A model generated the notes under the pieces. It was not told the DNA's origin. It ran no database searches and worked only from the letters and a program-made list of their open reading frames with translations. Positions 1-53,059 of a stretch of DNA of 53,059 nt are shown one piece after another. The stretch is from Chrysophaeum taylorii (taxonomy: Eukaryota > Sar > Pelagophyceae > Pelagomonadales > Pelagomonadaceae), in assembly GCA_029834535.1 (NCBI GenBank), contig JAQMWT010000056.1, positions 1 through 53,059 of the forward strand. The letters run 5' to 3'. The translations under genes were made by a program, and so were the position numbers. Numbering within the stretch: position 1 is the first letter of the stretch; each line of letters starts with the position of its first letter.

Positions 1-38
1 CCGCATCTCCTTCGGCACAGCTCGGCTCCAGTAGTCAA

Positions 39-266
39 TTACTCGTTCTTCTCCGAGTCACTCTTCCCGGCATCGTCCTTTACTTCGACATTTGGAGGGA
101 TAGGATATGCTCCCTCTAATCGGCATCCTTTGGGAAGCATACGATTCGGAAATCTGAAAGGCAGATCATAATCGGCGCGTGGTGTAACTCCACGGGAATC
201 AACCAAAGCTTCAATAATCGTATCCCAAGCTTTCTGACACTCGGGCGTCCACTCGAACTTTACACC
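39..266 (-). pseudogene. RT connection/RNase H remnant
   Basis: After a one-base frame change near 268, the minus strand continues GVKFEWTPECQKAWDTIIEA, the usual gypsy connection to RNase H. It ends at a TAA at 39-41. A further frame (bases ~1-55) reads VIDYWSRAVPKEMR, which resembles the RNase H segment before the conserved Tyr. So the RNase H continues off the left edge but is broken here. Confidence 0.65.
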
Positions 267-1557
267 TTCGAGGCATAATCAATCGTCTCAACGGTCCCGC
301 AATCTTCGAGTAGCCCTTCACATATCGCCGGCAGTAATTACTCATGCCGATGAAAGAGCGTATCTGGGTCTTCGGGGAAGTATTCGGCAAAGTACCTGGA
401 ATCGGCATCTTCTGCAGTGCTTCCAGCGTCTTTGGATTCGACTTCAAGCCTTCTGGGGTAGAAATGTGTCCCAGAAATTCTATATCATCTTTGAGAAGGT
501 GGAACTTCGCGGTTCGACCGCTGTACCCTCTCTGTGCCAAATGACACATCACTTCGATCAAAACTTGTAAATGTCGATGAAGATCGTCGGATCCCATCAT
601 AATATCGTCAACAAACGCAACCAAGTCTTGATACATCCATTTCGAAAGGTCGCTCGCCATTTGCTTGCAGAAAAGAGCTCCGGCTGTCTTCACACCTAGA
701 GGTAATCGCAAGAAACTGTGAGCGCCAAGTGGCCTAACCATCGTGACAGCGTCCTGCGCTGCCGGATCCAGACGAAGGTTGTGGTATCCCCACCTAATAT
801 CAATGCATGTCCGCCATCGTCTCATCGCGAGAAAGGCTAAAGCATCATCTTGTCGAATGTTTGGCCAACTGTCATTGACCAATTGATCGTTGAGCTGACG
901 TAAGTCAACTGCAGCACGGAACGCGTTTGACGTTCCAATCTCAGCTCCTTTCTTCGGAAGCATCAACACAGGAAAGCCCCAAGGTGAGTTGGCCGGACGA
1001 ATGACTCCATCCCGGCACCACTCGCTGATCTGCTTGCGGAGACACTCGAGTTTCGCAGGCGTCAATCGGTAGGGCGTCATCTTTATCGGCCGCGGATTCG
1101 CGTCTTTGAATCGTAGAGACACAGGAGGCGAGTCCACAGGTCTCATAATCGGGTCGAAAAAGGCCCAAGAATATTGCACACAGTGACGGAGCATCAGTTT
1201 CGCCTCGTCATCTAAGTGCGGATTGTCAGGAATTCCCAGCTCCTGCACAACCTTGTCAACTTCTTCCTTTGTAGGAATTTGAACTTTCATCGCTTCGTTG
1301 TCCTTGACATGCTCAGGAGTCTGCGGCAGTGGTGCACCCTCGGCATCGCGCGGCGCATCTCTCCATGGCACATCGAACTTTTTCTCGTATTTTAGTTTCA
1401 CTTCCGGGTGGCTTTTGTTGATCCTCTCGCCATTGACACGAACACTCGGCTCGCTCTTAATCTTCGGTTCCCGATCTCGCTCAGGATCTGGCGGAACGTC
1501 TAAATTTGGTTGTCGGGGGGGGCCCAGCAGAAGAAGCATGAGACGTCCCCGGCTCAT
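211..1557 (-). CDS. Ty3/gypsy reverse transcriptase
   Basis: Copies the element's RNA into DNA. The conserved RT blocks are in order: GVIRPANSPWGFPVLMLPKK, FRAAVDLRQLND, CIDIRWGYHNLRL, LPLGVKTAGALFCKQM, then the catalytic LVAFVDDIMMGS near residue 315, FLGHISTPEGL and IRSFIGMSNYCRRYV. The ORF enters from the upstream polyprotein by a one-base frame change near 1519-1526. Its last ~20 residues (after RRLIMP) are out of frame: the connection to RNase H continues one base further on. The start given is only where this frame opens; translation probably comes from the upstream ORF. Confidence 0.9.
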   Translation of the reverse strand: MSRGRLMLLLLGPPRQPNLDVPPDPERDREPKIKSEPSVRVNGERINKSHPEVKLKYEKKFDVPWRDAPRDAEGAPLPQTPEHVKDNEAMKVQIPTKEEVDKVVQELGIPDNPHLDDEAKLMLRHCVQYSWAFFDPIMRPVDSPPVSLRFKDANPRPIKMTPYRLTPAKLECLRKQISEWCRDGVIRPANSPWGFPVLMLPKKGAEIGTSNAFRAAVDLRQLNDQLVNDSWPNIRQDDALAFLAMRRWRTCIDIRWGYHNLRLDPAAQDAVTMVRPLGAHSFLRLPLGVKTAGALFCKQMASDLSKWMYQDLVAFVDDIMMGSDDLHRHLQVLIEVMCHLAQRGYSGRTAKFHLLKDDIEFLGHISTPEGLKSNPKTLEALQKMPIPGTLPNTSPKTQIRSFIGMSNYCRRYVKGYSKIAGPLRRLIMPRRCKVRVDARVSESLGYDY

Positions 1558-4500
1558 CTGTTGCAGGCGGAATCAACGGTACCTCTGGAGGTTTCCATTT
1601 GGTGCGATCTTGAAGATCATCAGTCGACACCCATCGTATGACACGTGTGCGCGTGTTTAACAGCGGAACTTGTACGTGACGAAGGGTGGTTTCATCAATT
1701 TGCAAATAATAATCAAACGGTCGGTCTGCAGGACTCAACGCTGACGGCAAAGCTTCGCCGCTCAGGTGAAATTCCTTGGTCACAGAGTTGTGCAGATCGA
1801 GCATTAATAAGGCCATCGTGTCAGGTGGCACGACGGACGCCAAGTGTTTCAACGAGGTCGTCCTGGCGAAGCCGGCCCAATCAAAATCAGGGGGCATCGT
1901 CAGCAACTCCGAAGTCATTTCCAGATTCAGAGATCTGTAATCGGAACGGTGCGGCCCTACGCGAAGCGGGACACGCGTAACAGTATAAGCTGCGTCTGTC
2001 GCGGCTCGTGATGATCCTAAATTATTCATCTGAAGTAAATGTCGTTCGTCGGCGTAGCCAAGTGCGGCGGCGAACTTGTGCTGCATATTCTTGCAAGTCT
2101 TGGGAACTGCGCGCAAATGGAGCGGATGGCTCGAAACCAACAAGCGCACGCGACAGCTCATCAAACTGGGAGTTATGTCGTAAAAGTTGACGACGTACAC
2201 GTAAGGGTGCAAACGTGCAACGTAAGAAATAATCGAAGCCTCCTGCTCTATCAACCACATGAAGAAACCAGCCATCTTGCATAATTTCATCGTCCAGTGG
2301 GTAGCGGTGACTCCCTTCCCAACATCTCTGGAAGTCAAGTTGCACAGAGCGGAGTGTACGCAGGGTGGCGACGCGACACACATCGACGACGACCATTCCG
2401 CGTAGGGTAAATAAGATTCGATCAACCGTAAGGTTGTAACATAGCGACCACACAATGTGTGCTGCACCACAGGAATATTCGGAAAGTTCTTGTGGTGGAT
2501 TTGGTTGGCGGTGTCCGACGCATCGAGTGCTAGCACGACTCGAAACGACGTCCCACACGTTTCGTTGGCTCGTTGGAGACCTAAAGTACTGCCTCCGGCT
2601 CCACTGAACAGCATCACCACCTTGCGATAAGTGATTGGAAGCCATTGAACCTTTTCATATCGGCGGCGGATCTCCGCTTCGGTGATCTCGCGGCATGTCT
2701 TTTCATCTTTTTCTGACCTTCGAGCGAAATCGTCGCTGCCTTCAGGTCGTTTGAGGGTGGACTTGTCCGTCATAGCGGTCATAGCGTCCTTCTGCACCGT
2801 GCTCAGCAGCATCGGCGGGGGAGATTCGTTGCATCGCGTCAAGTGACTAGCGACAGAAACGGTGAAAGAAAGGTTCCCCTTGTCGTATTCTTCTTCACAT
2901 TCTTTCGTAAGTTCGTTGATCGTAGAGACGTTCAACTCATCTTCGTACCTAACGATATCACCAATCGCAAGGGCTTCGCCTTGAGTGACGATCGTCGGCA
3001 CTTCTTCCGTGGCAGTGACTGCCACCCGAGCAGCGGACCGGTCGCGCTCTTCGCAAGAAGAACACATTCCTTCGACAACTCCCAACTGCTCGTTCTCAGC
3101 AAACGTAGCGACGAAAACCTGTCCTTTTTCCATAGGCTTCGACAAAATAACCGGTAGATTGTACGTTCGACCGGGCTCGATTTGAAGCGTGCGCGCGGCA
3201 TAAGCGATTACTTCTCGCGCGTCTTCTCCCGGAGCTGGGGAGAATTTGGTCGTAGCATGTCCCCGCGTAGCCATGGCTACCTTACGTTCCGGCGGCGGGC
3301 TTCGGAGATCTTTAATCGTGCTCAAACGAGCATAAACTCGAGTCTTGACCAGGTCGAGACTCTGCCGGAAGGCATCGTGTTGATGATTGTAAATTGGTAC
3401 GGTTATCGGATTTCGATCGTAAATAGCCCGAAAGGTCACGATTGGTGCATCGACTCGTTCACCCTTAACTTTAATCTTCTTGCGCCCGTAGACGACCTGG
3501 GTTCGACAAAAACAGATCCGATCATGGGGAAAATCCACGATGGCTCCTAAAACTCGTATATCGCGCCCTCCCAACAGGAACAGATAATTCGTATCGGCTA
3601 CAATAGCAACAATGGGGGCAGCGAAGTCGTCGGCGAAAGCGACCCGAAGGGTGATCCAACGATGGATCGTCGTCGTATTCAACCCTGACCCGTACAGCTT
3701 GCGCTTAATCGGAAGTTCGCCTTCATCGAGAATCAACTTATCTTTGGTCAACTTTTTGACCATTTCTCGGCAAATATAAGAAACATCTGCCATTCCATCG
3801 ACACCAATGGTCGTCGAGAATTTCGGTCCGTCACGATTCCTGTAGATGTGACAGGCCATAAACGTTAAAGTACCCGTATCTAAACAACTGAGGGTAATCA
3901 AATCATCTTCGATCGTCGTGCCATCTCGAGGCGTCAACGAAGTGTGAGCACATCGGGCTCTGAATCGCTCGTCTCCGGGGTTGGGCATCGATACCGCGGC
4001 TTGAGCTTTCGTATTATCTGTTGTTGGCGTCTTCGCCATAATGCTCGCGGCAGCCTCTTTATCTGGCGGCTTCCGCTCTTCCTCCAAGACAATCTTCGAG
4101 GGAATAAACGCTGGTAAGGGATCCTGGTATTCGTAGTCCTTGGAAGCAAACAACCCCTCCCATAAATCATTCATTTCGTCTTTCCAGAATGCATCTGTAA
4201 ATTCATTCGTCGCCTGCTGATCCTCATCAGCATCGGCGATCGGTTCCGTGTCAGCTGCGGCTTTGAGTCTGCAGCTGCGCGGTTGTTCTGGTGGCTTCTT
4301 CAGCAAGAAATTCCGAGCTTTCGTCCACCAATCCTGCAGGTTCCACGTCGGCTCGTCTTCGTCCCGCTTGAGAACGCTGCTTATCTTCTTCATGAATCTA
4401 TCCTTTTCTTCCGGCGGCGTATCCGTGTCTCGATCCGTAGTAATCGAAACCGTTTCGGGGGGGTCCGCAGGAAAAGATGGCGTCGTCCCCGACGTCAACT

Positions 4501-7063
4501 CTGTCGTAAAATCGTCGTCTGCAATACTCGCGCTTGTCATCGTCTCGTCAGTCGAATGCGCGCACGAGCTATCACTGCAGAAATTCATGTCTGGCTCACA
4601 GCCAGTTCGGTCGCCAGCGGTCGTCTCTGGAGGGTCCAAAGATAAGCCGATGGCATCGAGGGCTTCCTCATCAAAAATAAACGGTGGGTCGTCCATGGAC
4701 GACTCGTCAAATAACGTTAACGCAGACACTGGTTCACAAAGTGTAGCTTCTTCATCTTCCGAATCTGAATCGCCTTCCCAGTATCGTGTAGCTTCAAGTT
4801 CCTCGCTCGAATCTTCGAGCTCATCGCTCGACATCTGCTCATAAATCTGTGCCAAAGACCGACGATTGGTCAGCACGTCGTTGGGTGGCTCGTCCATCGG
4901 TGGGCGAGCAAGATCTTCGAATGCGGCCGCGGCAAGGGCGTCGGCTGCGTCGTCGGTGCGGGTGTCCTTGTTCGGGTACACCGCCACTCCTGATGGTAAC
5001 TGTTGACCGCAAGGGGTCGTAAATGCGAACGTTGCAGACGACTGTCCCGAGTCTTCTCGGTAACGACCATCGTCCGAATCTCGATCGCGAGATCTTCGTC
5101 GCCGGCGGCGGCGTGAATGTCTGCTAGAGCTCCTGCTATCTTTCCGTCGGCGCTGGCACGAGCTGCTACGGCTCTTGTCGTGGCGTCGGGGGCTCCGGCT
5201 ATCTCGACAGCCCGTTCGTGTCGAAGACGATCGGCCGTGTCCATCTGTTAAGTGCTGCACGGTACTCATAACCGTGGTTAGCTGCGTGCTCATATCATTG
5301 AGTCTGCTCTGAATATCGTGAGCAGCGCTCGAACCGAAGGTGGCATTAGAACTACCGTCGTCACGCGAATGATTATCTTTCCTTTGTCGGCTCTCCCATC
5401 GTCCTCGCGAAATGGGCTTTCTGCCGTTTTTGATGTATTTGCACATCGCTGCATAATAGTCGTCGGGCTCGCGGTTGCAAATGACGCGGCTCCCGTGTTC
5501 GTCTTTGTCGTGGGTCGCTAAGAAAAACCCACAGTCCTGGCACGTCCTCTCGAACCACTTTTTCGGATTCTCTTCGAGGCGTAAGGCTTCATATTTCGTC
5601 GTCTTATCTTTCGTTCCCGAGACGAGAGCTCGTCCTCCGCGTCCAGGCGGCGGCTTCTGCGGCTTCCCGCTCGAGGGGTTCATCGAGTTTCGGCTGTTCT
5701 TCTCCGCCATGGCTGTTGCGAAGTCGTTTTCGAGCCGCGTAATCAGCGACAACGTAGACGTAAACGTCTTATACGTCGTCGGGTGTCCGCTGCGCATCGT
5801 TCGCACGCGGGATTTCAATTCGCTGGACTCCAGTCCACGTATCAAGTAAGAGATGATCTCTACGTCGTTGAGATCTCGGTTGGCCACGGAACAGTATGCC
5901 ATGGCCTCTTGCTGAAATTTAATGCAATATGTATGCACGTGACGTTCTCCAGAGCGTTTCGGAACGGTCGCTTGGGTCGTGCATTGTAACTTTCGTAATG
6001 ATTCCTCGGCCGTCACCGGCAGCGGACAACTCTCTCGGAAACATTTCAAAATCTTGAGGCAATACTTCTCGTTCAATCGTCGTATCCGTCGTACCACAGA
6101 ACCGTACTCCTCATCGTCGATATCCCAACATAAATAGAAAGACGCTGGGTGATCGAGGTCTTTACACAGGTCTTCATATTTCTTTAAGTGTTCTCGAAAA
6201 ATCGGTGCGACCGTGTCGCGCAGGGTCGCGGGAAGCAGATATCGGAATTTCTCCAAGCTGAAATGGTCTTCGGCTAATGTACGCATCACCGCACCAGCAT
6301 CTAAATCGAACTGGTCCTGATCGCGTCCATCGAGAACCAGTTTAAAAGTTTCGGTTTTTAATCCAGAGGTTGATCGCCGCTCCTTGTTGCGATCGTGTTT
6401 AGCTAACGCGCTCGCGAGTCGATCCGTAAAACCCATCAAGAACTCCTGGGTGTCGATCTTTCCGGCTCCGCGCGTCTCCTCCTTTTCTTCTTCATCATCG
6501 TCTTCATAGCGCGGCTTTCTAGCTTTCGCGCGTGATCGTGTAGTCGGCGGCTCTTCCTCAGTTCGGGACTCCGGGCTGCTCGCTCGCCTTGATCGACTCG
6601 GCGTACGTAACTCGTCTCTTTCACGGGTCAACGAGCTTACTTGTTCCTGGAAGGTGTCCGCTCGAGCGTTGGCCCGGCGCAGTTGCTCTTTTAATTCTTC
6701 GTTCTCCTTCCGTTGTAGCCGTTCTTTTCGTTCGTTCTCTTCCCCTATTTGTTTTAAAAGTCGTTCTTGCGCGCGTTCGTTCTCTTCGCGTAATGCCCGC
6801 AAGTGAGCCTCGTAGAACTCATTCATTTTCGTTGCATCCGGGGGTTCTGCACGCGTTGACGGAGCTGTCGATCGTCCTCCCGCCGGTCTCTCCGTGGGCT
6901 TGTCGTAGTTGTAGTTTAGCTCTTCTTCCTCGTCACCTTCTGTATCGTGCTCTTCTTCATCGTCATCATTATCATCATCATCATTCCGCTCGTTCGTCTC
7001 ATCCTGACGGCTTGGCGGTTCTTCATATCGTAGCTGCTCGACGGCAGCATCATCGTCTTCCAT
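1481..7063 (-). CDS. Gag-protease-C5 DNA methyltransferase polyprotein (1860 aa)
   Basis: Starts at an ATG. Regions in order: acidic N-terminus; glutamate/arginine-rich coiled coil (about 90-150); gag-like region with a Cys/His cluster (TCQDCGFFLATHDKDEH, near 510-540); an arginine-serine block (about 605-680); a long acidic linker; a retroviral-type aspartic protease (GVDGMADVSYI near 1088 and LLGGRD near 1165); and a C5 cytosine methyltransferase (about 1475-1755). The protease has DGM where DTG is usual, so its activity is uncertain. The ORF ends 76 bases into the RT ORF and in a different frame. The switch falls at a run of eight C on the minus strand. Expected product: particle protein and enzymes for retrotransposition plus a DNA-modifying enzyme. 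The domain order is clear; function of the linkers is unknown. Confidence 0.88.
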   Translation of the reverse strand: MEDDDAAVEQLRYEEPPSRQDETNERNDDDDNDDDEEEHDTEGDEEEELNYNYDKPTERPAGGRSTAPSTRAEPPDATKMNEFYEAHLRALREENERAQERLLKQIGEENERKERLQRKENEELKEQLRRANARADTFQEQVSSLTRERDELRTPSRSRRASSPESRTEEEPPTTRSRAKARKPRYEDDDEEEKEETRGAGKIDTQEFLMGFTDRLASALAKHDRNKERRSTSGLKTETFKLVLDGRDQDQFDLDAGAVMRTLAEDHFSLEKFRYLLPATLRDTVAPIFREHLKKYEDLCKDLDHPASFYLCWDIDDEEYGSVVRRIRRLNEKYCLKILKCFRESCPLPVTAEESLRKLQCTTQATVPKRSGERHVHTYCIKFQQEAMAYCSVANRDLNDVEIISYLIRGLESSELKSRVRTMRSGHPTTYKTFTSTLSLITRLENDFATAMAEKNSRNSMNPSSGKPQKPPPGRGGRALVSGTKDKTTKYEALRLEENPKKWFERTCQDCGFFLATHDKDEHGSRVICNREPDDYYAAMCKYIKNGRKPISRGRWESRQRKDNHSRDDGSSNATFGSSAAHDIQSRLNDMSTQLTTVMSTVQHLTDGHGRSSSTRTGCRDSRSPRRHDKSRSSSCQRRRKDSRSSSRHSRRRRRRRSRDRDSDDGRYREDSGQSSATFAFTTPCGQQLPSGVAVYPNKDTRTDDAADALAAAAFEDLARPPMDEPPNDVLTNRRSLAQIYEQMSSDELEDSSEELEATRYWEGDSDSEDEEATLCEPVSALTLFDESSMDDPPFIFDEEALDAIGLSLDPPETTAGDRTGCEPDMNFCSDSSCAHSTDETMTSASIADDDFTTELTSGTTPSFPADPPETVSITTDRDTDTPPEEKDRFMKKISSVLKRDEDEPTWNLQDWWTKARNFLLKKPPEQPRSCRLKAAADTEPIADADEDQQATNEFTDAFWKDEMNDLWEGLFASKDYEYQDPLPAFIPSKIVLEEERKPPDKEAAASIMAKTPTTDNTKAQAAVSMPNPGDERFRARCAHTSLTPRDGTTIEDDLITLSCLDTGTLTFMACHIYRNRDGPKFSTTIGVDGMADVSYICREMVKKLTKDKLILDEGELPIKRKLYGSGLNTTTIHRWITLRVAFADDFAAPIVAIVADTNYLFLLGGRDIRVLGAIVDFPHDRICFCRTQVVYGRKKIKVKGERVDAPIVTFRAIYDRNPITVPIYNHQHDAFRQSLDLVKTRVYARLSTIKDLRSPPPERKVAMATRGHATTKFSPAPGEDAREVIAYAARTLQIEPGRTYNLPVILSKPMEKGQVFVATFAENEQLGVVEGMCSSCEERDRSAARVAVTATEEVPTIVTQGEALAIGDIVRYEDELNVSTINELTKECEEEYDKGNLSFTVSVASHLTRCNESPPPMLLSTVQKDAMTAMTDKSTLKRPEGSDDFARRSEKDEKTCREITEAEIRRRYEKVQWLPITYRKVVMLFSGAGGSTLGLQRANETCGTSFRVVLALDASDTANQIHHKNFPNIPVVQHTLCGRYVTTLRLIESYLPYAEWSSSMCVASPPCVHSALCNLTSRDVGKGVTATHWTMKLCKMAGFFMWLIEQEASIISYVARLHPYVYVVNFYDITPSLMSCRVRLLVSSHPLHLRAVPKTCKNMQHKFAAALGYADERHLLQMNNLGSSRAATDAAYTVTRVPLRVGPHRSDYRSLNLEMTSELLTMPPDFDWAGFARTTSLKHLASVVPPDTMALLMLDLHNSVTKEFHLSGEALPSALSPADRPFDYYLQIDETTLRHVQVPLLNTRTRVIRWVSTDDLQDRTKWKPPEVPLIPPATDEPGTSHASSAGPPPTTKFRRSARS
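1795..2640 (-). other. C5 cytosine DNA methyltransferase domain inside gypsy polyprotein
   Basis: Motif I is VVMLFSGAGGSTLGL (residue ~1484, the SAM-binding FxGxGG). Motif IV is VASPPCVHS, with catalytic Cys 1568 encoded at 2360-2362. Motif VI is MWLIEQE, where ENV is usual, so the Asn is replaced by Gln. Motif VIII is SCRVRLLV (the RxR motif). Motifs IX-X are LLTMPPDFDW and LASVVPPDTMALL. Order and spacing follow the Dcm/DNMT family. The target-recognition stretch between VIII and IX is short, about 80 residues. It lies between protease and reverse transcriptase in one open frame, so it would be made as part of the polyprotein. What it methylates cannot be read from the sequence. Confidence 0.87.
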
Positions 7064-7501
7064 ATCGGCTCTGGCTCGTTCTAGTCGGCCGAGATCAGAG
7101 CGGGTCCAAAATGGTTGAGTCGTCGTCGTTCTCGCGCTCCTTCGGCTCCGGAACTTCTAATCGTCCACGACACGCGTAATATCGTCGTTGCGTGCGTCTT
7201 CCACCGACAAATCTATCCGTGCGGTGGGCGGCAGAACTCGTCTCTGCCCGGCAAACAATGCCTTATCCGTGAGTTGCGATCTCACTCCGCTCGCCTGCGG
7301 CAGCGGTACCCGGGTTGCGCGTCGGTTAGCACCAAATCGCGCGTCGTCACTTCCGACGACAAACGTATCCGGCCGGGGAACTTTCCCACGGCAATGGTCC
7401 TTCTGGAATTCCTTGTCGGCGCGCTTGATCAGGGCGCGCACGGCTTGTCCGGACCGTGTAGAGAATGCAAGATGCACTAGTTCGCTGCGACCGATATAGT
7501 C

Positions 7502-7525
7502 GCTCGAATCTCATATCCTCCACCA
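7502..7525 (-). promoter_or_regulatory. Primer-binding site (tRNA 3' end complement)
   Basis: The minus strand reads TGGTGGAGGATATGAG and then ATTCGAGC, two bases after the LTR end. The plus strand therefore looks like the last ~22 bases of a mature tRNA: a T-loop-like TCGAAT, a stem, and a terminal CCA. TGG at the start and the spacing of 8 plus 5 bases to the T-loop fit a tRNA acceptor and T-stem. The particular tRNA is not identified; its acceptor 3' strand would be ATCCTCC. Confidence 0.7.
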
Positions 7526-7527
7526 CC

Positions 7528-7863
7528 TGTGGCGTAAGGAGAATTTTGGGGGCTACCTGGCGTGCCTTCGAATCCTGGCTCGCCGATCGCGTCCGTGCCC
7601 TTGGTGGGATCACTGGACGAGGATGGCCGTTCTCCCGCCACGCGACCACAAACAACTTCTGTGCTTGGTCCTCTCAACTTGAGGATCGGCTGTTGCTTTA
7701 TGATCAAGGATAATCCGAAATCAGAAATCAGGGTGACACATGTCACGGAAAAGGAAGATGATGTCAGAGAAAACTCTGACATCATCGGAACGGAGTCGGG
7801 TGCCCCTGATAAGGGGGGCCCTAGAAGAGGGGTAAGCCTTAGGAGGCGGGAGTTGCCGCCACA
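7528..7863 (-). repeat. 5' LTR of the methyltransferase-bearing gypsy element
   Basis: On the minus strand the segment begins TGTGGCGGCAACTCC and ends TTACGCCACA, so the two ends form a perfect 7-bp inverted repeat (TGTGGCG/CGCCACA). It starts TG and ends CA, as LTRs do. It is 336 bp long and is followed after two bases by a tRNA-like primer-binding site. The first ~45 bases resemble the LTR heads at 45569 and 46063, so these belong to one LTR family. The 3' LTR is outside the window, so identity between LTRs and target duplication cannot be checked. Confidence 0.8.
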
Positions 7864-9169
7864 GGGGTGTTGCCGATCCCCCAGCGATATAGGAAAGGCC
7901 TAGGGGAGGGGATACCGACCCCCCAGCGCTAAGCTTTCGTGCTGGGGGTGTTCTCGTCGTGTTCTCGCGCCCCCCCCCCACTCCGACCGCGGCTGTCGCC
8001 TGGCCATTGCTCCACAGTCTCTCGGTGCTTCAGATACCGCGGCTTACATCGAAAAAGGATAAGGCACAGCAATGGCTCGCACGATCCAGTATCGAAGAAC
8101 AAGGAAAGAAGCCAACTATCCACACAGCTGGTCGCAAACAAATGCAAGCTCGTAGTATTCTCGACCTCGTCCTCGGACCCCGGACTCAGCGCGGGGCTTG
8201 ACGAGCTGAATCGGCGCAGCGACCTCGACGTGACGACGGCCGACGTCGAGCTCCTCTTCCAGCTGCCAGCCCGCACCTTCTTCGCCGGGCAATGCATATC
8301 TCGACGCCGAGCGAACACTTCATCTGGGTGCCGTCGAGCACCACCAAAGTCATCACTGCCACACACAGGGCGGTTAACCAGCTCTAGGATGACATCCCGC
8401 TCCCGCTCGTCGACAGTGCTTCGAAGCGCAACCCTGGCGTGGCTTCGGAGACCAAAGCAAGATGGATAATCTCGCCCCCCTTGAGGGGCTCTGCCCCGTG
8501 CTTAAAGTAATCCTCGTAGACTACAACGCCCGAGATGGTGACTCTCGTCGAGGAAGCGGCGAGGGAGGTCACCGATGACGACGTGCTGGAGGATGTCGAA
8601 GAGGAAGATTGACGAGTCGACAGAGCTGGAGGAGTCGGAGCTCGCCGAGCTGCGTCCGATGGATGCAGCTTCGCACAATGGAACTCGGTGCTGAAATGGA
8701 GCGTCGACACCGAGGGATTATTATCCGACAACGTTTGAAGTACCCACGCAACGCGAGAAGTGCGTCCTTCGTGATCCTCGATTTCGACTGCTTCGCTGGA
8801 GGTGGTCGCGTTGCCCGAGATGGCCTCAGCGATGGCCGGCCGACGTGCTTCGGTGTGCGTCGGCGAAGTTCCGACACCCGCATCGCGACCACGCGCGGCA
8901 CACGGGACGCGTCATCACGGGCGAAGGGCCCGCGTTTCGAAGTTGGGCTCAGGCATCCAATTATGCAAACAAACAAACTTCCTTTCTTAGAAGTAGGGAC
9001 TGAACGACTCAAAGGTTCGGCCGTGAGTCGATGTCGAACACACGGGGTGAGTTGCGAGTTCGATTTCTAATTCTTCTTCTTGATCTCTCGGGGATGCGAA
9101 CGATCTTGCCTTTGAACATGGCGCACCTCCAAGACATACAGCACAGAGCGTCTCAGAACGCCGCACCCT
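7864..9169. other. Intergenic stretch between LTR and RAP gene, no identified gene
   Basis: About 1.3 kb with only short overlapping ORFs on both strands (e.g. 7929-8366 and 8384-8731, minus). None has a domain I recognise. The stretch just beyond the LTR has two imperfect copies of a CCCCCAGCG motif (7879 and 7920 areas). It may hold a decayed gene, but I see no conserved motif. Confidence 0.4.
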
Positions 9170-11875
9170 TCACGCTTGCGCTGTTCCAAACATCTGTAGT
9201 CTCTCCCGGAGATAGTCGTCCTTTGCTCGCTCGTCGTCGAGAGCGTCCCACTCAAAGAACGGAATGTGGGCAACGTCCCAACCGAGCCGCCGCAACAATC
9301 GGGACTTGAAGCGCGTAGAGCCATTCTCAACCTTCGTTCCCTTGAGGTAGTGGTATGGCCCATCGACTTCGACGGCGCGCTTCGTGTCAGGTTGCGCAAC
9401 GTCGAGCGACAGTCCCTCTTCGGTCACGTGCTCGAAGATGTGCGGCGTCCAGCCAACTCGGTCGAGCGCGGTCGCAACGTCGCGCTGGAGTTGGGACGGT
9501 GATGGGTCCTGACGTTGATAAGCTAGCTGGAGCATCTGCTTGTGGTTTGAAAGCGCGGAGCTACGGTTGGGCCATTCAAGACTAAAGTGCAGCGAAGCAA
9601 GGTGGAGTTGCGACAGTCCACGATCACCGAGGGCATCCAGATCAGTGACAGCTCCCTGCGCGAGCTCGGCAAAAAACTCGGGGTCTATTTTCCAGTCGAC
9701 GCACGCAAATGCCCACGCGGTGTTGGCGAGGTCCTGCGGATTGAACTCGCCCATCCGCGATGAAGCCGCGCCGGGGATAGCCGCGAAGAGCTCAGGTGCC
9801 TCCATGCCTGTCGTCGCGAAAGCCCATGCCGTGTTGGTGAGGTCCTGCGGATTGAACTCATCCAGCCGCGAAGGAGCCGCGTCGGCGATCGCCGCGAAGA
9901 GCTGAGGTGCCTTGACGCCCGCCGTCGCGAAGGTCCACGCCGTGTTGGCGAGGTCCTGCGGTTTGAACTCGTCCAGCCGCGAAGCACCCGCGCCGGTAAT
10001 CGCCGCGAAGAGCGGAGGTGCCTCAACACTCGCCGTCGCGAAGGCCCACGCCGTGTTGGCGAGGGCCTGCGGATTGAACTCATCCAGCCGCGAAGGAGCC
10101 GCGTCAGCGATCGCCGCGAAGAGTTGAGGTGCCTCGACGCCCGCCGTCGCGAAGGCCCACGCCGTGTTGGCGAGTTCTTGCGGTTTGAACTCGCTAAGCC
10201 GCGAAGGAGCCGCGACAGCGATCGCCGCGTAGAGCTGAGGTGCCTCGACGCCCGCCGTCGCGAAGGCCCACGCCGTGTTGGCGAGAACCTGCGGATTGAA
10301 CTCATCCAGCCGCGAAGGAGCCGCGTCGGCGATCGCCGCGAAGAGTTGAGGTGCTGCGACGCCCGCCGTCGCGAAGGCCCACGCCGTGTTGGCGAGATTC
10401 TGCGGATTGAACTCGCCCACCAGCGAAGAAGCCGCGCCAGCAATAGCCGCGAAGAGCTTAGGTACCTTGACACTCGCCGTCGCGAAGGCCCACGCCGTGT
10501 TGGCGAGATTCTGCGGATTGAACTCGCCCACCCGCGAAGGAACCGCGTTGGCGATCGCCGCGAAGAGCTGAGGTGCCTCGACGCCCGCCGTCGCGAAGGC
10601 CCACGCCGTGTTGGCGAGCCCTTGCGAATTGAACTCGTCCAGCCGCGAAGCACCCGCGCCGGCAATCGCCGCGAAGAGCTTAGGTACCTTGACACTCGCC
10701 GTCGCGAAGGCCCACGCCGTGTTGGCGAGATTCTGCGGATTGAACTCGCCCACCCGCGAAGGAGCCGCGTCAGCGATCGCCGCGAAGAGTTGAGGTGCCT
10801 CGACGCCCGCCGTCGCGAAGGCCCACGCCGTGTTGGCGAGGTCCTGCGGATTGAACTCGCCCACCCGCGAAGGAACCGCGCCAGCGATCGCAGCGAAGAG
10901 TTGAGGTGCTGCGACTCCCGCCGTCGCGAAGGCCCACGCCGTGTTGGTGAGCCCTTGAGGATTGAACTCGCCCAGCCGCGAAGATGCCGTGCCGGCGATC
11001 GCCGCGAATAGCTCAGGTGCCTCGACGCCCGCCGTCGCGTAGGCCCAAGCCGTGTTGGCGAGCTCCTGTGCATTGAACTCGCCCACCCGCGAAGGAGCCG
11101 CGTCGGCGATCGCCGCGAAGAGCTGAGTTGCCTCAACGCCCGCAGTCGCGAAGGCCCACGCCGTGTTGGCGAGTTCTTGCGGTTTGAACTCGCTAAGCCG
11201 CGAAGGAGCCGCGACAGCGATCGCCGCGTAGAGCTGAGGTGCCTCGATGCGCGCCGTCGCGAAAGCCCACGCCGTGTTGGCGAGCTCCTGCGGCTTGAAC
11301 TCGCGAACACGGCGCCGACAAGCGTCCGCGAGGGCCATCAACCGGCGATCGCGTCGCACGTCGCGGCGTCGGCCTCCAAACTTGGCAACACGGTGCGCGG
11401 CAGTCGATAAATTAAGAGTGCTGAATTTGTCGCCTTGAGCCGCGAAGAGTGAAAGTATCGTCTCGGGAGTCGCACCGCGGCCCGTCATCTGCTTTCCCCA
11501 CTGTACTTGTTGCCATCGTGGTGCCTCGTCACTGATGGCTCTCGCGTGGCTCGCGTCGACGCTGAAACGGTCGTAGTGGCGGGCGTCGCCGCGGCGCTGC
11601 ATCTCACTCCATTGTTGCCCCGGCGAACCGCGTAAGTCTCGACCGTCGCGCCGCCAGTTGTCCCGTGCGCCAGGCAGTCGTCGCCTCGGCGACAGAGAAC
11701 GGTGCAATGGGTAGTCTCGACCATCGCACCGCGAGTCCTCGCGGCGCCCGTTGCGTGCGCGGTCAGGCATTCGACGTATCGGCAACTGCGAAAAGCGCTG
11801 GTAACGATCGGGGCGCCGCAGGTCGTCCTCCTGTCGATCAGCGTCGTCAAGCCACCATCGCTCGTAGGTAAACAC
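9170..11875 (-). CDS. Heptatricopeptide-repeat RAP-domain protein (organelle RNA-binding type)
   Basis: Probably binds organellar RNA. An arginine-rich N-terminus (~1-130) is followed by about 15 tandem 37-residue repeats with the core LANTAWAFATAGVEAPQLF (nt ~9690-11330). A C-terminal RAP domain follows (about 800-890), with VEVDGPYHY and LLRRLGWDVAHIPFFEWDAL. Repeat length and RAP tail match the heptatricopeptide (HPR) family described in apicomplexan mitochondria and seen in algae. The frame is open right up to the end of a Helitron-like element (base 11875), where only a GTG is available. The first ATG is at 11770 (866 aa product). The 5' end may therefore have been cut by the insertion. 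Repeat units are nearly identical in DNA, so copy number may vary. Confidence 0.88.
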   Translation of the reverse strand: MFTYERWWLDDADRQEDDLRRPDRYQRFSQLPIRRMPDRARNGRREDSRCDGRDYPLHRSLSPRRRLPGARDNWRRDGRDLRGSPGQQWSEMQRRGDARHYDRFSVDASHARAISDEAPRWQQVQWGKQMTGRGATPETILSLFAAQGDKFSTLNLSTAAHRVAKFGGRRRDVRRDRRLMALADACRRRVREFKPQELANTAWAFATARIEAPQLYAAIAVAAPSRLSEFKPQELANTAWAFATAGVEATQLFAAIADAAPSRVGEFNAQELANTAWAYATAGVEAPELFAAIAGTASSRLGEFNPQGLTNTAWAFATAGVAAPQLFAAIAGAVPSRVGEFNPQDLANTAWAFATAGVEAPQLFAAIADAAPSRVGEFNPQNLANTAWAFATASVKVPKLFAAIAGAGASRLDEFNSQGLANTAWAFATAGVEAPQLFAAIANAVPSRVGEFNPQNLANTAWAFATASVKVPKLFAAIAGAASSLVGEFNPQNLANTAWAFATAGVAAPQLFAAIADAAPSRLDEFNPQVLANTAWAFATAGVEAPQLYAAIAVAAPSRLSEFKPQELANTAWAFATAGVEAPQLFAAIADAAPSRLDEFNPQALANTAWAFATASVEAPPLFAAITGAGASRLDEFKPQDLANTAWTFATAGVKAPQLFAAIADAAPSRLDEFNPQDLTNTAWAFATTGMEAPELFAAIPGAASSRMGEFNPQDLANTAWAFACVDWKIDPEFFAELAQGAVTDLDALGDRGLSQLHLASLHFSLEWPNRSSALSNHKQMLQLAYQRQDPSPSQLQRDVATALDRVGWTPHIFEHVTEEGLSLDVAQPDTKRAVEVDGPYHYLKGTKVENGSTRFKSRLLRRLGWDVAHIPFFEWDALDDERAKDDYLRERLQMFGTAQA
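9690..11330 (-). repeat. 111-bp coding tandem repeat, ~15 units
   Basis: Each unit encodes 37 residues with the invariant NTAW. Units come in repeated groups. The first two units (ending ARIEAPQLY and AGVEATQLF) recur as units 10-11. A unit with ASVKVPKLF occurs twice (units 6 and 8). This block structure points to unequal exchange or gene conversion within the array. Confidence 0.9.
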
Positions 11876-11880
11876 AAGTG

Positions 11881-12215
11881 CAGGCCAGTAAGTTCACCTA
11901 GTCCCAATCTCTAACCCCAGTAAGTTCACCTGGTCCCAGTAAGTTCACCTGGCCAGTAAGTTCACCTAGTCCAAATTTCTAACCCCAGTAAGTTCGGCGT
12001 AAACCCACTCGTGCTCACACCACTCCTTCGAGCTCGTCGCTGTCGCCTCCGCCAATCTAAGCTGCTTCGATCCGCACACGCCGCTAATCTTTGAGTTTAC
12101 TCTAAACCCCCCAGTAAGTTCACCTGGTCCCAGTAAGTTCACCTGGTCACTATGTTCACCTAGTCCCAATCTCAAACCCCAGTAAGTTCACCTGGTCTAA
12201 GTAAGTTCACCTACA
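11881..12215 (-). repeat. TGAACTTACTGG-type repeat array (copy A)
   Basis: About ten copies of CCAGTAAGTTCACCTGG (plus-strand view) occur, some separated by CTCTAACCCC-type spacers. One shared ~115-bp segment (about 12000-12115) interrupts them and is also present in copies B-E. The array lies between the helicase remnant and the element end, only bases away from the RAP gene start. Confidence 0.85.
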
Positions 12216-12800
12216 GTGCGCGTGTAGACGCCGGGAGGGGGCTTATCGGTATTGCGCAGCACGTGCGGGGTAGGGTGGAGTCGTCGACTCAGAAGAGCAT
12301 ATCCCCGGGGTTGCCGATCGACAGAGAGCCACGTAGAGCTGGACGTGACAGAAGACGGGCTTCGCCAAGAGGACGCCGACCTCGCGGGGCGTCTGGCCCT
12401 GGCTCTTGGTGATCGTTTGGCGTCGGCGGGCCTTAAGGGATACAGGTTGGAGGAGCCTCGGTGACAACGACACGATCGATCATGTATCTGGTACCGTTGC
12501 AGTGGCCGTGCGACGGGTCGAGGTTGCGAAGACTTTAAGCTCGCGATCAAAGTCAGCATGCCGTTGGTTGTCAGGGAGTTCAAAACTCGACTCTTGAGAG
12601 CGAGGCGTCGTCTTCCGACCCAACCTAGTCGGCCGAAAAGAACTCCGACGCCTCGTCTCCGGGAAAAAAAGGCCGCGGTCATGCGCGCGTTGTCAGCATC
12701 GACAACATCGTTTCGACGGGGCGTGAGAATGGCGCGCTGAAAGAGCCGCCGCGGGTCGTGGAAATAGTCTGCGAGGTCGCCGTGGACGGCTTGGAGGATC
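12216..12800 (-). pseudogene. Helitron/Pif1-type helicase C-terminal remnant (copy A)
   Basis: Pieces in different frames give GDLADYFHDPRRLFQRAILT, RNLDPSHGHCNGTRYMID, QTITKSQGQTPREVGVLLAK and CHVQLYVALCRSATP. These match the end of Helitron-type Pif1 helicases (NLDP..G.CNGTR; TI.KSQGQT; QLYVAL.R). Several frame changes separate them. The same frames are broken in the other copies, so the damage was already present in the amplifying master. Confidence 0.82.
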
Positions 12801-12928
12801 AATGCCTGGCTCTCGCGCCTACCTGATCCTTACTCTCGCGCCTACCTGATCCTTACCCTAAATCGGGGGACAAACAAACATGCTCCTCACACACACCCCC
12901 CTCTTACCAGTCGACGTTTAAAGACAAA

Positions 12929-13870
12929 CAAGTGCAGGCCAGTAAGTTCACCTAGTCCCAATCTCTAACCCCAGTAAGTTCACCTGGTCCCAGTAAGTTT
13001 CGTGAAAAATTTTTGAATAAGTTCACCTGGTCAGTAAGTTCACCTAGTCCAAATCTCTAACCCCAGTAAGTTCGGCGTAAACCCACTCGTGCTCACACCC
13101 ACTCCTTCGAGCTCGTCGCTCTCGCCTCCGCCAATCTAAGCTGCCTTGATCCGCACACGCCGCTAACCTTTGAGTTTACCCTAAAACCCCCAGTAAGTTC
13201 ATCTGGTCTCAGTAAGTTCACCTGGTCACTATATTCACCTAATCCCAATCTCTAACCTCAGTAAATTCACCTGGTCCCAGTAAGTTCACCTATAGTGCGC
13301 GTGTAGACGCCGGGAGGGGGCTTATCGGTATTGCGCAGCACGTGTGGGGTAGGGTGGAGTCGTCGACCCAGATGATTATATCCTCGGGGTTGCCGATCGA
13401 CAGGGAGCCACGTAGAGCTGGACGTGGCAGAAGACGGGTTTGGGCAAAAGGACGCCGACCTCGCGGGGCGTCTGGCCCTGGCTCTTGTTGATCGTTTGGC
13501 GTAGGCGGGCCTTAAGGGATACAGGTTGGAGGAGCCTCGGTGACAACGACACGATCGATCATGTATCTGGTACCGTTGCAGTGGCCGTGCGACGGGTCGA
13601 GGTTGCGAAGACATTAAGCTCGCGATCAAAGTCAGCATGCCGTTGGTTGTCAGGGAGTTGAAAACTCTACTGTAAAGAGCGAGGCGTCGTCTTCCGACCC
13701 AGCCTAGTCAGCCGAAAAGAACTCCAACGCCTCGTCTCCGGGAAGAAAAGGCCGCGGTCATGCGCGCGTTGTCAGCATCGACAGCATCGTTTCGACGGGG
13801 CGTGAGAATGGCGCGCTGAAAGCGCCGCCGCGGGTCGTGGAAATAGTCTGCGAGGTCGCCGTAGACGGCT
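12929..13870 (-). mobile_element. Helitron-like element, copy B (5' truncated)
   Basis: Its 3' end (GGCCTGCACTTG at 12929) joins copy A. The repeat array covers 12935-13292 and the helicase remnant 13300-13870. The copy stops abruptly at 13870, inside the helicase segment, where copia RT sequence begins. It shares frame breaks with the other copies. Confidence 0.7.
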
Positions 13871-15019
13871 TATGCAATGACGAGGGTGCGCCACAAGAAG
13901 ATCATCAACGACCAAAACGAGACGTAGAAGGACGGTAGAATTGAGCACGAGCTTGTAATGGCAAGTGTCACCAGATCCGCGGACGAAGCCACAGTCATTG
14001 ACGAGAAAGCGTGCCAAATAAAGCCGCCAATTACGACAAGCTTGTTTGCAACCATACCAAGAGCGACGGAGCGTGTAAATGATTTTGGAACCATCGGTGG
14101 GTTGGCGAGGAGCATAGCCTTCGGGTGGCCAGACATAGATGTCTTCGTCAATGGGAGCTTGAATAAAAGCGGAGCTGACATCCAACTTGTGCAAATCCCA
14201 GTCATGAACAGCGACAAAGGTTAGAAAGAAACGGATCGTGACGATGTTGGCAACCGGTGAGTAGGTGTCATGATAATCAATGCCGTGAACCTGGGTGTAA
14301 CCGCGGACGACTAGGCGAGCCTTGTACGATTCGAAGCGGCCAGAGTCATACTTCTTGCGGAGGATCCACTTGAGGGTACAAATGTTGCCAGAAAAAGTCG
14401 AAGGAAGGCGAATAACATCCCAGCAACCAAGCTGACCAAGAGAGCTGTATTCTTTAGCGATGGCTTGCAACCAGCCAGGACGCTCAGGATTGGTCGGAGC
14501 TAAAGCTTCACGTAAATGGGTGGAAGTAATAGTAGTTTCGTCAAGGTCTGAATACTGAGACATTTCTTCGGAAGCGGAGTAATAAGCGTGTGCATGGGGA
14601 TCAACAAGGGTGCTAGCTAAACAAAGGGGAAGGAAGACATAATGAACTAACAAACGAAAGCTAACAGAAGAGACATACAAAGAGTTACAGGAGGAAACAG
14701 AAGCGACAGAGGAAACAGAATCAACATCGTGACAGGAGGAAACAGAATCGACATTGCGTTGTTGACAAACGCCAGTATGAAAGTTTGTTGATTGTTGTAA
14801 CGCGCGTTGGTCGACTTTGCGCGGTCGGCCCCGTCTGGCGCGACTTTGTTTTGCACTTTCCTCAGGAGGTTTTGGGCTCTTTGGTTTTGTCGGCTCTGGT
14901 TTGCTCGACTTTGTTTTACACTTTCTGTTGTTTTCTCTCTTTGGTGCTCTTTTGCACTTTCTGTTGTTTTCTCTCTTTGGTGCGTCGGAGTTTATGAGCT
15001 CGTAGAATGGTCGGTTCAC
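13871..15019 (-). pseudogene. Ty1/copia reverse transcriptase fragment
   Basis: Conserved copia blocks are visible: KARLVVRGYTQVHGIDYHDT, LHKLDVSSAFIQAPIDEDIY, SWYGCKQACRNW and the catalytic LVLVVDDLLVAH. The frame continues past 13871 only into unrelated Helitron sequence, so the last third of the RT and RNase H are gone. Upstream residues are basic and low in complexity (KSSKPEPTKPKSPKPPEESA). The conserved region begins near 14600. Confidence 0.88.
14919..14991. repeat. 36-bp tandem duplication
   Basis: CACTTTCTGTTGTTTTCTCT recurs at 14919 and 14955, within the region upstream of the copia RT. A less regular array of GGGGCAACAG-type units follows at about 15065-15170. Confidence 0.8.
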
Positions 15020-16130
15020 GTGATGGGGTGATCAGTCCCAGTGAAACCGGCGCATTCTCATCAAACAAGGGGCAAGGGGGCAACAGCGGACAAGGGGGCA
15101 ACAGCGGAAGAAGAACAGGTGACAATCGGGCAACAGCAGGAACAGGTGACAATGGGGCAACAATGGACGAGAGCTTGGAAGCGTGATTCGAGAAAGTCAG
15201 AACAACGTTGAAGTGCCTTCGGTGGTTGACATTGCAGGAAATCGGGTAAGTGAAACTGTCAGCAAAATCGAGGTCTGAATAACAATAGCGACAAAAGTGC
15301 CTGGGATGACGTGCGTTAGGCGATTGGTGCCACTGAGAATCGCAGCGGGGCAAAGATAGGGGGAACACAGGCTGGTATATATGATGGCAGTGTACCAGAC
15401 GTCTGATGTTGAACGTGGCCTTTGGGCAGATATGTTGCATGGTGCATGGTGACCAGGTTATGACGATGGTCGGAGTCGACAGAAGCAAAAACAGGCGTAA
15501 ACAGGTTTGATGCGAACGTGGGTGTTTGGTTGTTGTGGCGCGAGCAAGTTGCCATGGGCACGACCACGTCCTGTACGCGAAGATGGAAGACTTCGGACGC
15601 GCCAGCGGTGTAAGGAACGAACACGGGTAGACCAGGCTGCTGTATGCCAGCCTGCTGTGACAGATAAGAAAGTGGCCCGTTTTCGCATTCGCAAGAACGA
15701 AGTTGCCATATGGGCCAACGTTGGAGGAGCAAGCGGCGAGCTTCGTTCGTCATACTCGAATAGACTGCGGTAGAAGTTGGCGACAGTGGCAAAACAGTTG
15801 TGGCACGTAAGAACGTTGCAGATAGCTTGCAGATAGCGTCGCAGTGGCACGTAAGAACATTGCAGATAGCGTCGCGGGTGCTGAGCACGGAATTCACGTC
15901 GATAGCAAAACCGAATTTTAAAGGTCAGAAAAGCGGCGAAAAAGTGCGTGAAGGAGAACCACAAATCACACAGCAAAGAAGCGTCTGTCCAGGATCCCGA
16001 AGATGAGCGATCCAACCACATAGGAAGCACGAAAACTGCGCACGCGAAAAATTGACAGGCACAGCTTAGTTGTGGCAGGTGAATGCGCGATGGAACGTGA
16101 TTCGCTGGTTTTACCAAAACCGACAAGCAC

Positions 16131-16352
16131 AACGAGGAGTGGATCAACGAGTAGGTGAAAATGCACAACGGGGAGTGGAGCAACGAATAGACGAAATACA
16201 GAACGAGGAGGGGAGCAACGACGAGGTGAAAAGACAGAACGAGGAGAGGAGCAACGACGAGGTGAAAAGACAACGAGGAGGGGAGCAACGACGAGGGGAA
16301 AATCCAGAACGAGGGGTTGAGCAACGAATAGCGGAAAATACAGAACGAGGCG
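16131..16352. repeat. ~36-bp imperfect minisatellite
   Basis: Six to seven imperfect units of the type AACGAGGAGGGGAGCAACG followed by ACGAGGTGAAAAGACAG. It lies inside the degraded copia element. Confidence 0.75.
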
Positions 16353-16784
16353 CCTGTGCAATGGGAGCTAAAAACAAAAAAAAACGAGGGGCTTCCGTGA
16401 GATGGGGTTGCTGATGTGCTTGCATCAGACACTCGGCGGTACACACGCTGACTTGGAATTATCTTGATTGGCAGAAAGGTGCAAAGATGATAAGGTAGAG
16501 AATCGGGAAGTGTATGTGAGACGGTGGGTGTGGCCGTTTAAGGCGGTGAAGGGGGGTGTAATAGGGGGTGGTATTAAGAAAAGCGGCGGAGTGGAACTAG
16601 AATCAGTCAAGGTGGGAGTAGGCATAGGAGCAGAAAAGGTAGTGTTAGTGGTGGTGGGTTTGGGTTGGTGTTGTTGGGTGTTTTTGGAGTCATTGGAAGT
16701 GTTGCGCTGTTGAGAAGAACGGCGATGGTGGGTAGGGCGTTGTCGTGGAATAGCTAGGAACTTTGAAACTTGCGGCAGTCCCCC

Positions 16785-17643
16785 TTAAAGTGATCCTTGC
16801 AGCCGCCAAAAGGACATCGGGTAGTGCGTCGGAATCGAGTAGAGCCAGGTTGTTGGGAAAGGGGAGAGTCTAGGGTAGGTCAGTTGGAAGAGTCTGAAGT
16901 CGTGGCTGACGACGCGGCGGATAGCGCGGCGGAAGTGGTTGTGCATGCCATCGAAATTGGTTGTTGTTGAACTTCTCAAGGGTACAACCACATTCATCGG
17001 TACGAAACGCGAGACGATAAAACAAAGCCAGTAAGGCTTGAAGCACGATGCACGTAGTCAAATGCGAGGACACACTCGAGGGTGCGTCGGATCAGGTACA
17101 ATGCCGAGCAACTTGAACTCCGGTGATAGGTAAAATGCCGAGCAACTTGAACGCCGGTGATAGGTACAATGCCGAGCAACTTGTATACTCCGATGATGAA
17201 CATGTTGAGGAAGTTCGCTACGCGATCCCCACGGCCCATGTAGACATCGGTAATGCGCTTGTAAAGTCGCGTGAAGTTCATGTCGCGGTTGTCATGTTGT
17301 TCGCGTGAAGTTCATGTCGCGGTTTTCATGGATATCAACGTTGTTGCTTGACGCGAAAGTCTTCTTCAGAGCAGCGAGATGCTGAGATGCTAGTCCAAGG
17401 ATCGTTGGTCGAGATAATGTGATCGCCGGTAGAGATGATCATGTTCGCGAGACGACGTGGCCAGTGGTGGAAAAGATGTCGCGCACCGCTGAAGGCATCA
17501 AGTTTGTGCGAAAGCTTGCTAGCTTGAATTTCGATCGAGGACATGATAGACGACAACGAACCGAACACGTAGCAATGAACTGAAGCCGAGGAGGAGTCGC
17601 CGTTATCCGTGAAGTCAAGCAGTCGTTCGACCGCGGACGACAC
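16785..17643 (-). pseudogene. Copia gag-like fragments
   Basis: ORF pieces in changing frames lie between the primer-binding-like site and the low-complexity region. The first reads SLSSIMSSIEIQASKLSHKL and HHWPRRLANMIIS. A zinc-knuckle-like CPFGGCKDHFKGDC near 16800 (C-x4-C-x2-H-x4-C, not the usual spacing) suggests a nucleocapsid. Three 34-bp tandem copies disrupt it at 17095-17190. Confidence 0.45.
17095..17190. repeat. 34-bp tandem repeat, three units
   Basis: Units contain ATGCCGAGCAACTTGAAC and CCGGTGATAGGTA; starts are at 17101, 17135 and 17169. Confidence 0.85.
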
Positions 17644-17655
17644 CTGGTACCATGT

Positions 17656-18021
17656 TACGAATGGAATGAGGCGTTAGACTAGCGATAAGAGAATGACGTA
17701 TGGATACTGGATACGTGGTGCAGGGGTAAGTGTAATAGCTTCCTCACAATACGCTTCCGCTGTGTCGATGAGGTCCGTTTGAACAGCCAACGTCGTTGTG
17801 AGCACCCCCTCCCTTGTGGGGAGTAACCCTAGACCTTCAAGCACCCCCACCCTCTTCGCAGTCGACCTTACCCCCCCCCGAACCCTTCATGGGTTGTAAG
17901 ATATAATTCTTTACTTTCAACTTTTCCCCCAAAGTAAAGGATATTTACTGACGTGGAATGCAAGATTGCTGACGTCTAATGAGTTCATAATAAGGCTACG
18001 GCCTGACCCTGACCCCGTCTG
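17656..18021. other. Gap with possible copia LTR and a hairpin
   Basis: No gene. The minus strand ends GTAACA just before the primer-binding-like site, which fits an LTR end, but the LTR start is not clear. At ~17850-17873 it holds GGTCGACTGCGAAGAGGG on the minus strand, related to the Helitron module. A 9-bp perfect stem (CTTTACTTT/AAAGTAAAG) with a 13-base loop lies at 17909-17939. Confidence 0.4.
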
Positions 18022-20315
18022 ATGAGCGAAGTCGAGCCGTGCTACCTGGAGGTGGAGGATAATGTTGATGATGAGGAGGAATACGCGGAACAGAAGGAGG
18101 AAGTTCACAAGAACGAGCCGATGTCGATGTTGACGTCGAACACACCCGGCAAAAGTGGACGATCAATCAGGTTTTTCCAAGGTGTGGGACTGCGCGCGTC
18201 GACCGAAGGAAAATCATCCTGACCGCGTTGACCAGTGGGAAGGCGACGACGCATGTGTGTATCCGGTGCTGGGAGCGCCTGAAGGTCACGAGAGACTTCA
18301 AGAAAAGGGCACATGGCAGACGACCAAGCCCTCTTGGGGCCCACTTCAAGGCTGCGCATCCGGAGGACGAGCTGGGACGTCAACAGCTCACCAAGAAACA
18401 GAAGACAGACCAAAAAAAGGAGGGTGTTATGACGGCCGTGGGCGTTGTGGCAGCCTCGAAGGGTAAATCGGATATTACGAGATTCTTCATGGCCATGCTT
18501 AGCCAGGCAAAGCACTCTTCCCTGATGGTGTTCTCGGCTCGGCACTACGTGTACACGTCGCGGCGGCTTTTTCCAATCGCACCTTCGACGACGAAGATCA
18601 TCGCAACCTAATTGAGGCGTATTACCGCGGCGGTGGCGGGAAAGGCAAGTGCCCGTTCATGACTCGAAAGGCGCTGGTTGAATGGGTGGATGCTGAATAT
18701 CGTTGCTTGTTCGAATCTTGAAGCACGTCGTGGCGGAGTGTTATGAAGCGGCTTTCGGCAATCCATTCGCCCAGGTGCTGCATGACGGCGGGATATTCAA
18801 GGATAAGTTCACGCGACGGGCCATTGGCCTATCCTTCATCTGGCCCGATTGGAGTGGCGTTGAGACGGTGTGCGTGGGTCTCGTTCCAGCTGACGACGGA
18901 ACTGATTCCGGTACGGCTTCTCTGCTCCGTTCTATGGTCGCGGAGCGTGCGGGAATCGATATCGATTTGGCGGCCGCAACCATTGTTCAAGACCGGGCTG
19001 CAATTGGCGTCGCCGCAGAAGAATTTTTAGTTGAGGTCGAAGCGTGTGACATGCTTGATATCTCAAAAATCTCGGCAGCGGCGTGTGGCGACTTGACACG
19101 ATCCAGAGGCAAGCAGGTGATCAATCCATTCCCAGCTGACCAGGAGCTGCTGAACAGTGCCCACGATGGAGCCAAGTACTTTTCTTGGGGCACACGTTTG
19201 AAGGACCTGCATGCGCTTTTGCCATTACAGCCGGGGAACTCGCCGAAGTCAAGCTCGACCTCAATAAGACGAGGTTCCGGGCGCGATACCAACTTATTCG
19301 TTCCTTGCTGCGTATGCACCACGTGCTCAAACTGTACGCGGCTACCAACATTGGACTCCCCTGGACAATCAGGGATTGTAGCAATGGGTGGCGTTGGCTG
19401 AATTCGAGGCGATTTTTGCTATAACGGATGAGGTCGTTGTTTTCGAGCAACACGAACACTTATACCTGGGGGCGTGCGCCGCATTGATCAAGCACAATAT
19501 GATCGAGTCTATGCGAGCTGAGACGCTAGAAGTCATTGATCTGTCGATGTTGACGACCTCAGCGAGACCGGCAAAATCTGTCTTGAGCGGGCTATACTCG
19601 AATGTGAGCGTTGGTTTTGCAGGAATAATGAAAACTACGTTCGTCACTTCGACTACGAATTCAACGATCGCGAGCTGATTGCCTTTCTTCTTGACTTTAG
19701 GACTATCAACTGCCGGCACCTGTCGTCCAATCAGAGAGCTCAGGCCAGGAAGTTGCTCAAGCAAGAATATGTGAATTACGCACGGACTGCATTCCACCAC
19801 GAAAAGGCAAAGACTTCCTCCGAGCCCGCGCCGCCCTCCGAGCCTGCGCCTGCCCGCAATCTCATGGCGGCACTCGACGCACCCGATGCTTGGGACGACA
19901 ATACTGGCGATGAGCCTTCTTTTGCTATGCCTGAGAACCAGATGCCCGACTTCAACGTGGAGTTTGAACAGGTCTTCACTCAATGGATCGGGCTCTCGAG
20001 ATCGCTCAGCTGGAAAGAGCATTATCCTGAGCTTGAGAAGAAGGATGAAGTCGGCTTCACAGATCTGGCTGTGATCGACGTTGGAAAGCTGTATCGACCG
20101 CTCACCAAGGAGCAGTATGGGTTCCTTCCGGACGTGGCGAGAGCCTCTAAGGGTTTTTTTAATTGGTACACATGGCGCTCAGAGCTACTTTGAGCGCTGC
20201 CTGAGCATTGGAAATCTTGTCCTGACCGAGGGAAAGAAACACGTTGCTCGGCACGGACGAGACGGACAAAGTTGCCCTACTGCACATGAACAAGAATTTC
20301 GCTGCGGCGCCGGAT
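18022..20315 (+). pseudogene. hAT-family transposase, multiply frameshifted
   Basis: A cut-and-paste transposase relic. An acidic N-terminus (18022-18160) is followed by a BED-type zinc finger (THVCIRCWERLKVT then GAHFKAAHPED; C-x2-C and H-x4-H, ~18240-18370). The transposase core follows (VLHDGGIFKDKFTRRAIGLS at ~18775; TIVQDRAAIGVA at ~18980; EVEACDMLDISKI), then RFRARYQLIRSLLRMHHVLK (~19270). The hAT C-terminal dimerisation segment is YFERCLSIGNLVLTEGKKHV (~20190-20240). At least five frame changes separate these. No terminal inverted repeats were found. Confidence 0.7.
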
Positions 20316-20336
20316 TAAGTACAGGGACCTCGGATC

Positions 20337-20665
20337 TACCTTACCCTGATCGCCGACCGCGTGGTTGCGATGGAGGACGGTGCCTCATGAATCCTGAGCC
20401 TTGCGAGGGCATCCGCCCTCCCGGCGTAGGTTGGCACCTATTCGCCTCCCGGGCGGGCCGGTTGGCAGCCGGAACGTTCGCGGTGGGACGGGGTATGGCC
20501 GGGGGGCGCAGAAAGAAGGTTATCGACGAGTTGGTTGTCAGTCACATCGCGGTCTCCTCGTCGCATGGCGACAAGCTTGATGATCACTCTCCGCCGACCC
20601 ACCTTTCGGCGCCCCTCGTCTACAGGCCCGTGATTCCGGACTGGCTCCTGTCGGTCCGGCCTGGC
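20337..20665. repeat. Dispersed GC-rich repeat, copy 1
   Basis: Resembles 33563-33925 in order and content. Both copies open with TACC(T)TAACCCTG-like bases, share GGTTGCGATGGAGGACGG, then CGCCTCCCGGG and GGCCGGTT, and end near GATTCCGGA and CTCCTG. Similarity is clear at the ends and weaker in the middle. No coding potential was recognised. It directly follows the hAT remnant. Confidence 0.6.
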
Positions 20666-21138
20666 TCCCATGCTCGGGAGAGGTCTGAAGTTAGTTAGTT
20701 AGTTACCTCGGACACGAGGCCGAGTTTTTCAAAAACGCCGGGAGCACCATGATTCCCCGAAGACTCTTTGGAGATGGAGGTTGATGAGGAAGAACCAGAC
20801 GAAGATACCGAGGTCGGTCGTTCGTTCACACGACTCGCGTAAAGTAAGAAACGCTGAACACCATCCACGGTGACTCCTCCTTCGCCCCGAAACGCGAATG
20901 AATGTAAGAGCACCAGACCTAGGAGGCAATAGCGGGCGGGGGGCACGGAACTGTGACACGGTGGGCGCGGTAGGGACCGGCTCTGGCGTTAAAAAAAAAG
21001 TGGCGTTCACTTCACAAAGGTTCACGCTGGGCACGTAGGGTGACGTGTTCACTTCAAATCACTTTCACCAATATTGCGTGGCTGGTGAAGTGGTTCACGT
21101 TCACTTGCTGAAGTGAATTCCCAACGCTGAATAATAAT
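20666..21138. promoter_or_regulatory. Upstream region of ubiquitin-like gene with TTCACTTCA cluster
   Basis: No gene. A (GTTA)n run lies at 20690-20706. Between 21003 and 21118 the motif GTTCACTTCA or its close forms/inverses appears about six times (GTTCACTTCACAAAGGTTCA, GTGTTCACTTCAAATCAC, TTTCACC, GTGGTTCACGTTCACTTGC, TGAAGTGAA). The cluster ends ~20 bases before the ATG at 21139, so it may be a promoter element array. Confidence 0.45.
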
Positions 21139-21600
21139 ATGTTAGTCTCGGTTGTTCGGAGTCGGCTGCAGTTTGAGAGCACGATGGGCTACGAAAAGCC
21201 GTTGATGCTGGGGGTCGAGTCGAAGATGCGAGTCTCCGAACTGAAGCGACTCATCTGCGAGCGCCAGCGCAAGCTGTCGACGGGCGAAGGGAAAAGGTGT
21301 CACTCGAGCGAGTCACAGCCAGTCGTCGCCGTCGAGGACCAGATCCTCATCATTCGCAAGTTCCGCGACCGCAAGATGGTCGGGGTATACCTCGAGGACG
21401 ACAGGCTTCTCGGGGACTACGGGATAATCGAGCGCCTCGACGCGAACTTGTTTTTGCGGCGCGCGGCGGCGCGACGCGCTACGGCAGAACTCTTGCTCTT
21501 CGACCATCATTACCTCACCCCAAGCCAGCGCGAGCGGCTCCGAGACGCGATTTCGCACCCCGACATGCTCGGGTTCCGCCACTGGGACGTTGTGTCCTAG
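21139..21600 (+). CDS. Ubiquitin-like fold protein (153 aa)
   Basis: A small protein with a probable ubiquitin-like beta-grasp domain at about residues 17-110. Features are MRVSELKRLICERQ (the alpha-helix segment after the first beta hairpin), DQILIIRKFRDRKMVGVYLE and DDRLLGDYGIIERLDANLFL, typical of ubiquitin's 'L.D..L.DYGI..G..L.L' end. The C-terminal ~40 residues (LLLFDHHYLTPSQRERLRDA) are a separate helical tail. No terminal Gly-Gly is seen, so conjugation is unlikely. An alternative start is the second Met (MGYEKPL, 21184). Its stop overlaps the stop of the convergent minus-strand gene. Confidence 0.75.
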   Translation: MLVSVVRSRLQFESTMGYEKPLMLGVESKMRVSELKRLICERQRKLSTGEGKRCHSSESQPVVAVEDQILIIRKFRDRKMVGVYLEDDRLLGDYGIIERLDANLFLRRAAARRATAELLLFDHHYLTPSQRERLRDAISHPDMLGFRHWDVVS

Positions 21601-22820
21601 AACGAATCCTCGTCGTCGCTCTCGCGGAACGCGAGCGGGATGTCGTCGGCCTCGAAGTCGTACTGCGTTTTATTTGCTGTCTCGCGCGGACGGTCGCTGG
21701 TCTCTTTTGTATCGACGAGGGTCTCCTCCTTCTTCGGGGGCGGGTCCTCTGATCTTCGTCGGAGGCGATTCGCGCGGTCGCGTTCGTGCTTGGCCGCCTT
21801 GAGTGCTCGCTCGAGGCCCTGGCGGAGGTGGGCGACCACTGCCTCGGCGCGCGCGGCGCGGTCGCGCTCGCTCCGGAGGAGGTGGGCCAGCTCGTCGGCG
21901 CGCCGATGAGCCTCGCGCTCGCGCCGTTGGCTCGCCCGAGCGAGATGCCGGAGCTCGGCCGACGGTGCCTCCTCCTCTTCCGTAGACGTCGTCGTCGTCG
22001 AGTAGTGCCCGAACCCCCCCTTGGGCTTTCGGGCGACGCGGGGCGCAACGTCCACCTGCTTAAGCCGCGCTACCTCATCGCGCAGCGCCGCTGTCTCGCG
22101 CTTCCGCAGCCGCCGCTCTCTCGCGAGCTCCGCGCGCAGCTCGCTCTCCTCTTGAGGCTCGGAAGCGTCGGGAGGAGCGCTGGCTTTCTCGACCTGCGCT
22201 GCGCGGGCCTCGGCCTCGGCGGCGCGGGCTTGGGCCACGGTGTCGCGGGCTTCTGCCTCGACGGCGCGGGCTTCGGCCTCGGTGGCGCGCTCGTTCGCGT
22301 CGCGCGCCGCCTCGACCGCCGCGTCGCGCTCCGCGATCGCCGCGTCGCGCGCTTCGACGGCTCGCTCGAGGTCCCCCCCGACGCGCGCCACGTCGCGGTC
22401 GAGCCGCCGGCTCGCCGCCTCGGCGCACCTCGCCGCCTCGGCCGCCGACGCGCGGCACCGCATTGCCTCCGCCTCGGCTGCCGCCGCGTCGGCCGCCGCG
22501 CGCCTCGCGTCCTTCCGCGCGTTCCCGACCTCGTCCCGCCACCGCCGCTCACCCGACCGCGCCGCATCCGCCTCGCGCTGCGCCTGTTGCGCCGCGCCCA
22601 CGATCTCCTGCTTCTCGCGCTCCAGCTGCACCAACGCCCGCGCCATGCGCGCATTCGTCACCTCCAGAGCCCTCGTCTCGGCCTCGGCGATCACCGCCTC
22701 GTCGGCCGGCTTGCCTGGCGGCGTCAACGGCGTCAACGGCCGCACCTCGCGGCTCAACTGCGCCTGGAGCCCGTTCACCATCGGACGCGACCCCTCCTCC
22801 AGCGGGCGACCCCGCACCAT
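21597..22820 (-). CDS. Coiled-coil protein (407 aa), function unknown
   Basis: Almost the whole protein is an alanine/glutamate/arginine-rich coiled coil (ALVQLEREKQEIVGAAQQAQ; RAVEARDAAIAERDAAVEAA; ALRDEVARLKQVD), followed by an acidic tail ending DESDDEDSF-like residues. I chose the ATG at 22820 (MVRGRPLEEGSRP). The frame stays open further upstream to 22904 but only with a GTG. It looks like a structural or scaffold protein, possibly cytoskeletal. It converges on the ubiquitin-like gene, with a 4-base overlap at CTAG. The strong codon bias makes long antisense ORFs, which are shadows. Confidence 0.7.
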   Translation of the reverse strand: MVRGRPLEEGSRPMVNGLQAQLSREVRPLTPLTPPGKPADEAVIAEAETRALEVTNARMARALVQLEREKQEIVGAAQQAQREADAARSGERRWRDEVGNARKDARRAAADAAAAEAEAMRCRASAAEAARCAEAASRRLDRDVARVGGDLERAVEARDAAIAERDAAVEAARDANERATEAEARAVEAEARDTVAQARAAEAEARAAQVEKASAPPDASEPQEESELRAELARERRLRKRETAALRDEVARLKQVDVAPRVARKPKGGFGHYSTTTTSTEEEEAPSAELRHLARASQRREREAHRRADELAHLLRSERDRAARAEAVVAHLRQGLERALKAAKHERDRANRLRRRSEDPPPKKEETLVDTKETSDRPRETANKTQYDFEADDIPLAFRESDDEDSF

Positions 22821-23781
22821 CGTCGGTGTAACTAATGCATGCCCCTGACTCACTCCTGACGCATATTTCAACACTGCTTTCTTTCCTTCCGCGTGCAAGC
22901 ACACAAGCCATGATGAAAGCTCGTCGTCCCTGGCGCGCGACGCAGGAACTCATGGCCCGACCTTGAGACTAAAAAGCTGCAGCACTCGCTTGCGACGAAA
23001 GCGTCGACTGTAGGGCGCCGACGCTACGTTGATTGTGCGACTGAGTCAGAAAATAGCTGCGGCTCTTTCCCAGCCGTGAAACGCGACTCTTGTCACCCAT
23101 GCCGCGAGACGAGAAGGTGCCTCGACCGTGCGCACTTTTTTTTCGGTCTGCGCTGTCTTTTCTCGAGAAGTTAAGTTGTTCCCCCTAGCTTCAGCGGATC
23201 TTCAAGAAACTTCGTAATAATTCTGCAAGGCTGGCAGACTCGACGCGGGGTCTCGTCGAAAGTCGCAATAGCACGGGGCCACTAGTTTCCACCGCCGCGG
23301 GCGAATTCTTCTTCTTCTTCTTCTTAGAAGCGGGTGGAGATTCATTTCGCCGCATGCATGCAAGCGCATTAATGCCTTTTCCTGCATCTTGTGCATGTTT
23401 CTAGTTATCGCGAACCCGCGCGCGATCGTTCGCGCGGAAGGCCAAGTCGGATTTCGGCATCTGCGACCGTCAGTATGTCTACTTCTCCGCGCAAAGATCG
23501 CCCCGAGGCTATGTCTGCCAAGTTGCGCACGAGCGACGTTCCGATTGCCAGCCCTTGAACCTGCGGCTGCCGGTAGGGACGCGTCGAGTAAATTTTTGTT
23601 CTGCCGCCGATATTTTTGGCACCGTCGAAGGTGCTCGCCGGCCTCCTCGGTTCTTGCGCATGTCGAAGTGCCGTAAGTCAGCTTACACAAACTGATCGTC
23701 GCGCGCGCCGCGAATCTCTAGAAAAAATGAAATCGCAGTATGGCGCGAGAGCGTAATTGATAGAGTAAACAACCAAGATTC
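22821..23781. other. Intergenic, no recognised gene
   Basis: Probably includes the 5' end of the coiled-coil gene. A (TTC)n tract lies at about 23308-23325. Short ORFs (e.g. 23202-23690 minus, 23389-23676 plus) show no motif. Confidence 0.4.
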
Positions 23782-24431
23782 ATGGAATTGGTGCTCTCGT
23801 TGAATGGCGTCATGATCCTGTCGTGGACGACAGGAGCGCAGAAGAAAATTCGAGACGGTGACGCTCCCAAGTTACGGCACGCGCGCGAGTCGCGACATAT
23901 GTTTGGATCGATCGTTGGCGAGACGATGATCGAGATACGCAGCAGCGATGGTGCCAGGGTTGTAATATGCGTCGAAGGCCGCCGCCCGACGAAAGCAATC
24001 GAACCGAGAACCAAGATGAACATGACGGCCGGTGTCGATCTACGTGGTCCTCTCGGCGTGCTCTGCCAGAACGAACAGAACAAGTGGTTCTCAACTTTCT
24101 GCGTCTGATTGACCGCAGGCCTCATCATCATGCTGGACTTTCAGTCCCGAACCCCAGTGCGCGTTGCCGCTCGCCCGAACCTCTCTTTTAGATTAACGTG
24201 AGCCGCATCGAGGCCGCGCTTGATGCGTTGCTACTCGGCGGCGATGAGGACGCGACGGTGGCTTTTGCACCAAAAATCATAAACGGTCATCCGAGCGCCA
24301 GGCAGTGCGTTCCAATCGTCGTCATCACCGAAAAAGAGCGATCTGCGGTCGCGCACGGACATTTTGGCTATCTCTTTGGTGCCAACGAGCGCAGCCCTGG
24401 TGCCGCCGATCTCGTGATTGACTGGATTTAA
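23782..24431 (+). other. Two short ORFs of unknown nature (108 and 77 codons)
   Basis: 23782-24108 (MELVLSLNGVMILSWTTG...) and 24198-24431 (starts with GTG; IEAALDALLLGGDEDATVAF, HGHFGYLFGANERSPGAADL) have protein-like composition and are in the same strand. They could be exons or pieces of one decayed gene. I recognise no family. I considered an SRAP/HMCES-type peptidase but found no matching motif. Confidence 0.25.
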
Positions 24432-26025
24432 GCCACGCGCATCTCCTTCTCGCCGTGCTCGTCGCCGTACAAAAGTTCGTCGTCGGAGACCCGTATCTGA
24501 TTACGACTGCGGTCAAAGGTACTTCGCGCCAATTCCCTGGTTCCCAGGAGTCTTGCTCTGCTCGGCACCCCGCGTCGACGACCGCCAGCCATCGGCTTTG
24601 GCGAAGGTTGCCGGCTTTGAGATGCTGCTCGCTCGGGCCCTCTTCGAAGACGTCGGAACTTGGTCGCGCGGCGAGCGCCTGAGCACCTTCGCGATCGTCT
24701 GCCCGTCTATCGGGCGTGCTCCGTTTCGATTCAGATTCCAGGATGACTACTGTACCGCAGGACCCCCACGCTCTCCGGAGGCCCGTGTTCTTGAACGTGC
24801 AAACGAGGACGTCGCCCCGGGCGACCCGTCGCCGAAATAAACCTGCGCCATCAACGTCTTGTCCCGGCCTCGCGTGAGGCAACCACAGTCGTGCACAGCG
24901 CGTTTTAGCAGGCGGATCGAACGACGCTTAACTACCTCATCGGCACATTTGACGTCGAGCCCCTCCTCCAGTGAGAGCCAGTGAGCTGAGTTTCGACGAT
25001 CAACAAACCAGCTGCGCGAGCGCGCAGGTCCTCCATCCCGAGTTAATGGTCGACAACCACTAGTCTTCAAACACGCGCATTAAAACTTCCATGATTGCAC
25101 GAGCGTTGGAGCGATACCCTTTGTGCCACCCTCCTGGACGCAGCAGCTAAGCCAGTCGCAATCTCCACGATAGCGCTCCCGCACCGCCTCCTGCTCCATG
25201 ACTTTCCCGGCCTCGCGCTCCCCCCCACCTTGTCCTCGACGCCGCTGCGCTGGTCTCCTCGGCCTCTAGAGCCTTGTTGATCAGCAACTACTTCGGGTCG
25301 TTTGGAGCTCTCGGATTTCCCTTTTTCAAGCGCAAGGCGCGGCCACGCTCCAGTTTCGGCACGGCACGCGAATCGATGGTTGATCGTCCAGCGTGACGAC
25401 GCTGGACACTGTTGGTGGCGGCGGTGGCCCGGGCTCGACACCGCGTTGACTGACGCACTAATACCTCATATCAGCAGCGTGTCACGCCACCCACGTGCGA
25501 TCTATCTTGATTTTCTATCCGGGCCGCAACCAGCTTTGATGGTGAAGGCAGTGGCGTGATGTTGCGAGGAACTTCCACCTCATCCTTGTCCGCAATTGGA
25601 GCCGAAGACCTGCGTGAGCTTAGGAATCAAACGCGGCGCCGTCGCTGAAGGTGCTGCGGGTGCTCGGCGTTCGCGCAGGTGGATTAGAAATCTTCGCTCG
25701 AGCGGCAAGCCCTTTCACGCACAGCTCGCGCATCTTGGGTCCCCGCAGCTTCTACCCGCGCCCTTGCCCGACGGCTCCCGCGGCACTCAAACCGCAGCGT
25801 GGTCCTCCTCGAGATCCAAGAGCGCTCGAGCTCCTCGATGCGCTCGAGCTCCTCGATGCGCTCGAGCTCCTCGATGCGCCCGAGCTCCTCGATGCGCGCT
25901 GCATCCGGCCGGGAAGGTGGATGATGGGTGCAGCAGTGAGTGCCGGTGAGCGGCAGTGCGTGCCTTTCTTCGGAGAGAGAAGGCAGCGAGGTGGAACCAG
26001 CTTTGAAGTGATCGGGGGCGGCTGA
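24432..26025. other. Unassigned region
   Basis: Overlapping ORFs on both strands (24418-24840 plus, 24747-25070 minus, 25067-25441 minus, 25302-25559 plus) show no recognisable domain, and none clearly wins by composition. An 18-bp minisatellite is embedded at 25822-25893. Confidence 0.35.
25822..25893. repeat. 18-bp minisatellite, four units
   Basis: Four head-to-tail units of GCGCTCGAGCTCCTCGAT; the last has one change (GCGCCCGAG...). In the plus frame it encodes LELLDA repeats, in the minus frame serine/arginine/alanine. Confidence 0.92.
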
Positions 26026-28690
26026 TCAAGAGATATCGAACAAGGCGGGAGGGCCTGTCGAATCTGAGCTGATACCTGTAGGTGCGGTGAGTTCCTGCGA
26101 GTATGGTGATGTGGGATCATTGAGAGCGTGTCTTGTCCTTGTGGATGCGGCATATCGGGGGCATTGGTGATAGCGCTTGGATCAAGTGGCTGATCGGGAA
26201 TGGTCGGGGAGACTATCTTCGAGATAAGTGAAGTTTGACTAGCTTCTTCGCAGTACGCATCAGACCAGAGGGCGGAATCGGAGAGGATGTCGTCAGCAGA
26301 CTGCGGCTCTGTTGCCTGGGGCATTGAAGACGCTGGGGCCATAGATCCTTGAGTGTGGTTGCCATAGTCGATGAAGGCGTAATATTTCGGGAACATCTCG
26401 AAGTGTCTTGTGCGTTGACTTGTCGGTCGTGGGAACGAGGTGGCTTATCTTTCCGTCGGCAAGACTGCTTCCTGGGCCGTTGTGCCGAAGAGAGAAGAAG
26501 CCCTTGTGCATGTCTTGGCAGCATGATGGTGATCATGACCATCAGGGAGAGAGCTGCAGGTCGATAATTCGAAATTTGTCGACTTTTTATCTACATTGTC
26601 TTGCTTCTTGGTTTCGCTTTGCACGTCATCAGGGCTGCTGTCTGGGCCGTTGCGCCCAAAGAGAGAGGAAGCCTTTATGCATATGCCGCGGCAGCGTGAT
26701 GGTCTTCGTGACCATCGTAGATAGAGCTGTCTGTTGCTGATTCCGAGTTGTCGAATCTTGATGTTGGTGGTCTTGTTTCTAGGTGTGACTTTGCACGTGG
26801 AGAACGTCGCCGGTGGTAGGGGTACGGTCGCCGGTGTTGGATGTACGCCCTCGCAACTCGAACGCGGGGATGTGGTCGAGTTGGCATGAACCAGGTGGCC
26901 ATGGAGGCGAGTGGGTGCAAAGTGGGACTGTCGGTGCCAGAGAGGCGAAGAGCGGCATGTCATTGGAGGAGGGGCCAGAGATGGCGGGGAGTTGAGGACA
27001 GATAGGAGGAGCGGTTGGTGAACCAGGAGAACCGGGTCCGGGGCATCCGTGGAGGTGGTGATAGTAGAATCGGGAGAGAGGTATCGGAGGTTGGCTTGGA
27101 AGGGGATGAAGGGGGGTGATGAATGAGGAAAGGAGGTGAAAGATGCAATGCAGCATCTTGGGTGGGGTTGGTGGCATCCAAGGAGGCAAGAATGGTGTGG
27201 AGAGCGCCGCGGGATTCATAGCGGGAGTTGCGGATGTCAGCGTGGGCAGTTTCGAGTGCCTTGAGCTGGGTGTCCTTGTGATGGAGTTCAGCGTGGGTGG
27301 AGACCAGTTCGTCGGCTTGGGTGGCGAGCTTGGCGGAGGCGAAGGCTAAAGCAGCGTCGGTTATGGTGAGTTTGGCGGCTGTGCAAAGCGTCGTCCTTGA
27401 GAGTGAGCGTGGCCTTGGTTGTGGCCAAGTCGGCGGCTTGGGAGTCGAGTGCTGCCTGGGTGGTGGCCAAGTCGCGTTGGAGCGCAGACGAAGGTGCATT
27501 GGAATTTGGAGAAGGAAGGTGGAGTGATGCTTGGGTGGTGACGGGGGAAGGGTCGTAGCCGTGGAGTGCGTAATCACGCGAGTGGAGGTGGAAATCGGGG
27601 GGACAGCGACTTTCGAAAGGTGATGAAGATCGGGCAGGAGGGTCCGATGTTGTGGCGGCGGGAGCTCGAGCCGCGGAAGGAGCTTGGGTAGGAATGGAAA
27701 TGCCGGGGCCGTCGTGGCCGTGGGTGGCATGGTCTTGTGGTTGGAGATGAAAGTCGTGAGGAGGGTGACTTGCGGAAGATGATGATGGATATCGGACAGG
27801 ATGGTCCGATGGTGGGGCGGCAGGAGCTTTAGCCGCGGTGGGGGCTCGGTCATGAATGGCGGTACCGGGGACGTCATGGCCGTAGGTGGCATGATCATCG
27901 GGAAGGGAATGAGTGTTGCAGCGAGGGGGTGGACGAGGATGTTGGGGAACTTGAAGAGATGGTGAAGGGGGGGTCGCCGAAAGTGGGGAGTGAGGCTCCA
28001 GTGAAGGAGGTGGAGGCTCCGGTGGAGTTCGTGGAGTGAAGGGAGTAATGAAGAGTGTGGTGGTGGTGGAGTGTTCAACATCGCTCGTGCGATATTCGAA
28101 CAAGATGGAGTGTCCCCGCGAATGTGGGGTGTGCCAGGTTGTTGAGTAACTTGGCTATGCCAGGGTCCAGAGGGAAGGCAGTGGGGGCCGAGACTTTGAC
28201 GTGGGGTGTTTGACATCCGGCGGGGTGGACGGCAGAAGGTGGGTGTTGTCCATGTTCGAGAACGTGTTGAACAGCAGGAGGGGGGGTGACCATCGGGATG
28301 ATCGGGTATCGGGTCGCGACTTCGCGAGAAGTTTGCTTGAGGGGGGTTTCCGTAAGAATAGCTGGTGGGAAAGCCTGTTCAAGTTGCTCGTCCTGGTCGA
28401 GTTGCTCGTTCATAGCTTCGATTCTTGCGGCGAGCTTATCATAGTCGGCAGCGTGTTTTGCGGCGAGCGCAGCATATGCTGCAGCATTTGCGTCAGCGTG
28501 TTTTGCGAATAACGCATCAAGTTGGCATCAAAATCAGCTTTGATATCGTTTTGCTGTTGCAAAAGTCGGAGAGCTTGTTCTTGTGATGGAATGAATTGCA
28601 TCAAATAATCCTGACTCAGACTTGTGCCGTTGGGGTTTTGAGTCGCTATGTTGTTGGGGTTGCGTTTTGCGCTGTTGCTTGGTTGCTTTC
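26026..28690 (-). pseudogene. Low-complexity/coiled-coil ORF, gag-like, frameshifted
   Basis: Joined minus-strand pieces show one long protein-like reading. A Gln-rich start (SLSQDYLMQFIPSQEQALRL, ~28610) leads into an Ala-rich helix (AKHADANAAAYAALAAKHAA), then a proline-rich tract with two and a half copies of a ~57-residue unit (HATYGHD ... DHATHGHD ... DYALHGYD), and a coiled coil (LATTQAALDSQAADLATTKA then LATQADELVSTHAELHHKDT). A Ser/Asp-rich tail follows. Frame changes occur near 28508 and 27395 and in the tail. It resembles a Gag or ORF1 of an unknown element, but no enzyme domain is present. An unrelated fast-evolving host protein is the alternative. Confidence 0.4.
26440..26800. repeat. 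~180-bp diverged tandem duplication
   Basis: The block around 26470-26625 (AGAGAGAAGAAGCCCTTGTG ... CTTGCTTCTTGGTTTCGCTT) is repeated around 26645-26800 (AGAGAGAGGAAGCCTTTATG ... CTTGTTTCTAGGTGTGACTT). Confidence 0.65.
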
Positions 28691-29197
28691 ACACTGTTCG
28701 CACCAGGAGCAAGCGATTAGACTTGATTACGGTCTTAGAAACTTCAGGAACTTCGGGAGATTGCTCTTGTTGCCTGGAAATCCTGGGTCTTTGTCCGAGA
28801 CGTCGGTCGAGATCGATGTCTTTCGGAGAGACGTTTCTCTACCAGTTCCGGACTGGGTCCAAACCTAGAGACAGGAAAAAAAAAATCACTGTGCTCCTGG
28901 TAGAGAATGAATGATGGCAGTGGTAGTGCTGCCCTGACGCCCTGTCTCCAACGACATAAAGAGCAGCACGGTATTCGACACAGCGATTTATTGGTGATTG
29001 GGTGTGAGTGTGATAGAGAAGGGGGGGGTACTAACCCTAAATCAAATTTTCTATCTCTAAGGGGGCTCCTGTGGCACTAACGCCCATCCCCCCACTTACC
29101 TGTCTGTCACCTGTCACTTGCCCTGCTTGTTGCCCTGGTACTGACCTTGCAGTTATCACCTCGACCCCCTCACCTGCTGTTTTACTGAAACCAATGT
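28691..29197. other. Intergenic before Helitron copy C
   Basis: No gene seen; short ORFs only. An A-run (~28875) and a run of eight G (~29023) occur. Confidence 0.35.
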
Positions 29198-29511
29198 CTT
29201 AACTACTAATCGACAGATGTTTGTCTGTTTGTTTGTTTGTTTGTCTGTCTGTCTGTCTGTCTGTCTTTAAATGTCGACTGCTAAGAGGGGGGGGTGTGTG
29301 TGGGGAGCATGAAGGATGTGGGTGGGTTTGTGGGGTATGAGGGATGTGCCTGACGGGCGGAGATAAGTACGCGGGACCTAGTCGGGGTCATCGTCTGTCT
29401 GTCTGTCTTTAAATGTCGACTGCTAAGAGGGGGGGGTGTGTGTGGGGAGCATGAAGGATGTGGGTGTCTGTCCCTCGATTTAGGGTAAGGATCAGGTAGG
29501 CCCGCGAGCCA

Positions 29512-30105
29512 CACATTGATCCTCCAAGCCGTCTACGGCGACCTCGCAGACTATTTCCACGACCCGCGGCGGCTCTTTCAGCGCGCCATTCTCACGCCCC
29601 GTCGAAACGATGTTGTCGATGCTGACAACGCGCGCATGACCGCGGCCTTTTTTTCCCGGAGACGAGGCGTCGGAGTTCTTTTCGGCCGACTAGGTTGGGT
29701 CGGAAGACGACGCCTCGCTCTTTACAGTCGAGTTTTGAACTCCCTGACAACCAACGGCATGCTGACTTTGATCGCGAGCTTAAAGTCTTCGCAACCTCGA
29801 CCCGTCGCACGGCCACTGCAACGGTACCAGATACATGATCGATCGTGTCGTTGTCACCGAGGCTCCTCCAACCTGTATCCCGTAAGGCCCGCCGACGCCA
29901 AACGATCACCAAGAGCCAGGGCCAGACGCCCCGCGAGGTCGGCGTCCTCTTGGCGAAGCCCGTCTTCTGCCACGTCCAGCTCTACGTGGCTCTCTGTCGA
30001 TCGGCAACCCCGAGGATATCCTCTTCTGAGTCGACGACTCCACCCTACCCCACACGTGCTGCGCAATACCGATAAGCCCCCTCCCGGCGTCTACACGCGC
30101 ACTGT
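29512..30105 (+). pseudogene. Helitron/Pif1-type helicase C-terminal remnant (copy C)
   Basis: Same pieces as in copy A: AVYGDLADYFHDPRRLFQRA, CNGTRYMID, QTITKSQGQTPREVGVLLAK and CHVQLYVALCRSATP, each in a different frame from the next. Confidence 0.8.
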
Positions 30106-30440
30106 AGGTGAACTTACTGGGACCAGGTGAACTTACTGGGGTTTGAGATTGGGACTAGGTGAACTTAGTGACCAGGTGAACTTACTGGGACCAAGTGAAC
30201 TTACTGGGGTTTTTAGAGTGAACGCAAAGGCTAGCGGCGTGTACGGATCAAAGCAGCTTAGATTGGCGGAGGTGAGAGCGACGAGCTCGAAGGAGAGTGG
30301 GGTGAGTGGATGTGAGCACGAGTGGGCTTACGCCGAACTTACTGGGGTTAGAGATTGGGACTAGGTGAACTTACTGGGACCAGGTGAACTTACTGGGGTT
30401 AGAGATTGGGACCAGGTGAACTTACTGGCGAACTTACTGG
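30106..30440 (+). repeat. TGAACTTACTGG-type repeat array (copy C)
   Basis: About ten units of AGGTGAACTTACTGGGACC with GGTTTGAGATTGGGACT spacers and the shared ~115-bp interruption (about 30212-30335). Confidence 0.85.
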
Positions 30441-30505
30441 CCTGGACTTGTCCTAACTACTAATCGACAGATGACAGACTGAGATGTTTGTCTGTCTGTC
30501 TGTCT

Positions 30506-31080
30506 GTAAATGTCGACTGCTAAGAGGGGGGTGTGTGTGGGGAGCATGAAGGATGTTTGTCTGTCTGTCTGTCTGTTTGTCTGTTTGTCTTTCTGTTTGT
30601 CTTTAAATGTCGACTGCTAAGAGGGGGGTGTGTGTGGGGAGCATGAAGGATGTGGGTGGGTTTGTGGGGTATGAGGGATGTGTCTGTTTGTCTTTAAATG
30701 TCGACTGCTAAGAGGGGGGTGTGTGTGGGGAGCATGAAGGATGTGGGTGGGTTTGTGGGGTATGAGGGATGTGCCTGTTTGTCTTTAAATGTCGACTGCT
30801 AAGAGGGGGGTGTGTGTGGGGAGCATGAAGGATGTGGGTGGGTTTGCGGGGTATGAGGGATGTGCCTGACGGGCGGAGATAAGTACGCGGGACCTAGTCG
30901 GGGTCATGTGCCTGTTTGTCTGTCTTTAAACGTCGACTGCTAAGAGGGGGGTGTGTGTGGGTTTGTCTTTAAATGTCGACTGCTAAGAGGGGGGTGTGTG
31001 TGCGGAGCATGAAGGATGTGGGTGGGTTTGTGGGGTATGAGGGATGTGCCTGACGGGCGGAGATAAGTGCGCGGGACCTA
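30506..31080 (+). repeat. Tandem array of the GTCGACTGCTAAGAGG module
   Basis: Module starts at about 30506, 30602, 30692, 30784, 30924 and 30968. Full units run TTTAAATGTCGACTGCTAAG ... GGGGAGCATGAAGGATGTGG ... GAGGGATGTGCCTGACGGGC ... CGGGACCTAGTCGG, about 90-140 bp. Further copies are at 29266 and 29408, and (inverted) at ~12900 and 43060-43085. Confidence 0.85.
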
Positions 31081-31219
31081 GTCGTCATCGCCGAGGCGTG
31101 GGGCAGGCGAAGAGAGGACGGGCCCCGCCCGTAGGTCGTACGCGTGCTGCCGCCGAACGTATGTGCGACGAAGGGTGACGTCCTGCTGGGATCGGGCGGC
31201 CTGGGTGGGGTGTGTGGGT

Positions 31220-31476
31220 AGGGTCGGATAAGAAAGTTCGTACGAGCCGTTAACTATGTTTCAGTTTGTACTAAGACATACTCAACGGATCGCTGAGCTA
31301 TGTTCATTTGTACTCAAGCAGTACGTGCCGCCACGCCGCGAGATCGTCGCGATGGAACTAGTCCCCATAGTGAAGTCGGCATCCTTTCGTCCCCTCACGC
31401 AAAAAAAGGAAAAAGCCCACGCGTTGTAGGACCCGTCGTTGCGGCGCGGGCTAGTCTCGTTTTCTTATCCGACCCT
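31220..31476. mobile_element. MITE-like insert with 16-bp inverted ends
   Basis: AGGGTCGGATAAGAAA at 31220-31235 is matched by its perfect inverse at 31461-31476, 257 bp overall. No ORF with a recognised domain. A TA occurs near both sides but no clean target duplication. It lies inside Helitron-like copy D. Confidence 0.45.
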
Positions 31477-31539
31477 TATAATGGGTTTGACCCTCGATTT
31501 AGGGTAAGGATCAGGTAGGCCCGCGAGCCAGGCAGGCAT

Positions 31540-32140
31540 AGATCCTCCAAGTCGTCTACGGCGACCTCGCAGACTGTTTCCACGACCCGCGGCGGCTCTT
31601 TCAGCGCGCCATTATCACGCCCCGTCGAAACGGTGTTGTCGATGCTGACAACGCGCGCATGACCGCGGCCTTTTTTTCCCGGAGACGAGGCGTCGGAGTT
31701 CTTTTCAGCCGACTAGGTTGGGTCGGAAGACGACGCCTCGTTCTTTACAGTCGAGTTTTCAACTCCCTGACAACCAACGGCATGCTGACTTTGATCGCGA
31801 GCTTAAAGTCTTCGCAACCTCGACCCGTCGCACGGCCACTGCAACGGTACCAGATACGATATTATATATATCATCGATCGTGTCGTTGTCACCGAGGCTC
31901 CTCCAACCTGTATCCCTTAAGGCCCGCCGACGCCAAACGATCACCAAGAGCCAGGGCCAGACGCCCCGCGAGGTCGGCGTCCTCTTGGCGAAACCCGTCT
32001 TCTGCCACTTCCAGCTCTACGTGGCTCTCTGTCGATCGGCAACCCCGAGGATATCCTTTTCTTGGTCGACGACTCCACCCTACTCCACACCTGCTGCGCA
32101 ATACCGATAAGCCCTCTCCCGGCGTCTACACGCGCACTAT
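31540..32140 (+). pseudogene. Helitron/Pif1-type helicase C-terminal remnant (copy D)
   Basis: Same broken frames as copies A and C. Differs by a short AT insertion (TATTATATATATC) near 31860, next to the CNGTRY-coding part. Confidence 0.8.
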
Positions 32141-32515
32141 AGGTTAACTTACTTGGACCAGGTGAACTTACTGGAACCAGGTGAACTTACTGGGGTTAGA
32201 GATTGGGACTAGGTGAACTTAGTGCCCAGGTGAACTTACTGAGACCAAGTGTGAACTTACTGGGGCTTTTAGAGTAAACGCAAAGCTTAGCGGCGTGTGC
32301 GGATCAAAGCAGCTTAGATTGGCGGGGGTGAGAGCGACGAGCTCGAAGGAGAGTGGGGTGAGTGGGTGCGGGTTTACGCCGAACTTACTGGGGTTAGAGA
32401 TTGGGTTTACGCCGAATTTACTGGGGTTAGAGATTGGGACTAGGTGAACTTAACGGGAACAGGTGAACTTGCTGGGGTTAGAGATTGGGACTAGGTGAAC
32501 TTACTGGAACTACTG
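32141..32515 (+). repeat. TGAACTTACTGG-type repeat array (copy D)
   Basis: About ten to twelve units with the shared interrupting segment (~32270-32375); some units have point changes (e.g. GTTAACTTACTTGG). Confidence 0.82.
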
Positions 32516-32525
32516 GCCTGCACTT

Positions 32526-33562
32526 GTATATCTTTAACAAGAACTCCAATAACGGACGAACGTCGTTAGGATCAACTAGCTTTAACAATTCAGGATCGTG
32601 AATCGAGTTGTTCCCAGAGCGTGTCTCGTAGAGTTTACACCATTCCGACAAAGATTGAGAAAAGCGCTCGTGATCCGAGGGACTAGCATATAGACGGTAG
32701 ATCTCCTCGTGAGCTTTAAGAGTGATTATGGAGTCATTAAATTGGATTGATGCTTCATCAGTATTTAATTGCTTTGCCTGAGATTGGGAAGCAAGGAGTT
32801 GTTCGACAAATACATGGGCATACCAATTAACATTTAAAGACATTCGATTAAACTGAGATTTAAGCTCAGTAACATCTGCACAAGACACTGTCTCATAGTA
32901 ATGGTAAGCTAAAAGCATTACTGCACGTAGTTTATTAGGATGTGCAGTAAGTGCAAATATCTTCTTTAATTGAGGCCACATAGCGAGTGCGGGTTTGTCT
33001 TGTGATTCCAGATTTTAAAATGTGTACAAGAAACCTGCATAAGTTTCGCAGTATTTGATCCAGTCGGTATTAGAGAGACCTGTAAAGGAGATGTTAGTTA
33101 GAGATGAATCATACACAATTGATTTAGGGAAGCGGGTATCTAATAAAGTGAGGACACGTTTAACATCCTCATTTAATTCGGGACGAACGAGATTGTATGA
33201 CTCTTGGTAGTAAAGTCGTTCGAGATTATTACGGACATCAACTGTTAGTTGATGTGATGAGTTGACGTGCCAAGTTTTAAGATGATCAGGCAGGGCATCT
33301 TCATCAGGTAAGTTTAAATCGTTTACTTGTTCAGCTTTCCATTGAGCGAAGATGATATCAACTTCTTTTTCAAGAAGGTGGTTATACTCCGGAGCATTCC
33401 GGGTGTAAGCTCCATATGAATCGAAGCAGAATAACGCGTCCACGTATGGACTTGTCATATGCCTGCGAAGCACCTCAATTTGCAAGCTCACCTTGGTTGA
33501 GTTGTCTTGGAAACGCAATCCTGCGTTAATTTTATCAACGAGGATTTGTTCTTGTTTGTAGA
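32526..33562 (-). pseudogene. Retrotransposon gag fragment, homologous to the gag at 48350
   Basis: Reads open from IYKQEQILVDKINAGLRFQ to LVDPNDVRPLLEFLLKIY except for one in-frame TAA (33015-33017), where the homologue has YFNLES. Matching landmarks to the 48350 gag: RFQ...KVSLQI, DSYGAYTRN/DSYEAYTRS, NWYAHVFVEQLLA/NWYVHVFIEAVLA, and WCKLYETRS/WCYMYETRS. It is cut on its 5' side by the dispersed repeat at 33563 and on its 3' side by the end of Helitron-like copy D. A copia-type primer-binding site lies ~450 bp upstream. Confidence 0.75.
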
Positions 33563-33925
33563 TACCCTAACCCTGCGATCGCTAACCGTTGGTTGCGATG
33601 GAGGACGGCGCCTAACACGCTTGCTCCCTGCGGCGGCCCCGGCCGTCCCGGAGTGAGACGGTGCCTGCTCGCCTCCCGGGCTGGCCGGTTAGCACCCGGA
33701 AAGTCCGCGCTGGGATGGGGTTCGCTCGGTTGGGCAGAACGTGACGGGCAGGTCGATTGTTCGTGGACCAACACGTTTGCGGCCTGCGACGCTCTTGCAC
33801 GACTTCGCACAAGACCGCGCGCAGTGGCGGTCCGTCATCAACGAGTCCTCGTCCTTCGCCTCTGCCCCAACTGCGTGATTTTCCTCTGTGATTCCGGATC
33901 GACTCCTGCCTGTCCGGCGAACACA
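33563..33925. repeat. Dispersed GC-rich repeat, copy 2
   Basis: Related to 20337-20665 (shared GGTTGCGATGGAGGACGG, CTCGCCTCCCGGG, CTGGCCGGTTAGCA-like and GATTCCGGA). Its left edge (TACCCTAACCCTGCG) falls exactly where the gag homology stops. Confidence 0.6.
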
Positions 33926-34008
33926 TTGTCGCATTGTACTCGTGATCAGGCGTAAATTGATCACTCCATTTATACGTACAACACAGTTGGGCTGACACAC
34001 CTACGCAT

Positions 34009-34022
34009 CTGGGCCCATAACC
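34009..34022 (-). promoter_or_regulatory. Copia-type primer-binding site (initiator tRNA-Met anticodon arm)
   Basis: The minus strand reads GGTTATGGGCCCAG straight after ...CTCTCCA. This is the exact complement of the eukaryotic initiator Met-tRNA anticodon arm (CTGGGCCCATAACC), the half-tRNA primer used by Drosophila copia and yeast Ty5. The preceding CA would be the LTR end. Confidence 0.7.
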
Positions 34023-34917
34023 TGGAGAGATTTGACCCTCTCCGGGTACATGGTAGAGACTGCGTGCAGTCTTAGGCGTGTACAGACCATTCCGCTTGCC
34101 ACATGTTACTACACAAGGTAGGGATTTAAGCCCTAACTCCTTAAGGACATTAGGTCCCATAGAAGCGCTTACACTGACAATGAGGAACGAAGCCTCTGTT
34201 AATTAAACAGAAAACCCCGTACCTGACGGTACGCACCTGGAGGCCTACTCCATGTTGGAAAAGAGCTTCAGACTGGGCTCTTCATAATCTGAGATAAAAG
34301 GGCGGAAGGGGTAAGGAAGGGAAGAGGGAAAGCCGTATTACGGAGAGAAAACCCTCTTGTAGAGATAGGTGTGAAATGTTCCAGTCTCGCACACATAATA
34401 GTGTAGCTCTCTGGAACGGGCGTGGAAATTCGAAAGAAGAGGAAAATGAAGAAGAAGAAGAACATGGGGTACATGCCTTTTCGGTTCGAGCTAAAATTGA
34501 GCGCGAGGAGCGCGCGAAAGAAGCGACACTGAGTCTGTGAATGATAAGGACATGTTCCGAACACTTGGCGAAGTACTACTCCGGCTGCGATAGAGTAGGA
34601 CGCTGGAATCGACGGGTGTAAAGCCAGAGGTGATGCCCGAGTGCCTGGAAACGAGGCTCGAGCCGTACGACAGGAACTTGGCGCTCGCTTTATAGCGGTT
34701 TCGTAGACCACAAGCCAAAACAGGAGCCCCGAGATCGCCGCCTCTTCTGCCCTGGTGCCTACACCGAATCCCCGCAACTTATCAGAGCCATAGGATACCG
34801 AACGAGCAGTCGTTTGCCGCAGAAAGTGAGCCCGTCGTCGTCGTCAACATCATGATGCAACATGTAAAGTGCCGCCACGTTGGGTACCGAGACGCTTTAC
34901 TTTTGGAGCTAAAGCCA
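34023..34917 (-). other. Probable LTR and flank of the gag-fragment element
   Basis: Upstream (minus-strand sense) of the primer-binding site, so it should include the 5' LTR, ending CA at 34023. The LTR start was not located. No ORF with a recognised domain. Confidence 0.4.
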
Positions 34918-35049
34918 AGTCCTAACTACTAATCGACAGATGTTTGTCTGTCTGTCTGTCTGTTTGTCTGTTTGTCTGTTTGTCCCTCGATTTAGGGTAA
35001 GGATCATGTAGCCGCGAGAGTAAGGATCAGGTAGGCGCGAGAGCCAGAC

Positions 35050-35648
35050 AGTGATCCTCCAAACCGTCTACGGCGACCTCGCAGACTATTTCCACGACCC
35101 GCGGCGGCTCTTTCAGCGCGCCATTCTCACGCCCCGTCGAAACGATGTTGTCGATGCTGACAACGCGCGCATGACCGCGGCCTTTTTTTCCCGGAGACGA
35201 GGCGTCGGAGTTCTTTTCGGGAGACTAGGCTGGGTCGGAAGACGACGCCTCGCTCTTTACAGTAGAGTTTTCAACTCCCTGACAACCAACGGCATGCTGA
35301 CTTTGATCGCGAGCTTAATGTCTTCGCAACCTCGACCCGTCGCACGGCCACTGCAACGGTACCAGATACATGATCGATCGTGTCGTTGTCACCGAGGCTC
35401 CTCCAACCTGTATCGCTTAAGGCCCGCCTACGCCAAACGATCAACAAGAGCCAGGGCGCAGACGCCCCGCGAGGTCGGCGTCCTCTTGCCCACAAGCCCG
35501 TCTTCTGTCACGTCCAGCTCTACGTGGCTCTCTGTCGATCGGCAACCCCGAGGAGATATGCTCTTCTGAGTCGACGACTCCACCCTACCCCACACGTGCT
35601 GCGCAATATCGACCGATAAGCCCCCTCCCGGCGTCTACACGCGCACTG
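35050..35648 (+). pseudogene. Helitron/Pif1-type helicase C-terminal remnant (copy E)
   Basis: TVYGDLADYFHDPRRLFQRA, CNGTRYMID, RQTINKSQG and CHVQLYVALCRSATP appear in different frames. This copy reads TINKSQG, closer to the functional family form than TITKSQG. Confidence 0.8.
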
Positions 35649-35940
35649 TAGGTGAACTTACTGGGACCAGGTGAACTTACTGGGGTTTGAGATTGGGACT
35701 AGGTGAACTGAGTGACCAGGTGAAACTGGGACCAGGTGAACATACTGGGGTTTTTAGAGTAAAGGGCTTTTGCGTGCGGATCAAAGCAGCTTAGATTGGC
35801 GGAGGCGAGAGCTACGAGCTCAAAGGAGTTGGTGTGAGTTAGGTGAACTTACTGACCAGGTGAACTTATACGAAACTTACTGGGACCAGACCTGAACTTA
35901 CTGGGGTTAGAGATTGGGACTAGGTGAACTTACTGGCCTG
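35649..35940 (+). repeat. TGAACTTACTGG-type repeat array (copy E)
   Basis: Eight to nine units, several degenerate (e.g. GGTGAAACTGGGACC), with a shortened form of the shared interrupting segment (~35760-35835). Confidence 0.8.
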
Positions 35941-36072
35941 CACTTGTTGACGTTTAATACACGGTTTTAGGCCTTCCCCGTTTGTGCTTTGGTCCCCCGA
36001 TGAGACCAACCACGTTCCCCTTACCCGGATTGATGCGATGGTCCCTTGTGCGCGCCAGAGTCGAAGGTGGTA

Positions 36073-37272
36073 ATGTCGGAGTATGCTCTCGTGTCCGAGT
36101 CTCCGGGGGGCTACGGCGTGTTGGGCGGTGCGGTGCTGCTCGTGGCGGACTGCGTGGGGACCGGTGTCCTCGCGCTACCGGGGGACGCGTGGACCCTCGG
36201 TATCGGGGGGTTCGGTGCGTTGTTGGTGACGAACTTTGTGCTCAACTTGAGCGCCGGCACGCTCGTGACCGAGGCCGCGCGAGGGGGACGTGCGCGCGAC
36301 TTTTGCGAGCTCAGCGCGGGGTGCGGAGCGACGACCAAGGCGATCATCCTGGCGGCGTGGTACTCGAACTTGTTTCTGGTTCTGGGACAGTACGTGCTCG
36401 TCATGTCACGCGGCCTCGAGCTCGCCGTCGGCGCCTCGTGCACGGCGCTCTCGAGCTTTGCTGCCGCGGCGTCGGTGCTCGCGCTCGCGCAAGCGACCCG
36501 CACGATGACAAAGCTCAGGTGGCCGAGCCTCGCGTCGATCTCAAGCGTCTTCGTCGTGCTGGGCTTGTGCCTGGCGGCGAGGCATCGGCCCTACGACCCC
36601 GCCTGGCTCCCGCCGCACCTCGGCGCGCCCCGGTGGCGCGCGGCGCTCCGCGCGAGCGCGGCTGTCGGCTCGTGCGTCTTCGCGATGGGAACGCAAAAAC
36701 TGCTCCTGAACGTGCGACGCGAGCAGCGCGATCCCGACGCTCAGTCCAACCCGGCGCTTGCCCTTGCCATTGCCCTCTTTAGCGCCGTCTATCTGGTCGT
36801 CGTTTTGGGCGCGGGACCCCGCCCACCAGCCTTTCTCCTCGACGCTATATCCAGCGACGAGTGGCTAAGGAGACCCGCGGGCGCGTGCCTCTTCGCGCAC
36901 GTATCTGTTTCCTACGCGATCAACCTCCAGCCCCTCGCCAAAACCCTCCAGAGCCACCTCGGCCTCGAGGACTCGAATCGCCGCTGGCTCGCCTTAACCT
37001 CCGCAATCACGGCGTCAGCCTGGTTCGTCGCCAACGCCGTTCCGTTCTTCCCCGACCTCGTCTCTCTGATCGGGGCCTTCGCCTCCGCCCCCCTCAACTT
37101 CGCCATCCCGGCCCTCCTCTACAAACACGCACGCCCCAAGGAAGAACACCGCCGCCGGGAGGCCAATTTTCACATAGCCCTCACTATTCTCATCGTTCTC
37201 GCCGGCACGGCCGGCGCTATCGTCGACATCGTCGACAATTGGGAGCACCACCCCCCCCCCTTCGACTGCTGA
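36073..37272 (+). CDS. Amino-acid transporter, AAAP/Aa_trans family (399 aa)
   Basis: A secondary transporter that moves amino acids across a membrane. The protein is dominated by about ten to eleven hydrophobic segments. It opens with GGYGVLGGAVLLVADCVGTG then VLALPG, the AAAP-type first segment (a broken helix with a G-GxLALP motif). Later segments include AIILAAWYSNLFLVLGQYVL and HVSVSYAINLQPLAKTLQSH. I prefer the ATG at 36073 (MSEYALVSESPGG) because the family N-terminus begins soon after; the frame also has a start at 36046. Length is typical (~400). No intron. A Helitron-like copy ends ~130 bases upstream, so the promoter may lie in or beside transposon sequence. Confidence 0.82.
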   Translation: MSEYALVSESPGGYGVLGGAVLLVADCVGTGVLALPGDAWTLGIGGFGALLVTNFVLNLSAGTLVTEAARGGRARDFCELSAGCGATTKAIILAAWYSNLFLVLGQYVLVMSRGLELAVGASCTALSSFAAAASVLALAQATRTMTKLRWPSLASISSVFVVLGLCLAARHRPYDPAWLPPHLGAPRWRAALRASAAVGSCVFAMGTQKLLLNVRREQRDPDAQSNPALALAIALFSAVYLVVVLGAGPRPPAFLLDAISSDEWLRRPAGACLFAHVSVSYAINLQPLAKTLQSHLGLEDSNRRWLALTSAITASAWFVANAVPFFPDLVSLIGAFASAPLNFAIPALLYKHARPKEEHRRREANFHIALTILIVLAGTAGAIVDIVDNWEHHPPPFDC

Positions 37273-37276
37273 TCTG

Positions 37277-37362
37277 TGGTGACTCTAGTAATTTCTCTTA
37301 GTTTATTCTACTTTTCAAGTGGTGACTCTAGTAATTTCTCTTAGTTTATTCTACTTTTCAAG
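37277..37362. repeat. 43-bp perfect tandem duplication in the transporter 3' flank
   Basis: TGGTGACTCTAGTAATTTCT begins at 37277 and again at 37320; both units are identical over 43 bases. It starts 5 bases after the stop codon, so it is in the 3' UTR. Confidence 0.95.
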
Positions 37363-37991
37363 TGGCGGTGTTAAGACTTTACAAAGTCGAAGGTGTCTAT
37401 CTTGTCGCAGTGAATCATCATCATTCGAAGAAGAAGCCAGAGGCTCAAAGACGATGATAAGGGCCGCCCCGGCGCCAATATTAAGAAAGGTGTAAATGGC
37501 TGGCATTGAACAACAACAAGTGGAATATGTTATGACATGGTCCAGGGATTTTCACGTGTGTACCCAAGTGACCAAAATAGCCCATGCTCGCACGAAGGTA
37601 TCGTGCAGCAGTGCGCGCCCGGCGGCACCCTCGACCGATCGGGCGAAATGATTTTGATCGACTGTCTAACTTCTAGCTCGCTTCGCTTCCGGGCCAGAGG
37701 TTCGCCGGTCCAGAGCGTTCTGGGAAGAAAAAAGGAGGTTGACCACCTTTTGGCATCTCAAGGCGGCGGCGGCGATGTCGCAGGCAACAACAAGAAGTTT
37801 CAAAGCAGCCACACAAGGCCGTGGTCGCAGATCGATCTATGCTGCGCCAGACGACATGTATTTCCCAATTAAAGTGCATTTACGTCTCCCCAACTGCAGG
37901 TGGCGCATTCTACGCAGCGCAAGTGGCCACGCCGACGATTGATTGCCATTGATTGATTAGGAAATCACAGGGACTAGGCATCGCACGGTGG
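37363..37991. other. Intergenic between convergent genes
   Basis: No gene that I can support. An ORF at 37537-37872 (plus, 111 aa) shows no motif and overlaps others in two more frames. Confidence 0.4.
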
Positions 37992-40458
37992 CTATTGCCT
38001 TGAGGAGGCGAGGAGGCGGAGGAGGAAGACGGCCTCCGACTGGTCAGTTTGTGCGTCGTTGAGGTAGAGGAAGGCCTGGACGAGGCCCGGGCGGGTGATG
38101 GGGGCGAAGTAGAGGCGGAGGTATTCGAGGCCGTTGGGCGGAATGTGGACGGCGGGATGGACGCGGGGTCGGACGAGGGCAGGGTCGGACGAGACGAGCG
38201 CGAGGGCCTTGGGTTTATTCCAGGGGTTGCGGTAGGGGATGCGCTTGGTGGCGGGTCTGTCGAGGGGGAGCTCGACGTCGTATGTTTTCGCGATGGCGGG
38301 CGAGGCGGCGACGGCCGTCAGGAGCCAGGCGGCGACGAGGTCTCTGGTGTCGACGTCGACGAGGTGGACGTGGAGTTTGGCAGATCCCGGAATAGTCGGG
38401 CGGTAATGGACGGCGAACTTGTTGTGAGCGCGCGGCACGAGGCGGAAATGGGTCGGCGGGTCGAAGGTCGTGAAAGCCTCGAGAGGTCCGCCCGTCGCGT
38501 CGCCGCAGTACGCCTGGACGGTGCGCGGTGCCTCGTCGCCCTTGACGACGCGGTCGACGCCCATCGACTGGCCGGCGAGGCCGTTGGCGTCGGAGCGCAA
38601 ACGAGAGTGAACGACGCAGTGCCAGGGCTCGGCGAGCCGCGCGCAGAATCTGTCTCGAAACCACAAAACGTAAAACTCGCCGACGGCGGGAAAGCGCGCG
38701 ACGCCGTCGCACTTTATGAGAACCTCGTGGCCGCCGCCCTGATCCAGAGTGCGCCACGTGACGGAGACGTCGGTCGTGTCACCTCGCGCGACGCAGTGCA
38801 CGAACAGGTCGTCGCCGTTTTCTTCTTCGGCTATGATTTGCGGCCCGATCGCCACCTCGAGCATTCCGCGGTGGTGGTGGTGGCGGCGTCGCGCTGCTCT
38901 GGGGGGCGCGGCAACCCTTATAGCTCTCTTGAGGATCTCGCCCTCCGGCTGGTAGAACCGGAGCGTGCGGTCGACGACGCACGGATGGACGCGAGTCTCG
39001 ACGCGAAGCACGGACACCGCGAAGCCCGCGGCGGAAACGAAGCGCGCGGTCGCGGATCCGAAGGGTTTGTCGTCGCGGCCGAACCTCGCGTCGGGCGTGG
39101 GTGGCTCGAGGAGCAGGAATGCGAAGGGCACGCGCACGGTCTCCGCGGGCATGAGCATGATGTTGGGCACCTCGCCCGTCGCGTCGATCATGTCTGGCTC
39201 GATGTTTTTTCGGCCGACGTCGCCGCACGCGGGGGATCTTAGTCGGCGCAAGCGGGCCCACTCTTCGGAGGACGTGATAGCCCGTAGCGTACCTTGACTC
39301 AGGACGACGTCGGTCTCGATCTCGATGAGCACGCGCTCGGCGTGGTCGAGCGGATTCGTGACCGCGTGCTCGAACCACGCAGTCTCGCCGAAACTCGGGT
39401 GAATCGTGACCGTCGTAACCATCGCCTTCCTCAGCATCGACTTGACCATGTCGCGTTTCGCGCCCTCGCGGTACCACTTGACCAGAGCCAGTTCGTCGTC
39501 GTTGTTGTTGTTGCCGTAATCGAGGGGAGGCGCGACGAGAGGTCTCGGCGAGCGGCGGCACCACCGCGCCTGACCCTCGCGAGCTGCGCGAGTTGTCGTC
39601 TTCGCACCGTCGAGCATTCGTCTCCAAGAAGAATCTTGGGCTGGACCTCGAGAAGCGAGAGGCCGAGCTGCATGAGGACGTGGACGAAGTCGGATCTCGC
39701 TATCGCGCCGTCGTCTTGGGGGTCGTATTGCGCGAGCAGCGCGCGCACGTCGACGCCTCTAGCCTGGAGTTGGCGCGCCGCTCGTCGAACCTTCTTCTCG
39801 ACGACTCGCGCGTCGGGGTCGAGCGAGAACTCGTACTGCGGCAGCACTAGCTCCTCGTCTTTTTTTTTTCTTCTTCTTCTTCTTCTTCTTCGCCGCGCAC
39901 GAAGCGCAGGAACTCGCGGAGATCGATGGGGCCGTCAAAACTAGAGCAGAGGTCGCGAACTTGGTCGAAGTCGAGGCCGAGACGCTTGAGACCGCCGCGC
40001 AATTCGGGCACCGCGATGGTGCCGTCTTTGTTTTCGTCGAGCGCCCCGAAGCATTCCTCGAGCGACGTGCCCATCTCCTCGGCGCGGAGCAGGATCGCGC
40101 GGAGCTCCTCTTTGCTCGCGTCGAGGCGGCGTATCGATGATGATGATTTACCGTCCAGGAAATCGAAAAGGGCATCTCGCGTGCTGGGCAACACTTTTTC
40201 CACGTCGACGCGCGAGACGTGGCGGAATAAGCCGGTGGCCTCATCGAGGGCTGCCGCGAGATTGACGTTGCCGTGCCACTGATTTAAGTAGTCCCGAAAC
40301 GAAGAAGAATTGGAGAATTTTCGGCGGAAGACATGGCGAATCTTCGCCGCGACTTTCTCAGGATCATCAGGACGGCCAAAAACGCGGGTCCGGGCGGAGC
40401 CCGGGCTCCCGCCGGCGGCGGGCCCGGCGGAGGGGCTCGGGCTCCGCCAGATTTCCAT
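37992..40458 (-). CDS. NPHP4: EF-hand plus nephrocystin-4 C-terminal region protein (frameshifted, possibly 5'-incomplete)
   Basis: A ciliary transition-zone-type protein. First ORF (from the ATG at 40458 to 39847): EF-hands, including LDENKDGTIAVPE and SFDGPIDLREF. Second (39847-39560): another EF-hand, YDPQDDGAIARSDFVHVLMQ. Third (39617-37992, 541 aa): strong nephrocystin-4 signature in order: VTIHPSFGETAWFEHAV, NPLDHAERVLIEIETD, CVVDRTLRFYQPE, VHLVDVDTRDLVAAWLL, KRIPYRNPWNKPKAL, LYLNDAQTDQSEAVFLL. Frame changes at a 10-A run (~39863) and a 4-C run (~39530) link the pieces; both look like sequencing or assembly indels. Human NPHP4 is ~1400 aa, so this is a short or truncated form. Its 5' flank is directly a tyrosine-recombinase element. 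Confidence 0.85.
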
Positions 40459-40536
40459 GAGTCGCCCGTGCTCGGCCCACACCGGGTGGCCAAGTGCGCG
40501 ACAAGGCAACCACCGCCTCTTACTAAACGACTACGG

Positions 40537-41312
40537 TTAGCAAGGGCTCGGACAGGGGCTCGACTCCGACGTGGGAAGACGCTGAAAGGAGCTGAGGGAG
40601 CGCCGCGGCTCTGGAGCGGGCGTAGCCAGCATGCGACGCGGTGCGCCCTGTGCCCGGAAGTTCTGGAAGTCCGCGAGATTTAACGCGTCTTTGAGCTCGC
40701 GCTCTCTCGAGCTCGTTTTCAGCGTCTTACGGAGCGACTCCAACCGCTCGCAGATGCTGCCAACCTTCATGGTCTGGCGCTTCCGCTTCTTGCCCTTCTT
40801 GTCGTAAAATAGAAGCTGCGTCGGCACATCAATGCCCAAGTCTCGATACGCGGTCCCGAAACGATCCTGGATGAGACTGTCGAGCTTTGTCGCTAGCGCC
40901 AGCTTCGCCGAGTCGCCTCGTCATTGCCCATCGTCCGCATCAGCGACTCCCTTTCTTTTAACGTGGCCATGGCATTGAACCAGCTGAACACCTGCTGTGC
41001 GCGGGACTTGTCCTGGCTCTTCAAGTTTGCTGGGATGCTGCCACCAAGCCACATGCAGCGCACGAAGAATTCGGGCGCACTCGCGCCCGCAATCGACTCG
41101 ACTGTCGCCGTCGATGGCCCCCGCATGGGCATGAGAAAAGCGCGAGGTGTCACCGGTCGAACATTTGAAGCCGGGCGATGCGGAGCGGGAGCAGGTGCGG
41201 GCGCATCGGCATTGTCTCCTGCAGCATCCACGCCAGCCGAGTTCACCGCCGCCGCATGCGCTCTCGATATTGCCGGCGACGCCTCTGCCTCCGCCGCCGT
41301 CACTGCCGCCTC

Positions 41313-41343
<31 letters not shown>

Positions 41344-41782
41344 ACTGACGTCGATATGTTCGAAACCGTGTTCTTCAAGTTCGCCATCTCCAGGCGCGAC
41401 GTCGCCAAGGCATCCTGCAGGTCGGCAATTTTCCGCTCCTGACTCCCAACAACGCCGATTAGCCTGGTTATGGCCTGGACAATGGGCTGCAAATCGCCCG
41501 AGGCCGCCCGTGCCGTGAGGTGCAAGTTGTCGGCTGGAACTTGCCGCGGAGGAGCTTGCTCCAGTCACGGAGTGTCGCGTCAGCTTCCGGGTCCGTGGCT
41601 CTGTGGTCGAAGGTGGCAATATAGCAGGCGCGTAGCTTGCTGCCGACTCGCCGCATCTCGCCGCGCCGCTCTCGGTCCTCATAGTACATGATGATGCTCG
41701 CGAACGCAGCCTCAATCGCTGGCCGAAGGGAGCCGCCTCGATGGTATGGTCGGCATATCGTGGATGAAGAAGAGCTTGTCAA
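40537..41782 (-). pseudogene. C-terminal tail of the tyrosine-recombinase protein
   Basis: In three frames: LRPAIEAAFASIIMYYEDRE and ATLRDWSKLLRGKFQPT (41468-41782), then DLQPIVQAITRLIGVVGSQE with an alanine/glutamate coiled coil and a proline/alanine linker, MWLGGSIPANLKSQDKSRAQ (40893-41525), and LIQDRFGTAYRDLGIDVPTQ with ASICERLESLRKTL-like helices (40537-40900). The pieces continue one another across single-base frame changes. Function of this tail is unknown. Confidence 0.55.
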
Positions 41783-42982
41783 TCATGCGGTCTAAGTCTG
41801 TGGGGTCGACGATCGTGCAGAGGTGCTCGAAGTCGGCGGGGACGGGGCCTTTCCCGAGATTGGTCCACGGCAGCGCGTCGTAGCCAGCCATGACGACGAC
41901 TCCGGGCATGAGGAGGGCCCGCTAGGGGTCGAGGTAGTTGTAAAGGGCGCTGAGGCTGGTATTGCGTGGCCCGTCATGTGCGCGACAAAGCACTCGGGCA
42001 TTTTCGACGCGAGCAAGTTGATGGCGCCGGACCGGAAGCTACCAGCGCAGATGTCGTTAGGGAGGGTATCGATGGCGAAGTCGGCGTAGCCAGCGGCACC
42101 ACCACGATGACGAGGCAGAAGGGCCTCGAGGAAGCTCCCGATCTTCTCGCCCGGCTTGTCGACATCCTTCAGCTCGGGCAGTAGCCAGCCGACGCAGTCG
42201 TCCTCGGATGCAGCGGGGCGGTTCAGAGCGCAAGGTTGTCGCCCCAGTTCAGGAAGAAGTCGCAGTACTGGTCGTTGCCGGCGAACAAGGCGCACACCTT
42301 GAGCTTCGACGTCTTGACTTGCCAGATGTCGCCGAACAACATCTTGAAGTGCGGGTCCCAGGAGAGGCCGTCGCCATTGATCGTCGCGGCCTCGGCCCTG
42401 CGGTCGGCGACCTGCTTGGCGACGGTGATCGTGTACTTGCGCATGGCAGCCTCGGCAGTGTCGGCCTTGGCGTAGGCCTTGACGATCTCCTTGACGACGC
42501 AGAGGGACAGAGGTGAAGGGGACTGATCTGGCTCCAAGCCGGAATCGATGGTGCGGATGAAGATCTCGCGGTAGGTCTCCGCCGAGCCGATCGCCTTGTA
42601 CTTGATGGAGAAGACGTTCATGACGAAGCCGAGGTAATTGGTCGCTGGGCCAATGCGGAGCCGCTGGCCCGCGTTCATTCTTCCCTGCTCGATAGTGTAA
42701 ACATCCACCACGTACTTCGCATTCAGCTAACGTATAACCTCCGTTCCGTCGCTTTGGCCTCGTCGATGGCCGCGATGTCGGTACCCAAGTCCTCGCCGTA
42801 GTGCCCGCGCTCCACCGCCCACGCCAAGAACTTGCCGAAGATGCGCTCGTGGTTGGCCTGCGTGTTTCTGGTCGACTCGGACGTCCCTCTGCTCCCGATG
42901 CCTTGGTCGTCGCCCATCGCCCTTTCAAAAATCCTAAAGGTGACGTTCGACTCATCTCACCCGGAGATAACACCACGCACAC
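41750..42982 (-). pseudogene. Tyrosine recombinase catalytic region, frameshifted
   Basis: The N-terminal core-binding-like part reads TRNTQANHERIFGKFLAWAV. The middle reads MNAGQRLRIGPATNYLGFVM. The catalytic part reads CAGSFRSGAINLLASKMPEC (second Arg box, 42022-42055), HMTGHA (Gly-His box, ~41970) and SALYNYLDP (nucleophile Tyr, ~41935-41950). This order matches R..H..GH..Y recombinases. Frame changes fall near 42715, 42225 and 41965, and a TAG follows YLDP. The ORF runs on as RALLMPGVVVMAGYDALPWT. Confidence 0.7.
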
Positions 42983-43258
42983 ACCCCCCTCTTAGCCGCC
43001 CGTCAGGCACATCCCTCCTACCCCACAAAAGCACCCACATCCTTCACGTGCCACACACACGCACCCCTCTTAGCAGTCGACCTTTAAACGCCCGGAGATA
43101 ACCCGAAGCCCTTGTTCCGGATGGTTCCGGATTGTTCCGAACCGCGTCGCGCCGCAGCGAATGCGGGTAAGCCTCGGGTACGGCGACCGTGCCGCGAAGT
43201 TTCTCAGGCCGAAACAAGCAATCAAAGTCGGCGTTGACAGCGCGCCAGAGAGAAGTAG

Positions 43259-43695
43259 GTGGCCAAGGAGATCACCGAGCGTGACAACGCCTCGTCGGCA
43301 TACACCGACGAACACCGGTCCAACTGGACCTGCTGTTTTTGTGGGGGGTTTGTGAAGCAGCACGTCCACGGGTCGTGGAAGGCACACGGCACTTCCTACT
43401 GCACGTCGTGCCACGTGATGCATCGACGCGACGTGCTCGCGTCTCGGATCCTGGCGCAGACTGCTCTCGCGAACGACGCTGGTCGAACACCCAGCGACCA
43501 CAATCCCACGACACCAACTACGCGCTTCGTGGCGACGGCGACGGCAACGAACCATACGTCGACGTGAATAAGGACAAGGGCCTCGGGAAATACTTATCGA
43601 CCAAACGTCGCAAGATTGCCAAAGAATGCAGAAAGTCTGTCGAGGAGGCCTTGGTTGCGAGAGCATCCCGCCGATCCACCACGGCCGACGCTTAA
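43259..43695 (+). CDS. Possible GATA-like zinc-finger protein (frame change near 43515)
   Basis: The first part (43259-43567) contains WTCCFCGGF...GSWKAHGTSYCTSCHVMH, giving C-x2-C-x19-C-x2-C, close to a GATA finger (C-x2-C-x17-20-C-x2-C) with the central Trp and the Tyr before the second pair. The frame then changes near 43515 into DVNKDKGLGKYLSTKRRKIA with a basic helical tail, ending at 43695. This may be an indel or an intron that I cannot define. The start is uncertain. It may be a transcription factor; this is inference from the Cys spacing only. Confidence 0.4.
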
Positions 43696-44005
43696 ACAAA
43701 AACCCCACCTTGCCCGTGCTTCCTTCCTTCCTTCCTTCCTTCCTTCCTTCCTCAAGCCGCCGCTCTTCCACCATAAATTTACCACGCTCGCAGGTGCACG
43801 ACGACGTCGAGTCGACCAGCTCCGGACCGCGACGCCCCCAAGCGTCGTTCGTCGAGTCGACGCCAGGAACCACCCAATCCTGAACCCTCATCGGGTCCTC
43901 GTCTCGCGGTTTCTCGTAATATTCGGCGCGCGCCGCGAATTAATGCCAAGGACCGTTAGGCGGTGCGTATTTTTTAAGGGAAACGGTTGCCACTGCATTT
44001 TAGAG

Positions 44006-44869
44006 ATGGGTGTGGGCGAGGAGGAGGTGGAGGCCCGTGCCGTGACGCCGACGACGCCACGGCTGAGCCGACGGGCAAGCCGCGACATCGTTCTGGAGAT
44101 CGTTGAGGACCCGCCCTCGCGGAAGTCGGTGACCTCGCGGAAGGCGGTGCTCCGAAAGAGCATGAGCTGGTCGGCAGGGCGACCGAGATTTCACCGGAGG
44201 GACGCAAGCCGTGATCTCATGGAGGTCATGATGGAAACCGTCGAGCCCTCGGAGCTCGAGGAGCTGCTGGCTGCCGAGCTCGCGGCGGCGAAGGACCGCG
44301 TGACATCCCTCCAGAATTTGACGAACGTTGTCGCGACGAATCCGGACGTTGCCCGGAGCGTCTTTCCGGACGCGCCCATTTCCGCGCTCCGGGACGCTCT
44401 TAGCGAGCTCGCGCTCGCGGCGACTAGATGTTCGGCCGAGATTCACCGGCGCGACTTATCGTCGCGTCTCTCGATCGACACCAGCAAGGAAGAGTTCGTG
44501 TTGAGTTCTTCTGAACCGCCGAGGCCTCCGCCCCCCATCCAGCATCGGTTCAATCGCGCGAGCCAACAACAAACCCTGCTCAAGCAGATCGCGATTTCCC
44601 GAAACCCTAGCATCGTCCTCGTGCGCACCCAGTCCCCGAAAAGACTCGGCCCGCAGCTCAACGATCTCCCGCCGCTCCCCCCGCCCCCTCCGCCACCCCC
44701 GCCCGAGCTTCCGCCCAACTCCCCCCCGGTCAAGATCAGCGCGCTCAGGGCGGGCCCCAAATTGGCGGGCATCAAGCACCTCAGATCCAGCAGCACTCCT
44801 CCCCCGTCGAGGTCGCCCCTCCCGAGGCGCGCACGTCACGTTTTCACCGCGGTCGACCGACTTTCGTGA
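44006..44869 (+). CDS. Proline-rich hypothetical protein (287 aa)
   Basis: I chose the ATG at 44006 (MGVGEEEVEARAVTPTTPRL). The frame is open further upstream to 43616, but that part is a poly-(TTCC) and basic translation. A basic-Ser/Arg N-terminus is followed by an acidic helix (PSELEELLAAELAAAKDRVT), a helical middle (ISALRDALSELALAATRCSA), and a formin-homology-1-like polyproline run (LPPLPPPPPPPPPELPP, ~225-245), then an Arg-rich end. It may bind profilin or SH3/WW domains, but no FH2 domain follows. No family recognised. Confidence 0.5.
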   Translation: MGVGEEEVEARAVTPTTPRLSRRASRDIVLEIVEDPPSRKSVTSRKAVLRKSMSWSAGRPRFHRRDASRDLMEVMMETVEPSELEELLAAELAAAKDRVTSLQNLTNVVATNPDVARSVFPDAPISALRDALSELALAATRCSAEIHRRDLSSRLSIDTSKEEFVLSSSEPPRPPPPIQHRFNRASQQQTLLKQIAISRNPSIVLVRTQSPKRLGPQLNDLPPLPPPPPPPPPELPPNSPPVKISALRAGPKLAGIKHLRSSSTPPPSRSPLPRRARHVFTAVDRLS

Positions 44870-45568
44870 TTCTGCTTTCCTCGGCCAACCGTTTCTTTTC
44901 GAATTTGAATTAAGACCACCAGAGCTGCGACCTTGTTGCTGCAAACAACCCAGACGTCGCGTGAATTATTTAATTGCGTCTTTCGAGGATGGTGCTTTTC
45001 CCAGTGACGCCCGCACTGATGGCGGGTACTGCGAAAAAAAACGACCGTTTTTAACTAACGGCACCCGCGCCTCGCCAAGTTCGGCGCGCGAGCGAGTTCG
45101 CTCAGGTTCACGGCCTCAATTTTTGTTTGCGTTCGAATCGCAGCAGCCCTCCCACTGTCTCCTCGGATCAAGCCGCCGTCCAGTCCGGCAAGGCGGCGGC
45201 TCGAGGCACCAAGGGGTAGGTCTCTGGGAAGTTGGGTGCACTGCTGGTGACGGTGCTTCTTATAACGTCTTAAGCTCGCACTTTTTTTCCGCAATGTCAC
45301 ATTATTCGCCCGCATTCGACGCTCGATCGATCATGTGCACGGCCCCGCCAAATTCTCACAACTTCCCGCGCTAGTGGTTGGGCCTGGTTCTTATTTTCGT
45401 CGCCATACGTCCTCTGCACTCGTGCATGAAGCGCAGGGTGATGCCAAAAGGTGTGGGTAGGAATGCCGGTCCTGGTGTGTGCGAGTGCCCGGGGCTATAT
45501 ATGCCCCTGTGGATACGACTTTCGTCAGACGCCATTTTGCCTGTGAGGCTTTCTTCCACACTGTTGGT
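44870..45568. other. Intergenic, no recognised gene
   Basis: About 700 bp between the proline-rich gene and the LTR-like block. Short ORFs only. Confidence 0.4.
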
Positions 45569-45858
45569 GTGGCGGCAACTCCTGACCGCTAAGGCTTACC
45601 CTCCCTTTCTCGAGGTTTGATACCCGTTCAACGGGACGCCTTTCCCTACCTTCCTAGTGACATCATACCTCTCTCTTGTGAGAAGCATTCTTGCTTGGTA
45701 TTCTTGTAGCATTCTTGCTATCATATACCATCTCTCCTATGGCGGCACAGAAAAAAAAACCTTCCCGCCCCCCGGGTGACAAAGGGGGTACTCACCGACT
45801 CGTCCTAGACCTCACTGAACGAGGAACACACGGACTCGGGGTCGGGTATGCTCGCCAC
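45569..45858 (+). repeat. LTR-like sequence, plus orientation (solo or partial)
   Basis: Begins TGTGGCGGCAACTCC and ends TGCTCGCCACA, so its ends form the same TGTGGCG/CGCCACA inverted pair as the LTR at 7528-7863. Length 290 bp. No primer-binding-like TGG follows and no 5-bp target duplication is evident, so it is a remnant or a solo LTR. Confidence 0.6.
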
Positions 45859-45892
45859 ACACCTTGCTCACGCTCACCAAGCCTCTCAACAA

Positions 45893-46063
45893 GATGGAGA
45901 GATGGTATATGATAGCAAGGAAACTACAAGAATACAGCAAGAATGCTTCTCATAAAAGAGAGGTGTGATGTCACTAAGAAGATCGGGAAAGGTGTCCCGT
46001 TGAACGGGTATCAAGCCTCGAGAGAGGGGGGGTAAGCCTTAGCGGTCAGGAGTTGCCGCCACA
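45893..46063 (-). repeat. LTR head, minus orientation (3' LTR start of the gypsy integrase element)
   Basis: On the minus strand it starts TGTGGCGGCAACTCC right after a purine-rich CAGGGGAGTCC (plausible polypurine tract) that follows the integrase stop. About 170 bp are an imperfect inverted copy of 45569-45740; beyond that the two diverge. Confidence 0.6.
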
Positions 46064-46093
46064 GGACTCCCCTGGTGAGAACACGAGCTGCCC

Positions 46094-47765
46094 TCAGCGA
46101 GTCCGGCGAGAAGCACGAGCCTTGGCTGAATGAGCATCTCGAGAACGAATCTTCTTGTAGGCACGTTCAACGACAGGTTCAGGAACGCGTCCACCACGTA
46201 AAGTGAACTTAGGAATCAACACATCGATCTCATGCGGGGCGAAGTCGGTAACACAAGGAGTGGTATTGTTGTTGACCTTGGTCTTGTCGGTGAAACTGCG
46301 ACCGTCCACGTCCTTGTATTCCGGCTTAAGCTTGCGAGTAGAGAGATGTGAAGTAGGCTTGTAATAAGAAACCTTGTCATGGGGACCGAGATCAGCATAG
46401 AAATGCAGAGCGACTCGATCATTCACAAAATCATAGGGTTCATAAACTTCAGCGACATAAATCTTCTTTCGCCAATCGGACCGTTTATTATCCGGAATCC
46501 GAAAGATAACGAACTTACCATGCTTGTAATCATCCCGAAAGGTCTCCTTGGGCTTGGGCACAGCTCGATCGACCACTGGAGAAACCATCACAGGGGTAAT
46601 CTGACTAACATGAACACAGCGGCGTTCGGGAGGATAATCAAGAGACTCAATCCTGTAAGTGACCGGGGACAAGCGTTCCAAAATAACGAATGGACCGCGC
46701 CATTCCGGTCGAAGCTTGTTCTGAAGAAAAGGGATGTAGAGCAGAACATGTGAGCCTTCTTCATACTCCACATCAACATGGTCCGCATTATAGGCGAGAC
46801 GTTGTTTACGAAGAGCCTTCTCACGAGCTTCGTTCACCGTAGCGGTATAGAACTTCAGCCTTTCGCGAGTCTCTGCCACAACATCGGAGCGAGTTTTCGG
46901 CAGGCGGCGGACATCAAGATCCATGATCGTGTAATCGGTTGGCAATAAAGGCTGCCGGTTAAGACGAAGCATGAAAGGTGAGATCTGAGTCCCCGGAATA
47001 AATTTACGATTGTAACAGAAAGCAATGTACTGCGCGAATTCGGGCCATTCCGTGATCTTGCGGTTTTGAAGGCACGCACGGAGGAAAGCCTTGATAAAGC
47101 GGTTGACCCTTTCCGCTGGATTAGCCTGAGCATGATGCGGAATCGTGGTACTATACCGAACATTGAAAGATGACAAAACTCTTCCATCAACTTGTTGACG
47201 AACTCTTTCCCATTGTCGGTACGAATCCTCTGAGGTAGATAACCTTTGAGTAATATATTCGCGACAAAAGACTCGAGGATTGACTCAGCAGTCTTATGGT
47301 GTAGTACGTCAAGAATCAAGAAATGAGAAAATGGATCAAAAAAGACGATGAGATATGTCTCGGGACCAGCACTGGGTAAAGGTCCAAACAAATCCATACA
47401 AAGTACGACACAATCACCATCATACACCGGTTGCTGAAGCAGACCTGCTCTCTTTGGTTCAGGCGAACGAGCTTTCTTGCACACTATGCAACCAGCAATG
47501 TAAGCACCCACCTCATTAGACATATGAGGCCACCAAAAACGTTCATCAAGTATCGACTGCACTGTACTTTGACGATCCATATGACCACCATTGAGAGGTG
47601 TGTCATGGTACAATCGGATGATGCGCGTCCGTAAAGTTCGGGGTGCGACTACCGAGGTATCTAGCACTATACACTTTACCTTTCTCGTGTAGTTCTAGAT
47701 GCCGCCTGTCGTGTTCTGAGGATATAGGGAACATACCTTTTCATTCCCCGAATTAACTACTTCCA
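46094..47765 (-). pseudogene. Ty3/gypsy integrase fragment
   Basis: Integrates element DNA into the host. An H-C zinc domain (YHDTPLNGGHMDRQ ... CIVCKKA) is followed by the catalytic core with CMDLFGPLP (Asp), RIRTDNGKEFVN (Asp) and ANPAERVNRFIKAF (Glu), then a GPY/F-like WRGPFVILERLSPVTYRIES and a long C-terminal tail. The core is split near 47175 by a one-base frame change. The N-terminal part continues upstream to ~47765 with a stop where a Trp is expected. RT is absent; the fragment is a 3' portion of an element whose LTR starts at 46063. Confidence 0.85.
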
Positions 47766-47828
47766 GACGTTCACGATGAGACGGGATGGTTTCCCAGGTG
47801 ACTTACCACTGCTTGCTAAATGCTCTGC

Positions 47829-47842
47829 AGGTTATGGGCCCA
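47829..47842 (+). promoter_or_regulatory. Copia-type primer-binding site of the second methyltransferase element
   Basis: GGTTATGGGCCCAG follows ...GCTCTGCA. It complements the initiator Met-tRNA anticodon arm over all 14 bases and matches the site at 34009-34022, upstream of a homologous gag. The preceding CA would be the LTR end. The LTR start was not found and may be cut by the gypsy fragment at ~47765. Confidence 0.7.
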
Positions 47843-48349
47843 GGCGGGTCCCTGAGAAACCATGTGTCAACATGCACGTAACCTATGGGTATTGGGCTGT
47901 TACCGCGCCAGCTCAGCCTCGACATGTGACACGCTTGTCAATATATCGCCATTACCATTGGGCTGTATATAATATTTTTTGCACACGTGATCGTGTAACC
48001 TTGTGTGCACCTGTTCATAGCATCGTATTGTCATGTCAATGTTGATGTGTGTGTAATTGGCTAACCTGTACTCTTGCACACATGTTATGGAATATTTTGG
48101 GTACGTCCACTCGTACATTCCATGGCAATGCACCTAACAAGCTCCTTGAGAGCACCAAAACTAACCAGCTGCCTGAGTGACTACGCTTAGCGACACTACT
48201 CTGGACTCACAGCTTGCACAGTCGTCATATAGACACATTTTCCATCGAAAAATCGATGAGTGTACATAGACACCGATAGACAGACCCCCTTAGAATGTCT
48301 AGACAGTGTCAACTGCGTGACTGAACCCACAGGTTCCCCGTCAACTGCT
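47843..48349 (+). other. Leader of the second methyltransferase element
   Basis: About 500 AT-rich bases between the primer-binding site and the gag ATG. No ORF of note. Confidence 0.5.
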
Positions 48350-49417
48350 ATGGCAGAACACGCAGCACGAGCCGCACCTAAGGCGATCACAGGTGCGGAT
48401 ATATTGAAGCTCGAAGCTCCTGTAGTTGAGTTCCTTAATGAGGGGAACCGCTTCCAGCTTCAGAACCGCAAGGTATCCTTGCAAATCAAGCATATCAAGC
48501 AATTACTACGGTCCAGTCATGCCGATGCTTTCCTCGAGTACGACTCGTATGAAGCATATACTCGGTCATGCAAGGACTACGAAATCCTCCGGAATCAAAT
48601 TCTCGATCGCGTTTTCCTGGAATGGAAGACCGATAGGGCTGCTGATCTCCGTTTAACTGTTGATGAGTTACCCCCTGAGTATCAGGAATGGCATTTCACC
48701 AACGAAGCTTTCCCCCACTTACCTGATGCAGAAGTAGCTCAGCTAACTACCGTCTGTTACGACTATGAAGTCAAGGCATTACGTCCTGAAATCAACGCTC
48801 GTTTCTTAGAAGAGGAACGAATCTTAAATCGCGCGCACCCGAAGGCACTAGCTTTCGACACTCGTGTTCGTGCCCCGGTTACCATGTTCTCGTTAACTGC
48901 AGCTGACTGGCACACTTACCAGAACACGTACGCTACGTTCTTACATACTTACTTCAATCTTGAAAGTGTTGGAAAACCGGCACTTGCGGCCTGGCCCGCC
49001 ATCAATGAGATATACAACAAAAGTTATTTACCCAACAAGGCTCGAGCTATTATGCTCATCGCCTTTAATCACTACGAGTCTGTTACGACTACTGATGTGT
49101 CTTATTTGAAACAGCAATTTAACTCTGTTGTTTATAATCCTAACTGGTATGTCCATGTATTTATCGAAGCTGTCCTAGCATTTAGGCAAATCTCTTACCA
49201 ACTTAACCAGGAAGAGACTGACCTTCAATTCGACTTTGGCACTCTTTGCAGAAAAATCTATGAAGAGATACATCGGCACTATGCCGATAATACCAGCAAC
49301 AACCGCTACGATCGTGGTTGGGTAGATTGGTGTTATATGTACGAAACCCGATCTTCATCTCGACCTGTACCAGAAGCTGAACGATTGTGTCACCCTACCA
49401 ACCCAGGCTACATTTAG
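48350..49417 (+). CDS. Gag protein of copia-type element (frame breaks near its end)
   Basis: I start it at the ATG at 48350 (MAEHAARAAPKAITGADILK). It shares landmarks with the fragment at 32526-33562: RFQLQNRKVSLQIK, EYDSYEAYTRS, HTYFNLESVGKPALAAWP, NPNWYVHVFIEAVLA, WCYMYETRS. The frame ends at 49417 with GYI. The homologue instead continues PNDVRPLLEFLLKIY, which matches PRLHLEYALDL in the next ORF, so the real protein crosses into that frame. No zinc knuckle is seen. Confidence 0.75.
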   Translation: MAEHAARAAPKAITGADILKLEAPVVEFLNEGNRFQLQNRKVSLQIKHIKQLLRSSHADAFLEYDSYEAYTRSCKDYEILRNQILDRVFLEWKTDRAADLRLTVDELPPEYQEWHFTNEAFPHLPDAEVAQLTTVCYDYEVKALRPEINARFLEEERILNRAHPKALAFDTRVRAPVTMFSLTAADWHTYQNTYATFLHTYFNLESVGKPALAAWPAINEIYNKSYLPNKARAIMLIAFNHYESVTTTDVSYLKQQFNSVVYNPNWYVHVFIEAVLAFRQISYQLNQEETDLQFDFGTLCRKIYEEIHRHYADNTSNNRYDRGWVDWCYMYETRSSSRPVPEAERLCHPTNPGYI

Positions 49418-50853
49418 AATACGCATTAGACCTCCACAGTGTCGTATCAAACTGGTCGAACAAAAGACGCTTAGAACGCCCTGTTTCTTGGCAACCCTAT
49501 GTCGAAGGTTTATCATCTCAACCAAAGCCAAAGTTACTCCTTACACATACTTTGGACTCATCGGACAAAAGTCTGACTCAAACTGCTAACACACTCGCCT
49601 TCATCACTTCGTCCCAACCAGGTACATCTTCCACGTTTAACGCTCGACGCTTGCGTAACTCTAATGATGCTCGCCAGCCTTTCTCTCGCAGCGATTTATC
49701 GTATTATCGTCCTGGTGATTCTTACGTCACCAAGAAAACTGCCGGACAGTCCCATGACCGTCCAATTTACCCCCGCACTTTTGACAGGTCCTCTCGGTCT
49801 AACATGAAATTATTAGATCGAACAAACCACACCTTAAACACCCTGCGAGAGCAGTGTAGCGAACTCACGAAGCATGTGACAGATAATGATACCACGGCTC
49901 AGCTACAACAGAATATCAACAAGTTATTTGAGACCTTGCTACAATCAGCCGATATCCTGTCAACAACATCTACTGAGGACAACAGTAGTTTACTTCGTCT
50001 AAACGAACAGCTCATGTTTGCAGAAGACATCATTTATGATGTAGACGTTCATCTATCCTCGACCGAAAAGTCGTTAAACTACGTGGAGCCACAACACCAT
50101 ACTGTCGTTACTGCTCCCACCCCAACAACAACTCCTCCTACTACAAACACACAGGGTAATCCTTCCAATACTGTGTCTAACCTCTTTACCGCTTCCGCCA
50201 TCTCGGCTTTACCACCAGCATTATTGTCCTCGCTATCTTCACAGGTCCAATCTGCCCTCAATCTACCACCACAAGCCGAACCCAAAAGGGATGCCGATCA
50301 CACCTCTCTATCGTCATTTGACGAAAAACACGGCATGGCTGATGAGGCTGACGAGCCATCACCACCTGTTCAACCGATCATTATTCCAACGAATCTGTTA
50401 TTGCTGAAGAATTTCTTCACCGCTAGTCTTTCCACTACTTGCCCACATTCGGAAAACGCCTTCCTCACCAACTACATGAAGGTAAACAGTGTCCCTCCAC
50501 ATTGCTCTTTCCTATATTTTGACTCTTGTGCTACCATCTCATTGATGTCCACCTACGATTTCGCTATACCCAATCATATAATACCATTGGACTCTAAGTA
50601 CGCTCCGATTGTTATTCAGACGGCAACAGGACAACAACGGGCATCACACATGATGTTAACACGCAACATCGTTATTCCCCTACCAGATCATCCACAAATT
50701 GGCTACGTTAAGATCGACTTCGCTTTATGTCTTCAACCAGTGCATGACCGACATCTCGCTATCCTGAGCATGCTCGAGTGGAACCAGACGAACCTACCAC
50801 TGTGTTCAATGATCGAGCTGAGCCAAAGCTCAGCGCTGTCACGAGCCGCATAG
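49387..50853 (+). CDS. Gag tail and aspartic protease of copia-type element
   Basis: The first ~15 residues continue gag (PRLHLEYALDLHSVVSNWSN). A Ser/Thr-rich middle follows, with helices (LREQCSELTKHV; LLRLNEQLMFAEDII) and a poly-Thr/Pro linker. The retroviral-type aspartic protease comes next: FLYFDSCATISLMS (~50510, DSC in place of DTG) and HLAILSMLEWNQTN (~50770). The ORF has a GTG at its start, so translation should come from the gag frame. After the protease the reading moves to a third frame (50778-51116). Confidence 0.7.
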   Translation: MSPYQPRLHLEYALDLHSVVSNWSNKRRLERPVSWQPYVEGLSSQPKPKLLLTHTLDSSDKSLTQTANTLAFITSSQPGTSSTFNARRLRNSNDARQPFSRSDLSYYRPGDSYVTKKTAGQSHDRPIYPRTFDRSSRSNMKLLDRTNHTLNTLREQCSELTKHVTDNDTTAQLQQNINKLFETLLQSADILSTTSTEDNSSLLRLNEQLMFAEDIIYDVDVHLSSTEKSLNYVEPQHHTVVTAPTPTTTPPTTNTQGNPSNTVSNLFTASAISALPPALLSSLSSQVQSALNLPPQAEPKRDADHTSLSSFDEKHGMADEADEPSPPVQPIIIPTNLLLLKNFFTASLSTTCPHSENAFLTNYMKVNSVPPHCSFLYFDSCATISLMSTYDFAIPNHIIPLDSKYAPIVIQTATGQQRASHMMLTRNIVIPLPDHPQIGYVKIDFALCLQPVHDRHLAILSMLEWNQTNLPLCSMIELSQSSALSRAA

Positions 50854-51178
50854 ACAAAGATGTACGTATACCCATACACTATGTCGCAGCTAATTTACCC
50901 GCTCTCCCTTGTATCACTTACAACATCGCGCGCGACAAGCGGCTGGAACTTCGCTCCCTTGCATTTCCCTCAAGCGATACCATGAAAACAGGGAGCTACT
51001 GGCATACTACAATTACCTACTCCAACGAGTTTTACCAGATCGACCGTGGATTCGCCCTTTGGTTCTCAATCTTCGGAAACAGAACAAATTTGTTCAGCAA
51101 AATACGCAGCCATTGAGTTGACTACTCGCACGACCAGTTTTTCTCTCACAAGAGTCCAATCTCCGCAAACCCTCTGTC
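50854..51178 (+). pseudogene. Linker region between protease and methyltransferase
   Basis: Pieces read DRAEPKLSAVTSRIDKDVRI and, in another frame, YNYLLQRVLPDRPWIRPLVL. It continues to LRKPSVMLLCSG at the methyltransferase start. Two frame changes. No domain recognised. Confidence 0.45.
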
Positions 51179-52860
51179 ATGTTACTTTGTTCTGGTTTGT
51201 CAACTCCGGCGTTCCTGTCTCAAGCCACTAATGACTTAGGCTTAAATATCAATGTAAAGTTGTTGTTGAGTCTGATGATACGCTTGTTCGTATGTTACGC
51301 CACCGTTTTCCTACTGTACTATTATTTGAATCTCTCCCCGCCTTTATTAACCATCTCCACCTAATCTCACCCGAGGAAAGGCGCACATTCTATTGTGATA
51401 TAATTGAGATCACTCCTCCCTGCACAAACAGGAATTTACTAAAACAACAAAAATCAGAAGACTTACACAGTCTGCTGGACGATTCTCTTTTCGACAGCAT
51501 GCTGTCTGTCATCAAGCTACTCCAGCCCTTGGTACTACTGACTGAGATGACGCCTCCGCATAAGTCCTGTCATCAAGACCACATCACAGTGGCCAACCTT
51601 ATCTATACTACCCTTGATTACTGTGTCGATGTTGTTGATAGGTTCCCGACCTACCTATGTGGCGACTACCAATCTAGAGAAAGGTGGATATGCATCGCCA
51701 CCAGATATTCTACTGGACCAATTAAACTATCATCGTGGCCCATCCTCCATCCACGCCCCTTCCTAAAGATCGTGATGATCTACAAGCATTCCCAAGCGCC
51801 TTTGGCTACCTAACCACCTAACCAAAGACTGGATCCGGGTGTTCCCCGATCCTCCATATATCCCGTTCCTAAAACGTTTGCACCTTTACTCTCGCACAGG
51901 TTCTGCTCAGCTTACTATGGCTGACCTTGAATCCCTCATGTTACTGCTTCGCCTTCACTCACAACAGGCTCACGAGCAACGTACTCACTCTGTTCAACCC
52001 GAGTGTACTTACCATCAGTTGTGCTTTAAACGCTCCTCTATGGAGCCATTACCCAATGCAACACATCCTATACACGTCAAGATTTTTACAATCCTCCATA
52101 ACGTGTTTCAAGCTTGTTACTAACTCACCCACCCTGTGTCCTATTACATAACCGTTTTCGAAACTAACCAACCGTCACACAGGTTATTATTACTTACAAC
52201 CTCATCAACATCACACAACTCCTTCTTAACTGGTGGCCACCATTCCGACGGCAACCTCACCATAGAGAACGCCACCACCAACCAAAAGACCCCCATCAAC
52301 GCCTTTGGGAGCACGTATACGTTCACTGCTTCCGACATCCCCCGCGACCGACAGGTCCATATCTGGAGCTGTTATGGGTTACTTGTGGATAGTCCAAGCC
52401 CTTCCCCAAGTTGGCTCCGCTACCTATGGCACCGCCATACAAAACCGTGTCCAGATGCCTTTCGTGATGCCTGGCTGCCTTACCTACAAGGCCACCGACA
52501 ACTCTTTCGATTACAAGGATTCTCTTTGCTCTGGAAGATCACCCATCTCTCATAGTCGCTATATAGGGTACCTTCGTGGAAGTGACCGCAAACTCGGCTC
52601 TAAAATCCCTCAATCTTGCTCCATTGCCAACCGTCCGAGGTATGCCAATATTATTTTACTCGACCCTCGCAACGGGAAATTACGCTACCCCACTCGACCG
52701 GAGTTGATTCGTGCTAACAACCACACCAAACAACAGGAATCTTTCCTCTTGTCTCTACGCCATGACCTTTGCTGTGACATGCTCAGCAATGCTCTGCCTG
52801 CCGGTACGTACAGCACTCTGTACAAGCACCTTTCGCTCATCGTCGCCGATATTAAATCCC
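51174..52860 (+). pseudogene. C5 cytosine DNA methyltransferase domain of the second retrotransposon
   Basis: Motif I: VMLLCSGLSTPAFLSQA (~51176). Next, VVESDDTLVRMLRHRFP (the SAM-contact segment). Motif IV: IIEITPPCTNRN, with catalytic Cys at 51421-51423. Motif VI: PLVLLTEMTPP (~51530; TEM where ENV is usual). Motif VIII: CGDYQSRERWICIA (~51660). Motif IX: KLRYPTRPELIRANN (~52676). Motif X: DMLSNALPAGTYSTLYKHL (~52778). The ~300-residue stretch between VIII and IX is the target-recognition region. At least four frame changes occur (e.g. ~51255), but the order, spacing and RxR motif are typical. It differs clearly from the domain at 1795-2640. Confidence 0.78.
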
Positions 52861-53059
52861 TTATGTTGGACCCTACCTTCCAACATACTGCTGCCGTGAC
52901 GAAGAAATCCTATGTATCCAATTTCATGACCGTTGACCAAGCTCTCCACCACGTGCAGCACAGATACCTTGTCTTTGGCACAATCTCTTTTGATGTCTAT
53001 TTCCAGCAACTGCTTGACCGAAATGTCGTTAAACTATATTCGTCGTCCTACGGATACTC
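52374..53059 (+). CDS. Open frame with methyltransferase C-terminus, runs off right edge
   Basis: Open for 228 codons from the ATG at 52374 (MGYLWIVQALPQVG) to the window end. It holds part of the recognition region, motifs IX and X, and then VADIKSLMLDPTFQHTAAVT and YLVFGTISFDVYFQQLLDRN, which are not methyltransferase motifs. The following domain, presumably integrase or RT, lies outside the window. Confidence 0.6.
   Translation, partial: MGYLWIVQALPQVGSATYGTAIQNRVQMPFVMPGCLTYKATDNSFDYKDSLCSGRSPISHSRYIGYLRGSDRKLGSKIPQSCSIANRPRYANIILLDPRNGKLRYPTRPELIRANNHTKQQESFLLSLRHDLCCDMLSNALPAGTYSTLYKHLSLIVADIKSLMLDPTFQHTAAVTKKSYVSNFMTVDQALHHVQHRYLVFGTISFDVYFQQLLDRNVVKLYSSSYGY

Follow-up and report, generated by a model that had tools for sequence, protein, structure and literature searches.

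The window analysed here, a stretch of 53,059 nucleotides of contig JAQMWT010000056.1 from the pelagophyte Chrysophaeum taylorii, begins inside a Ty3/Gypsy-type retrotransposon read on the reverse strand (all features below are on the (-) strand). The 5' LTR (7528..7863) shares 97.3% identity with the LTR of one of the copies designated C5, whose own LTR pair is 100% identical over 336 bp; in relatives the repeat measures 336 bp and has the ends TGTGGC...GCCACA. Just inside the LTR lies a candidate primer-binding stretch (7496..7527) beginning with GGTGGTGGAGGA, a start that is the same in eight of nine other copies compared and shifted in the ninth (L041). One pattern from this stretch was searched for a primer tRNA, with no match.

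The LTR is followed by an open frame of 1860 aa (1484..7063; 35 match rows in the genome) with Gag-like, protease-like and methyltransferase (MT) parts. The original prediction had placed Gag and protease in one frame with the MT, which fits the sequence, although Pfam names neither of the two. The Gag-like part is assigned by position and composition alone; the protease-like stretch (3545..3883) is named from motifs alone, picked out by eye as LDTG (3860-3883), VDGMADVSYI (3773-3802) and FLLGGRDIRVLG (3545-3580), with no protease match in a Pfam search of the frame. The reverse transcriptase (RT) is encoded in a separate ORF of 448 aa (211..1557; RVT_1, 7.6e-13) that lies in a different frame from 1484-7063, and the start of RNase H (1..210) is out of frame and truncated by the contig start. 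RT is the only one of these Pol domains that Pfam recognises in this copy; RNase H and integrase are missing from it and present in another copy, L049.

A divergent C5-type methyltransferase domain

Residues ~1481-1760 of the window frame are, by their motifs, a divergent C5-cytosine methyltransferase lying between the protease-like stretch and the Ty3/Gypsy RT. The region 1481..3900 originally proposed does contain the MT, the domain proper being narrower (about 1694..2701; PF00145, 1.4e-5 for the piece). Motif I reads FSGAGG (2591..2608) and motif IV ASPPCVHS (2351..2374), with Cys 1568, as predicted, the cysteine of SPPC. Motif VI is IEQEAS (2234..2251), in which Glu 1606 is kept and Asn is replaced by Gln; motif VIII is SCRVRLL (2138..2158), with Arg 1638 and Arg 1640; and motifs IX (NLEMTSELLTMPPDF) and X (HLASVVPPD) occupy 1820..1927. 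The motifs after the first follow in the correct order (SPPC 1565-1568, IEQE 1605-1608, SCRVR 1636-1640, IX 1713-1727, X 1740-1748). The earlier claim that all diagnostic motifs are present goes too far, since motifs VI (EQE), VIII (SxRxR) and X (LASVVPP) are altered.

Profile searches retrieved PF00145 and so did not refute the predicted identity. The whole window protein scores 24 bits (E 3.1e-5; cut-off 22) in an alignment that covers motif I only (profile 2-51), and the MT piece scores 25.2 bits against the same cut-off; the NCBIfam dcm profile gave E 0.017 with the window protein, far under its cut-off. All 15 copies whose MT was searched, the window included, matched PF00145 at E<=1. The whole L049 protein reaches 18.4 bits, under the 22-bit cut-off, which counts against the main reading set out below. 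Matches are stronger in a sister clade of gypsy elements, where three copies gave 1.8e-9, 1.6e-8 and 8.8e-9 and L062-L065 scored 37.9, 34.8, 35.7 and 26.2 bits, the best-matching stretch being motifs IX-X in L062 and L064 and motifs I-IV in L063. When the residues past motif I were shuffled 200,000 times, [AGS]PPC fell in place 275 times and E[NQ] plus xRxR additionally in none, a figure that serves as a guide only because the patterns were picked with the sequence known. Modelled with AlphaFold from one sequence, the MT reached a pLDDT of 32, and the structure was set aside.

The catalytic Cys, Glu and Arg-x-Arg are present in nearly every copy. In alignment A3, PPC, the catalytic Glu, both Arg of motif VIII and the Gly residues of motif I are identical in 9/9 rows. 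The textbook Glu-Asn-Val of motif VI is Glu-Gln in all nine, so that the predicted Asn-to-Gln change is real and family-wide; its third residue is Glu, with Gly in L065 and L043 and Asp in L061 (whose stop was read as X in this comparison). In motif VIII (QxRxR) Gln is replaced by Ser or Cys, and the motif X of clade A, to which the window copy belongs, is LASVVPP in the copies aligned, off the textbook form, with MLGSMVPP in the sister clade. Single copies have lost catalytic residues or forms: L054 carries Lys for the motif VI Glu, and L057 (one of eight further copies) has SPLC. Both these losses and the altered motifs VI, VIII and X weigh against the main reading, since a domain so changed might be a non-catalytic binder of SAM or nucleic acid, a catalytically dead fold retained for structural or regulatory use. 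Such a use is nevertheless judged improbable: the motif changes are fixed by clade rather than signs of decay, the catalytic positions are invariant across A3, and selection on the domain is strong.

Copies and selection in the genome

At least 120 places in the genome match the MT at 78-100% identity (120/120 scored; 1054 candidates). In one copy, L049, a single 3063-aa frame holds a Gag-like part and the MT, then RVT_1, RNase H, Integrase_H2C2 and rve, giving the RT-RNase H-integrase order of Ty3/Gypsy elements. Paired LTRs with TG...CA ends were found in two copies designated C5, one of them the copy with identical repeats; a target-site duplication was looked for in both and none was seen. 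In the sister clade the MT immediately precedes RT in 3/3 loci, and the two clades share 38-39% identity in the MT and 61-63% in the pre-RT/RT region. Four RT places absent from the MT match list, hand-picked and three of them chosen for long frames, carried an MT in 4/4 cases. Three features of the window copy would suit a misassembly of two loci or a chance MT-like stretch: its truncation by the contig start, its frameshift relative to RT and its marginal Pfam score. The recurrence of the same order in many copies on many contigs, together with sister-clade PF00145 scores of 35-38 bits, rules this out, and its probability is negligible. The copy search agrees with the original prediction of a gypsy element bearing a C5-type MT between a protease-like part and RT, as do the frame, the motifs and the RT.

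Purifying selection on the MT resembles that on the RT. Pooled dN/dS was 0.288 for the MT piece, 0.267 for the MT core and 0.273 for RT, with 0.428 for the protease part and 0.546 for the C-terminal Gag. Between subfamilies, MT dN/dS was 0.046-0.077 at dS 1.6-2.8, where dS is near saturation; the pair L065/L058 gave 0.12, and the near-identical pair L062/L063 gave 0.63 at dS 0.008, with changes too few to weigh. The MT estimates exclude L044 (cut by a contig end) and L048 (two frames), and those for RT cover nine copies, leaving aside the split or divergent L037, L041, L043 and L047. For the MT, X stands in place of stops in L037, L042 and L045; the same holds for L045 in the protease part and for L040 and L045 in RT. 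Alignment A1 omits L037 (stop), and A2 omits L023 and L007; A1 also excludes the broken-frame or stop-bearing copies L042-L045, L048 and L061. Because MT dN/dS is close to that of RT, and lower between subfamilies, the MT domain is maintained; being kept about as strictly as the copying machinery, it seems to be something the element needs. Taken jointly, the identity as an MT, the architecture and the selection are highly probable on sequence grounds.

Affinity, host enzymes and proposed role

The closest affinity of the gypsy MT is a weak one to DNMT2, over motifs I-VIII, with only ~150 columns aligning in the DNMT comparison. All three PDB sequences matched by the window MT are DNMT2-type (E 0.045-1.4), both C5 matches of profile A1 are DNMT2 (E 0.14-0.15), and no DNMT3 was listed in PDB searches with the window, A1 or sister-clade sequences. 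The host DNMT2 matches at 2e-4 in blastp and, with an hhalign probability of 48% (145 columns), scores above the host DNMT5 (0.1%) and E. coli Dcm (1.3%). DNMT2 is a tRNA enzyme (tRNA-C38 methyltransferase), and a domain whose N-terminal half is DNMT2-like could methylate element RNA or the primer tRNA and so aid packaging or priming. The absence of a CpG footprint in the gypsy copies would also suit such an activity; both this and the DNMT2 affinity count against the main reading. Among 12 gypsy copies, C>T was 0.0124 at CG and 0.0168 at CH, and G>A showed no excess (0.0202 at CG vs 0.0224); CpG observed/expected in the element is 1.3-1.4. RNA methylation is nonetheless unlikely: the DNMT2-type scores are all weak, the sole PDB match of sister-clade L062 is a different C5 enzyme (8yf3, E 0.042), and the DNMT2-specific CFT...YxxGTGS stretch, present in the host DNMT2, is absent from the gypsy MT alignment, in which motif VI is EQ rather than ENV.

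Relatives outside the genome were not found at E<=0.001 among 4286 candidates, nor in the viral contigs searched. A shorter MT+RT query recovered seven proteins among 8000 scored (34-41% query cover, 24-29% identity), with RVT_1 in all and PF00145 in none of their Pfam lists. As the window family stands barely above the Pfam cut-off, similar domains in other genomes have probably been overlooked.

The host genome (70.8 Mb) is that of an alga, as its 84 light-harvesting-protein matches indicate, and has at least 57 PF00145 places (123 of 474 candidates scored). The 32 identified comprise a host DNMT2, a host DNMT5 and 30 Copia-borne enzymes, with no DNMT1 or DNMT3 among them; the other 25 are lower-scoring. 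DNMT5 is a maintenance-type enzyme in fungi. In the Copia-type elements L031 and L032 a C5 MT lies, as in the gypsy family, in an LTR polyprotein and is under strong purifying selection (stops read as X in L007 and L023); these elements differ in carrying RVT_2 and in having the MT, in L031, before a weak, sub-cut-off integrase match. A sequence link between the two MTs was looked for and none was found, and the Copia enzyme is perhaps an independent capture. No relatives of the Copia MT appeared among 8000 candidates scored outside the genome. In Copia copies C>T was raised at CG (0.081 vs 0.053) but G>A lowered (0.024 vs 0.053), hence no symmetrical excess. A broader proposal is rather improbable: that the host's identified C5-MTs are only DNMT2 and a maintenance-type DNMT5, that Gypsy and Copia captured different C5-MTs independently, that de novo cytosine methylation in this genome comes solely from the transposon-borne enzymes, which number in the hundreds, and that the gypsy enzyme is a new transposon-only lineage whose active-site motif is Glu-Gln.

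Cytosine methylation normally acts against retrotransposons. The main reading, to which we give a probability of roughly 0.6 as a whole, is that a Ty3/Gypsy family carries in its Gag-Pol polyprotein a C5-MT that is kept by selection and methylates the element itself, via cDNA or a fresh insertion. The lineage would have acquired the enzyme before the present clades split, with selection retaining it since. Released from the polyprotein, or working within it, the MT may be packaged with RT in the particle and methylate cytosines of the new cDNA or fresh insertion; the methylated element would then resemble host DNA and escape attack or editing, and the host DNMT5 could maintain symmetrical CG marks. 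DNA (cDNA) is slightly favoured over RNA as the substrate, and a benefit to the element through self-methylation is a tentative suggestion, somewhat short of even odds.

Retrotransposons bearing MTs have already been published, and the gypsy elements described here add a variant. KnitGypsy-Dnmt3 of Klebsormidium nitens likewise has an MT within an LTR Gypsy Pol polyprotein, in intronless copies under purifying selection (Ka/Ks < 0.2); it gave no methylation in yeast, a result that counts against the main reading but is called inconclusive in that study (PMC5890265). Its enzyme is Dnmt3-type, whereas no link of the present MT to any named family of DNA-methylating enzymes could be detected. Independent capture, as originally suggested, would fit, since no Dnmt3 likeness was detected in the PDB searches and the gypsy enzyme already published is of the Dnmt3 type. 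According to the same study, the K. nitens host has a land-plant-like enzyme set, unlike the DNMT5 and DNMT2 identified here, and the LTRs of its elements are described as having a DIRS-like arrangement, in contrast to the simple TGTGGC...GCCACA repeats. Hundreds of retrotransposon-borne DNMTs in a single algal genome are also reported there for Symbiodinium (SymbioDIRS-Dnmt3, SymbioLINE-Dnmt), in the different element classes DIRS and LINE; isolated SymbioDIRS DNMTs performed de novo CG methylation in yeast, a precedent in favour of the main reading, and the SymbioLINE DNMTs form an orphan lineage, as the gypsy MT may too (PMC5890265). The original prediction erred in citing de Mendoza 2018 for a dinoflagellate Copia, as that paper reports LINE and DIRS elements and a Symbiodinium Copia without a DNMT domain (PMC5890265). 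In another paper, a single sentence that tells against novelty puts DNMT3 in 'LTR Copia and DIRS' and cites de Mendoza 2018, although that study describes Gypsy (PMC12344493). Among the titles and abstract openings searched, no published report of such an MT, whether gypsy or Copia, was found for an alga of the DNMT5 type.

More than a hundred copies of one element in an algal genome thus appear, from their sequences, to encode an MT-type enzyme of their own within the polyprotein. The compact 70.8 Mb genome is well suited to asking what this enzyme does. A further host type whose LTR elements, of two classes at once, carry and preserve their own MT would indicate that capture of this sort recurs and benefits the element.

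The gypsy element and its copies

The left end of the contig (contig 56 of a 70.8 Mb assembly) is a single LTR retrotransposon on the minus strand, truncated at the contig start. It consists of a 5' LTR (7863-7528), a first long frame of 1860 aa (7063-1484), a reverse transcriptase (RT) frame (1557-211; RVT_1, 7.6e-13 in Pfam) that lies in a different reading frame and shares 77 bases with the first, counting its stop codon, and an out-of-frame RNase H piece that reaches base 1, all on the minus strand. Within the 1860-aa frame, a putative Gag part was assigned from position and composition and a putative protease (residues 1061-1173) from motifs; Pfam returned no match to either in the window's predicted proteins.

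A genome search with the whole polyprotein yielded 35 match rows from 25 scored candidates out of 3177, and the methyltransferase (MT) domain alone gave at least 120 matches of 78-100% identity (120/120 scored places; 1054 candidates). These 120 places are a lower bound on matches; some contigs look duplicated. Contigs 25 and 521, for example, share their genes at almost identical positions and may represent two haplotypes or a duplication of one contig, which could inflate the number of copies. The original prediction had proposed searching for full-length copies, and one such copy, L049 on contig 5, encodes Gag-like, protease-like, MT, RT, RNase H and integrase parts in a single 3063-aa frame; a second contig-5 MT match sits in a 3067-aa frame. 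RT was found in 13 of the 14 loci compared. It occupies the final frame of the MT across the matched length in four loci (L038, L042, L048, L049), begins in that frame and then shifts in L037 and L040, begins in another frame in five (the window, L039, L045, L046, L047), and has a mixed relation to it in L041 and L043. The LTR pair is 100% identical (336 bp) in one contig-5 copy and 98.3% identical (302 bp compared) in the other, and the family therefore appears to have transposed recently; no target-site duplication was seen at either of these two copies.

The window holds further repeats and genes. A second gypsy fragment (46023-47625) corresponds to an integrase end, its DNA 76% identical to that of the integrase end of L049. 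A Copia RT lies at 13772-15019 (RVT_2, 4.6e-34), and the DNA of 13872-14721 is found again (95%) adjoining a contig-5 gypsy copy. A 901-aa frame (9170-11875) combines a RAP domain with tandem repeats of 37 aa, spaced 111 bp apart, and has FAST_1 and DUF1601 matches, and inverted repeat units at 12020-13871 and 29482-35937, 92-98% alike, are rich in GTGAACTTACTGGG-type motifs. Elsewhere in the genome, contig 696 has at least eight RVT_1 rows, which probably represent maturases of group II introns in an organellar sequence, and contigs 88 and 539 each carry five light-harvesting protein genes in tandem array, among 84 PF00504 matches in all.

A divergent methyltransferase in two gypsy clades

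The C5 methyltransferase originally proposed in the gypsy frame is recovered by profile search, with PF00145 matching residues 1455-1790 (window 1694-2701) at 1.4e-5. As this match covers motif I only, relatives were sought. PF00145 matches at E<=1 all 15 aligned copies of the window's clade (clade A), the window included (best 3.3e-6), and three copies of a sister clade (clade B), 38% identical, at 1.8e-9, 1.6e-8 and 8.8e-9. In two of these three the best stretch spans motifs IX-X, and in the other it spans motifs I-IV; the full L049 polyprotein scores 18.4 bits, below the 22-bit cut-off. The motif I glycines, motif IV PPC, motif VI Glu-Gln and both motif VIII Arg are identical in 9/9 sequences from both clades, extending the predicted Asn-to-Gln change in motif VI well beyond the window. 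Individual copies vary, with the motif VI Glu replaced by Lys in L054 and motif IV reading SPLC in L057. Other departures from the textbook motifs are, like Glu-Gln, family-wide, namely Ser/Cys in place of Gln in motif VIII, and a motif X with Ala-Ser in place of Gly-Asn in clade A and MLGSMVPP in clade B; decay of the window copy was thus rejected as their origin. Judged from its sequence, the gypsy MT is a divergent yet genuine C5-type methyltransferase.

Over 12 copies, the protease part and C-terminal Gag have pooled dN/dS values of 0.428 and 0.546, and the MT piece has 0.288, with 0.267 in its core and 0.394 and 0.291 in the parts flanking it; RT gives 0.273 (9 copies). Given the similar MT and RT values, the MT is constrained about as tightly as RT. 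Between subfamilies, MT dN/dS is 0.046-0.077 at a dS (1.6-2.8) near saturation, and the near-identical clade B pair L062/L063 gives 0.63 at dS 0.008, from changes too few to weigh. The clades diverge by 61-62% in the MT and 37-39% across the pre-RT region and RT start, and their protease parts match weakly or not at all. Since the MT lies before RT in both, a single capture before the clades split is indicated. Querying the genome with the clade B MT gave at least 127 rows (119 candidates scored out of 931), and some of these rows are fragments of one copy.

PDB matches of the window MT are all DNMT2-type and weak, and hhalign scores are likewise weak (host DNMT2 48%, Escherichia coli Dcm 1.3%, host DNMT5 0.1%). 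The DNMT2 CFT stretch is absent from the gypsy MT, and L062, a clade B copy, weakly matches another C5 enzyme, 8yf3, so that an affinity to DNMT2 is at most tentative.

A Copia family with a methyltransferase

Searching the genome with PF00145 gave 474 candidates, and the 123 that were scored located at least 57 places, none of them in the window. The two best matches among those listed are host DNMT5 (L033:6468-9899; open frame 2086 aa; PDB 7r76, 1.6e-159) and host DNMT2 (L035:3822-4901; 1g55, 3.9e-39). The 7r76 file carries the label Rad8, and we take this protein to be Cryptococcus Dnmt5. A single MT type occupies all 28 other fetched loci and two places read as L032 and L034, so that with 30 places checked the type accounts for up to 55 of the 57. 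This second family is assigned to Copia because RVT_2 occurs in two of the three long MT-bearing frames tested. Its polyproteins include L031:3597-9452 and L032:704-6307 (contigs 96 and 314); in L031 the MT (aa 349-475) is followed by a stretch that weakly matches integrase (aa 1016-1110; 17.2 bits against a cut-off of 32.6) and by RVT_2. The Copia MT has the motifs LPCQHLS, ENVPPN and SKTRYLAV, and a median dN/dS of 0.166 (range 0.097-0.64; 91 pairs, 14 copies). Profile comparison of the Copia and gypsy MTs found no link (0.4% and 0.1%) over few alignable columns, which suggests, without proving, separate captures. A shared-word and length search of a 5.8-billion-protein set found no relatives of either MT among the candidates scored.

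Possible role and precedents

Beyond the observed layout, copy number, identical LTRs, selection and kept catalytic residues, we propose that the MT would be an active enzyme whose substrate is the cDNA of the element and which works within or close to the complex that carries out reverse transcription. In published work, isolated Symbiodinium DIRS DNMTs methylate CG in yeast, and a gypsy DNMT gave no methylation there, a result its authors call inconclusive (PMC5890265). Neither C>T nor G>A changes are in excess at CG among 12 gypsy copies, and CpG observed/expected is 1.3-1.4; both results argue against resident copies being heavily methylated at CG. The absent CG footprint keeps in play a different target for the MT, which may instead be RNA or the primer tRNA.

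DNMT-bearing retrotransposons are already described as Symbiodinium LINE and DIRS and Klebsormidium Gypsy elements (PMC5890265), and an opinion piece refers, without detail, to stramenopiles and red and green algae with Gypsy and DIRS elements that carry DAM and DCM (PMC6338049). De Mendoza 2018 (PMC5890265) states that Symbiodinium Copia is without DNMT; C. taylorii has a Copia family with a C5 methyltransferase. As far as literature searches went, an alga that has DNMT5 and DNMT2 is a new type of host for MT-bearing elements. Also new within that scope are a gypsy MT that has an altered motif VI and is without visible Dnmt3 likeness, two gypsy clades carrying such an MT, and an MT-bearing Copia family in the same genome as an MT-bearing gypsy.
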